Of a stretch of 64,000 nucleotides of DNA, positions 1-64,000 are shown piece by piece. Numbering within the stretch: the first letter of the stretch is position 1; every line of letters starts with the position of its first letter. The notes below the pieces were generated by a model. That model saw only the letters and a program-made list of their open reading frames with translations. It was not told where the DNA came from and did no database searches. This stretch comes from Strigamia acuminata (lineage: Eukaryota > Arthropoda > Chilopoda > Geophilomorpha > Linotaeniidae): contig OX442317.1 in assembly GCA_949358305.1 (NCBI GenBank), positions 12,838,186 through 12,902,185 on the forward strand. The letters are read 5' to 3'. The position numbers were made by a program, and so were the translations under genes.

Positions 1-912
1 TTCCCATCCAAAAAAATTCTTAATCCTAACAAATTCCTTCTTCTTAAACTAACATAAGCCAAGGAAAACGATTTCTTAATTCTTTTCTTCAGGAACTTGG
101 CTTGAATCTTTGCTGCAGAGTCAAACGACCCCCGTCCAGCTCTTTAGGCTTGTCTTAGCGGACACCGTGACGTGTCCTTGCTGACTGGCGCTCTTTCTTT
201 CACAAATAGAAAGACTACTCTAAAATTATCGCTTTTCAAGTGAACAGCTCACTGAGAGGCGGGCGGTCAAGCACTGTGTTCACAGAGGCGCAGTTCCTCG
301 CTCTCACTCCTTTACCCAACCCGAAAAGCAGGCAAAATACTAAAAACGAAGAGAGAAACGACCACTTTCCTGCGACAATTCAACTCAAGCAGGGAAGCGC
401 GGGACTGTTCTCAACAACCTCAAGACATTGGTCAGTGCCGACCGACCCAACTCGCAGTTCACATCAAGAACTGACACCAAACGAAACTAAATCTACTCTT
501 ATTTGCTAACAATTATATTCAAAACGAATAATAAACTCTTAAATATTAACAAATATAAACTTAAATGAAAATTTAACAACAAAAATCTTCATATCAGGAC
601 CATTGCGTTGTGTATCTGTGCCTTGATGAGTACGAAACCAACTTGGCGTCGTCTGCTCCAACCTTTCCTAGGGGAGCACGCGCGCGTCTTTCGCCTACTC
701 TTCTGCACCATCCTGTGGTTGCGGAATTGCAGCTCCCGTTGCTCTCTTTGCAATGCAGTGGAGACAATCCTCGTTGCTTTCCTCTCCCATCTTGAAGAAG
801 ACCGCTTGGCTCCATCAATGCACACGGAAACTCGCAAAATGGCGACGCACGTGATGTTTTATTTCGAGCAAACTCGCCTTTTTTCCAAATCTGCTCATCT
901 CGGCAATTTCCA
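1..912 (-). other. Untranslated leader of element C (minus strand)
   Basis: This lies directly downstream, in element orientation, of a primer-binding site and LTR, so it is the 5' leader of a BEL/Pao-type element read on the minus strand. It is A/C-rich on the plus strand and holds only short overlapping frames without family resemblance. No gag start is visible before the window edge. In the second copy the leader runs on to about 25059 and meets an unrelated integrase fragment, so gag and most of pol are missing there. Confidence 0.55.
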
Positions 913-939
913 GGTTCGAATCCATGGTTCACGGCACCA
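913..939 (-). promoter_or_regulatory. Primer-binding site with extended tRNA-like 3' end
   Basis: On the plus strand this reads like the 3' end of a tRNA: a T-arm GGTTCGAATCC followed by TGGTTCACGGCACCA. The minus strand therefore begins TGGTGCCGTGAACC seven bases after an LTR ending in GCAACA, the expected place for a tRNA primer site. It matches the sites of the other elements here (TGGTAGCCGTGACC at 16591, TGGTACCGTGACCC at 63201 on the minus strand). I do not assign the tRNA species. Confidence 0.75.
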
Positions 940-946
940 AAAACGA

Positions 947-1977
947 TGTTGCCAGCAATCTTTGTGATCGTGTTGGCTGACAAACATTCGATGTATATGT
1001 GACAAATGCAAAATGCCGATTTTATAGGCCTAAATCTTTGCATAGTCATGTAGTGCTTAACTCTCTCCTTTTCTTCTAATCTGGTTGTGGTTTCTGTTTC
1101 TCCCAGTCTCAGGGCTGCTTGGCTCATCCTTTTGAGTAAGTAATCCCAGGAGAAAAATGGTATAACACCAAAACAAACCGTTTTATTTATTTAAAGGAGG
1201 AAAAACAACAACATCATACTTAATGGCTACGCATCTTGACAACAACTCTGCCTAGCAACCGTGAACAATGGCGCAAGGCAAACTTAAATCTAACAAACAA
1301 TTACTTGTAAATAAAGGCTAACAGTAAATAAAGACAAAAGAACAATGTTGAGCTTAAACCCAATACCTCCAAAGAGGGCACTACATGTCTCAAACTTAAC
1401 CCTTAACAACCAAGTAATAACACGTAATAAAAGCTTAGTATAAACATCTATCATTGGCATAAAATGCACAAGTTATTAAATACTATCAACCCCTATGCTG
1501 TGTTCCAGTGAAATGTCGACACTAACTATCAAAAGGCCACCAGAACCGCACCTTAAGCACATGGCGGTCTAGCAACAGCTGAGAGACGCGAATGAAAGCA
1601 GAACCGATCCAAACTGACTTCCAGGGCCGTCCAAGGCATGACAAAAAACGCCGGGACTTCCAACTCAGTACGGGAACCTTGCAGAGAAGCCAAACGAGGC
1701 GTTTCCAAGCCGCTCTCATTCCCGCATGCGTGCCCAAAGCGCTCAATGTCTGCACAACCACTACCGACGCCCTGCAGTGCTCGATTCTAGCCACCCCACG
1801 TTTCAGACGACCACTAAACACCCGGAACAACTAGCAAAGGTTAATTGCAATCAAAACAATACATAAAACTCTTACAAAACTAATATTTCTCTTAAACATA
1901 CAGCTAAAAGGACCTTCTACTAATTTCAGGTGAAACGCGAGTCTCCTAATCTTTTTGTTGCGTTCTTGCTCGCAACA
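947..1977 (-). mobile_element. LTR of element C (C1), minus orientation, 5' LTR
   Basis: The 1031-bp segment begins TGTTGCCAGC and ends CTCGCAACA, giving TG...CA ends with short terminal inverted repeats. The primer-binding site beside 947 makes it a 5' LTR of a minus-strand element. On the minus strand it carries AATAAA-type signals (plus strand around 1180-1195). Its start in element orientation, TGTTGCGAGCAAGAACGCAAC, is shared with the plus-strand LTR at 4298. The body is alignable but diverged, so the two are relatives rather than copies. Confidence 0.75.
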
Positions 1978-4297
1978 CGGTTGTTCTAGGACAGGGTACA
2001 CTCGCCCTTAGTGACAAGGTGCGAGTCCAACAACCTTGATGTGAGAAAGGGCCAGGGATTCTATATTCTTTTCTCTTTTAGGCAGAGCCACGCGTTTTTT
2101 TTTTGGTTTAGTTTCGTATACTTACTCAAGGTGCATGGGGTAAAGTTCTTGAGGGTCCTCGTCAGTCGGGGCATGGTTTCGGTCTCGCGGGGGATGGAAC
2201 GGAACTGTTTTTTGGGCGTGTCGGTTCTCTGGTGGACACTCGTGTTATTGGACCCAATACACGAGGAGCTAATCGGTTTTAGAGGGTGAACTTCATCACC
2301 ATACTTTAATTCCTGTTGCTCACGTTCTCCTGAGCTTCTGAGCACTGTTCAACTTTCGGTCTTGTCCATTGCTCGTCCGAGATGGGCAGTAAACTTTGCC
2401 TTGGTACTTAGATTGTGCAAGGAAGTCTTCTCCTCCTTTGGATCCGGGTTTCTTTTTGCCTATGCATGAGATTGAGTCAGTTAATTCGTCAGATGCGTCA
2501 AGCATTGGGAGATGTGCGATCAAAGTTGAGTGGATCGCAACTTGTTTTCACGCCCCCTCCTACCCAAAGTTTTGAGCAGAGAAGCACAAGTGTTTTTGGC
2601 GGAACACAGGTGCACAAGTTTTTTTTGGGGGTTCATGAGAAAAAAGGGCAGAGGTTAGAAATGAAGAGTAAGTCGTGATTTCGAGTCCCCTTGGGCTAGC
2701 TTCCAATAGGAGAACGTAGAGGCGACGATATAGTAGAAATTAGTAATTAGCCTTTTTTGTTAGTGTTTGATTTCGGAGCTTTTTGCGACGAGTCTGACGG
2801 TCACACGACCATGGGGTTGAGGTTAGTGGCGTATCAGATACTCGCGGAAGTCTTCTGAGATAAAAGCTTAGTTAGTCAAAGGTTAGTTAATTCATAGTTT
2901 ATACTTTTAAAAGGTGGGTTTCTCTCACAAAGAAATTCACAGATGTTGTTTTTTTTCGACCTTTTCTGGCTCCGGCATTAGTGGTTTAAACGCCGTGGCA
3001 GCATTCTTCTTCTGTCGGGAGGAAAATGGGTTATGATAGGAAGGAAGGTTTAGCTGAGATGTTAGCCAGAGAGAAGGTCGAATGAGGAGAAAGCATTGAG
3101 GATAATTCGCGGTGTCAGGGGATACCCCTAGTTTTTCGTTAAAAAAAAGGAATTATGTGTTGTGCGCTCTTAGATTCAAATTTTTGGCTTGTCTTGTGTT
3201 AGTTTAGCAGAGCCCTGCTTGTAGTGGAAAAAAATTGAGAAAAGATTTTGTACTACTAGTCGGGTGGGGCACGATTGAAGTTACTTGTCTTAAATTTAAG
3301 TGGCCGCTTCTCGTTGTGAGAGTTCTAGAGAGGTTTGAATGAAGATTTCACTAAGGGAGGGGTTTCGTTTTCTGCAATGTCAACAGGTAACTGTTTTTTA
3401 AAAAGTGAGCACAGTTTTCTTGATTTTTCAGGTGTAGTTAGACTGGGGGTGTGTTCTTTGACATTGCGTATTATTGGTTCCAATTGTTATTTTGGTTCAT
3501 TACACAGTTTAGTTTAGTTCTTTCTAGTGGAAGATATTTAGTTTAAAGGAAATTGGGCACGAGTTTATCTTTGCAGTGAGTTGCCGCCTGAGTGGACGGT
3601 CGCTGGCTTGGCTGGTTGTTTATCATCAAGTCGTGAGTTGATCGCCTGTTTAGGTTGGTCGCTTGGCGTCCCAACGATGAATTGGTTGGTTTTTGCTTAG
3701 TTAGATAGGAATCTGCTTTAGCTTTCTGCGGCATTTTCGTTTCAGTTTGATGTCAACTTTGGCAGGCTTCCTGAATGGATCAATGGCTGAGCTCAGGTGC
3801 TTGCGTAAGTCGGTGTCTTTAGGGGCGAATTTTGTCTGAGGATTCAAACTACCTCTTAAAGGAAGTGTATGAGAAGTCGGTTCGTTAGTTTAGCTTTAAG
3901 GTTATTTGTGGTTTAGTGGTGTCTTGTCGTTGACTGACCCCATTGGTTGGGGGTCTCAGTTTCCCAAAGTTGACTGCAGGTCAATCTCTATGGGAGAGAC
4001 AAGCTCTTTTTTTTGTGATTGTTAGTCGTTTCTTTGTATTACGAGTTGCAGGTTAGAGTCCGGTTATTTTGCAGTATGTCTAGGATCTTCTCGTTTCAGG
4101 GGACCCGCTCCTGTTCATGTTAATGTATTGTTAACAGAAGAGTCAATATATTTTCGATTTGGGAAAAGGGGTTCTATGATTCGTTGTGGATTCTTGCCAA
4201 GGGATATAGGCATGGTGAAAGTCAGTATGCTCGGTCTTTTCTTCATGAATGCGGTTCCTTCAGGGCGGCTGCTCTCTTCTTTTTTGGCCGGCAGCGA
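1978..4297. other. Unassigned DNA between two opposed LTRs
   Basis: There are 2.3 kb with no frame longer than about 100 codons and no recognisable protein. The plus strand is G/T-rich with T-runs (for example around 2096). It separates the 5' end of the minus-strand LTR C1 from the 5' end of the plus-strand LTR C2, so both point away from it. It could be host flank or remnant of another element. I see no diagnostic signal. Confidence 0.5.
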
Positions 4298-5819
4298 TGT
4301 TGCGAGCAAGAACGCAACAAAAAGGATCTGGAGATTTCACGTTGTTCATCTTCTGAAAGAAAGAAAAGGCTCTTTAATTTTGTTGTCAAGTTTAGATAGA
4401 TTTTTAACACATATCTGACATGCCCAGTTGGTTTGCCGCTTTGTTGTCACGATCCTGGTAGTTCAAGAGGGTTGTCACTTCGCCTGCCACACCTGGAATG
4501 TTTGAAAGTTGTGTTTTTAGTCTTTTGTAATTAATTTATGTGTCTTTTTCACGTTTCTGAGTTATTTCTAGTATTTGTAAGTTCTCTCCTGTTTCCAGTT
4601 CACTTGCGAAGGAGATAGGCGTGCATCGGCAAGATGGCTGCCATAGCGCAAGTGAACTGGGAGATGGGAAGAACCTGAAATAAGCACAATTGTAGTTTTT
4701 GGTGCTTATTTTGCTTGTGATTTAATTTATACTAACTTGTATTGGTGTTTAAGGTAGTCCACAGGTGTCTTGGGTCGCTGGATGGGCGTTGGACATCGTT
4801 TGTGAGCGTTTGCGAGCGTCGGGCGTGAGCGTACGCCTTGCGACGCCTCTCGTGGTCGTGTGGGTCCTGCAAATGAGTTGAATTGGTCGGGTTTCAATGC
4901 CCAAGCACTGGGAAAGCTGTACTGACCGTTCTAAGACGCAGATCCATCGTTGAGAAGGCCTGTGAGTCGCTCGCGACCTTGTTTGGCTCCATTCACGTCA
5001 TTTTAGCAGTTGCATGGTCGCCATCTTGGATTTGGTGCTGCACTGTTGCCCTGTTATTATTTCTTTTGGGGTTTTGAGGAGACCTGGACATAGGAAATAT
5101 TTACTAGTTATTGTTTGTATAAATTACCAATATTAAGGGTTGTTAATCTAAGCTTTTACCTTTGTTATTGTATGGTTGTTACGGGTTAAGGTTTGTGACA
5201 CTTTGCGCCCTCTTTTGGTGGCAATTGGGGTTTGGGCTCAGCATTGTGTTTTGAGTGCAGTTAATGTTAGTTTTAGCCTTTGAATTATCTGTTAAGTTTA
5301 AGTGAAGTGCTGTTTGCACAGGTCATACTGTTTTCAAGGTGTTAGGTTAAGTTTTGCCTTTATTTATGTTAAGTTTGACATCTGTTGTCTATATACGGAA
5401 ACCTTGTTGGCACTATTGTTATTATTCAAATCTGTATTGTTTGGTCACTGACATTTATTGTAATCAGGTGACCAGTTGTTAAGAGTAGGTTGCTAAAGAA
5501 GCAACTCAGTTGTTATCAGTTGTTAAGTATTAAAGCCAGTTGATGTTTTTCCTCCTTCTTTGGATAAATTATTCCTGGGTTTATTTTACTTCAATAAACA
5601 GGATGACTTGTGAGTAGAGAGCTTTGCCTGCTCTCCTCCTCCCTGGGAGCACAGAATTTCTACCCAGCAGCTAAAGAGGTTTTGCCAATCACTTCATCTA
5701 AATGCAGTTAGGCCTAGTTTCATGCAGTCAGGCCTAATCCTTCTTCAAGTTAGGCTTGGGCTCAGAGAAAGGATTTCAGCTTGTTTCATCAACCACTATA
5801 CAGTCTCGGGCGGTTTCCA
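4298..5819 (+). mobile_element. LTR C2 (plus orientation), 3' end approximate
   Basis: It starts TGTTGCGAGCAAGAACGCAAC, the same as C1 in its own orientation. Polyadenylation-type ATTAAA (about 5527) and AATAAA (about 5591) precede a U5-like stretch, with G/T-rich content typical of the LTRs here. The end is placed at a CA at 5819 because TGGTGACC, a primer-site-like word, follows at 5825. That end is tentative, since no GCAACA terminus is present. A purine tract before 4298 is lacking, so it is more likely a 5' than a 3' LTR. Confidence 0.55.
4595..4660. repeat. Perfect 14-bp inverted repeat with YY1-like loop
   Basis: Arms CCAGTTCACTTGCG (4595-4608) and CGCAAGTGAACTGG (4647-4660) are exact complements around a 38-base loop. 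The loop contains CAAGATGGCTGCC, which resembles a YY1 site. The left arm context, CCTGTTtCCAGTTCAcTTGcGAAGG, is shared with the TK-family LTR near 6865, so it may mark a conserved promoter or leader element. Confidence 0.7.
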
Positions 5820-5824
5820 GAGTT

Positions 5825-5840
5825 TGGTGACCAATTCGCC
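5825..5840 (+). promoter_or_regulatory. Possible primer-binding site after LTR C2
   Basis: TGGTGACCAATTCGCC follows the proposed LTR end by five bases. It shares the TGGTG start and a GTGACC core with the other primer sites here but is shorter and shifted. Low confidence. Confidence 0.3.
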
Positions 5841-5876
5841 AGTCCTCCCCTGTGAGATCCAAGGTTGTTTGCTACA

Positions 5877-6456
5877 CCGAAATGAAGAAGAAAATTCTTG
5901 CCTGCTTGTTAAGCATTTGACAGACGTTAGATATAGTAAAGATGAAATGGTTAGCCACACCGGACAACGACGTCCAGCGGTTCGGGTCGCGTCGTTACAG
6001 GAAATCAAGAAAATTGCGGAGTCGGTCAAGACGATAGGTATCGACGAAGAGCAATTTTTCGGAGACATCGATTCGTTTTCCGACAAAATGGCGAACGAAG
6101 GAAAGAATGTAATAATTGCCGCTTTAAATGGTGATTTTAAGAGACAGGAATTCAAGGCAGTATCTAATCTCATTCCACTAGCGGAAACTATTGTCAAACT
6201 TCATGCCAAATGCCACTTTTGTGGAAACCAAGCGTCGTTCACCAAACGAATATCGGGTGAAACGCAAGTTCAGGTTGTGGGAGGAGAAGAGAGATACAAG
6301 CCAACGTGTCGTACCTGTTTTCAGAAATCAATCAATTCTATAGAAGTCAAGAGAAAGCTAATTAATGGAGCGGCACATTTAAGTTTAGCGATTTTGAATC
6401 GAAGATTACCTCCATGGGTGGCCAGTTTGATCCGCAAAAAATTGCGCTTACCTTAA
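5877..6456 (+). pseudogene. 5'-truncated retroelement thymidine kinase
   Basis: This is the C-terminal 192 codons of the type II thymidine kinase carried by the element at 57991-64000. The frame is open from 5722, but the first 52 codons come from unrelated LTR or leader sequence. Homology starts at the CGA codon at 5878, so the P-loop GPMFSGKTT and the start of the nucleotide-binding fold are gone. The rest differs by one residue that I can see: the catalytic-site motif reads DEEQFF instead of DEGQFF. Both zinc pairs (CHFC, CRTC) and the unusual C-terminal tail remain. Without the phosphate-binding loop it cannot be an active kinase, hence pseudogene. It is followed by the same 3' untranslated stretch, polypurine tract and LTR as the intact element, so it is a rearranged element copy, not a host gene. 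Confidence 0.88.
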
Positions 6457-6562
6457 GGAGTCATTAGGGAGCTGATCCTAGGTGGATGAGAAGTTTTCAG
6501 ATTGCTAAGAGGTTCTTCTTCACCTTCTTTTCTTTTCGGCGGCAATCTCTGTTTCGAGCAAC

Positions 6563-6580
6563 AGAAAGGAGGAAAGAGAG
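6563..6580 (+). promoter_or_regulatory. Polypurine tract before 3' LTR
   Basis: AGAAAGGAGGAAAGAGAG lies about 106 bases after the TK stop and just before the LTR. This is the usual place for the plus-strand DNA primer of LTR elements. The same tract occurs at 58926-58943 on the minus strand in the intact element. Confidence 0.65.
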
Positions 6581-6588
6581 ACCACAAC

Positions 6589-7505
6589 TGCTCGTCAATT
6601 TGATAGTAGTTTGATTTTATGTGTTCGAAAATGTAAAGAAGAGTTACTAATTTCGGTCTTATAATTGTATTATTTATTTAGCAAATATCTAATCTTTTTC
6701 TGTTGTAATAGGAATTTTACATGTCTTTTTTGTGTGCCAATTTTCAGTAAAGACAATGTTTGTTAGGTATTTTATCTCTTAGAATGACAAGGTCAAGGTT
6801 TAGGAATTTTTAGTCTTGTTTTCCAATGTTTTCATGCTATGTTTACCTATTTCTAAGTCTTGTCCTGTTCCCAGTTCAGTTGTGAAGGCGGAATGACGGG
6901 TTTGAAGCATCTGAGTTGCTTTAAAGGTGCATTAGAAAAGAAGGAATTGTTAATTTTGTAATGGATTGCAATTAATGCATTTTTACAGTGTATTTGACTT
7001 GCTTTAGATGCGTTATTTGCATGTTTAGTTAAGTTTATTCCTATTCTATTTGTTATAATTCTTTCCAATGATTTCTGTTAATTTTAGTTGATTTTATCTC
7101 TATTATGAGGCACAATGCAAGCTTTAACTTATGTTATTTATGAATTTAGTCACTAGGTGCCTCATGAATTTGTTGTTGCTATAGAATTGTTGTTGTTATG
7201 AAGTTGTTACACTCTTGTTATGAAGAATTAGATGTAGTTAAGTTGAATTTGCCTCCATGTTAATGTTTTGAAATGATTAAAAGCATTATCTGGATTTTTC
7301 TACACAAAGCTTTATTTTATTCAACATCCAACATGTGTGAGTAAGGAGATTTAACCCCAAACTCCCTGGAGCAGCTCCCCACAAGATCCAGTGCAGAAAC
7401 TCAAGTCAACTCATTTCTTCCCTCAGTATAGGCCTATGGGAAATTTGCCAAGAATCCCCCATCGCGTTACAACTCGTCGCATCACGGCAGTGGCGAGTTG
7501 CAACA
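6589..7505 (+). mobile_element. 3' LTR of TK-family element (copy 1)
   Basis: It runs from a TG after the polypurine tract to GAGTTGCAACA at 7505, directly abutting satellite DNA. It is the reverse complement of 57991-58917 with scattered substitutions and a rearranged stretch near 7410-7470, so it is an older, independent copy. ATTAAA at about 7277 may serve as poly(A) signal. The left boundary is uncertain by about ten bases because the direct LTR-LTR comparison leaves the window. Confidence 0.8.
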
Positions 7506-10500
7506 CAGTTGACTTAGCACAAACATCACAAGACCAATGTCTCTGAATGTTTTGAAATAGTGTTTAAACCTTAGTAAAAAGCTTTAATGTAAGTTTTAGC
7601 AACATCCAAGCAATGATTTGGGAGAATAGACTTTTGATCTCATCACAGTTGACTTAGCACAAACACCACAAGACCAATGTCTCTAAATGTTCTGAAATAG
7701 TGTTTAAACCTTAGTAGACGGCTTCAATGTAAGTTTTAGCAACATCCAAGCAATGATTTGGGAGAATAGACTTTTGATCTCATCACAGTTGACTTAGCAC
7801 AAACACCACAAGACCAATGTCTCTGAATGTTCTGAAATAGTGTTTAAACCTTAGTAGAAGGCTTCAATGTAAGTTTTAGCAACATCCAAGCAATGATTTG
7901 GAAGAATAAACTTTTGATCCCATTTGACATCACAGTTGACTTAGCACAAACATCACAAGACCAATGTTTCTGAATGTTCTGAAATAGTGTTTAAACCTTA
8001 GTAGAAAGCTTCAATGTAAGTTTTAGCAACATCCAAGCAATAATTTGAAAGAATAAACTTTTGATCTCATTTGACGTCACAGTTGACTTAGCACAAACAC
8101 CACAAGACCAATGTCTCTGAATGTTTAGAAATAGTGTTTAAACCTTAGTAGAAGGCTTCAATGTAAGTGTTAGCAACATCCAAGCAATAATTTGAAAGAA
8201 TAAACTTTTGATCTCATTTGACATCACAGTTGACTTAGCACAAACACCACAAACCAATGTCTCTGAATGTTCTGAAATAGTGTTTAAACCTTAGTAGAAG
8301 GCTTCAATGTAAGTTTTAGCAACATCCAAGCAATGATTTGGGAGAATAGACTTTTGATCTCATCACAGTTGACTTAGCACAAACACCACAAGACCAATGT
8401 CTCTGAATGTTTAGAAATAGTGTTTAAACCTTAGTAGAAGGCTTCAATGTAAGTGTTAGCAACATCCAAGCAATAATTTGAAAGAATAAACTTTTGATCT
8501 CATTTGACATCACAGTTGACTTAGCACAAACACCACAAACCAATGTCTCTGAATGTTCTGAAATAGTGTTTAAACCTTAGTAGAAGGCTTCAATGTAAGT
8601 TTTAGCAACATCCAAGCAATGATTTAGGAGAATAGACTTTTGATCTCATCACAGTTGACTTAGCACAAACATCACAAGACCAATGTCTCTGAATGTTTTG
8701 AAATAGTGTTTAAACCTTAGTAAAAAGCTTTAATGTAAGTTTTAGCAACATCCAAGCAATGATTTGGGAGAATAGACTTTTGATCTCATCACAGTTGACT
8801 TAGCACAAACACCACAAGACCAATGTCTCTAAATGTTCTGAAATAGTGTTTAAACCTTAGTAGACGGCTTCAATGTAAGTTTTAGCAACATCCAAGCAAT
8901 GATTTGGGAGAATAGACTTTTGATCTCATCACAGTTGACTTAGCACAAACACCACAAGACCAATGTCTCTGAATGTTCTGAAATAGTGTTTAAACCTTAG
9001 TAGAAGGCTTCAATGTAAGTTTTAGCAACATCCAAGCAATGATTTGGGAGAATAGACTTTTGATCTCATCACAGTTGACTTAGCACAAACACCACAAGAC
9101 CAATGTGTCTGAATGTTCTGAAATAGTGTTTAAACCTTAGTAGAAGGCTTCAATGTAAGTTTTAGCAACATTTAAGCAATGATTTTGGAGAATAGACTTT
9201 TGATCTCATCACAGTTGACTTAGCACAAACATCACAAGACCAATGTCTCTGAATGTTCTGAAATAGTGTTTAAACCTTAGTAGAAGGCTTTAATGTAAGT
9301 TTTAGCAACATCCAAGCAATGATTTGAAAGAATAAACTTTTGATCTCATTTGACATCACAGTTGACTTAGCACAAACATCACAAGACCAATGTCTCTAAA
9401 TGTTCTGAAATAGTGTTTAAACCTTAGTAGACGGCTTCAATGTAAGTTTTAGCAACATCTAAGCAATGATTTGGGAGAATAGACTTTTGATCTCATCACA
9501 GTTGACTTAGCACAAACATCACAAGACCAATGTCTCTGAATGTTTTGAAATAGTGTTTAAACCTTAGTAGAAAGCTTTAATGTAAGTTTTAGCAACATCC
9601 AAGCAATGATTTGGGAGAATAGACTTTTGATCTCATCACAGTTGACTTAGCACAAACATCACAAGACCAATGTCTCTGAATGTTTTGAAATAGTGTTTAA
9701 ACCTTAGTAGAAAGCTTTAATGTAAGTTTTAGCAACATCCAAGCAATGATTTGGGAGAATAGACTTTTGATCTCATCACAGTTGACTTAGCACAAACATC
9801 ACAAGACCAATGTCTCTGAATGTTCTGAAATAGTGTTTAAACCTTAGTAGAAAGCTTTAATGTAAGTTTTAGCAACATCCAAGAAATGATTTGGGAAAAT
9901 AGACTTTTGATCTCATCACAGTTGACTTAGCACAAACACCACAAGACCAATGTCTCTGAATGTTCTGAAATAGTGTTTAAACCTTAGTAGAAGGCTTCAA
10001 TGTTAGTTTTAGCAACATCCAAGCAATAATTTGAAAGAATAAACTTTTGATCTCATTTGACATCACAGTTGACTTAGCACAAACACCACAAACCAATGTC
10101 TCTGAATGTTCTGAAATAGTGTTTAAACCTTAGTAGAAGGCTTCAATGTAAGTTTTAGCAACATCCAAGCAATGATTTGGGAGAATAGACTTTTGATCTC
10201 ATCACAGTTGACTTAGCACAAACATCACAAGACCAATGTCTCTGAATGTTCTGAAATAGTGTTTAAACCTTAGTAAAAAGCTTTAATGTAAGTTTTAGCA
10301 ACATCCAAGCAATGATTTGAAAGAATAAACTTTTGATCTTATTTGACGTCACAGTTGACTTAGCACAAACACCACAAGACCAATGTATCTGAATGTTCTG
10401 AAATAGTGTTTAAACCTTAGTAGAAGGCTTCAATGTAAGTTTTAGCAACATCCAAGCAATGATTTGGGAGAATAGACTTTTGATCTCATCACAGTTGACT

Positions 10501-12610
10501 TAGCACAAACACCACAAGACCAATGTCTCTGAATGTTTAGAAATAGTGTTTAAACCTTAGTAGAAGACTTCAATGTAAGTGTTAGCAACATCCAAGCAAT
10601 AATTTGAAAGAATAAACTTTTGATCTCATTTGACATCACAGTTGACTTAGCACAAACACCACAAGACCAATGTGTCTGAATGTTCTGAAATAGTGTTTAA
10701 ACCTTAGTAGAAGGCTTCAATGTAAGTTTTAGCAACATCCAAGCAATGATTTTGGAGAATAGACTTTTGATCTCATCACAGTTGACTTAGCACAAACACC
10801 ACAAGACCAATGTCTCCGAATGTTCTGAAATAGTGTTTAAACCTTAGTAGAAGGCTTCAATGTAAGTTTTAGCAACATCCAAGCAATGATTTGGAAGAAT
10901 AAACTTTTGATCCCATTTGACATCACAGTTGACTTAGCACAAACATCACAAGACCAATGTTTCTGAATGTTCTGAAATAGTGTTTAAACCTTAGTAGAAA
11001 GCTTCAATGTAAGTTTTAGCAACATCCAAGCAATAATTTGAAAGAATAAACTTTTGATCTCATTTGACGTCACAGTTGACTTAGCACAAACACCACAAGA
11101 CCAATGTCTCTGAATGTTTAGAAATAGTGTTTAAACCTTAGTAGAAGGCTTCAATGTAAGTGTTAGCAACATCCAAGCAATAATTTGAAAGAATAAACTT
11201 TTGATCTCATTTGACATCACAGTTGACTTAGCACAAACACCACAAACCAATGTCTCTAAATGTTCTGAAATAGTGTTTAAACCTTAGTAGAAGGCTTCAA
11301 TGTAAGTTTTAGCAACATCCAAGCAATGATTTGGGAGAATAGACTTTTGATCTCATCACAGTTGACTTAGCACAAACACCACAAGACCAATGTCTCTGAA
11401 TGTTTAGAAATAGTGTTTAAACCTTAGTAGAAGGCTTCAATGTAAGTGTTAGCAACATCCAAGCAATAATTTGAAAGAATAAACTTTTGATCTCATTTGA
11501 CATCACAGTTGACTTAGCACAAACACCACAAACCAATGTCTCTGAATGTTCTGAAATAGTGTTTAAACCTTAGTAGAAGGCTTCAATGTAAGTTTTAGCA
11601 ACATCCAAGCAATGATTTAGGAGAATAGACTTTTGATCTCATCACAGTTGACTTAGCACAAACATCACAAGACCAATGTCTCTGAATGTTTTGAAATAGT
11701 GTTTAAACCTTAGTAAAAAGCTTTAATGTAAGTTTTAGCAACATCCAAGCAATGATTTGGGAGAATAGACTTTTGATCTCATCACAGTTGACTTAGCACA
11801 AACACCACAAGACCAATGTCTCTAAATGTTCTGAAATAGTGTTTAAACCTTAGTAGACGGCTTCAATGTAAGTTTTAGCAACATCCAAGCAATGATTTGG
11901 GAGAATAGACTTTTGATCTCATCACAGTTGACTTAGCACAAACATCACAAGACCAATGTCTCTGAATGTTCTGAAATAGTGTTTAAACCTTAGTAGAAAG
12001 CTTTAATGTAAGTTTTAGCAACATCCAAGCAATGATTTGAAAGAATAAACTTTTGATCTTATTTGACGTCACAGTTGACTTAGCACAAACACCACAAGAC
12101 CAATGTATCTGAATGTTCTGAAATAGTGTTTAAACCTTAGTAGAAGGCTTCAATGTAAGTTTTAGCAACATCCAAGCAATGATTTGGGAGAATAGACTTT
12201 TGATCTCATCACAGTTGACTTAGCACAAACACCACAAGACCAATGTCTCTGAATGTTTAGAAATAGTGTTTAAACCTTAGTAGAAGACTTCAATGTAAGT
12301 GTTAGCAACATCCAAGCAATAATTTGAAAGAATAAACTTTTGATCTCATTTGACATCACAGTTGACTTAGCACAAACACCACAAGACCAATGTGTCTGAA
12401 TGTTCTGAAATAGTGTTTAAACCTTAGTAGAAGGCTTCAATGTAAGTTTTAGCAACATCCAAGCAATGATTTTGGAGAATAGACTTTTGATCTCATCACA
12501 GTTGACTTAGCACAAACACCACAAGACCAATGTCTCCGAATGTTCTGAAATAGTGTTTAAACCTTAGTAGAAGGCTTCAATGTAAGTTTTAGCAACATCC
12601 AAGCAATGAT
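7506..12610 (+). repeat. Satellite array, forward orientation (cut by gap)
   Basis: About 36 head-to-tail monomers, in length classes of 140 bp (GATCTCATCACAGTTG junction), 147 bp (7 extra bases, GATCTCATTTGACATCACAG) and 139 bp (one base missing in CACAAACCAATG). Nearly every monomer contains GTTTAAAC. No coding potential. It starts exactly at the end of the TK-family LTR and stops at an assembly gap. Confidence 0.97.
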
Positions 12611-12810
12611 NNNNNNNNNNNNNNNNNNNNNNNNNNNNNNNNNNNNNNNNNNNNNNNNNNNNNNNNNNNNNNNNNNNNNNNNNNNNNNNNNNNNNNNNNN
12701 NNNNNNNNNNNNNNNNNNNNNNNNNNNNNNNNNNNNNNNNNNNNNNNNNNNNNNNNNNNNNNNNNNNNNNNNNNNNNNNNNNNNNNNNNNNNNNNNNNNN
12801 NNNNNNNNNN
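12611..12810. other. Assembly gap (200 N)
   Basis: Exactly 200 undetermined bases inside the satellite. The round number suggests an arbitrary placeholder, so true length is unknown. Satellite orientation reverses across it. Confidence 0.99.
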
Positions 12811-13548
12811 AAGTCAACTGTGATGAGATCAAAAGTCTATTCTCCCAAATCATTGCTTGGATGTTGCTAAAACTTACATTAAAGCTTTCTACTAAGGTTT
12901 AAACACTATTTCAAAACATTCAGAGACATTGGTCTTGTGATGTTTGTGCTAAGTCAACTGTGATGAGATCAAAAGTCTATTCTCCCAAATCATTGCTTGG
13001 ATGTTGCTAAAACTTACATTGAAGCCTTCTACTAAGGTTTAAACACTATTTCAGAACATTCAGAGACATTGGTTTGTGGTGTTTGTGCTAAGTCAACTGT
13101 GATGTCAAATGAGATCAAAAGTTTATTCTTTCAAATTATTGCTTGGATGTTGCTAAAACTAACATTGAAGCCTTCTACTAAGGTTTAAACACTATTTCAG
13201 AACATTCAGAGACATTGGTCTTGTGGTGTTTGTGCTAAGTCAACTGTGATGAGATCAAAAGTCTATTTTCCCAAATCATTTCTTGGATGTTGCTAAAACT
13301 TACATTAAAGCTTTCTACTAAGGTTTAAACACTATTTCAGAACATTCAGAGACATTGGTCTTGTGATGTTTGTGCTAAGTCAACTGTGATGAGATCAAAA
13401 GTCTATTCTCCCAAATCATTGCTTGGATGTTGCTAAAACTTACATTAAAGCTTTCTACTAAGCTTTAAACACTATTTCAAAACATTCAGAGACATTGGTC
13501 TTGTGATGTTTGTGCTAAGTCAACTGTGATGAGATCAAAAGTCTATTC
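12811..13548 (-). repeat. Satellite array, inverted orientation (left part)
   Basis: This is the reverse complement of the same monomer family. Rare variants (a C-to-A change giving AAGAAATGATTTGGGAAAATAG, and GTTAGTTTTAGC) appear together at about 13150-13290 in the same order as in the forward array near 9880-10015, 35210-35340 and 40370-40500. It is therefore an inverted copy of that subregion rather than an unrelated array. Confidence 0.95.
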
Positions 13549-14469
13549 TGTTGCTAGCACTGGCAACAGACCAGGACGGGGAAACGGTCAGCGACGGTGA
13601 CGGAAGAAATCCCAGGAGAAAAGTGAAAGTATAGTGGGTGTGTGGACGTGCGCATGCGCAACCAGACAAGGTCGGGCCCAACCACGGCAATTTAGGGTTA
13701 ACGATCTCAGGCACAAACGTTCGAATCAACTCACAAAGTGGCGGCCAGTAGGAGGAGAAAGCGCGCCCGGTTCTCTACTCACTACACATCATGTAGGCAG
13801 AAGAAACAGACTGGTTTGGGGAAGAAAACAGTAGTTTTATTCCAAAGTGAGAGAGAGGAAAATAAAACTCAACCGTTAAGGTTAAGTTTCAACAACACAA
13901 GAAGCACGCACTCATTGTTGGAATGCGTGACTATGGAAACAGGCAAAATGAGGAAATGCATCAGTTACATTACAAAATGTACAAAACCAAGAGAATAAAA
14001 GCTTATAACTAACAGATGCATTGAAACAAGCAATCCTTTGTCTAAAAAGGCTTAACACTAACATCAGACACAGCTCAGATTTCTAGCACAATCAGGAGCA
14101 GTGTCACTTAAATCAAATAACACTTTTACACTTGCTAATAAAGCATATTAACAACAATCACTAATTACCAAGCAGACCAAGAGATGGCGCTCAAACACGG
14201 GAGGCCAGAAAACTTATACAAACATAGGAGAAAATGCTCTAAGCTCTGCTAAAACTTAAATCTAAAACAGCGACGAGTTGGCATGGCAACGCAGCTCGTC
14301 CCAGACAGTCAAAACCAAGAAATCAGCGCAGGTAAGTGCTCCAAATTCCTGGCGATCAGGCTAGAAAATACTAAATGAAGACAAAAAGACTATTAAAACT
14401 CCAAAGACACTTTCTGTCTAAAAAACCAAAGTTAAACCGCTAACGATTCCATCGCGGTTGCTAGCAACA
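13549..14469 (-). mobile_element. Solo LTR inside satellite, TSD ATTC
   Basis: The 921-bp insert starts TGTTGCTAGC and ends GCTAGCAACA, a 10-bp terminal inverted repeat. It is flanked by ATTC at 13545-13548 and 14470-14473, and removing it restores the monomer reading GTCTATTCTCCC. There is no primer site or internal sequence, so it is a solo LTR. An AATAAA on the minus strand (plus TTTATT near 13836) and resemblance to LTR C1 (AATCCCAGGAGAAAA) support minus orientation. The 4-bp TSD fits BEL/Pao, which makes short duplications of 4-6 bp. Confidence 0.9.
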
Positions 14470-15013
14470 ATTCTCCCAAATCATTGCTTGGATGTTGCTA
14501 AAACTTACATTGAAGCCTTCTACTAAGGTTTAAACACTATTTCAGAACATTCAGAGACATTGGTTTGTGGTGTTTGTGCTAAGTCAACTGTGATGTCAAA
14601 TGAGATCAAAAATTTATTCTTTCAAATTATTGCTTGGATGTTGCTAACACTTACATTAAAGCTTTCTACTAAGGTTTAAACACTATTTCAGAACATTCAG
14701 AGACATTGGTCTTGTGATGTTTGTGCTAAGTCAACTGTGATGAGATCAAAAGTCTATTCTCCAAAATCATTGCTTGGATGTTGCTAAAACTTACATTGAA
14801 GCCTTCTACTAAGGTTTAAACACTATTTCAGAACATTCAGACACATTGGTCTTGTGGTGTTTGTGCTAAGTCAACTGTGACGTCAAATGAGATCAAAAGT
14901 TTATTCTTTCAAATCATTGCTTGGATGTTGCTAAAACTTACATTAAAGCTTTCTACTAAGGTTTAAACACTATTTCAGAACATTCAGAGACATTGGTCTT
15001 GTGATGTTTGTGC
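14470..15013 (-). repeat. Satellite array, inverted orientation (right part)
   Basis: This continues the inverted monomers after the solo LTR, including 147-bp types with TGACGTCA. It ends within a monomer at TGTTTGTGC where the LTR of element A begins. Confidence 0.95.
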
Positions 15014-16575
15014 TGTTGCAAGACAGCGTAGAAATTGTTGTGCTATTTTATTGTCAATATTTTTACCATTTACTTTGAGTTGATTAAAATCTTTAAGTGT
15101 TTTAATTTCCTTTGCCTAATTGGTATTTTTCACTTTTCAGATTTTTTTATTGCTTATTAAAGTGTTTTGACTTGATTTTTATTCATACTTTTCAATATTC
15201 AGTAATGTTTATGCTTTGTATTGATTTCAAATATCTTATTCCGTGCATTTATTGACTTATTCACTTGTTTTTTGAGAGTTTGTATTGATTTCGAACTGTT
15301 TTGGTGCAAATTTCGTTACCTAGCATACAATTGCGATGCTAGTGACGTCATTTTTCTGTTTCCCGTAAAGTTACGGTTCCGCCTTCTAACCTTTTGTTTA
15401 GTACTTTTCAAATCACTTGGATTTTTATTAAGCATTCGTTTAGACTAATTCAAGCATGCTCTTTCTATCTAGATGCATCAAAACTGCTTTGGAAGTTCCG
15501 TTTGATTGGTTTGAACGTTCGTTTCCGTCTGCCATAAAAGCGCAGCCGGGAATGTTCGTTTGGCCGATAAATTCGTATTTATTCAACTTGTGTGTAATCA
15601 CTCGGTGTTTTGTGAAGAGAATGAACAAATATTCTTATTATTTAATCTATTCTTTATTGCATAATTACATTTAGTGCTTTTTATTCCATTTTCGTGTTGT
15701 TTTGAAGCTTTTGTAATGTTCGCCGGACGCCATGTTTGATCCAACACCTTTGTTATGTTCGCCGGTCGCCATGTTTGTCCCAAGCGACTGTTTACATTTA
15801 GTAATCGTTGTTTATGTATTTTATATCACATAATTTGCATTTACTATTACATTGCGTTATTATTCAGTATGTATTCTTTGATAATTTTGTGCTTTTGTAC
15901 CGATCGAAATTCAAATGTGATCGTTATGTAATTTTCGAAGCCTGTGATTGGCTATTTTCAATCCTTTCATTCCGAGATCGGTTTATTGCAAATATCTCAT
16001 TGTTTAACGTGTTTTTGGACATTGTTGTGATTAGCTTTTTTGTTCACCGCATTCTTGTGGTCATTTCAATGTAATTCAATGTATTTTTAGTGCATTTTTA
16101 AGCAAATGCCAACTTTGCCGTAATCTTGTTTCCTCCGTTACCATGGTAACGGAATCTTTCGTGTATCTGTATTTCGCCGCTATCGGCCTGGCGCGTGCCA
16201 TATTCGGTACTGCGCATGTGCGGTTCTCTAAGAACCAATCTAATTGCTGTAATTTCTTCAGTTATTAACCAACCTTTGAATAAATGTGTTGTGTTTTATT
16301 AGCTCTTGTTTTAGGCTTATTTTCAAACACATTCAATGTGTAGTGAGTAGTTTAAAAATTCTCAGGCCAACTTATGTTTCCGCCACCTATTGGATACTTG
16401 GTGCAGGTGTTCTCCACATTGTTCCAGCGGTTCAACAATGCCATTTGTTGCGGATTTATTGCTTTCCAGTGCGATTTTCGTACTAACCACGCCATACGAC
16501 CTTGGGCGAGCTCAAGTGTCTTGAATTTGGATACGCATCGCCATTCCTTTCTGTCTGTCTTGTTGACCTGCAACA
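15014..16575 (+). mobile_element. 5' LTR of element A
   Basis: The 1562-bp LTR starts TGTTGCAAGACAG and ends CTGCAACA at 16575, with a primer-binding site 15 bases later. AATAAA at about 16278 is a poly(A) signal candidate. It contains a near tandem repeat (ATGTTCGCCGG.CGCCATGTTTG) at about 15716-15780 and the palindrome at 16135. Short frames inside it, and the 320-codon frame at 16374-17336 that spans LTR and leader, show no family resemblance and are not called as genes. Confidence 0.8.
16135..16152. promoter_or_regulatory. Perfect palindrome matching RFX X-box
   Basis: CCGTTACCATGGTAACGG is an 18-bp perfect palindrome. Its core GTTACCATGGTAAC fits the symmetrical X-box bound by RFX transcription factors (GTTRCC-ATGG-YAAC type). 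It lies in the LTR of element A about 440 bases before its end. A one-mismatch relative, GTTGGCATGGCAAC, is at 14277-14290 in the solo LTR. Binding is inferred from motif only. Confidence 0.6.
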
Positions 16576-16590
16576 CAGATACGAAGCTTT

Positions 16591-16607
16591 TGGTAGCCGT
16601 GACCAGG
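16591..16607 (+). promoter_or_regulatory. Primer-binding site of element A
   Basis: TGGTAGCCGTGACCAGG lies 15 bases after the LTR end. It shares TGG-T-CCGTGA-CC with the sites of the other elements here, which supports both the LTR boundary and a common tRNA primer class. Confidence 0.7.
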
Positions 16608-17571
16608 ATTCCGTCTGCAATTCGTGAGTTTTTCCAGTGCATCATCAATACGTTTGAAAAAGTGTTTGGTGCGACGGAGGAAAATTACGTTTGTGTTTCG
16701 TCACCCATGTCAAGAGTCAACGTTCAACGTGACAGAAGTTACGACGGGGACTGCTTTGGCGGCGAAAACGAACAAAAGTGTGCATGCAGTTGGAGTTCAA
16801 GGTCACAACACTGGATAACACAACGCGTCGTGTTGGAAAGCGGATTCGCCCCTGGAATAATTGCATTTTACAGTGTTTTGCCTTATGAAATTGAAATTTT
16901 GGAGATTTTGGTTATTAAGGGGAACAGTATCAGGTGTCTTTATGGGATTTTGGTAGTTGCATTTGTTGGTTTTCGGGAAAATTTCGATAAAGTGTCTATT
17001 TTACAACTTTTGAAGTGTTTTTTCATTGCATGCTTAGTTCTCCACTATAACCGCCATAAGCGGGGGAGATTAGATTTATTTCGAGTAAAACTGACTAGTT
17101 TCAAGTTGAATAAGCTGTCAGTAGAGTCAAAATTTAATGTTAGGAGTTATTGGCGTGTTTTGTTGCAAAACGAACCGTCAATTGTTTTCAAAAGAGTTTA
17201 TTGGCGTGCTTTGTTGCAAAACAAACCGTCAATTATTTTCAAACTGTGCAGGGTAATTGTGTCACGTTTTATTTACGTACGCATTACCGCTCAAATTTTT
17301 GGTCATCCTCGATTGGCCAAACATTTGATATTCTAAAATTCTCACGTGTCACCAAGGACCGTGAAAATTGAGTGCTTTTTGGGGGATAAAATAAAAACGT
17401 TTATTCTCTTTAAAGTTAAAACAAAAACCGTGAATATTGAGATAGTTTTGGGGGATAAAATTACAAGGTTTATTCTCTTAAAAATTAAAACAAAGTTGAA
17501 TTGTCATGCCCGTTTTTATCTGTTCTTTCCAAATTTCACAGCCGAATTTTTTGTGAGAGAGGACAGAGAAA
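16608..17571 (+). other. Leader of element A with two tandem duplications
   Basis: Noncoding leader of about 1 kb before the Gag-Pol start. Two small direct duplications are visible: a ~51-bp unit around TTATTGGCGTG (17147 and 17198) and a ~69-bp unit around CCGTGAA.ATTGAG (17359 and 17428), both diverged by a few bases. Confidence 0.65.
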
Positions 17572-20500
17572 ATGGCGGAACCTACAATGAGAGATCTTCT
17601 AACTGAGGATCAAATCGAAGTGCAACAACAACGTTGGGAATCGCAAGTCACTGCAATGAATCATTTGTTGTCTATATCGGAGAAGACAGCAGATCCAGGT
17701 GAACTGGAAGCGCTGGTGCAAACTGCGACCCCGAAAGAAACGAGAATAGTCGGTGCGCTGAATGATCTACAGGAATATTCGGACCACGGCTATTATCTGG
17801 AATGCATTGACAAGCTTGAGACTATGCAAGCAAGAGTGGATCTTCTTCGCACGAGATACGAAATTTCAAAGCGATCACTTCCAACTTTGGGAGGAAGATT
17901 AAATACGTCGACAAGCTCAAACCAGAATACAACCTTGAACGCGACAGCAACGTTTAGAAAAAATTCGAAGCTGCCCAAATTGGATTCCGTAAAATTCGAC
18001 GGAGATATTTTGAAGTACAGAACATTCAAAAGCAACTTCGAGACCTCCGTACACAAGGATCCAGACCTGAGTAACATTGAGAAACTTCAGTATTTACAAA
18101 CCATGTGTACTGGAGAAGCGGCAATTCTCATCTCCACTTTTCCCCTGATCGAGGAATCCTATGACCTTGCAAGAGAAGAACTCGAAAGACATTTTGGTGA
18201 TGAGGATGCCCAACAAACTGCGTTAATAAAATCAATTCGAGAATTAAAATCTGTTACGAGTGTATATCCAACGAAAGCGATAAAAACAAACTTGACCAAG
18301 ATTTCTGCGACTATTAGACTTTTAGAGCAACTAAAAATTCCTATTCAGACTTCGGGAGCTTTCTTATTGCCCGACATAATTAGCAAGTTTCCAACTTCAA
18401 TGGCATTAAGATTTTACCAGGTTCACGGAATTCAAAATAAGAACATTGTTACGTTGCTCAATTTCTTTGTGAATGAAGTTGCGATGGCCGAACGAACTGA
18501 AAACGTTTCTGAAAAATCGAAAAAAGACAAGAATGAAAAATCTGAAGTGGAGAAACCGAAAGTGAAAGGTTCAATGACCACGTGCGCAGCTACTCAAGAC
18601 GCCAAGCAGTCTACTAGTGCCAAAACAAAGAATGAAACGAAATCTGACAGCAAGAGTGCGCCTTCAAGGACAAGCAAGTGCATTTTTTGTGATGATGAAC
18701 ATTTAAACGGCTCTTGTAAAAAGGATTTCGAAATCAACGCGAAAATCGAAATAGTTAAGAAAAACAGACTGTGTTTTAACTGTTTCAGAACTGGACATAG
18801 AGTGGGAGACTGCAAGGTCAAATTTTCTTGTAAACATTGTGGTGGGCGACACCACTCCACAATATGCAAAAAATCCGAGGTGAAGAATTCAACGAACGCT
18901 GCGGAGAAGCCGAAGGAGCCACAAGTAACCACACATGTTTCATGCGCAATCTCGACGACTCTACAACTAATGATCTTCACCGCGGACCTTAAAACCAAAT
19001 CAGGAGGAACTCACAACATTCGCGGAATGATCGATCCGGGAAGCCATCGATCGTTCATCACAAAAGAATTTGTTGAAAGACTGAAACTGAAAAAATGCGG
19101 CAGTGTCTCTGCCACCACACAGAGATTCAACGACTCGTCTCCAGCAGCCACGGACTATGATGTGTTTAATGTCACACTGCAGAGTAAAAATGACACTCAA
19201 GATTTGAAACTTTCAATGCTTTCTGTGGAAAATTTGCCACGAGTGCAGGGCATTCTTAACTCATCAATAATAGACAAGGTGAAGAAGTTAAACCTTGAAC
19301 TTGCTGAAGACCTACCAGCTAAGACTTCTCAAATCGATGTGCTTTTAGGAGTCGACGTGTGGTGGAAGGTCGTTAAGGATGGCAAGAAAAAGGTAAACGC
19401 CGACCTTGGACTCATTAATACAATTTTTGGATGGGTCTTGTCTGGAGCAGCTGGAAACACCAATTTGTTTGAGGATGAGGAAGGAATGACAACATGTTGC
19501 AACACATGCGACTTAGACATCCAAGAAAAATTGGACAAACTGTGGAACTTGGAAGCAATCGGAATAAATGCGGGAGAAAAAGAATCCGACTTTATTCGCG
19601 ATCGATTCGAATCAACTACAGAGCGTCTAGACGATGGACGTTATGAAGTCATGCTGCCATTCAATGGACAGGAAGTCGACTTGGAATCCAATTGGGAGTT
19701 GGCCATGAACCAACTGGCTAACACGCTCAAAAGAATAGATGCCAACGAGGATTACAAAAAACGTTACGACGAGTCCATGTGGCAGTATATTCACGAAAAT
19801 CACGCGGAGGAAGTCCCAAAAGAAGAGCGTTTTCTGAAGAAAGGAACCTACAATATACCTCACCACCCTGTAATCAAGGAGGATCGAGACACGACGAAAT
19901 TTCGAGTAGTGTTCAACGCGTCTTCATCCAAGAAGGGGAAACTTTCCCTCAATGACTGTTTATTTCCGGGACCTTCCCTTAATCCAGACTTAATACTCGT
20001 TATTGTGAGATTCCGTCTCTATTGTATTCCAATAATAGCAGACATTAAGCAAGCGTTCCTCCAAGTAATGATCAACCCTACTCAAACAAACTTTTTACGT
20101 TTTTTGTGGGTCGCTCGTGACTATTTCAAAGAGCCATACTCATGGCAAAATTTGTGGAATAATCTAATGGTTCTGCGAATGATTGTCGTGCCATTTGGCG
20201 TCATTTCTTCTCCATTCCTCTTGTGTGCGACGATTAGGAAACAAGCGAAACAATTTGAAAAAACTCATGCAAAAGAAGTCGACGCACTCGATGATGGAAT
20301 CTTCATGGATGATTTGACGTCAGGAGGAGATTTTACAGCCGACACAACATCACATTGCGAGAAACTGAAAATGATATTAGACGACGGAAAGCTTCCCCTC
20401 GTAAAGTGGGCGACCTCAAGCAAGGACGTCTTCAACAATTTGAAAAAAGAAGGTTTTCATATGCGAGGAGAGGAGTTTTCGGACTTAGGAATTATAAAAA

Positions 20501-22494
20501 TGCTTGGAATATTGTGGAACACAGCAGAAGATGTCATGATGTTTAACATTCCGACCATTGAAAAAATTCCGAATACAAAGCGAGAAGTTGTTTCATTAAT
20601 GGCTTCCATATTCGATCCAATGGGACTCATTGCTCCTGTTGTGCTTCAAATGAAACTGCTAGTTCAAGCAATCTGGATTAGGACAAAAAACTGGGATGAA
20701 AAGATTCTTGACTCAGAGAAAAAAGAAGTCGAAGAATGGAGTCAAGACATACAAAAATTGAAAGAATTGAAAGTACAACGTTGGCTGCAGACTTATTCCG
20801 GTCAAGACATCACTTTAGAAGTTTTCTGTGACGCAAGCACAAAGGCGTTTGGCTGTTCAATTTTTGTCGTCAATCTAGAGGGCAAAAGAACTTTATTGTT
20901 GAGTAAATGTCGTATTGCGCCGACGAAAAAAGTGACTCTTCCTCGACTTGAATTAACTGCAGCAGTGGTTGGAGTGCGAATGACCAAGTACCTGTTAGAA
21001 AACTTTCTTCCCGGTTACCCGGTCACTGAAGTGAAATACTACTCGGACTCCACCATAACTCTAGCCTGGATAAATTCGGACAAGAACGTATGGAAACCAT
21101 ATGTCTCAAACCGTGTTCAAGAAATTATTTCTTCTACCAAACCCGAACAATGGTCTCACGTACCAACGGAATTTAACCCAGCAGATTTATTAACTCGACC
21201 ACATAACTCGAAAACATTGATGCAAAATAAACTTTGGTGGTTTGGAGTTGATGTCTCGAAACTGGAAAAAAGAGAAATTATACAAGAGGATCTTCCAGAA
21301 GAAGAAAGAAAAATCGTTGTGATGACAATTCAAGTGACAGAAAGCTTTATTGGTCGATTCTTCAAACGATTCCGAAATTACAACCGACTTTTGAGAGTTT
21401 TTTCATACATTTTGCGATGGAAAAACAAACTTTTGCGCGGTGAGCCTCTCTCGCCACTCGAGAAAGAGGCCAACCAATTGAAGATCCTGCAGTTTTCCCA
21501 GAAACTACATTTTTCTGAGGAGATTGATGATGTTAAAAACAAAAGAGAACTGTCTAAACATTCCACCCTACGCAATTTCGAGCTCTTCATTGACGAGGAC
21601 GGATTACTTCGACTTCGTAGCCGCTTGAAAAAATCACTGTTGACATTTGATGAGGTTTATCCAATTATTTTGCATTATGACAGTTGGATAACAAGACTGT
21701 TAATTAAAAAAGTGCATTTGGAGTTGCTTCACGGTGACATAAGCGAAACTTTGTATCACCTACGCGAACAATTTTGGATTATAAGAGGACGAAGAACTAT
21801 ACAAACAGTTATTCGAGAATGTGAGATTTGCCGACGAGGAAAACTTGCACGCAACAACCCTTCAACGGGTGACCTTCCTGCTGAACGTGTGACACCAGCG
21901 GCGCCATTCCAAAACACAGGAGTGGACCACTTGGGTCCCATTTATGTCGGCAGCAACAAGAAAGAAAAGAAAAAAGTTTACATCTTGCTTTTCACGTGTA
22001 TGGTGACCCGTTCCATACATTTAGAAGTATCAGAGGACCTTTCTGTGCCAAAGTTTTTGCTTGCAATGAGAAGATTTGGGGCACGCCACGGATACCCCGG
22101 GAAGATTTTCTCTGACAACAGTAAGACGTTTGAGCGCGGAAGCCTCGAATTACAATCATGGGGGAAACTCATCGGTCATAATGACGTGAAAACTTTCCTA
22201 TCTGAAAAAAGGGTGCTCTGGACATTCATCCCACCGCTGTCTCCATGGATGGGCGGAGCGTGGGAGCGTCTAGTCCGCTCTGTTAAAGATAAACTTCGAA
22301 AAACTTTGTTGCGCAGCACTGTAGACTTGGAAACTCTCCAAACATTGGTCTTGGAAATAAGTTCAGTGCTAAATTCCCGACCCTTAAGTTACGTCCCAGA
22401 CAGTGTAGATGGTGGTAGAATTTTGGCACCTGAAAACTTTCTAACAGGAGGCATGCCAAAATACGTAATAAACAAACAACTGTTGCTGTCATGA
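17572..22494 (+). CDS. BEL/Pao Gag-Pol polyprotein, C-terminally truncated
   Basis: 1640 codons, the last few derived from the inserted LTR. The start sits in a good context (GAGAAAATGGCGG). Domains in order: Gag with DUF1759-like region (about 130-305); three zinc knuckles (C370/C373/H377/C382, C401/C404/H409/C414, C420/C423/H427/C432); DUF1758-type aspartic protease with D488 in IDPGS; reverse transcriptase (about 650-990) with FMDD at 911-914; RNase H with D1087, E1127, D1159; integrase with HHCC (H1382, H1387, C1417, C1420) and core D1452, D1515, E1565. All catalytic residues that I can place are present and the frame has no stop, so the element was recently coding. It breaks after the motif GGMPKYVINKQ, where about 110 residues of the C-terminal domain seen in element B are missing. 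As an intact pol of this clade it is the kind of helper the TK element would need, although this copy is broken. Confidence 0.95.
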   Translation: MAEPTMRDLLTEDQIEVQQQRWESQVTAMNHLLSISEKTADPGELEALVQTATPKETRIVGALNDLQEYSDHGYYLECIDKLETMQARVDLLRTRYEISKRSLPTLGGRLNTSTSSNQNTTLNATATFRKNSKLPKLDSVKFDGDILKYRTFKSNFETSVHKDPDLSNIEKLQYLQTMCTGEAAILISTFPLIEESYDLAREELERHFGDEDAQQTALIKSIRELKSVTSVYPTKAIKTNLTKISATIRLLEQLKIPIQTSGAFLLPDIISKFPTSMALRFYQVHGIQNKNIVTLLNFFVNEVAMAERTENVSEKSKKDKNEKSEVEKPKVKGSMTTCAATQDAKQSTSAKTKNETKSDSKSAPSRTSKCIFCDDEHLNGSCKKDFEINAKIEIVKKNRLCFNCFRTGHRVGDCKVKFSCKHCGGRHHSTICKKSEVKNSTNAAEKPKEPQVTTHVSCAISTTLQLMIFTADLKTKSGGTHNIRGMIDPGSHRSFITKEFVERLKLKKCGSVSATTQRFNDSSPAATDYDVFNVTLQSKNDTQDLKLSMLSVENLPRVQGILNSSIIDKVKKLNLELAEDLPAKTSQIDVLLGVDVWWKVVKDGKKKVNADLGLINTIFGWVLSGAAGNTNLFEDEEGMTTCCNTCDLDIQEKLDKLWNLEAIGINAGEKESDFIRDRFESTTERLDDGRYEVMLPFNGQEVDLESNWELAMNQLANTLKRIDANEDYKKRYDESMWQYIHENHAEEVPKEERFLKKGTYNIPHHPVIKEDRDTTKFRVVFNASSSKKGKLSLNDCLFPGPSLNPDLILVIVRFRLYCIPIIADIKQAFLQVMINPTQTNFLRFLWVARDYFKEPYSWQNLWNNLMVLRMIVVPFGVISSPFLLCATIRKQAKQFEKTHAKEVDALDDGIFMDDLTSGGDFTADTTSHCEKLKMILDDGKLPLVKWATSSKDVFNNLKKEGFHMRGEEFSDLGIIKMLGILWNTAEDVMMFNIPTIEKIPNTKREVVSLMASIFDPMGLIAPVVLQMKLLVQAIWIRTKNWDEKILDSEKKEVEEWSQDIQKLKELKVQRWLQTYSGQDITLEVFCDASTKAFGCSIFVVNLEGKRTLLLSKCRIAPTKKVTLPRLELTAAVVGVRMTKYLLENFLPGYPVTEVKYYSDSTITLAWINSDKNVWKPYVSNRVQEIISSTKPEQWSHVPTEFNPADLLTRPHNSKTLMQNKLWWFGVDVSKLEKREIIQEDLPEEERKIVVMTIQVTESFIGRFFKRFRNYNRLLRVFSYILRWKNKLLRGEPLSPLEKEANQLKILQFSQKLHFSEEIDDVKNKRELSKHSTLRNFELFIDEDGLLRLRSRLKKSLLTFDEVYPIILHYDSWITRLLIKKVHLELLHGDISETLYHLREQFWIIRGRRTIQTVIRECEICRRGKLARNNPSTGDLPAERVTPAAPFQNTGVDHLGPIYVGSNKKEKKKVYILLFTCMVTRSIHLEVSEDLSVPKFLLAMRRFGARHGYPGKIFSDNSKTFERGSLELQSWGKLIGHNDVKTFLSEKRVLWTFIPPLSPWMGGAWERLVRSVKDKLRKTLLRSTVDLETLQTLVLEISSVLNSRPLSYVPDSVDGGRILAPENFLTGGMPKYVINKQLLLS

Positions 22495-23420
22495 TGGTTG
22501 AGCGATGGCTGATCGTATAGTGGTGAAAAATTACGAGTGGCTTGGGATCCAAAATCGAGACAACATCCAGCTGGGCCAACAACGCACCGGTGGGAAAGCG
22601 AGTTGTTTTACTCCTCGAGCATAATAAAAGCAGCAGCGATATAAAAAAGGTGTTTAATCATCCATTTTCTTTGTAACAAGCCGAGAGCACACTCACAACA
22701 ATCTTGTGTGCTCCTGAACAATCAACTAAATAGAGAAGAATTCAGAAAAGCTCTCATGAACTTCCATACATCAGTATTTTTAACCAAACAGATAGACACT
22801 ATAGGCTACCGTATAAGGTGCACAGAAATTCCAAAGAGAATTACACAAGAGAAACTACAGATAACTTAAAATGAAGTGATTCATAATGACCACAAAAGGT
22901 ATTTTAAATTAACAGTTAACTCAACAGATAACAGGAATGTTTTAATCCTTTTAAAACATCCTCAAAGCATTTGGAAATGAAGCCAGCCAATAGGAAAGCA
23001 TCACTCCATTACAACCGATACTAATTAGACAAATGAATAGTTAAAAACTCCAATCCAAGTAAAAACTTTTGTAATATGTTCTAATATTTTCTTATTAATA
23101 ACAAATCAATTATCAAATACTAAAACCCTTGGTATTTGTCTTATTTCAAATGTAAACAATCATCAGGACTGTATCACACCAAAATGGCTTCCTCAATTAA
23201 TACAAATTAATTGGTTAGTTAATTATAAAATTAACTCATGAGGAAAACCTGAGAGACTTAAAGAATCACTGGGATTGCAACTGGACTGTGTCAGATAAGA
23301 GCCCTTTTTAAATCTAATTTAAGATTGTAAATTAAAAACAATGAATTTTATTTTCTAGGAACTAATGATTTAACGTCCAGACAAGTGACTGGCTCATGAC
23401 ACTCCATGTTGCTGGAAACA
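22481..23420 (-). mobile_element. 3' LTR of element B, antisense insertion into A
   Basis: The 940-bp LTR reads TGTTTCCAGC...GACAGCAACA on the minus strand. It begins directly at the break in element A's Gag-Pol frame and lies 60 bases after the stop of B's integrase, with a G-rich stretch (GCGGGAACGC) just upstream, so it is B's 3' LTR. ATTAAA near the middle of the U5-proximal part may be the poly(A) signal. It is not a copy of the LTR at 26276-27306, so B and C are different families. Confidence 0.82.
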
Positions 23421-23480
23421 GCGTTCCCGCGTAACAGATGCTTTCTACAGCTTTCACTTAACGAGAACACTTAGCATCGT

Positions 23481-25058
23481 TTAAAAATCCATTTCTAGGA
23501 CACGCACATGACGTGCCGACCTAACCAAAACTTTTCCCTGTGGATCGACCACCTTAACCACACGTACTAAACCATCTTCGCCGGGAAAGACTTCGGTTAT
23601 TCTCGCCATGGGCCAAAAGTATGGATTCTGGCCTACCCTTTCGAGTAGTACGACTTGTCCTTGCTTGACATTTTGATAAGAAGGATCTCCGTTGACTTCG
23701 TGTACGTTTCTCAGTTGTTTCAGATAGCTGTTCTTCCAGACCTCCCAGAAATCTGAAATCAACTTTCTCCTTGATTTTTCTAGCTTGACGAGGTCACGTC
23801 GTTTTATCGCTTCTGGGTTTTTGTTCAGCAAGATCTTCGACATTCCACCCGTGAGGAAATGTTCTGGAGATAAGACATAACCGCCGTCTGGTGTTTCTGA
23901 CACGTATGAGAGCGGACGAGAGTTTAGCACGGAGCTGATCTCCAATGTCACAGTTTGAAGGGTTTCAAGATCGACTTTCCTTTTTTGGAATATGCGACGT
24001 AACTTGTCTTTTACAGATCTCACAAGACGTTCCCAGGCACCTCCCATCCAGGGCGATCTGGGCGGTATGAACTTCCAGACAATCTTCCGATCTGCAAACA
24101 GCGTTTTCACGTCTGAATGTTTCAAAAATTGACCCCAGGATTCCAACTCTATGTTACCACGTTCAAACGTTCGAGCGTTGTCAGAACATAATAGAGTAGG
24201 ATAACCATATCGGGCGCCAAAGCGACGGAACGCCATCAGAAACTTAGGTACTGATAAATCCTCGGTAACCTCCAGATGCAATGCTCTTGTGACAAGACAT
24301 GTGAAAAGAAGGATGTATGTTTTAAGTTGCTTCTTTTCCTTTGTGACATAAATAGGACCCATATAGTCCATACCCGTATGAGTAAAAGGACTGGATGGTT
24401 TCATTCTTTCCTCAGGTAAGTCTCCAGTCATAGGTTGATTCCTTTCCAACTTAGCGATTCGGCATATCGGACAGTTCCGGATTACAGACTTGATCGTCCG
24501 TCTGGCTCGCAGCAACCAAAAACGATCTCTGATTCGATACAATGTCTCACTCTGGTCTCCGTGTTTGAGAGTTTCATGTACGGAACGAATAATTAATCGA
24601 GAAATCCAACAATTCGGATGTAAAATTATCGGATGGGTTTCTTCATAGGTTAAGAACGACTGTTTGAGTCTACCACCTAGTCGAAGAAATCCTTTGTCAT
24701 CAAGAAACGGATTTAGATTGCTGATCAATGATTTCCTTGCAATTACTCTTCCGCTTTTCAACTCGGTTATTTCGTCTTTAAAATAAAATTCTTGAGACAG
24801 ATGGAGTAATACAGCTTCGCTACACTCCAACTCGTCAGTCGAGATCTCTCCCGCGCGAAAGTTTCGTGTTTTCCACTTCATTATGTAAGAGACGACTCGC
24901 TTGAGTTTTTGGAAAGAGCTAAATTTCCGAATGAAATTGGAAATATGCAGACAACCCGAATAGCAGGCTGAGTGTATAAAAGGAGAAGGGGCGACCACTC
25001 TTCTGCAAAAATCAAAAACAAGCAGAAGAGCGCGGGACCTCTTTCCATCAAGCCTCAA
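23481..25058 (-). pseudogene. BEL/Pao integrase and C-terminal domain of element B
   Basis: The open frame of 525 codons holds integrase only. Homology to element A's Pol begins at about residue 38 (24947), near ISNFIRKFSSFQ. The first ~37 residues have no counterpart and probably come from a rearranged junction. Visible are the HHCC zinc motif (H161, H166, C196, C199), the catalytic D231, D293 and E343, and a C-terminal DUF5641-like region (about 410-525, ending RSARHVRVLEMDF) that element A has lost. Integrase joins reverse-transcribed DNA to the chromosome, and here RT, RNase H, protease and Gag are absent, so the copy is a fragment. The stop lies just before B's 3' LTR, as in an intact element. 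Confidence 0.88.
24975..25030 (+). promoter_or_regulatory. TATA-like box followed by 9-bp hairpin
   Basis: TATAAAAGG at 24975-24983 is followed by CTCTTCTGC (24998-25006) and its exact complement GCAGAAGAG (25022-25030), about where transcription from such a box would start. No plus-strand gene follows, so this may be a remnant promoter or chance. Confidence 0.3.
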
Positions 25059-25329
25059 ACCTGGCGGCCAAGCAGCCGTCCGAAAACCTCGCAGTTCACA
25101 ATAGAACCGACCTCATGAACTAAATCAACTATTGAAGCTAGGAGCACTCTAAAATTACAAGCCAGCAATCATGACTGGGGCAAAGTGGCCAGGTGCTGCC
25201 AACCTTTCAAAAAATGTCAAAAACTAAATTATTTCGAAAATTCATTAGTTTGGCTCTGACTCAACTTGTATGAGCAAGACACTGAGTCTGCTCACACAGT
25301 CAACACACCTGGACAAGACTTCCCAGTCT
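25059..25329 (-). other. Leader-like sequence upstream of the duplicated block
   Basis: No coding frame. It contains GTGAACTGCGAG on the minus strand near 25100, a word that recurs in the element C leader near 25785, so it is probably the distal part of that leader. It is outside the region I can compare with copy 1, because the matching bases precede position 1. Confidence 0.4.
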
Positions 25330-26241
25330 TTCCCATCCAAAAAAATTCTTAATCCTAACAAATTCCTTCTTCTTAAACTAACATAAGCCAAGGAAAACGA
25401 TTTCTTAATTCTTTTCTTCAGGAACTTGGCTTGAATCTTTGCTGCAGAGTCAAACGACCCCCGTCCAGCTCTTTAGGCTTGTCTTAGCGGACACCGTGAC
25501 GTGTCCTTGCTGACTGGCGCTCTTTCTTTCACAAATAGAAAGACTACTCTAAAATTATCGCTTTTCAAGTGAACAGCTCACTGAGAGGCGGGCGGTCAAG
25601 CACTGTGTTCACAGAGGCGCAGTTCCTCGCTCTCACTCCTTTACCCAACCCGAAAAGCAGGCAAAATACTAAAAACGAAGAGAGAAACGACCACTTTCCT
25701 GCGACAATTCAACTCAAGCAGGGAAGCGCGGGACTGTTCTCAACAACCTCAAGACATTGGTCAGTGCCGACCGACCCAACTCGCAGTTCACATCAAGAAC
25801 TGACACCAAACGAAACTAAATCTACTCTTATTTGCTAACAATTATATTCAAAACGAATAATAAACTCTTAAATATTAACAAATATAAACTTAAATGAAAA
25901 TTTAACAACAAAAATCTTCATATCAGGACCATTGCGTTGTGTATCTGTGCCTTGATGAGTACGAAACCAACTTGGCGTCGTCTGCTCCAACCTTTCCTAG
26001 GGGAGCACGCGCGCGTCTTTCGCCTACTCTTCTGCACCATCCTGTGGTTGCGGAATTGCAGCTCCCGTTGCTCTCTTTGCAATGCAGTGGAGACAATCCT
26101 CGTTGCTTTCCTCTCCCATCTTGAAGAAGACCGCTTGGCTCCATCAATGCACACGGAAACTCGCAAAATGGCGACGCACGTGATGTTTTATTTCGAGCAA
26201 ACTCGCCTTTTTTCCAAATCTGCTCATCTCGGCAATTTCCA
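25330..26241 (-). other. Leader of element C, copy 2
   Basis: Identical to 1-912. Noncoding leader, in minus orientation, between primer site and the integrase fragment of element B. Confidence 0.55.
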
Positions 26242-26268
26242 GGTTCGAATCCATGGTTCACGGCACCA
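26242..26268 (-). promoter_or_regulatory. Primer-binding site, copy 2
   Basis: Same tRNA-3'-end-like sequence as at 913-939, with T-arm word GGTTCGAATCC and terminal CCA on the plus strand. Confidence 0.75.
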
Positions 26269-26275
26269 AAAACGA

Positions 26276-27306
26276 TGTTGCCAGCAATCTTTGTGATCGT
26301 GTTGGCTGACAAACATTCGATGTATATGTGACAAATGCAAAATGCCGATTTTATAGGCCTAAATCTTTGCATAGTCATGTAGTGCTTAACTCTCTCCTTT
26401 TCTTCTAATCTGGTTGTGGTTTCTGTTTCTCCCAGTCTCAGGGCTGCTTGGCTCATCCTTTTGAGTAAGTAATCCCAGGAGAAAAATGGTATAACACCAA
26501 AACAAACCGTTTTATTTATTTAAAGGAGGAAAAACAACAACATCATACTTAATGGCTACGCATCTTGACAACAACTCTGCCTAGCAACCGTGAACAATGG
26601 CGCAAGGCAAACTTAAATCTAACAAACAATTACTTGTAAATAAAGGCTAACAGTAAATAAAGACAAAAGAACAATGTTGAGCTTAAACCCAATACCTCCA
26701 AAGAGGGCACTACATGTCTCAAACTTAACCCTTAACAACCAAGTAATAACACGTAATAAAAGCTTAGTATAAACATCTATCATTGGCATAAAATGCACAA
26801 GTTATTAAATACTATCAACCCCTATGCTGTGTTCCAGTGAAATGTCGACACTAACTATCAAAAGGCCACCAGAACCGCACCTTAAGCACATGGCGGTCTA
26901 GCAACAGCTGAGAGACGCGAATGAAAGCAGAACCGATCCAAACTGACTTCCAGGGCCGTCCAAGGCATGACAAAAAACGCCGGGACTTCCAACTCAGTAC
27001 GGGAACCTTGCAGAGAAGCCAAACGAGGCGTTTCCAAGCCGCTCTCATTCCCGCATGCGTGCCCAAAGCGCTCAATGTCTGCACAACCACTACCGACGCC
27101 CTGCAGTGCTCGATTCTAGCCACCCCACGTTTCAGACGACCACTAAACACCCGGAACAACTAGCAAAGGTTAATTGCAATCAAAACAATACATAAAACTC
27201 TTACAAAACTAATATTTCTCTTAAACATACAGCTAAAAGGACCTTCTACTAATTTCAGGTGAAACGCGAGTCTCCTAATCTTTTTGTTGCGTTCTTGCTC
27301 GCAACA
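26276..27306 (-). mobile_element. LTR C1, copy 2
   Basis: Identical to 947-1977: TG...CA ends, minus orientation, 5' LTR by its primer site. Confidence 0.75.
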
Positions 27307-29626
27307 CGGTTGTTCTAGGACAGGGTACACTCGCCCTTAGTGACAAGGTGCGAGTCCAACAACCTTGATGTGAGAAAGGGCCAGGGATTCTATATTCTTT
27401 TCTCTTTTAGGCAGAGCCACGCGTTTTTTTTTTGGTTTAGTTTCGTATACTTACTCAAGGTGCATGGGGTAAAGTTCTTGAGGGTCCTCGTCAGTCGGGG
27501 CATGGTTTCGGTCTCGCGGGGGATGGAACGGAACTGTTTTTTGGGCGTGTCGGTTCTCTGGTGGACACTCGTGTTATTGGACCCAATACACGAGGAGCTA
27601 ATCGGTTTTAGAGGGTGAACTTCATCACCATACTTTAATTCCTGTTGCTCACGTTCTCCTGAGCTTCTGAGCACTGTTCAACTTTCGGTCTTGTCCATTG
27701 CTCGTCCGAGATGGGCAGTAAACTTTGCCTTGGTACTTAGATTGTGCAAGGAAGTCTTCTCCTCCTTTGGATCCGGGTTTCTTTTTGCCTATGCATGAGA
27801 TTGAGTCAGTTAATTCGTCAGATGCGTCAAGCATTGGGAGATGTGCGATCAAAGTTGAGTGGATCGCAACTTGTTTTCACGCCCCCTCCTACCCAAAGTT
27901 TTGAGCAGAGAAGCACAAGTGTTTTTGGCGGAACACAGGTGCACAAGTTTTTTTTGGGGGTTCATGAGAAAAAAGGGCAGAGGTTAGAAATGAAGAGTAA
28001 GTCGTGATTTCGAGTCCCCTTGGGCTAGCTTCCAATAGGAGAACGTAGAGGCGACGATATAGTAGAAATTAGTAATTAGCCTTTTTTGTTAGTGTTTGAT
28101 TTCGGAGCTTTTTGCGACGAGTCTGACGGTCACACGACCATGGGGTTGAGGTTAGTGGCGTATCAGATACTCGCGGAAGTCTTCTGAGATAAAAGCTTAG
28201 TTAGTCAAAGGTTAGTTAATTCATAGTTTATACTTTTAAAAGGTGGGTTTCTCTCACAAAGAAATTCACAGATGTTGTTTTTTTTCGACCTTTTCTGGCT
28301 CCGGCATTAGTGGTTTAAACGCCGTGGCAGCATTCTTCTTCTGTCGGGAGGAAAATGGGTTATGATAGGAAGGAAGGTTTAGCTGAGATGTTAGCCAGAG
28401 AGAAGGTCGAATGAGGAGAAAGCATTGAGGATAATTCGCGGTGTCAGGGGATACCCCTAGTTTTTCGTTAAAAAAAAGGAATTATGTGTTGTGCGCTCTT
28501 AGATTCAAATTTTTGGCTTGTCTTGTGTTAGTTTAGCAGAGCCCTGCTTGTAGTGGAAAAAAATTGAGAAAAGATTTTGTACTACTAGTCGGGTGGGGCA
28601 CGATTGAAGTTACTTGTCTTAAATTTAAGTGGCCGCTTCTCGTTGTGAGAGTTCTAGAGAGGTTTGAATGAAGATTTCACTAAGGGAGGGGTTTCGTTTT
28701 CTGCAATGTCAACAGGTAACTGTTTTTTAAAAAGTGAGCACAGTTTTCTTGATTTTTCAGGTGTAGTTAGACTGGGGGTGTGTTCTTTGACATTGCGTAT
28801 TATTGGTTCCAATTGTTATTTTGGTTCATTACACAGTTTAGTTTAGTTCTTTCTAGTGGAAGATATTTAGTTTAAAGGAAATTGGGCACGAGTTTATCTT
28901 TGCAGTGAGTTGCCGCCTGAGTGGACGGTCGCTGGCTTGGCTGGTTGTTTATCATCAAGTCGTGAGTTGATCGCCTGTTTAGGTTGGTCGCTTGGCGTCC
29001 CAACGATGAATTGGTTGGTTTTTGCTTAGTTAGATAGGAATCTGCTTTAGCTTTCTGCGGCATTTTCGTTTCAGTTTGATGTCAACTTTGGCAGGCTTCC
29101 TGAATGGATCAATGGCTGAGCTCAGGTGCTTGCGTAAGTCGGTGTCTTTAGGGGCGAATTTTGTCTGAGGATTCAAACTACCTCTTAAAGGAAGTGTATG
29201 AGAAGTCGGTTCGTTAGTTTAGCTTTAAGGTTATTTGTGGTTTAGTGGTGTCTTGTCGTTGACTGACCCCATTGGTTGGGGGTCTCAGTTTCCCAAAGTT
29301 GACTGCAGGTCAATCTCTATGGGAGAGACAAGCTCTTTTTTTTGTGATTGTTAGTCGTTTCTTTGTATTACGAGTTGCAGGTTAGAGTCCGGTTATTTTG
29401 CAGTATGTCTAGGATCTTCTCGTTTCAGGGGACCCGCTCCTGTTCATGTTAATGTATTGTTAACAGAAGAGTCAATATATTTTCGATTTGGGAAAAGGGG
29501 TTCTATGATTCGTTGTGGATTCTTGCCAAGGGATATAGGCATGGTGAAAGTCAGTATGCTCGGTCTTTTCTTCATGAATGCGGTTCCTTCAGGGCGGCTG
29601 CTCTCTTCTTTTTTGGCCGGCAGCGA
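27307..29626. other. Unassigned DNA, copy 2
   Basis: Identical to 1978-4297. No gene or element recognised. Confidence 0.5.
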
Positions 29627-31148
29627 TGTTGCGAGCAAGAACGCAACAAAAAGGATCTGGAGATTTCACGTTGTTCATCTTCTGAAAGAAAGAAAAGGCT
29701 CTTTAATTTTGTTGTCAAGTTTAGATAGATTTTTAACACATATCTGACATGCCCAGTTGGTTTGCCGCTTTGTTGTCACGATCCTGGTAGTTCAAGAGGG
29801 TTGTCACTTCGCCTGCCACACCTGGAATGTTTGAAAGTTGTGTTTTTAGTCTTTTGTAATTAATTTATGTGTCTTTTTCACGTTTCTGAGTTATTTCTAG
29901 TATTTGTAAGTTCTCTCCTGTTTCCAGTTCACTTGCGAAGGAGATAGGCGTGCATCGGCAAGATGGCTGCCATAGCGCAAGTGAACTGGGAGATGGGAAG
30001 AACCTGAAATAAGCACAATTGTAGTTTTTGGTGCTTATTTTGCTTGTGATTTAATTTATACTAACTTGTATTGGTGTTTAAGGTAGTCCACAGGTGTCTT
30101 GGGTCGCTGGATGGGCGTTGGACATCGTTTGTGAGCGTTTGCGAGCGTCGGGCGTGAGCGTACGCCTTGCGACGCCTCTCGTGGTCGTGTGGGTCCTGCA
30201 AATGAGTTGAATTGGTCGGGTTTCAATGCCCAAGCACTGGGAAAGCTGTACTGACCGTTCTAAGACGCAGATCCATCGTTGAGAAGGCCTGTGAGTCGCT
30301 CGCGACCTTGTTTGGCTCCATTCACGTCATTTTAGCAGTTGCATGGTCGCCATCTTGGATTTGGTGCTGCACTGTTGCCCTGTTATTATTTCTTTTGGGG
30401 TTTTGAGGAGACCTGGACATAGGAAATATTTACTAGTTATTGTTTGTATAAATTACCAATATTAAGGGTTGTTAATCTAAGCTTTTACCTTTGTTATTGT
30501 ATGGTTGTTACGGGTTAAGGTTTGTGACACTTTGCGCCCTCTTTTGGTGGCAATTGGGGTTTGGGCTCAGCATTGTGTTTTGAGTGCAGTTAATGTTAGT
30601 TTTAGCCTTTGAATTATCTGTTAAGTTTAAGTGAAGTGCTGTTTGCACAGGTCATACTGTTTTCAAGGTGTTAGGTTAAGTTTTGCCTTTATTTATGTTA
30701 AGTTTGACATCTGTTGTCTATATACGGAAACCTTGTTGGCACTATTGTTATTATTCAAATCTGTATTGTTTGGTCACTGACATTTATTGTAATCAGGTGA
30801 CCAGTTGTTAAGAGTAGGTTGCTAAAGAAGCAACTCAGTTGTTATCAGTTGTTAAGTATTAAAGCCAGTTGATGTTTTTCCTCCTTCTTTGGATAAATTA
30901 TTCCTGGGTTTATTTTACTTCAATAAACAGGATGACTTGTGAGTAGAGAGCTTTGCCTGCTCTCCTCCTCCCTGGGAGCACAGAATTTCTACCCAGCAGC
31001 TAAAGAGGTTTTGCCAATCACTTCATCTAAATGCAGTTAGGCCTAGTTTCATGCAGTCAGGCCTAATCCTTCTTCAAGTTAGGCTTGGGCTCAGAGAAAG
31101 GATTTCAGCTTGTTTCATCAACCACTATACAGTCTCGGGCGGTTTCCA
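29627..31148 (+). mobile_element. LTR C2, copy 2
   Basis: Identical to 4298-5819, including the 14-bp inverted repeat (29924-29989). The 3' end is tentative. Confidence 0.55.
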
Positions 31149-31205
31149 GAGTTTGGTGACCAATTCGCCAGTCCTCCCCTGTGAGATCCAAGGTTGTTTG
31201 CTACA

Positions 31206-31785
31206 CCGAAATGAAGAAGAAAATTCTTGCCTGCTTGTTAAGCATTTGACAGACGTTAGATATAGTAAAGATGAAATGGTTAGCCACACCGGACAACGAC
31301 GTCCAGCGGTTCGGGTCGCGTCGTTACAGGAAATCAAGAAAATTGCGGAGTCGGTCAAGACGATAGGTATCGACGAAGAGCAATTTTTCGGAGACATCGA
31401 TTCGTTTTCCGACAAAATGGCGAACGAAGGAAAGAATGTAATAATTGCCGCTTTAAATGGTGATTTTAAGAGACAGGAATTCAAGGCAGTATCTAATCTC
31501 ATTCCACTAGCGGAAACTATTGTCAAACTTCATGCCAAATGCCACTTTTGTGGAAACCAAGCGTCGTTCACCAAACGAATATCGGGTGAAACGCAAGTTC
31601 AGGTTGTGGGAGGAGAAGAGAGATACAAGCCAACGTGTCGTACCTGTTTTCAGAAATCAATCAATTCTATAGAAGTCAAGAGAAAGCTAATTAATGGAGC
31701 GGCACATTTAAGTTTAGCGATTTTGAATCGAAGATTACCTCCATGGGTGGCCAGTTTGATCCGCAAAAAATTGCGCTTACCTTAA
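31206..31785 (+). pseudogene. 5'-truncated thymidine kinase, copy 2
   Basis: Same sequence as 5877-6456: no P-loop, DEEQFF in place of DEGQFF, zinc pairs and tail kept. Because it carries the same lesion as copy 1, the truncation predates the duplication. Confidence 0.88.
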
Positions 31786-31917
31786 GGAGTCATTAGGGAG
31801 CTGATCCTAGGTGGATGAGAAGTTTTCAGATTGCTAAGAGGTTCTTCTTCACCTTCTTTTCTTTTCGGCGGCAATCTCTGTTTCGAGCAACAGAAAGGAG
31901 GAAAGAGAGACCACAAC

Positions 31918-32834
31918 TGCTCGTCAATTTGATAGTAGTTTGATTTTATGTGTTCGAAAATGTAAAGAAGAGTTACTAATTTCGGTCTTATAATTGTATT
32001 ATTTATTTAGCAAATATCTAATCTTTTTCTGTTGTAATAGGAATTTTACATGTCTTTTTTGTGTGCCAATTTTCAGTAAAGACAATGTTTGTTAGGTATT
32101 TTATCTCTTAGAATGACAAGGTCAAGGTTTAGGAATTTTTAGTCTTGTTTTCCAATGTTTTCATGCTATGTTTACCTATTTCTAAGTCTTGTCCTGTTCC
32201 CAGTTCAGTTGTGAAGGCGGAATGACGGGTTTGAAGCATCTGAGTTGCTTTAAAGGTGCATTAGAAAAGAAGGAATTGTTAATTTTGTAATGGATTGCAA
32301 TTAATGCATTTTTACAGTGTATTTGACTTGCTTTAGATGCGTTATTTGCATGTTTAGTTAAGTTTATTCCTATTCTATTTGTTATAATTCTTTCCAATGA
32401 TTTCTGTTAATTTTAGTTGATTTTATCTCTATTATGAGGCACAATGCAAGCTTTAACTTATGTTATTTATGAATTTAGTCACTAGGTGCCTCATGAATTT
32501 GTTGTTGCTATAGAATTGTTGTTGTTATGAAGTTGTTACACTCTTGTTATGAAGAATTAGATGTAGTTAAGTTGAATTTGCCTCCATGTTAATGTTTTGA
32601 AATGATTAAAAGCATTATCTGGATTTTTCTACACAAAGCTTTATTTTATTCAACATCCAACATGTGTGAGTAAGGAGATTTAACCCCAAACTCCCTGGAG
32701 CAGCTCCCCACAAGATCCAGTGCAGAAACTCAAGTCAACTCATTTCTTCCCTCAGTATAGGCCTATGGGAAATTTGCCAAGAATCCCCCATCGCGTTACA
32801 ACTCGTCGCATCACGGCAGTGGCGAGTTGCAACA
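31918..32834 (+). mobile_element. 3' LTR of TK-family element, copy 2; left border of array
   Basis: Identical to 6589-7505, ending GTTGCAACA immediately before the first satellite monomer. Together with the LTR at 57991 it brackets the 25 kb array, with both 3' ends facing inward. Confidence 0.8.
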
Positions 32835-35800
32835 CAGTTGACTTAGCACAAACATCACAAGACCAATGTCTCTGAATGTTTTGAAATAGTGTTTAAACCT
32901 TAGTAAAAAGCTTTAATGTAAGTTTTAGCAACATCCAAGCAATGATTTGGGAGAATAGACTTTTGATCTCATCACAGTTGACTTAGCACAAACACCACAA
33001 GACCAATGTCTCTAAATGTTCTGAAATAGTGTTTAAACCTTAGTAGACGGCTTCAATGTAAGTTTTAGCAACATCCAAGCAATGATTTGGGAGAATAGAC
33101 TTTTGATCTCATCACAGTTGACTTAGCACAAACACCACAAGACCAATGTCTCTGAATGTTCTGAAATAGTGTTTAAACCTTAGTAGAAGGCTTCAATGTA
33201 AGTTTTAGCAACATCCAAGCAATGATTTGGAAGAATAAACTTTTGATCCCATTTGACATCACAGTTGACTTAGCACAAACATCACAAGACCAATGTTTCT
33301 GAATGTTCTGAAATAGTGTTTAAACCTTAGTAGAAAGCTTCAATGTAAGTTTTAGCAACATCCAAGCAATAATTTGAAAGAATAAACTTTTGATCTCATT
33401 TGACGTCACAGTTGACTTAGCACAAACACCACAAGACCAATGTCTCTGAATGTTTAGAAATAGTGTTTAAACCTTAGTAGAAGGCTTCAATGTAAGTGTT
33501 AGCAACATCCAAGCAATAATTTGAAAGAATAAACTTTTGATCTCATTTGACATCACAGTTGACTTAGCACAAACACCACAAACCAATGTCTCTGAATGTT
33601 CTGAAATAGTGTTTAAACCTTAGTAGAAGGCTTCAATGTAAGTTTTAGCAACATCCAAGCAATGATTTGGGAGAATAGACTTTTGATCTCATCACAGTTG
33701 ACTTAGCACAAACACCACAAGACCAATGTCTCTGAATGTTTAGAAATAGTGTTTAAACCTTAGTAGAAGGCTTCAATGTAAGTGTTAGCAACATCCAAGC
33801 AATAATTTGAAAGAATAAACTTTTGATCTCATTTGACATCACAGTTGACTTAGCACAAACACCACAAACCAATGTCTCTGAATGTTCTGAAATAGTGTTT
33901 AAACCTTAGTAGAAGGCTTCAATGTAAGTTTTAGCAACATCCAAGCAATGATTTAGGAGAATAGACTTTTGATCTCATCACAGTTGACTTAGCACAAACA
34001 TCACAAGACCAATGTCTCTGAATGTTTTGAAATAGTGTTTAAACCTTAGTAAAAAGCTTTAATGTAAGTTTTAGCAACATCCAAGCAATGATTTGGGAGA
34101 ATAGACTTTTGATCTCATCACAGTTGACTTAGCACAAACACCACAAGACCAATGTCTCTAAATGTTCTGAAATAGTGTTTAAACCTTAGTAGACGGCTTC
34201 AATGTAAGTTTTAGCAACATCCAAGCAATGATTTGGGAGAATAGACTTTTGATCTCATCACAGTTGACTTAGCACAAACACCACAAGACCAATGTCTCTG
34301 AATGTTCTGAAATAGTGTTTAAACCTTAGTAGAAGGCTTCAATGTAAGTTTTAGCAACATCCAAGCAATGATTTGGGAGAATAGACTTTTGATCTCATCA
34401 CAGTTGACTTAGCACAAACACCACAAGACCAATGTGTCTGAATGTTCTGAAATAGTGTTTAAACCTTAGTAGAAGGCTTCAATGTAAGTTTTAGCAACAT
34501 TTAAGCAATGATTTTGGAGAATAGACTTTTGATCTCATCACAGTTGACTTAGCACAAACATCACAAGACCAATGTCTCTGAATGTTCTGAAATAGTGTTT
34601 AAACCTTAGTAGAAGGCTTTAATGTAAGTTTTAGCAACATCCAAGCAATGATTTGAAAGAATAAACTTTTGATCTCATTTGACATCACAGTTGACTTAGC
34701 ACAAACATCACAAGACCAATGTCTCTAAATGTTCTGAAATAGTGTTTAAACCTTAGTAGACGGCTTCAATGTAAGTTTTAGCAACATCTAAGCAATGATT
34801 TGGGAGAATAGACTTTTGATCTCATCACAGTTGACTTAGCACAAACATCACAAGACCAATGTCTCTGAATGTTTTGAAATAGTGTTTAAACCTTAGTAGA
34901 AAGCTTTAATGTAAGTTTTAGCAACATCCAAGCAATGATTTGGGAGAATAGACTTTTGATCTCATCACAGTTGACTTAGCACAAACATCACAAGACCAAT
35001 GTCTCTGAATGTTTTGAAATAGTGTTTAAACCTTAGTAGAAAGCTTTAATGTAAGTTTTAGCAACATCCAAGCAATGATTTGGGAGAATAGACTTTTGAT
35101 CTCATCACAGTTGACTTAGCACAAACATCACAAGACCAATGTCTCTGAATGTTCTGAAATAGTGTTTAAACCTTAGTAGAAAGCTTTAATGTAAGTTTTA
35201 GCAACATCCAAGAAATGATTTGGGAAAATAGACTTTTGATCTCATCACAGTTGACTTAGCACAAACACCACAAGACCAATGTCTCTGAATGTTCTGAAAT
35301 AGTGTTTAAACCTTAGTAGAAGGCTTCAATGTTAGTTTTAGCAACATCCAAGCAATAATTTGAAAGAATAAACTTTTGATCTCATTTGACATCACAGTTG
35401 ACTTAGCACAAACACCACAAACCAATGTCTCTGAATGTTCTGAAATAGTGTTTAAACCTTAGTAGAAGGCTTCAATGTAAGTTTTAGCAACATCCAAGCA
35501 ATGATTTGGGAGAATAGACTTTTGATCTCATCACAGTTGACTTAGCACAAACATCACAAGACCAATGTCTCTGAATGTTCTGAAATAGTGTTTAAACCTT
35601 AGTAAAAAGCTTTAATGTAAGTTTTAGCAACATCCAAGCAATGATTTGAAAGAATAAACTTTTGATCTTATTTGACGTCACAGTTGACTTAGCACAAACA
35701 CCACAAGACCAATGTATCTGAATGTTCTGAAATAGTGTTTAAACCTTAGTAGAAGGCTTCAATGTAAGTTTTAGCAACATCCAAGCAATGATTTGGGAGA

Positions 35801-38800
35801 ATAGACTTTTGATCTCATCACAGTTGACTTAGCACAAACACCACAAGACCAATGTCTCTGAATGTTTAGAAATAGTGTTTAAACCTTAGTAGAAGACTTC
35901 AATGTAAGTGTTAGCAACATCCAAGCAATAATTTGAAAGAATAAACTTTTGATCTCATTTGACATCACAGTTGACTTAGCACAAACACCACAAGACCAAT
36001 GTGTCTGAATGTTCTGAAATAGTGTTTAAACCTTAGTAGAAGGCTTCAATGTAAGTTTTAGCAACATCCAAGCAATGATTTTGGAGAATAGACTTTTGAT
36101 CTCATCACAGTTGACTTAGCACAAACACCACAAGACCAATGTCTCCGAATGTTCTGAAATAGTGTTTAAACCTTAGTAGAAGGCTTCAATGTAAGTTTTA
36201 GCAACATCCAAGCAATGATTTGGAAGAATAAACTTTTGATCCCATTTGACATCACAGTTGACTTAGCACAAACATCACAAGACCAATGTTTCTGAATGTT
36301 CTGAAATAGTGTTTAAACCTTAGTAGAAAGCTTCAATGTAAGTTTTAGCAACATCCAAGCAATAATTTGAAAGAATAAACTTTTGATCTCATTTGACGTC
36401 ACAGTTGACTTAGCACAAACACCACAAGACCAATGTCTCTGAATGTTTAGAAATAGTGTTTAAACCTTAGTAGAAGGCTTCAATGTAAGTGTTAGCAACA
36501 TCCAAGCAATAATTTGAAAGAATAAACTTTTGATCTCATTTGACATCACAGTTGACTTAGCACAAACACCACAAACCAATGTCTCTAAATGTTCTGAAAT
36601 AGTGTTTAAACCTTAGTAGAAGGCTTCAATGTAAGTTTTAGCAACATCCAAGCAATGATTTGGGAGAATAGACTTTTGATCTCATCACAGTTGACTTAGC
36701 ACAAACACCACAAGACCAATGTCTCTGAATGTTTAGAAATAGTGTTTAAACCTTAGTAGAAGGCTTCAATGTAAGTGTTAGCAACATCCAAGCAATAATT
36801 TGAAAGAATAAACTTTTGATCTCATTTGACATCACAGTTGACTTAGCACAAACACCACAAACCAATGTCTCTGAATGTTCTGAAATAGTGTTTAAACCTT
36901 AGTAGAAGGCTTCAATGTAAGTTTTAGCAACATCCAAGCAATGATTTAGGAGAATAGACTTTTGATCTCATCACAGTTGACTTAGCACAAACATCACAAG
37001 ACCAATGTCTCTGAATGTTTTGAAATAGTGTTTAAACCTTAGTAAAAAGCTTTAATGTAAGTTTTAGCAACATCCAAGCAATGATTTGGGAGAATAGACT
37101 TTTGATCTCATCACAGTTGACTTAGCACAAACACCACAAGACCAATGTCTCTAAATGTTCTGAAATAGTGTTTAAACCTTAGTAGACGGCTTCAATGTAA
37201 GTTTTAGCAACATCCAAGCAATGATTTGGGAGAATAGACTTTTGATCTCATCACAGTTGACTTAGCACAAACATCACAAGACCAATGTCTCTGAATGTTC
37301 TGAAATAGTGTTTAAACCTTAGTAGAAAGCTTTAATGTAAGTTTTAGCAACATCCAAGCAATGATTTGAAAGAATAAACTTTTGATCTTATTTGACGTCA
37401 CAGTTGACTTAGCACAAACACCACAAGACCAATGTATCTGAATGTTCTGAAATAGTGTTTAAACCTTAGTAGAAGGCTTCAATGTAAGTTTTAGCAACAT
37501 CCAAGCAATGATTTGGGAGAATAGACTTTTGATCTCATCACAGTTGACTTAGCACAAACACCACAAGACCAATGTCTCTGAATGTTTAGAAATAGTGTTT
37601 AAACCTTAGTAGAAGACTTCAATGTAAGTGTTAGCAACATCCAAGCAATAATTTGAAAGAATAAACTTTTGATCTCATTTGACATCACAGTTGACTTAGC
37701 ACAAACACCACAAGACCAATGTGTCTGAATGTTCTGAAATAGTGTTTAAACCTTAGTAGAAGGCTTCAATGTAAGTTTTAGCAACATCCAAGCAATGATT
37801 TTGGAGAATAGACTTTTGATCTCATCACAGTTGACTTAGCACAAACACCACAAGACCAATGTCTCCGAATGTTCTGAAATAGTGTTTAAACCTTAGTAGA
37901 AGGCTTCAATGTAAGTTTTAGCAACATCCAAGCAATGATTTGGAAGAATAAACTTTTGATCCCATTTGACATCACAGTTGACTTAGCACAAACATCACAA
38001 GACCAATGTTTCTGAATGTTCTGAAATAGTGTTTAAACCTTAGTAGAAAGCTTCAATGTAAGTTTTAGCAACATCCAAGCAATAATTTGAAAGAATAAAC
38101 TTTTGATCTCATTTGACGTCACAGTTGACTTAGCACAAACACCACAAGACCAATGTCTCTGAATGTTTAGAAATAGTGTTTAAACCTTAGTAGAAGGCTT
38201 CAATGTAAGTGTTAGCAACATCCAAGCAATAATTTGAAAGAATAAACTTTTGATCTCATTTGACATCACAGTTGACTTAGCACAAACACCACAAACCAAT
38301 GTCTCTGAATGTTCTGAAATAGTGTTTAAACCTTAGTAGAAGGCTTCAATGTAAGTTTTAGCAACATTTAAGCAATGATTTTGGAGAATAGACTTTTGAT
38401 CTCATCACAGTTGACTTAGCACAAACATCACAAGACCAATGTCTCTGAATGTTCTGAAATAGTGTTTAAACCTTAGTAGAAGGCTTTAATGTAAGTTTTA
38501 GCAACATCCAAGCAATGATTTGAAAGAATAAACTTTTGATCTCATTTGACATCACAGTTGACTTAGCACAAACATCACAAGACCAATGTCTCTAAATGTT
38601 CTGAAATAGTGTTTAAACCTTAGTAGACGGCTTCAATGTAAGTTTTAGCAACATCTAAGCAATGATTTGGGAGAATAGACTTTTGATCTCATCACAGTTG
38701 ACTTAGCACAAACATCACAAGACCAATGTCTCTGAATGTTTTGAAATAGTGTTTAAACCTTAGTAGAAAGCTTTAATGTAAGTTTTAGCAACATCCAAGC

Positions 38801-41800
38801 AATGATTTGGGAGAATAGACTTTTGATCTCATCACAGTTGACTTAGCACAAACACCACAAGACCAATGTCTCTGAATGTTTAGAAATAGTATTTAAACCT
38901 TAGTAGAAGGCTTCAATGTAAGTGTTAGCAACATCCAAGCAATAATTTGAAAGAATAAACTTTTGATCTCATTTGACATCACAGTTGACTTAGCACAAAC
39001 ACCACAAACCAATGTCTCTGAATGTTCTGAAATAGTGTTTAAACCTTAGTAGAAGGCTTCAATGTAAGTTTTAGCAACATCCAAGCAATGATTTGGGAGA
39101 ATAGACTTTTGATCTCATCACAGTTGACTTAGCACAAACATCACAAGACCAATGTCTCTGAATGTTTAGAAATAGTGTTTAAACCTTAGTAGAAGGCTTC
39201 AATGTAAGTGTTAGCAACATCCAAGCAATAATTTGAAAGAATAAACTTTTGATCTCATTTGACATCACAGTTGACTTAGCACAAACATCACAAGACCAAT
39301 GTTTCTGAATGTTCTGAAATAGTGTTTAAACCTTAGTAGAAAGCTTCAATGTAAGTTTTAGCAACATCCAAGCAATAATTTGAAAGAATAAACTTTTGAT
39401 CTCATTTGACGTCACAGTTGACTTAGCACAAACACCACAAGACCAATGTCTCTGAATGTTTAGAAATAGTGTTTAAACCTTAGTAGAAGGCTTCAATGTA
39501 AGTGTTAGCAACATCCAAGCAATAATTTGAAAGAATAAACTTTTGATCTCATTTGACATCACAGTTGACTTAGCACAAACACCACAAACCAATGTCTCTG
39601 AATGTTCTGAAATAGTGTTTAAACCTTAGTAGAAGGCTTCAATGTAAGTTTTAGCAACATCCAAGCAATGATTTGGGAGAATAGACTTTTGATCTCATCA
39701 CAGTTGACTTAGCACAAACATCACAAGACCAATGTCTCTGAATGTTCTGAAATAGTGTTTAAACCTTAGTAGAAGGCTTCAATGTAAGTTTTAGCAACAT
39801 CCAAGCAATGATTTGGGAGAATAGACTTTTGATCTCATCACAGTTGACTTAGCACAAACATCACAAGACCAATGTCTCTAAATGTTCTGAAATAGTGTTT
39901 AAACCTTAGTAGAAAGCTTTAATGTAAGTTTTAGCAACATCCAAGCAATGATTTGAAAGAATAAACTTTTGATCTCATTTGACATCACAGTTGACTTAGC
40001 ACAAACATCACAAGACCAATGTCTCTGAATGTTTTGAAATAGTGTTTAAACCTTAGTAGAAAGCTTTAATGTAAGTTTTAGCAACATCCAAGCAATGATT
40101 TGGGAGAATAGACTTTTGATCTCATCACAGTTGACTTAGCACAAACATCACAAGACCAATGTCTCTGAATGTTTTGAAATAGTGTTTAAACCTTAGTAGA
40201 AAGCTTTAATGTAAGTTTTAGCAACATCCAAGCAATGATTTGGGAGAATAGACTTTTGATCTCATCACAGTTGACTTAGCACAAACATCACAAGACCAAT
40301 GTCTCTGAATGTTCTGAAATAGTGTTTAAACCTTAGTAGAAAGCTTTAATGTAAGTTTTAGCAACATCCAAGAAATGATTTGGGAAAATAGACTTTTGAT
40401 CTCATCACAGTTGACTTAGCACAAACACCACAAGACCAATGTCTCTGAATGTTCTGAAATAGTGTTTAAACCTTAGTAGAAGGCTTCAATGTTAGTTTTA
40501 GCAACATCCAAGCAATAATTTGAAAGAATAAACTTTTGATCTCATTTGACATCACAGTTGACTTAGCACAAACACCACAAACCAATGTCTCTGAATGTTC
40601 TGAAATAGTGTTTAAACCTTAGTAGAAGGCTTCAATGTAAGTTTTAGCAACATCCAAGCAATGATTTGGGAGAATAGACTTTTGATCTCATCACAGTTGA
40701 CTTAGCACAAACATCACAAGACCAATGTCTCTGAATGTTCTGAAATAGTGTTTAAACCTTAGTAAAAAGCTTTAATGTAAGTTTTAGCAACATCCAAGCA
40801 ATGATTTGAAAGAATAAACTTTTGATCTTATTTGACGTCACAGTTGACTTAGCACAAACACCACAAGACCAATGTATCTGAATGTTCTGAAATAGTGTTT
40901 AAACCTTAGTAGAAGGCTTCAATGTAAGTTTTAGCAACATCCAAGCAATGATTTGGGAGAATAGACTTTTGATCTCATCACAGTTGACTTAGCACAAACA
41001 CCACAAGACCAATGTCTCTGAATGTTTAGAAATAGTGTTTAAACCTTAGTAGAAGACTTCAATGTAAGTGTTAGCAACATCCAAGCAATAATTTGAAAGA
41101 ATAAACTTTTGATCTCATTTGACATCACAGTTGACTTAGCACAAACACCACAAGACCAATGTGTCTGAATGTTCTGAAATAGTGTTTAAACCTTAGTAGA
41201 AGGCTTCAATGTAAGTTTTAGCAACATCCAAGCAATGATTTTGGAGAATAGACTTTTGATCTCATCACAGTTGACTTAGCACAAACACCACAAGACCAAT
41301 GTCTCCGAATGTTCTGAAATAGTGTTTAAACCTTAGTAGAAGGCTTCAATGTAAGTTTTAGCAACATCCAAGCAATGATTTGGAAGAATAAACTTTTGAT
41401 CCCATTTGACATCACAGTTGACTTAGCACAAACATCACAAGACCAATGTTTCTGAATGTTCTGAAATAGTGTTTAAACCTTAGTAGAAAGCTTCAATGTA
41501 AGTTTTAGCAACATCCAAGCAATAATTTGAAAGAATAAACTTTTGATCTCATTTGACGTCACAGTTGACTTAGCACAAACACCACAAGACCAATGTCTCT
41601 GAATGTTTAGAAATAGTGTTTAAACCTTAGTAGAAGGCTTCAATGTAAGTGTTAGCAACATCCAAGCAATAATTTGAAAGAATAAACTTTTGATCTCATT
41701 TGACATCACAGTTGACTTAGCACAAACACCACAAACCAATGTCTCTAAATGTTCTGAAATAGTGTTTAAACCTTAGTAGAAGGCTTCAATGTAAGTTTTA

Positions 41801-44800
41801 GCAACATCCAAGCAATGATTTGGGAGAATAGACTTTTGATCTCATCACAGTTGACTTAGCACAAACACCACAAGACCAATGTCTCTGAATGTTTAGAAAT
41901 AGTGTTTAAACCTTAGTAGAAGGCTTCAATGTAAGTGTTAGCAACATCCAAGCAATAATTTGAAAGAATAAACTTTTGATCTCATTTGACATCACAGTTG
42001 ACTTAGCACAAACACCACAAACCAATGTCTCTGAATGTTCTGAAATAGTGTTTAAACCTTAGTAGAAGGCTTCAATGTAAGTTTTAGCAACATCCAAGCA
42101 ATGATTTAGGAGAATAGACTTTTGATCTCATCACAGTTGACTTAGCACAAACATCACAAGACCAATGTCTCTGAATGTTTTGAAATAGTGTTTAAACCTT
42201 AGTAAAAAGCTTTAATGTAAGTTTTAGCAACATCCAAGCAATGATTTGGGAGAATAGACTTTTGATCTCATCACAGTTGACTTAGCACAAACACCACAAG
42301 ACCAATGTCTCTAAATGTTCTGAAATAGTGTTTAAACCTTAGTAGACGGCTTCAATGTAAGTTTTAGCAACATCCAAGCAATGATTTGGGAGAATAGACT
42401 TTTGATCTCATCACAGTTGACTTAGCACAAACATCACAAGACCAATGTCTCTGAATGTTCTGAAATAGTGTTTAAACCTTAGTAGAAAGCTTTAATGTAA
42501 GTTTTAGCAACATCCAAGCAATGATTTGAAAGAATAAACTTTTGATCTTATTTGACGTCACAGTTGACTTAGCACAAACACCACAAGACCAATGTATCTG
42601 AATGTTCTGAAATAGTGTTTAAACCTTAGTAGAAGGCTTCAATGTAAGTTTTAGCAACATCCAAGCAATGATTTGGGAGAATAGACTTTTGATCTCATCA
42701 CAGTTGACTTAGCACAAACACCACAAGACCAATGTCTCTGAATGTTTAGAAATAGTGTTTAAACCTTAGTAGAAGACTTCAATGTAAGTGTTAGCAACAT
42801 CCAAGCAATAATTTGAAAGAATAAACTTTTGATCTCATTTGACATCACAGTTGACTTAGCACAAACACCACAAGACCAATGTGTCTGAATGTTCTGAAAT
42901 AGTGTTTAAACCTTAGTAGAAGGCTTCAATGTAAGTTTTAGCAACATCCAAGCAATGATTTTGGAGAATAGACTTTTGATCTCATCACAGTTGACTTAGC
43001 ACAAACACCACAAGACCAATGTCTCCGAATGTTCTGAAATAGTGTTTAAACCTTAGTAGAAGGCTTCAATGTAAGTTTTAGCAACATCCAAGCAATGATT
43101 TGGAAGAATAAACTTTTGATCCCATTTGACATCACAGTTGACTTAGCACAAACATCACAAGACCAATGTTTCTGAATGTTCTGAAATAGTGTTTAAACCT
43201 TAGTAGAAAGCTTCAATGTAAGTTTTAGCAACATCCAAGCAATAATTTGAAAGAATAAACTTTTGATCTCATTTGACGTCACAGTTGACTTAGCACAAAC
43301 ACCACAAGACCAATGTCTCTGAATGTTTAGAAATAGTGTTTAAACCTTAGTAGAAGGCTTCAATGTAAGTGTTAGCAACATCCAAGCAATAATTTGAAAG
43401 AATAAACTTTTGATCTCATTTGACATCACAGTTGACTTAGCACAAACACCACAAACCAATGTCTCTGAATGTTCTGAAATAGTGTTTAAACCTTAGTAGA
43501 AGGCTTCAATGTAAGTTTTAGCAACATTTAAGCAATGATTTTGGAGAATAGACTTTTGATCTCATCACAGTTGACTTAGCACAAACATCACAAGACCAAT
43601 GTCTCTGAATGTTCTGAAATAGTGTTTAAACCTTAGTAGAAGGCTTTAATGTAAGTTTTAGCAACATCCAAGCAATGATTTGAAAGAATAAACTTTTGAT
43701 CTCATTTGACATCACAGTTGACTTAGCACAAACATCACAAGACCAATGTCTCTAAATGTTCTGAAATAGTGTTTAAACCTTAGTAGACGGCTTCAATGTA
43801 AGTTTTAGCAACATCTAAGCAATGATTTGGGAGAATAGACTTTTGATCTCATCACAGTTGACTTAGCACAAACATCACAAGACCAATGTCTCTGAATGTT
43901 TTGAAATAGTGTTTAAACCTTAGTAGAAAGCTTTAATGTAAGTTTTAGCAACATCCAAGCAATGATTTGGGAGAATAGACTTTTGATCTCATCACAGTTG
44001 ACTTAGCACAAACACCACAAGACCAATGTCTCTGAATGTTTAGAAATAGTATTTAAACCTTAGTAGAAGGCTTCAATGTAAGTGTTAGCAACATCCAAGC
44101 AATAATTTGAAAGAATAAACTTTTGATCTCATTTGACATCACAGTTGACTTAGCACAAACACCACAAACCAATGTCTCTGAATGTTCTGAAATAGTGTTT
44201 AAACCTTAGTAGAAGGCTTCAATGTAAGTTTTAGCAACATCCAAGCAATGATTTGGGAGAATAGACTTTTGATCTCATCACAGTTGACTTAGCACAAACA
44301 TCACAAGACCAATGTCTCTGAATGTTTAGAAATAGTGTTTAAACCTTAGTAGAAGGCTTCAATGTAAGTGTTAGCAACATCCAAGCAATAATTTGAAAGA
44401 ATAAACTTTTGATCTCATTTGACATCACAGTTGACTTAGCACAAACACCACAAACCAATGTCTCTGAATGTTCTGAAATAGTGTTTAAACCTTAGTAGAA
44501 GGCTTCAATGTAAGTTTTAGCAACATCCAAGCAATGATTTGGGAGAATAGACTTTTGATCTCATCACAGTTGACTTAGCACAAACACCACAAGACCAATG
44601 TCTCTGAATGTTTAGAAATAGTGTTTAAACCTTAGTAGAAGGCTTCAATGTAAGTGTTAGCAACATCCAAGCAATAATTTGAAAGAATAAACTTTTGATC
44701 TCATTTGACATCACAGTTGACTTAGCACAAACACCACAAACCAATGTCTCTGAATGTTCTGAAATAGTGTTTAAACCTTAGTAGAAGGCTTCAATGTAAG

Positions 44801-47800
44801 TTTTAGCAACATCCAAGCAATGATTTAGGAGAATAGACTTTTGATCTCATCACAGTTGACTTAGCACAAACATCACAAGACCAATGTCTCTGAATGTTTT
44901 GAAATAGTGTTTAAACCTTAGTAAAAAGCTTTAATGTAAGTTTTAGCAACATCCAAGCAATGATTTGGGAGAATAGACTTTTGATCTCATTTGACGTCAC
45001 AGTTGACTTAGCACAAACACCACAAGACCAATGTCTCTGAATGTTTAGAAATAGTGTTTAAACCTTAGTAGAAGGCTTCAATGTAAGTGTTAGCAACATC
45101 CAAGCAATAATTTGAAAGAATAAACTTTTGATCTCATTTGACATCACAGTTGACTTAGCACAAACACCACAAACCAATGTCTCTGAATGTTCTGAAATAG
45201 TGTTTAAACCTTAGTAGAAGGCTTCAATGTAAGTTTTAGCAACATCCAAGCAATGATTTGGGAGAATAGACTTTTGATCTCATCACAGTTGACTTAGCAC
45301 AAACACCACAAGACCAATGTCTCTGAATGTTTAGAAATAGTGTTTAAACCTTAGTAGAAGGCTTCAATGTAAGTGTTAGCAACATCCAAGCAATAATTTG
45401 AAAGAATAAACTTTTGATCTCATTTGACATCACAGTTGACTTAGCACAAACACCACAAACCAATGTCTCTGAATGTTCTGAAATAGTGTTTAAACCTTAG
45501 TAGAAGGCTTCAATGTAAGTTTTAGCAACATCCAAGCAATGATTTAGGAGAATAGACTTTTGATCTCATCACAGTTGACTTAGCACAAACATCACAAGAC
45601 CAATGTCTCTGAATGTTTTGAAATAGTGTTTAAACCTTAGTAAAAAGCTTTAATGTAAGTTTTAGCAACATCCAAGCAATGATTTGGGAGAATAGACTTT
45701 TGATCTCATCACAGTTGACTTAGCACAAACACCACAAGACCAATGTCTCTAAATGTTCTGAAATAGTGTTTAAACCTTAGTAGACGGCTTCAATGTAAGT
45801 TTTAGCAACATCCAAGCAATGATTTGGGAGAATAGACTTTTGATCTCATCACAGTTGACTTAGCACAAACACCACAAGACCAATGTTTCTGAATGTTCTG
45901 AAATAGTGTTTAAACCTTAGTAGAAGGCTTCAATGTAAGTTTTAGCAACATCCAAGCAATGATTTGGGAGAATAGACTTTTGATCTCATCACAGTTGACT
46001 TAGCACAAACACCACAAGACCAATGTGTCTGAATGTTCTGAAATAGTGTTTAAACCTTAGTAGAAGGCTTCAATGTAAGTTTTAGCAACATTTAAGCAAT
46101 GATTTTGGAGAATAGACTTTTGATCTCATCACAGTTGACTTAGCACAAACATCACAAGACCAATGTCTCTGAATGTTCTGAAATAGTGTTTAAACCTTAG
46201 TAGAAGGCTTTAATGTAAGTTTTAGCAACATCCAAGCAATGATTTGAAAGAATAAACTTTTGATCTCATTTGACATCACAGTTGACTTAGCACAAACACC
46301 ACAAACCAATGTCTCTGAATGTTCTGAAATAGTGTTTAAACCTTAGTAGAAGGCTTCAATGTAAGTTTTAGCAACATTTAAGCAATGATTTTGGAGAATA
46401 GACTTTTGATCTCATCACAGTTGACTTAGCACAAACATCACAAGACCAATGTCTCTGAATGTTCTGAAATAGTGTTTAAACCTTAGTAGAAGGCTTTAAT
46501 GTAAGTTTTAGCAACATCCAAGCAATGATTTGAAAGAATAAACTTTTGATCTCATTTGACATCACAGTTGACTTAGCACAAACATCACAAGACCAATGTC
46601 TCTAAATGTTCTGAAATAGTGTTTAAACCTTAGTAGACGGCTTCAATGTAAGTTTTAGCAACATCTAAGCAATGATTTGGGAGAATAGACTTTTGATCTC
46701 ATCACAGTTGACTTAGCACAAACATCACAAGACCAATGTCTCTGAATGTTTTGAAATAGTGTTTAAACCTTAGTAGAAAGCTTTAATGTAAGTTTTAGCA
46801 ACATCCAAGCAATGATTTGGGAGAATAGACTTTTGATCTCATCACAGTTGACTTAGCACAAACACCACAAGACCAATGTCTCTGAATGTTTAGAAATAGT
46901 ATTTAAACCTTAGTAGAAGGCTTCAATGTAAGTGTTAGCAACATCCAAGCAATAATTTGAAAGAATAAACTTTTGATCTCATTTGACATCACAGTTGACT
47001 TAGCACAAACACCACAAACCAATGTCTCTGAATGTTCTGAAATAGTGTTTAAACCTTAGTAGAAGGCTTCAATGTAAGTTTTAGCAACATCCAAGCAATG
47101 ATTTGGGAGAATAGACTTTTGATCTCATCACAGTTGACTTAGCACAAACATCACAAGACCAATGTCTCTGAATGTTTAGAAATAGTGTTTAAACCTTAGT
47201 AGAAGGCTTCAATGTAAGTGTTAGCAACATCCAAGCAATAATTTGAAAGAATAAACTTTTGATCTCATTTGACATCACAGTTGACTTAGCACAAACACCA
47301 CAAACCAATGTCTCTGAATGTTCTGAAATAGTGTTTAAACCTTAGTAGAAGGCTTCAATGTAAGTTTTAGCAACATCCAAGCAATGATTTGGGAGAATAG
47401 ACTTTTGATCTCATCACAGTTGACTTAGCACAAACACCACAAGACCAATGTCTCTGAATGTTTAGAAATAGTGTTTAAACCTTAGTAGAAGGCTTCAATG
47501 TAAGTGTTAGCAACATCCAAGCAATAATTTGAAAGAATAAACTTTTGATCTCATTTGACATCACAGTTGACTTAGCACAAACACCACAAACCAATGTCTC
47601 TGAATGTTCTGAAATAGTGTTTAAACCTTAGTAGAAGGCTTCAATGTAAGTTTTAGCAACATCCAAGCAATGATTTAGGAGAATAGACTTTTGATCTCAT
47701 CACAGTTGACTTAGCACAAACATCACAAGACCAATGTCTCTGAATGTTTTGAAATAGTGTTTAAACCTTAGTAAAAAGCTTTAATGTAAGTTTTAGCAAC

Positions 47801-50800
47801 ATCCAAGCAATGATTTGGGAGAATAGACTTTTGATCTCATCACAGTTGACTTAGCACAAACACCACAAGACCAATGTCTCTAAATGTTCTGAAATAGTGT
47901 TTAAACCTTAGTAGACGGCTTCAATGTAAGTTTTAGCAACATCCAAGCAATGATTTGGGAGAATAGACTTTTGATCTCATCACAGTTGACTTAGCACAAA
48001 CACCACAAGACCAATGTTTCTGAATGTTCTGAAATAGTGTTTAAACCTTAGTAGAAGGCTTCAATGTAAGTTTTAGCAACATCCAAGCAATGATTTGGGA
48101 GAATAGACTTTTGATCTCATCACAGTTGACTTAGCACAAACACCACAAGACCAATGTGTCTGAATGTTCTGAAATAGTGTTTAAACCTTAGTAGAAGGCT
48201 TCAATGTAAGTTTTAGCAACATTTAAGCAATGATTTTGGAGAATAGACTTTTGATCTCATCACAGTTGACTTAGCACAAACATCACAAGACCAATGTCTC
48301 TGAATGTTCTGAAATAGTGTTTAAACCTTAGTAGAAGGCTTTAATGTAAGTTTTAGCAACATCCAAGCAATGATTTGAAAGAATAAACTTTTGATCTCAT
48401 TTGACATCACAGTTGACTTAGCACAAACACCACAAACCAATGTCTCTGAATGTTCTGAAATAGTGTTTAAACCTTAGTAGAAGGCTTCAATGTAAGTTTT
48501 AGCAACATTTAAGCAATGATTTTGGAGAATAGACTTTTGATCTCATCACAGTTGACTTAGCACAAACATCACAAGACCAATGTCTCTGAATGTTCTGAAA
48601 TAGTGTTTAAACCTTAGTAGAAGGCTTTAATGTAAGTTTTAGCAACATCCAAGCAATGATTTGAAAGAATAAACTTTTGATCTCATTTGACATCACAGTT
48701 GACTTAGCACAAACATCACAAGACCAATGTCTCTGAATGTTTTGAAATAGTGTTTAAACCTTAGTAAAAAGCTTTAATGTAAGTTTTAGCAACATCCAAG
48801 CAATGATTTGGGAGAATAGACTTTTGATCTCATCACAGTTGACTTAGCACAAACACCACAAGACCAATGTCTCTAAATGTTCTGAAATAGTGTTTAAACC
48901 TTAGTAGACGGCTTCAATGTAAGTTTTAGCAACATCCAAGCAATGATTTGGGAGAATAGACTTTTGATCTCATCACAGTTGACTTAGCACAAACATCACA
49001 AGACCAATGTCTCTGAATGTTCTGAAATAGTGTTTAAACCTTAGTAGAAAGCTTTAATGTAAGTTTTAGCAACATCCAAGCAATGATTTGAAAGAATAAA
49101 CTTTTGATCTTATTTGACGTCACAGTTGACTTAGCACAAACACCACAAGACCAATGTATCTGAATGTTCTGAAATAGTGTTTAAACCTTAGTAGAAGGCT
49201 TCAATGTAAGTTTTAGCAACATCCAAGCAATGATTTGGGAGAATAGACTTTTGATCTCATCACAGTTGACTTAGCACAAACACCACAAGACCAATGTCTC
49301 TGAATGTTTAGAAATAGTGTTTAAACCTTAGTAGAAGACTTCAATGTAAGTGTTAGCAACATCCAAGCAATAATTTGAAAGAATAAACTTTTGATCTCAT
49401 TTGACATCACAGTTGACTTAGCACAAACACCACAAGACCAATGTGTCTGAATGTTCTGAAATAGTGTTTAAACCTTAGTAGAAGGCTTCAATGTAAGTTT
49501 TAGCAACATCCAAGCAATGATTTTGGAGAATAGACTTTTGATCTCATCACAGTTGACTTAGCACAAACACCACAAGACCAATGTCTCCGAATGTTCTGAA
49601 ATAGTGTTTAAACCTTAGTAGAAGGCTTCAATGTAAGTTTTAGCAACATCCAAGCAATGATTTGGAAGAATAAACTTTTGATCCCATTTGACATCACAGT
49701 TGACTTAGCACAAACATCACAAGACCAATGTTTCTGAATGTTCTGAAATAGTGTTTAAACCTTAGTAGAAAGCTTCAATGTAAGTTTTAGCAACATCCAA
49801 GCAATAATTTGAAAGAATAAACTTTTGATCTCATTTGACGTCACAGTTGACTTAGCACAAACACCACAAGACCAATGTCTCTGAATGTTTAGAAATAGTG
49901 TTTAAACCTTAGTAGAAGGCTTCAATGTAAGTGTTAGCAACATCCAAGCAATAATTTGAAAGAATAAACTTTTGATCTCATTTGACATCACAGTTGACTT
50001 AGCACAAACACCACAAACCAATGTCTCTGAATGTTCTGAAATAGTGTTTAAACCTTAGTAGAAGGCTTCAATGTAAGTTTTAGCAACATTTAAGCAATGA
50101 TTTTGGAGAATAGACTTTTGATCTCATCACAGTTGACTTAGCACAAACATCACAAGACCAATGTCTCTGAATGTTCTGAAATAGTGTTTAAACCTTAGTA
50201 GAAGGCTTTAATGTAAGTTTTAGCAACATCCAAGCAATGATTTGAAAGAATAAACTTTTGATCTCATTTGACATCACAGTTGACTTAGCACAAACATCAC
50301 AAGACCAATGTCTCTAAATGTTCTGAAATAGTGTTTAAACCTTAGTAGACGGCTTCAATGTAAGTTTTAGCAACATCTAAGCAATGATTTGGGAGAATAG
50401 ACTTTTGATCTCATCACAGTTGACTTAGCACAAACATCACAAGACCAATGTCTCTGAATGTTTTGAAATAGTGTTTAAACCTTAGTAGAAAGCTTTAATG
50501 TAAGTTTTAGCAACATCCAAGCAATGATTTGGGAGAATAGACTTTTGATCTCATCACAGTTGACTTAGCACAAACACCACAAGACCAATGTCTCTGAATG
50601 TTTAGAAATAGTATTTAAACCTTAGTAGAAGGCTTCAATGTAAGTGTTAGCAACATCCAAGCAATAATTTGAAAGAATAAACTTTTGATCTCATTTGACA
50701 TCACAGTTGACTTAGCACAAACACCACAAACCAATGTCTCTGAATGTTCTGAAATAGTGTTTAAACCTTAGTAGAAGGCTTCAATGTAAGTTTTAGCAAC

Positions 50801-53800
50801 ATCCAAGCAATGATTTGGGAGAATAGACTTTTGATCTCATCACAGTTGACTTAGCACAAACATCACAAGACCAATGTCTCTGAATGTTTAGAAATAGTGT
50901 TTAAACCTTAGTAGAAGGCTTCAATGTAAGTGTTAGCAACATCCAAGCAATAATTTGAAAGAATAAACTTTTGATCTCATTTGACATCACAGTTGACTTA
51001 GCACAAACACCACAAACCAATGTCTCTGAATGTTCTGAAATAGTGTTTAAACCTTAGTAGAAGGCTTCAATGTAAGTTTTAGCAACATCCAAGCAATGAT
51101 TTGGGAGAATAGACTTTTGATCTCATCACAGTTGACTTAGCACAAACACCACAAGACCAATGTCTCTGAATGTTTAGAAATAGTGTTTAAACCTTAGTAG
51201 AAGGCTTCAATGTAAGTGTTAGCAACATCCAAGCAATAATTTGAAAGAATAAACTTTTGATCTCATTTGACATCACAGTTGACTTAGCACAAACACCACA
51301 AACCAATGTCTCTGAATGTTCTGAAATAGTGTTTAAACCTTAGTAGAAGGCTTCAATGTAAGTTTTAGCAACATCCAAGCAATGATTTAGGAGAATAGAC
51401 TTTTGATCTCATCACAGTTGACTTAGCACAAACATCACAAGACCAATGTCTCTGAATGTTTTGAAATAGTGTTTAAACCTTAGTAAAAAGCTTTAATGTA
51501 AGTTTTAGCAACATCCAAGCAATGATTTGGGAGAATAGACTTTTGATCTCATTTGACGTCACAGTTGACTTAGCACAAACACCACAAGACCAATGTCTCT
51601 GAATGTTTAGAAATAGTGTTTAAACCTTAGTAGAAGGCTTCAATGTAAGTGTTAGCAACATCCAAGCAATAATTTGAAAGAATAAACTTTTGATCTCATT
51701 TGACATCACAGTTGACTTAGCACAAACACCACAAACCAATGTCTCTGAATGTTCTGAAATAGTGTTTAAACCTTAGTAGAAGGCTTCAATGTAAGTTTTA
51801 GCAACATCCAAGCAATGATTTGGGAGAATAGACTTTTGATCTCATCACAGTTGACTTAGCACAAACACCACAAGACCAATGTCTCTGAATGTTTAGAAAT
51901 AGTGTTTAAACCTTAGTAGAAGGCTTCAATGTAAGTGTTAGCAACATCCAAGCAATAATTTGAAAGAATAAACTTTTGATCTCATTTGACATCACAGTTG
52001 ACTTAGCACAAACACCACAAACCAATGTCTCTGAATGTTCTGAAATAGTGTTTAAACCTTAGTAGAAGGCTTCAATGTAAGTTTTAGCAACATCCAAGCA
52101 ATGATTTAGGAGAATAGACTTTTGATCTCATCACAGTTGACTTAGCACAAACATCACAAGACCAATGTCTCTGAATGTTTTGAAATAGTGTTTAAACCTT
52201 AGTAAAAAGCTTTAATGTAAGTTTTAGCAACATCCAAGCAATGATTTGGGAGAATAGACTTTTGATCTCATCACAGTTGACTTAGCACAAACACCACAAG
52301 ACCAATGTCTCTAAATGTTCTGAAATAGTGTTTAAACCTTAGTAGACGGCTTCAATGTAAGTTTTAGCAACATCCAAGCAATGATTTGGGAGAATAGACT
52401 TTTGATCTCATCACAGTTGACTTAGCACAAACACCACAAGACCAATGTTTCTGAATGTTCTGAAATAGTGTTTAAACCTTAGTAGAAGGCTTCAATGTAA
52501 GTTTTAGCAACATCCAAGCAATGATTTGGGAGAATAGACTTTTGATCTCATCACAGTTGACTTAGCACAAACACCACAAGACCAATGTGTCTGAATGTTC
52601 TGAAATAGTGTTTAAACCTTAGTAGAAGGCTTCAATGTAAGTTTTAGCAACATTTAAGCAATGATTTTGGAGAATAGACTTTTGATCTCATCACAGTTGA
52701 CTTAGCACAAACATCACAAGACCAATGTCTCTGAATGTTCTGAAATAGTGTTTAAACCTTAGTAGAAGGCTTTAATGTAAGTTTTAGCAACATCCAAGCA
52801 ATGATTTGAAAGAATAAACTTTTGATCTCATTTGACATCACAGTTGACTTAGCACAAACACCACAAACCAATGTCTCTGAATGTTCTGAAATAGTGTTTA
52901 AACCTTAGTAGAAGGCTTCAATGTAAGTTTTAGCAACATTTAAGCAATGATTTTGGAGAATAGACTTTTGATCTCATCACAGTTGACTTAGCACAAACAT
53001 CACAAGACCAATGTCTCTGAATGTTCTGAAATAGTGTTTAAACCTTAGTAGAAGGCTTTAATGTAAGTTTTAGCAACATCCAAGCAATGATTTGAAAGAA
53101 TAAACTTTTGATCTCATTTGACATCACAGTTGACTTAGCACAAACATCACAAGACCAATGTCTCTAAATGTTCTGAAATAGTGTTTAAACCTTAGTAGAC
53201 GGCTTCAATGTAAGTTTTAGCAACATCTAAGCAATGATTTGGGAGAATAGACTTTTGATCTCATCACAGTTGACTTAGCACAAACATCACAAGACCAATG
53301 TCTCTGAATGTTTTGAAATAGTGTTTAAACCTTAGTAGAAAGCTTTAATGTAAGTTTTAGCAACATCCAAGCAATGATTTGGGAGAATAGACTTTTGATC
53401 TCATCACAGTTGACTTAGCACAAACACCACAAGACCAATGTCTCTGAATGTTTAGAAATAGTATTTAAACCTTAGTAGAAGGCTTCAATGTAAGTGTTAG
53501 CAACATCCAAGCAATAATTTGAAAGAATAAACTTTTGATCTCATTTGACATCACAGTTGACTTAGCACAAACACCACAAACCAATGTCTCTGAATGTTCT
53601 GAAATAGTGTTTAAACCTTAGTAGAAGGCTTCAATGTAAGTTTTAGCAACATCCAAGCAATGATTTGGGAGAATAGACTTTTGATCTCATCACAGTTGAC
53701 TTAGCACAAACATCACAAGACCAATGTCTCTGAATGTTTAGAAATAGTGTTTAAACCTTAGTAGAAGGCTTCAATGTAAGTGTTAGCAACATCCAAGCAA

Positions 53801-56800
53801 TAATTTGAAAGAATAAACTTTTGATCTCATTTGACATCACAGTTGACTTAGCACAAACACCACAAACCAATGTCTCTGAATGTTCTGAAATAGTGTTTAA
53901 ACCTTAGTAGAAGGCTTCAATGTAAGTTTTAGCAACATCCAAGCAATGATTTGGGAGAATAGACTTTTGATCTCATCACAGTTGACTTAGCACAAACACC
54001 ACAAGACCAATGTCTCTGAATGTTTAGAAATAGTGTTTAAACCTTAGTAGAAGGCTTCAATGTAAGTGTTAGCAACATCCAAGCAATAATTTGAAAGAAT
54101 AAACTTTTGATCTCATTTGACATCACAGTTGACTTAGCACAAACACCACAAACCAATGTCTCTGAATGTTCTGAAATAGTGTTTAAACCTTAGTAGAAGG
54201 CTTCAATGTAAGTTTTAGCAACATCCAAGCAATGATTTAGGAGAATAGACTTTTGATCTCATCACAGTTGACTTAGCACAAACATCACAAGACCAATGTC
54301 TCTGAATGTTTTGAAATAGTGTTTAAACCTTAGTAAAAAGCTTTAATGTAAGTTTTAGCAACATCCAAGCAATGATTTGGGAGAATAGACTTTTGATCTC
54401 ATCACAGTTGACTTAGCACAAACACCACAAGACCAATGTCTCTAAATGTTCTGAAATAGTGTTTAAACCTTAGTAGACGGCTTCAATGTAAGTTTTAGCA
54501 ACATCCAAGCAATGATTTGGGAGAATAGACTTTTGATCTCATCACAGTTGACTTAGCACAAACACCACAAGACCAATGTTTCTGAATGTTCTGAAATAGT
54601 GTTTAAACCTTAGTAGAAGGCTTCAATGTAAGTTTTAGCAACATCCAAGCAATGATTTGGGAGAATAGACTTTTGATCTCATCACAGTTGACTTAGCACA
54701 AACACCACAAGACCAATGTGTCTGAATGTTCTGAAATAGTGTTTAAACCTTAGTAGAAGGCTTCAATGTAAGTTTTAGCAACATTTAAGCAATGATTTTG
54801 GAGAATAGACTTTTGATCTCATCACAGTTGACTTAGCACAAACATCACAAGACCAATGTCTCTGAATGTTCTGAAATAGTGTTTAAACCTTAGTAGAAGG
54901 CTTTAATGTAAGTTTTAGCAACATCCAAGCAATGATTTGAAAGAATAAACTTTTGATCTCATTTGACATCACAGTTGACTTAGCACAAACACCACAAACC
55001 AATGTCTCTGAATGTTCTGAAATAGTGTTTAAACCTTAGTAGAAGGCTTCAATGTAAGTTTTAGCAACATTTAAGCAATGATTTTGGAGAATAGACTTTT
55101 GATCTCATCACAGTTGACTTAGCACAAACATCACAAGACCAATGTCTCTGAATGTTCTGAAATAGTGTTTAAACCTTAGTAGAAGGCTTTAATGTAAGTT
55201 TTAGCAACATCCAAGCAATGATTTGAAAGAATAAACTTTTGATCTCATTTGACATCACAGTTGACTTAGCACAAACATCACAAGACCAATGTCTCTAAAT
55301 GTTCTGAAATAGTGTTTAAACCTTAGTAGACGGCTTCAATGTAAGTTTTAGCAACATCTAAGCAATGATTTGGGAGAATAGACTTTTGATCTCATCACAG
55401 TTGACTTAGCACAAACATCACAAGACCAATGTCTCTGAATGTTTTGAAATAGTGTTTAAACCTTAGTAGAAAGCTTTAATGTAAGTTTTAGCAACATCCA
55501 AGCAATGATTTGGGAGAATAGACTTTTGATCTCATCACAGTTGACTTAGCACAAACACCACAAGACCAATGTCTCTGAATGTTTAGAAATAGTATTTAAA
55601 CCTTAGTAGAAGGCTTCAATGTAAGTGTTAGCAACATCCAAGCAATAATTTGAAAGAATAAACTTTTGATCTCATTTGACATCACAGTTGACTTAGCACA
55701 AACACCACAAACCAATGTCTCTGAATGTTCTGAAATAGTGTTTAAACCTTAGTAGAAGGCTTCAATGTAAGTTTTAGCAACATCCAAGCAATGATTTGGG
55801 AGAATAGACTTTTGATCTCATCACAGTTGACTTAGCACAAACATCACAAGACCAATGTCTCTGAATGTTTAGAAATAGTGTTTAAACCTTAGTAGAAGGC
55901 TTCAATGTAAGTGTTAGCAACATCCAAGCAATAATTTGAAAGAATAAACTTTTGATCTCATTTGACATCACAGTTGACTTAGCACAAACACCACAAACCA
56001 ATGTCTCTGAATGTTCTGAAATAGTGTTTAAACCTTAGTAGAAGGCTTCAATGTAAGTTTTAGCAACATCCAAGCAATGATTTGGGAGAATAGACTTTTG
56101 ATCTCATCACAGTTGACTTAGCACAAACACCACAAGACCAATGTCTCTGAATGTTTAGAAATAGTGTTTAAACCTTAGTAGAAGGCTTCAATGTAAGTGT
56201 TAGCAACATCCAAGCAATAATTTGAAAGAATAAACTTTTGATCTCATTTGACATCACAGTTGACTTAGCACAAACACCACAAACCAATGTCTCTGAATGT
56301 TCTGAAATAGTGTTTAAACCTTAGTAGAAGGCTTCAATGTAAGTTTTAGCAACATCCAAGCAATGATTTAGGAGAATAGACTTTTGATCTCATCACAGTT
56401 GACTTAGCACAAACATCACAAGACCAATGTCTCTGAATGTTTTGAAATAGTGTTTAAACCTTAGTAAAAAGCTTTAATGTAAGTTTTAGCAACATCCAAG
56501 CAATGATTTGGGAGAATAGACTTTTGATCTCATTTGACGTCACAGTTGACTTAGCACAAACACCACAAGACCAATGTCTCTGAATGTTTAGAAATAGTGT
56601 TTAAACCTTAGTAGAAGGCTTCAATGTAAGTGTTAGCAACATCCAAGCAATAATTTGAAAGAATAAACTTTTGATCTCATTTGACATCACAGTTGACTTA
56701 GCACAAACACCACAAACCAATGTCTCTGAATGTTCTGAAATAGTGTTTAAACCTTAGTAGAAGGCTTCAATGTAAGTTTTAGCAACATCCAAGCAATGAT

Positions 56801-57990
56801 TTGGGAGAATAGACTTTTGATCTCATCACAGTTGACTTAGCACAAACACCACAAGACCAATGTCTCTGAATGTTTAGAAATAGTGTTTAAACCTTAGTAG
56901 AAGGCTTCAATGTAAGTGTTAGCAACATCCAAGCAATAATTTGAAAGAATAAACTTTTGATCTCATTTGACATCACAGTTGACTTAGCACAAACACCACA
57001 AACCAATGTCTCTGAATGTTCTGAAATAGTGTTTAAACCTTAGTAGAAGGCTTCAATGTAAGTTTTAGCAACATCCAAGCAATGATTTAGGAGAATAGAC
57101 TTTTGATCTCATCACAGTTGACTTAGCACAAACATCACAAGACCAATGTCTCTGAATGTTTTGAAATAGTGTTTAAACCTTAGTAAAAAGCTTTAATGTA
57201 AGTTTTAGCAACATCCAAGCAATGATTTGGGAGAATAGACTTTTGATCTCATCACAGTTGACTTAGCACAAACACCACAAGACCAATGTCTCTAAATGTT
57301 CTGAAATAGTGTTTAAACCTTAGTAGACGGCTTCAATGTAAGTTTTAGCAACATCCAAGCAATGATTTGGGAGAATAGACTTTTGATCTCATCACAGTTG
57401 ACTTAGCACAAACACCACAAGACCAATGTTTCTGAATGTTCTGAAATAGTGTTTAAACCTTAGTAGAAGGCTTCAATGTAAGTTTTAGCAACATCCAAGC
57501 AATGATTTGGGAGAATAGACTTTTGATCTCATCACAGTTGACTTAGCACAAACACCACAAGACCAATGTGTCTGAATGTTCTGAAATAGTGTTTAAACCT
57601 TAGTAGAAGGCTTCAATGTAAGTTTTAGCAACATTTAAGCAATGATTTTGGAGAATAGACTTTTGATCTCATCACAGTTGACTTAGCACAAACATCACAA
57701 GACCAATGTCTCTGAATGTTCTGAAATAGTGTTTAAACCTTAGTAGAAGGCTTTAATGTAAGTTTTAGCAACATCCAAGCAATGATTTGAAAGAATAAAC
57801 TTTTGATCTCATTTGACATCACAGTTGACTTAGCACAAACATCACAAGACCAATGTCTCTAAATGTTCTGAAATAGTGTTTAAACCTTAGTAGACGGCTT
57901 CAATGTAAGTTTTAGCAACATCTAAGCAATGATTTGGGAGAATAGACTTTTGATCTCATCACAGTTGACTTAGCACAAACATCACAAGAC
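32835..57990 (+). repeat. 25.2 kb satellite array with higher-order repeats
   Basis: Uninterrupted tandem array of about 175-180 monomers of 139, 140 and 147 bp, in one orientation, AT-rich. Rare variants recur at fixed distances: GATCCCATTTG at 33245, 36238, 37958, 41398, 43118, 49680; AGTATTTAAACC near 38890, 44050, 46900, 50612, 53462, 55593. The spacings 1720, 5160 (3 x 1720), 2850, 6562 and 4981 repeat, showing blocks copied within the array. No gene, and no long run of non-monomer sequence. A CENP-B-box-like motif was not seen. Confidence 0.97.
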
Positions 57991-58917
57991 TGTTGCAACT
58001 CGCCACTGCCGTGATGCGACGAGTTGTAACGCGGTGGGGAATTATTGGCAAATTTCCCATAGGCCTATACTTTGCTTAGCTGAGAGGAGAAGTGAGTTGA
58101 CTTGAGTTTCTGCACTGGATCTTGTGGGGAGCTGCTCCAGGGAGTTTGGGGTTAAATCTCCCTACTCACACATGTTGGATGTTGAATAAAATAAACCTTT
58201 GTGTAGAAAAATCCAGATAATGCTTTTAATCATTTCAAAACATTAACATGGAGGCAAATTCAACTTAACTACATCTAATTCTTCATAACAAGAGTGTAAC
58301 AACTTCATAACAACAACAATTCTATAGCAACAACAAATTCATGAGGCACCTAGTGACTAAATTTCTAAATAACATAAGTTAAAGCTTGCATTGTGCCTCA
58401 TAATAGAGATAAAATCAACTAAAATTAACAGAAATCATTGGAAAGAATTATAACAAATAGAATAGGAATAAACTTAACTAAATATGCAAATAACGCATCT
58501 AAAGCAAGTCAAATACACTGTAAAAATGCATTAATTGCAATCCATTACAAAATTAACAATTCCTTCTTTTCCAATGCACCTTTAAAGCAACTCAGATGCT
58601 TCAAACCCGTCATTCCGCCTTCACAACTGAACTGGGAACAGGACAAGACTTAGAAATAGGTAAACATAGCATGAAAACATTGGAAAACAAGACTAAAAAT
58701 TCCCAAACCTTGACCTTGTCATTCTAAGAGATAAAATACCTAACAAACATTGTCTTTACTGAAAATTGGCACACAAAAAAGACATGTAAAATTCCTATTA
58801 CAACAGAAAAAGATTAGATATTTGCTAAATAAATAATACAATTATAAGACCGAAATTAGTAACTCTTCTTTACATTTTCGAACACATAAAATCAAACTAC
58901 TATCAAATTGACGAGCA
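57991..58917 (-). mobile_element. 3' LTR of the TK element
   Basis: On the plus strand it begins TGTTGCAACTCG directly after satellite DNA. The terminus can fold, because GTTGCAACTCG (57992-58002) pairs with CGAGTTGTAAC (58020-58030) with one mismatch. The inner boundary is taken as the TG/CA nearest the polypurine tract and is uncertain by about ten bases. Confidence 0.82.
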
Positions 58918-58925
58918 GTTGTGGT

Positions 58926-58943
58926 CTCTCTTTCCTCCTTTCT
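58926..58943 (-). promoter_or_regulatory. Polypurine tract of the TK element
   Basis: The minus strand reads AGAAAGGAGGAAAGAGAG just upstream of the 3' LTR, about 106 bases after the stop codon. Same as in the truncated copies. Confidence 0.65.
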
Positions 58944-59049
58944 GTTGCTCGAAACAGAGATTGCCGCCGAAAAGAAAAGAAGGTGAAGAAGAACCTCTTA
59001 GCAATCTGAAAACTTCTCATCCACCTAGGATCAGCTCCCTAATGACTCC

Positions 59050-62037
59050 TTAAGGTAAGCGCAATTTTTTGCGGATCAAACTGGCCACCCATGGAGGTAA
59101 TCTTCGATTCAAAATCGCTAAACTTAAATGTGCCGCTCCATTAATTAGCTTTCTCTTGACTTCTATAGAATTGATTGATTTCTGAAAACAGGTACGACAC
59201 GTTGGCTTGTATCTCTCTTCTCCTCCCACAACCTGAACTTGCGTTTCACCCGATATTCGTTTGGTGAACGACGCTTGGTTTCCACAAAAGTGGCATTTGG
59301 CATGAAGTTTGACAATAGTTTCCGCTAGTGGAATGAGATTAGATACTGCCTTGAATTCCTGTCTCTTAAAATCACCATTTAAAGCGGCAATTATTACATT
59401 CTTTCCTTCGTTCGCCATTTTGTCGGAAAACGAATCAATGTCTCCGAAAAATTGCCCTTCGTCGATACCTATCGTCTTGACCGACTCCGCAATTTTCTTG
59501 ATTTCCTGTAACGACGCGACCCGAACCGCTGGACGTCGTTGTCCGGTGTGGCTAACCATTTCATCTTTACTATATCTAACGTCTGTCAAATGCTTAACAA
59601 GCAGGCAAGAATTTTCTTCTTCATTTCGGATTACATTAAGTAAAGCAGTAGTTTTTCCAGAAAACATTGGGCCAATTACTAAATGTATATTTCCCGTGGC
59701 CTTTGTGACTGCATTTGATCTTCTGTGCGAATTGGTGAGTTTCTTGCGACTCCATTTCAATATCTTCCTCCATTTACTTAAACCCTTTTCTTCATCTTTT
59801 TTGAAATTTTTTGGAAATTCTCCTTTCTTTTCCGTAGACTCCAGTGTGTCAGGACTCTGAGAAATCGCCATCTTGCCCGACCTTATCCCTTTAAACGTCC
59901 GCTTTCCATCCATTTCCAATTCGATGGGGACGTCAGGATGCCGTACCTCCAGCTCGCTAGAGCGGCTCGCGGCAAAACGAGAAGCGATGACGCCTTTTGC
60001 TCGTACTCCACCCTTTTCGCTTTTCTCGTCGGGCATTGATGTGGAATTCGCCTGTCCAAACCCGCCTTTGTCCTTTTTTGAAGTGTTGAAAGTCATCTTC
60101 TTTCCAGAATCGATCGCCATACACGATACATCTCCCAGTGAGATATCGTCTTTGTAGATGGAAGGCTCTTTTGAGTTAATTTGTCCGTTTAAAATCCATC
60201 CAAAAACTGTTTTTATCATTCCTAATTCTGGACTAATTCTCTTCGTTCCCGCTTGAATTATTTTCCACCATGCTCCGCTTCCGATCAAGACATCTACCTC
60301 ATCTGACACGGAGGGATGTGGTTCTGCCATCTCAAGATTAAACGACTTGATTTGTTGCAGCGTCTGGTGATCTACCACTCCCTTTATATTGGGAAGTGTG
60401 TCGGTATCAAGAGCAAATACAGACACTTTCTGCTTGTCGTGACGAGACTGCAACTCGAATCTAAACACGTCATGACTTGTAGGAACTGGTTCCTTGTTCA
60501 GCAGACACTGGGTCATGGTGTGATACGTCTCAATCTTGTTTAGGTGTAATTTCTTTGCTAACCGCTTCGTAATATATGAACGATGACTACCCGGATCGAG
60601 TAATCCACGAACTGGGATTGTTTCGCCACTCTTTCGGACGAACAATGCTGTGAAAACCATTAGCTGGACGTCACTTGAGACCGACAACGAGACGTTGGCG
60701 GAGACGTTCTCTTCTTTGGTATCAGGTGGCTTTTCCGCATGACCTCTGTTACAAATTGAAGAATGGTGTCGACCACCGCATGATCGGCAACAAAATTTTA
60801 CAGGGCAGTTACCCACTGTATGGCTTGGTCTCAGGCAATTAAAGCATAGACGTTTTCGCTTAACGATGTCGTATTTCTCCGAAACTTCCAGATTTGCGTC
60901 GCAATTATTGTTGAAATGATCTCCTTCACAGAAGGCACAGATCAATTTCCGGACTGGACCTGATTTTGGTTTGAATGATTCTTTCGTATTAGACCCGAAT
61001 GACGTATTTTGCGCAACCGCGCAAGATGACATGGTCCCTCGTAATTCTTCTTTTTGCTCTCTAGTTGCTGGTTTCTCACTCTTCTTGGTGACTTTCTGAC
61101 TGGTAAATACGCTATCGTCTGATAATTCTGCTACTCTGACTTCGCTTGCTACAAATTCGAGAAATAAATTAACGTTTTCCACGTTTCCTTTGTAAATCCT
61201 ATGAAATCGTCTTCCCAATTCCGGTGGAAACTTCCGCAATAATTCCGGGATTAGAAATAATCCAGTAGTCGTAACTGGGAACTTCAACTGTTCTAATGTT
61301 CGGAAAGCACCGGTGAGGGACGTCAATAGAGATTTTACTGGCTTGATTGAGTACAAATCTTTAACTGCTTCGGCTTCACGAATTTTCCTCGCCAGAGCGT
61401 TCTTTTGGGCTACTTCTGACCCAAAAAGTCCTTCTAAACTGCTAAGTGCCATTAAATACGAATCGTTAGTAAGTGGGTACGACTTAATCGCCACTTCAGC
61501 TTCCCCGATACAGCTTGATTTAAGATATTGAAGTTTTTCGACGTTCGATAACTTGGCATCGGCGTCAACTGTGGTTGAAAACATATCCATGAAGCTCTTA
61601 TACTCCATCGGATTCCCGTCGAATTTCTGCAATGTCAGCTTTGGAAGCTTTGTAGTCTTCCTTGAGATTATCGATGAGTTGTTCAGAAATCCAGAATTCA
61701 TTAGCGTATTTCCGCCGGGATGTGCCCCAAACTTATCCTGCATCTGTTTTGAAAATTTCGTCCTTTGCTTAAGAAGATTGACCTTAGTCCTAATGTCTTC
61801 GAGACGTCTCAAACTAAGCAGGTAATCTGAACGTTCTATCTTGTCTTTAAAGACAGCGAGCTCATCAATAAGGTCACTCAACTGCGCATCTATTGTTGCG
61901 TGGAGAGCTTCAAGCTCACCCCCGTCGAGAACGTTTGCAGATGTCGAGAGCAGATCCTCTGCTCCTTGGGCCTTGGCTTGCCATTGTGTTTCTTTCTCTT
62001 CCGCTGCTTCCGCGGTCAAACCAGCTGCAGTTGCCAT
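59050..62037 (-). CDS. Gag-protease-thymidine kinase fusion polyprotein
   Basis: 995 codons without interruption. Residues 1-440 are BEL/Pao Gag: the DUF1759-like region (about 125-305) aligns with element A throughout, followed by zinc knuckles C367/C370/H374/C379, C398/C401/H406/C411 and C417/C420/H424/C429. Residues 455-615 are a DUF1758-type aspartic protease with D481 in LLDPGS. Residues 616-780 are a lysine- and serine-rich linker that I do not recognise. Residues 783-955 are a type II thymidine kinase: P-loop GPMFSGKTT (789-797), TDVRYS near 818-823, DEGQFF with the expected catalytic Glu860, zinc pairs C915/C918 and C947/C950 enclosing the lasso region. Such enzymes phosphorylate thymidine to dTMP with ATP. 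A 40-residue basic-hydrophobic tail ends the protein. No intron interrupts the kinase, so capture from a spliced transcript is likely. RT, RNase H and integrase are missing exactly where RT should begin. All kinase motifs are intact, which suggests it was maintained for function. Confidence 0.95.
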   Translation of the reverse strand: MATAAGLTAEAAEEKETQWQAKAQGAEDLLSTSANVLDGGELEALHATIDAQLSDLIDELAVFKDKIERSDYLLSLRRLEDIRTKVNLLKQRTKFSKQMQDKFGAHPGGNTLMNSGFLNNSSIISRKTTKLPKLTLQKFDGNPMEYKSFMDMFSTTVDADAKLSNVEKLQYLKSSCIGEAEVAIKSYPLTNDSYLMALSSLEGLFGSEVAQKNALARKIREAEAVKDLYSIKPVKSLLTSLTGAFRTLEQLKFPVTTTGLFLIPELLRKFPPELGRRFHRIYKGNVENVNLFLEFVASEVRVAELSDDSVFTSQKVTKKSEKPATREQKEELRGTMSSCAVAQNTSFGSNTKESFKPKSGPVRKLICAFCEGDHFNNNCDANLEVSEKYDIVKRKRLCFNCLRPSHTVGNCPVKFCCRSCGGRHHSSICNRGHAEKPPDTKEENVSANVSLSVSSDVQLMVFTALFVRKSGETIPVRGLLDPGSHRSYITKRLAKKLHLNKIETYHTMTQCLLNKEPVPTSHDVFRFELQSRHDKQKVSVFALDTDTLPNIKGVVDHQTLQQIKSFNLEMAEPHPSVSDEVDVLIGSGAWWKIIQAGTKRISPELGMIKTVFGWILNGQINSKEPSIYKDDISLGDVSCMAIDSGKKMTFNTSKKDKGGFGQANSTSMPDEKSEKGGVRAKGVIASRFAASRSSELEVRHPDVPIELEMDGKRTFKGIRSGKMAISQSPDTLESTEKKGEFPKNFKKDEEKGLSKWRKILKWSRKKLTNSHRRSNAVTKATGNIHLVIGPMFSGKTTALLNVIRNEEENSCLLVKHLTDVRYSKDEMVSHTGQRRPAVRVASLQEIKKIAESVKTIGIDEGQFFGDIDSFSDKMANEGKNVIIAALNGDFKRQEFKAVSNLIPLAETIVKLHAKCHFCGNQASFTKRISGETQVQVVGGEERYKPTCRTCFQKSINSIEVKRKLINGAAHLSLAILNRRLPPWVASLIRKKLRLP

Positions 62038-62365
62038 TTATTCTCGAGAAAGAGAGAATGAGAATAAAAATTCTATTCAACAACTCAATCACTGCTAATT
62101 AAATCCCCACGAATATTCTCCGAACTTCACAGACTCTTACTTATACTTGCTTAACGTTAATTCAAATGCGGTGTGCAAATGAAAAACGACCTCGAAATAA
62201 AATGCTAAACTCAACTCCGAAATGCCACAGACAATCTGACTTGACACACTATACGTAATACACTGGGACGGAATTATTGACCGCACAAATAAACTTATCC
62301 GCATAAATGTCTTGATAATTCCCCCAAAATGCACTTAGTTCGAAATTAATAATTAATATCTAACC

Positions 62366-62580
62366 GCACAACCGAGATAAATTAGTTATCTTTTACAATA
62401 ACACTGCACAAAAGAGATAAATAGTTATATTTTACAATAACCCCGCACAAAGAGATAAATAGTTATATTTTACAATAACCCCGCACAAAGAGATAATAGC
62501 TATAGTTTATAATAGCGCTGCACAAAAGAGATAATTAGCTATCATATACAATAGCTCCGCACTTAAGAGATAATAACTTG
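62366..62580 (-). repeat. Tandem repeat, 37-40 bp, about 5.5 units
   Basis: Units start with GCACAA..GAGATAA at 62366, 62406, 62445, 62483, 62520 and 62559 (the last is diverged). Each carries a TAGTTAT/ATAACTA-like pair and TACAATA. The pattern is specific to this leader and absent from the other elements here. Confidence 0.85.
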
Positions 62581-62974
62581 ATATTTAAAATTATTGACAT
62601 AAAAACCCCTTTTAAACTCCCCAAATACAGCTCGAAATTGGCAGAAACTTCCTTGAAAAATCAGATAAAGAATTAATTTAAATAAATATAATTCTTAAAT
62701 TCTAACAGCAATTGAATTAAAATTAATCTTGTTCTTTTTTCAGCTGCAGATGAACTTGAAGATTGACATTGCGTTGTGTTTCTCAAATTGTTGACCAGGA
62801 AATCGCTTGCTTGTCTCCTTATGTTGACCGCCACAGTAGAAGGACTCCGAACTCGTTACACTTGACATAAAATCCACTGACGAATCAACTCCCTGACGAC
62901 TGCGAAGGATGACACAGCACAAACACACTTCTGTCGCAATTGGCGACAATAATCCAGTAGAGAAAAATCGAAAA

Positions 62975-63115
62975 ACGTGTTGTCACACACTTCACACCAC
63001 GAAAATCGGCACCACACACTGCTTACTGCGAACTAGATGCCACACACTGCCTCACTGTGAAGTCGGGAACACACACGCAAATCACCGTGAAATCGACGTC
63101 ACACACCTGGCTAAA
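62975..63115 (-). repeat. Degenerate ~30-bp repeat with CACACAC core
   Basis: Four or five loosely similar units combine a GTGAAATCG/GCGAACTAG-like word with a CACACAC core, located just inside the primer site. The similarity is weak but periodic. Confidence 0.45.
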
Positions 63116-63183
63116 AATGCAATGACGTGCACTGAAATCCACTGGAAGAACTGGACGAAAATCCTGGTTGGCAACAACAAAAT

Positions 63184-63201
63184 CCTTGGGTCACGGTACC
63201 A
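63184..63201 (-). promoter_or_regulatory. Primer-binding site of the TK element
   Basis: The minus strand reads TGGTACCGTGACCCAAGG starting four bases after the 5' LTR ends in GCAACA. It is the same type of tRNA primer site as in elements A and C. Confidence 0.75.
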
Positions 63202-63205
63202 AAAA

Positions 63206-64000
63206 TGTTGCAACTCGCCACTGCCGTGATGCGACGAGTTGTAACGCGGTGGGGAATTATTGGCAAATTTCCCATAGGCCTATACTTTGCTTAGCTGAGA
63301 GGAGAAGTGAGTTGACTTGAGTTTCTGCACTGGATCTTGTGGGGAGCTGCTCCAGGGAGTTTGGGGTTAAATCTCCCTAATCACACATGTTGGATGTTGA
63401 ATAAAATAAACCTTTGTGTAGAAAAATCCAGATAATGCTTTTAATCATTTCAAAACATTAACATGGAGGCAAATTCAACTTAACTACATCTAATTCTTCA
63501 TAACAAGAGTGTAACAACTTCATAACAACAACAATTCTATAGCAACAACAAATTCATGAGGCACCTAGTGACTAAATTTCTAAATAACATAAGTTAAAGC
63601 TTGCATTGTGCCTCATAATAGAGATAAAATCAACTAAAATTAACAGAAATCATTGGAAAGAATTATAACAAATAGAATAGGAATAAACTTAACTAAATAT
63701 GCAAATAACGCATCTAAAGCAAGTCAAATACACTGTAAAAATGCATTAATTGCAATCCATTACAAAATTAACAATTCCTTCTTTTCCAATGCACCTTTAA
63801 AGCAACTCAGATGCTTCAAACCCGTCATTCCGCCTTCACAACTGAACTGGGAACAGGACAAGACTTAGAAATAGGTAAACATAGCATGAAAACATTGGAA
63901 AACAAGACTAAAAATTCCCAAACCTTGACCTTGTCATTCTAAGAGATAAAATACCTAACAAACATTGTCTTTACTGAAAATTGGCACACAAAAAAGACAT
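63206..64000 (-). mobile_element. 5' LTR of the TK element (cut by window end)
   Basis: It matches 57991-58785 with one difference (A63380 versus C58165). The remaining ~130 bases and the outer target-site duplication lie beyond the window. Confidence 0.9.

What the first reader, a model, noticed from the sequence alone, without database searches (positions are those of the whole stretch)
59050..62037. A BEL/Pao retrotransposon that has exchanged RT-RNase H-integrase for a thymidine kinase
Seen: one open frame encodes Gag, zinc knuckles, protease and then a type II thymidine kinase with P-loop (GPMFSGKTT), DEGQFF and two CxxC pairs, flanked by near-identical LTRs, primer site and polypurine tract. 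Known: BEL/Pao elements normally encode RT, RNase H and integrase at this place, and TK1-type enzymes make dTMP. Inference: a host mRNA was captured, giving a transducing element that is mobilised in trans and may raise dTTP for its own reverse transcription in non-dividing cells. I know of no described BEL/Pao element with this content.
Basis: partly seen in the sequence, partly recalled or inferred. Interest (0 to 1): 0.95.

Follow-up and report, generated by a model that had tools for sequence, protein, structure and literature searches.

The report
Jumping gene carrying a thymidine kinase
In a centipede genome, a family of retrotransposons without copying enzymes of its own carries instead an enzyme of DNA building-block supply (thymidine kinase) that selection appears to have kept intact.

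Summary
Window 57991-64171 (the last 171 bases lie past the window) is an LTR element: 966-bp LTRs with one mismatch, a 4-bp target duplication, a tRNA-His-like primer site. Its 995-aa frame is BEL/Pao Gag, zinc knuckles, protease and a complete TK1-type thymidine kinase; no RT, RNase H or integrase was found. The claimed polypurine tract is absent. Host: the centipede Strigamia acuminata (scaffold lengths match its published assembly). Of 150 scored TK hits, 84 lie in frames of full Gag-TK length, in two families (Gag about 57% identical). Kinase dN/dS is about 0.12 in both comparisons, far below the adjacent linker. A multicopy third family (892 aa; one copy read) has a wrecked kinase, so the kinase is not indispensable. 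Gag-family copies cluster in one compact block per large scaffold, often in satellite. A pol+ BEL family (window 17572-22494 is a member) is concentrated in the same blocks and has a similar primer site: the likely helper, though its Gag is only 38% identical. Related TKs sit in three other repeat classes. I read it as a non-autonomous BEL/Pao lineage, mobilised in trans, whose kinase probably supports reverse transcription. Catalysis, dTTP supply and helper use are inferred.

The parts
57991..58956 (-). 3' LTR, 966 bp
57987..57990 (.). left copy of the 4-bp target-site duplication AGAC, inside the 140-bp satellite; the right copy is at 64172-64175, outside the window
58957..58996 (-). stretch before the 3' LTR where a polypurine tract would be expected; pyrimidine-rich, with a motif like CTTTTCGsCGGCAATCT shared by families 1 and 2
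59050..62037 (-). single Gag-protease-thymidine kinase frame, 995 aa
61192..61623 (-). Gag DUF1759 (res. 139-282)
60748..60939 (-). three zinc knuckles (res. ~367-430)
60178..60603 (-). retropepsin-like protease with DPGS motif (res. ~479-620); Pfam matches below cut-off
59707..60117 (-). fast-evolving linker (res. 641-777) where RT follows in pol+ relatives
59185..59694 (-). TK1-type thymidine kinase (res. 782-951) with P-loop, DEGQFF and two CxxC pairs
59053..59172 (-). C-terminal tail (res. 956-995), recognisable in families 1, 2 and 3
63181..63201 (-). tRNA-His-like primer binding site, 4 nt inside the 5' LTR
63206..64000 (-). 5' LTR (966 bp; continues to window position 64171, read in L028)
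17572..22494 (+). pol+ BEL element of the candidate helper family (1640 aa; most family frames are 1751 aa)
32830..57990 (.). 140-bp satellite array into which the element is inserted

Best explanation
It is a non-autonomous LTR retrotransposon of the BEL/Pao lineage. An ancestor kept LTRs, primer site, Gag and protease, lost everything from the start of RT to the end of integrase, and gained a host-lineage TK1-type thymidine kinase fused in frame behind the protease. Shown: anatomy, copy number, target duplications, near-identical LTR pairs, constraint on the kinase, clustering in compact blocks. Inferred: the Gag-TK polyprotein builds particles with the kinase inside or cut free; RT, RNase H and integrase come in trans from a pol+ BEL family, most likely the 1751-aa family of the same blocks; the kinase makes dTMP where cDNA is made and eases dTTP shortage (through host dTMP and dTDP kinases) in cells with little TK1. 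The kinase is an advantage, not a necessity, since one branch lost it and still spread.
For: Gag-protease-TK frame between LTRs. Of 150 scored TK hits (205 candidates) 84 are in frames of full Gag-TK length: 32 of 995, 5 of 1002, 13 of 1009, 34 of 1013 aa; the kinase letters of a sample of these loci, whole or in part, are printed. TSDs in 4 of 4 copies with both flanks held. The window copy's two LTRs match each other better than any of the other 38 listed hits. LTR pairs: 1 mismatch in 966; three other copies 99.93% over 1362, 100% over 1358, 100% over 950 held bases. Kinase dN/dS 0.117 (family 1 vs L002) and 0.127 (L023 vs L025); linker 0.46 and 0.98. Host TKs on one side of a 100/98 branch, BEL TKs 97/93. 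Gag-protease tree: pol+ L047 outside the pol-less rows, 86/88. Helper family: of 67 listed copies 56 are on eight large scaffolds, 37 inside the Gag-family spans, 54 within 0.5 Mb; of 111 other pol+ BELs on those scaffolds 0 inside and 2 within 0.5 Mb. Its primer site is tRNA-His-like too.
Against: The candidate helper's Gag is 38% identical and the nearest pol+ Gag found 42%, so co-packaging is not obvious. The primer site matches tRNA-His imperfectly. No polypurine tract at the expected place. The helper's LTR end was read by eye from one 5' copy; its 3' LTR is not in the window. Family 3 (19 rows with an 892-aa frame; one read, L045) lacks DEGQFF and the zinc cysteines. Spans come from the element rows themselves, and the 111 BELs are a score-ranked sample. 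dN/dS has no significance test; within family 1 there are too few changes, and there the protease (1 synonymous, 6 replacement, window vs L024) and tail ran above 1. No expression, enzyme or mobility data.
Confidence: 0.6

Rival explanations
1. The kinase is passive cargo: it came in by a template switch, does nothing for the element, and the element spreads because Gag and LTR signals suffice.
For: Family 3 keeps the Gag-protease frame and is multicopy with a wrecked kinase (19 rows, one copy read). L046 has the same Gag lineage with another, hydrophobic C-terminus. The bdelloid-rotifer study of captured retroelement ORFs saw no significant departure from neutrality in them (PMC5408684, discussion read).
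Against: Kinase dN/dS 0.117 at dS 1.09 and 0.127 in a second family, against 0.46 and 0.98 for the adjacent linker.
Confidence: 0.15
2. The kinase domain is kept for another role, such as nucleotide-dependent particle assembly, oligomerisation of the polyprotein or benefit to the host, not for dTMP.
For: TK1 enzymes are oligomeric ATP-binding proteins (recalled). The C-terminal tail and a P-loop-like remnant stay in family 3 although the rest of the kinase core is gone.
Against: P-loop, DEGQFF and zinc motifs are all kept in the family 1 and family 2 copies whose whole kinase was read.
Confidence: 0.15
3. The copies multiply mainly by satellite array expansion, segmental duplication or unequal exchange, not by retrotransposition.
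For: Copies are packed in compact blocks; satellite at 7 of 10 distinct 3' flanks; L027 holds two elements in tandem; family 1 Gag is 97-100% alike in the full-length frames.
Against: 4 of 4 testable copies have their own TSD, each different; 3 of 10 distinct 3' flanks are not satellite; the window copy's own LTR pair is most alike.
Confidence: 0.08
4. Assembly chimera of a BEL element and a TK gene.
For: The window holds a suspicious 12.6-kb perfect duplication beside a gap.
Against: The Gag-TK frame recurs in 84 of 150 scored TK hits, in two families about 57% alike in Gag, on several large scaffolds; the assembly is from 98-fold HiFi reads (PMC10556566, passages). The reads themselves were not seen.
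Confidence: 0.01

Closest known systems
LTR retrotransposons of bdelloid rotifers with captured enzymatic ORF3 (GDSL esterase, DEDDy exonuclease) and dUTPase domains (PMC5408684; abstract and discussion read)
   Same: Enzyme genes taken up by LTR elements; the same enzyme type shared between different kinds of repeats in one genome, as TK is here.
   Different: Those elements have gag and pol and add an ORF; here RT-RNase H-IN is missing, the enzyme is a salvage kinase, and its codons look constrained.
TR-GAG and other gag-only non-autonomous LTR elements of plants (search listing and recall)
   Same: LTRs and gag without pol; presumed mobilisation in trans.
   Different: BEL/Pao lineage of an animal; carries a conserved enzyme.
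Acutely transforming retroviruses with Gag fused to a captured host gene (recalled)
   Same: In-frame Gag-host enzyme fusion with loss of pol and need of a helper.
   Different: Genomic and multiplied in a germline, old enough for two diverged families; enzyme of nucleotide metabolism.
Retroviral and retroelement dUTPases (recalled; also in the abstract of PMC5408684)
   Same: Nucleotide-pool enzyme encoded by a retroelement.
   Different: Thymidine kinase, and no pol in the same element.
BEL/Pao elements (survey PMC3118150: listing and word search only; kinase and non-autonomous do not occur in its main text)
   Same: Gag, zinc knuckles, protease, LTR plan; Gag-protease 38-42% identical to pol+ elements of the same genome.
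   Different: No RT, RNase H or integrase; TK in their place.

Membership tests
BEL/Pao retrotransposons | BEL-type Gag with zinc knuckles, branching among pol+ BEL elements | tested here: met
   (two pol+ rows in the tree)
BEL/Pao retrotransposons | LTR pair, short TSD, primer binding site | tested here: met
BEL/Pao retrotransposons | RT, RNase H and integrase in pol | tested here: not met
   so a derived non-autonomous lineage, not a full member
BEL/Pao retrotransposons | polypurine tract before the 3' LTR | tested here: not met
TK1-type (type II) thymidine kinase | PF00265 over the whole model, P-loop, DEGQFF, two CxxC | tested here: met
TK1-type (type II) thymidine kinase | thymidine phosphorylation | not testable with these tools
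gag-only non-autonomous LTR elements (TR-GAG-like) | LTRs and gag, no pol, multicopy | tested here: met
gag-only non-autonomous LTR elements (TR-GAG-like) | mobilised by an identified helper | tested here: inconclusive
   co-localisation and primer-site class only

The most novel reading that the evidence does not exclude
A retroelement lineage replaced its own polymerase with a nucleotide-salvage kinase that makes dTMP inside or beside its particles, a self-supply of DNA precursor for borrowed reverse transcriptase. In the same genome relatives of that kinase sit in three further repeat classes, so thymidine kinase would be a repeatedly recruited accessory of selfish DNA in this centipede lineage.
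Probability: 0.35. Interest if true: 0.92.

Novelty: new variant of a known kind. Interest (0 to 1): 0.82.

Why it matters
It makes the question of whether dNTP supply limits retrotransposition in animal germlines testable with a natural experiment: two families with a constrained kinase and one that lost it, in one genome. It suggests that a Gag-protease element can trade all its replication enzymes for a metabolic one and still multiply, and it offers a candidate helper-parasite pair clustered in the same blocks, one of them on the Y.

Tried and rejected
Rejected: assembly chimera (recurs in 84 of 150 scored TK hits). Rejected as artefacts: the 1999-aa and 1118-aa frames around TK hits in C130; they run through N stretches. 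Rejected: the first guess that window 5722-6456 was another TK class; it is a truncated family 1 copy. Not resolved: the nature of TK classes A, B and C (no LTR pair, terminal inverted repeat or second Pfam-recognised gene made out within the held 10 kb; only part of their frames was given to Pfam); the order of BEL, B and A+C TKs (AU tests p 0.40 and 0.35); whether an intron-bearing host TK1 exists (150 of 205 candidates scored). Led nowhere: Rfam on 57900-64000 (no match at gathering threshold); structure prediction (switched off); protein search for Gag-TK fusions elsewhere (2 hits, a Trebouxia protein and a metagenomic protein with kinase domains, no Gag domain listed for either). Literature: no title or abstract start in the listings describes a thymidine kinase in an LTR element; two searches found 0 papers. 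Full texts behind those listings were not read, except what is named. The library lacks most subscription journals, and BEL/Pao with its slash cannot be searched.

Rows dropped: the tree used 52 of the 122 proteins then held, chosen by hand (P0087 and P0012 fell out for lack of my P-loop pattern); one search used 29 of those 122 and 7 of 10 host rows. Searches used only rows on eight large scaffolds: 98 of 126 Gag-family rows (its one pol+ row left out), 111 of 150 rows, 56 of 67 rows. Two of the 98 rows on C1 may be pieces of one copy. In one search one of 12 printed rows (L041) is an LTR-primer-site junction and not a flank, and L001 and L026 are one locus, leaving 10 loci. A note written says 11 distinct flanks; 10 is right.
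Full report
WHAT IS THERE. The frame at 59050-62037 (-) is 995 aa and reads Gag (DUF1759), three zinc knuckles, a retropepsin-like protease with a DPGS motif, a linker, and a complete TK1-type thymidine kinase. The Pfam matches to the protease are below the curated cut-offs, but the region aligns with the protease of pol+ relatives. The best solved-structure match is 1w4r, named thymidine kinase, 4.4e-44. The LTRs are 57991-58956 and 63206-64171 (the last 171 bases are past the window end, read in L028), 966 bp each with one mismatch, flanked by AGAC on both sides. The primer site lies 4 nt inside the 5' LTR. No RT, RNase H or integrase match was found in the frame, and no other frame between the LTRs exceeds 183 aa.

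HOST. Mitochondrial COX1 (L048) is closest to the geophilomorph centipede Mecistocephalus, 87%, with horseshoe crabs and another centipede at 86%. The published assembly of Strigamia acuminata has a longest scaffold of 66,985,994 bp, an N90 of 9,836,499 bp and a 15.07-kb mitochondrial genome (PMC10556566, abstract and passages); C1, C11 and C157 here have 66,985,994, 9,836,499 and 15,068 bases. The total differs slightly: 237,517,015 bases in 157 contigs here, 237,534,282 in 158 scaffolds there. By length C5 is chromosome 4, C13 the Y and C12 the X.

COPIES. A TK search of the genome scored 150 of 205 candidates; 84 rows lie in frames of full Gag-TK length (32 of 995 aa, 5 of 1002, 13 of 1009, 34 of 1013), 8 more in shorter or stop-bearing frames that I assign to the BEL families (two of them read, L002 and L003), 40 in a 190-aa class, 18 in other classes. 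A Gag search (127 of 1073 candidates scored) gives family 1 at 97-100% in the full-length frames (94-97% in shorter pieces), family 2 at 56-59%, and a family 3 at 44-45% with an 892-aa frame in 19 rows. L002 is a diverged relative of family 1 with a kinase 78% identical. All 4 copies with both flanks held have a TSD: AGAC in the window copy, GTTGA in L023, CAAC in L025, TTTG in L024. Of 10 distinct loci with a readable 3' flank 7 are in the 140-bp satellite and 3 are not. Other LTR pairs: 99.93% over 1362 bp (L023), 100% over 1358 bp (L025), 100% over 950 held bases (L026), so the insertions examined are young.

SELECTION. Nei-Gojobori dN/dS, without significance test. Family 1 against L002: kinase 0.117 (dS 1.09), Gag part held (190 codons) 0.071, protease 0.072, linker 0.46, tail 0.37. 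Within family 2 (L023, L025): kinase 0.127 (16 synonymous, 8 replacement changes), Gag 0 (11 and 0), protease 0.21, linker 0.98, tail 0.87. So the kinase is in the range of the protease and well below its linker in both. Within family 1 changes are few: window against L026, kinase 1 and 1; against L024, kinase 6 and 2 (0.092), protease 1 and 6 (above 1), tail above 1. Between families 1 and 2 synonymous sites are saturated. The kinases of repeat classes A and C give 0.126; pairs inside classes A, B and C have few changes (B 0.34).

LOSS OF THE KINASE. Family 3, read in one copy (L045), keeps a P-loop-like remnant and the C-terminal tail but has lost the DEGQFF and zinc-cysteine regions, and Pfam finds no TK in it. 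L046 has the same Gag lineage with a different, hydrophobic C-terminus. On the Gag-protease tree of 8 rows, with the window pol+ element as outgroup, pol+ L047 branches first, then family 3 (86/88), then L046 (100/99), then families 1 and 2 (99/99). The simplest history is one loss of pol with gain of TK, then decay in family 3 and loss or replacement in L046; the 86/88 node is not a starred one, so this is likely, not proven.

WHERE THE KINASE CAME FROM. The TKs of this genome (BEL, A, B, C) stand on one side of a 100/98 branch against 29 database TKs; BEL TKs are monophyletic, 97/93 (similar). The best identity listed for class C is 50% (120 of 683 hits shown). The order of BEL, B and A+C is open. 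An origin from the host lineage's TK1 is therefore likely, but donor and route are not shown: the other classes are uninterrupted frames inside large repeats too.

HELPER. The 98 Gag-family rows on eight large scaffolds fall in one compact stretch on each: 2.3 of 67.0 Mb on C1, 3.4 of 17.0 on C5, 2.4 of 10.3 on C13, 0.8 of 14.7 on C8, 0.9 of 12.3 on C9, 0.45 of 9.8 on C11, single rows on C4 and C6; 31 of the 98 are on C13, the Y by length. Of 111 other pol+ BEL rows on these scaffolds 0 are inside the stretches and 2 (C8) within 0.5 Mb. The stretches are drawn from the rows themselves and the 111 are the best-scoring, not a random, sample. The pol+ element at window 17572-22494 (PF05380, integrase zinc domain; FMDD) belongs to a 98-100% family: 67 rows listed of 3590 candidates, 43 with a 1751-aa frame, three of these with a stop. 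Of 56 on the eight scaffolds 37 are inside the stretches and 54 within 0.5 Mb. Its LTR begins TGTTGC at 15014, right at the satellite edge; I place its end at a GCAACA about 20 nt before the primer site TGGTAGCCGTGACCAGGATT by eye, since no second LTR is held. ARAGORN calls L049 tRNA-His (GTG), whose 3' end with CCA fits this primer class; families 1 and 2 match less well. Of 188 primer-site-like matches in the genome (1 in the reversed control) 100 were listed; the nearest pol+ relative L047 shows none at its place. The helper's Gag is only 38% identical to family 1, which is the weakest link of the helper hypothesis.

MECHANISM, shown and inferred. Shown: anatomy, multiplication with TSDs, youth of the copies examined, constraint on the kinase, co-localisation. 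Inferred: particles of Gag-TK, RT and integrase from the 1751-aa family, tRNA-His priming, shared targeting through the helper's integrase, and dTMP production at the site of cDNA synthesis. A TK1-type enzyme makes only dTMP; dTTP needs host kinases (recalled). Neither family 1 nor family 2 has a KEN motif in its kinase part; KEN is seen in some vertebrate TKs of the alignment and is known there as a degradation signal (recalled), but it is also missing in arthropod TKs of that alignment, so this is weak.

NOVELTY. Captured enzymes in LTR elements are known (bdelloids, PMC5408684; retroviral dUTPase, recalled), as are gag-only elements (TR-GAG, listing). A pol-less BEL/Pao lineage with a conserved thymidine kinase did not turn up in the protein search or in the listings. 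I class it as a new variant of a known kind.

Noticed in passing
window 1-12610 and 25330-37939: 12,610 bases repeated at 100% identity on either side of a 200-N gap (12611-12810): probably an unresolved assembly duplication.
   Followed up: partly
L018, L019, L020 (190 aa); L009-L011, L014-L017, L021, L022 (216-269 aa where not run through N or cut); L012, L013 (221/239 aa): Three further classes of intact thymidine kinase frames inside large repeats with no other gene made out; 40 rows of the 190-aa class. A against C kinase dN/dS 0.126.
   Followed up: partly
L045: Family 3: Gag-protease with a wrecked thymidine kinase but a conserved tail; 19 rows with an 892-aa frame.
   Followed up: partly
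L046: Same Gag lineage with a hydrophobic, apparently multi-span C-terminus in place of pol or TK.
   Followed up: no
window 17572-22494: Pol+ BEL family (1751-aa frames) concentrated in the same blocks as the Gag-TK elements.
   Followed up: partly
G000 C13 (the Y by length), 7.9-10.3 Mb: 31 of the 98 Gag-family rows lie in this stretch of the Y; none was listed on C12, the X by length.
   Followed up: no
window 919-939 and 26248-26268 (-): A different element's primer site, TGGTGCCGTGAACCATGGATTCGAACCTGG, a nearly perfect tRNA-His complement.
   Followed up: no
window 5722-7500 and its copy from 31051: Truncated family 1 element (kinase part and 3' LTR) joined to other sequence.
   Followed up: partly
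window 23481-25058 (-): BEL pol fragment with integrase zinc domain and DUF5641.
   Followed up: no
window 13531-14469: About 0.94 kb of non-satellite sequence between satellite stretches, possibly a solo LTR; no match to 15015-32830 or 57985-64000.
   Followed up: no
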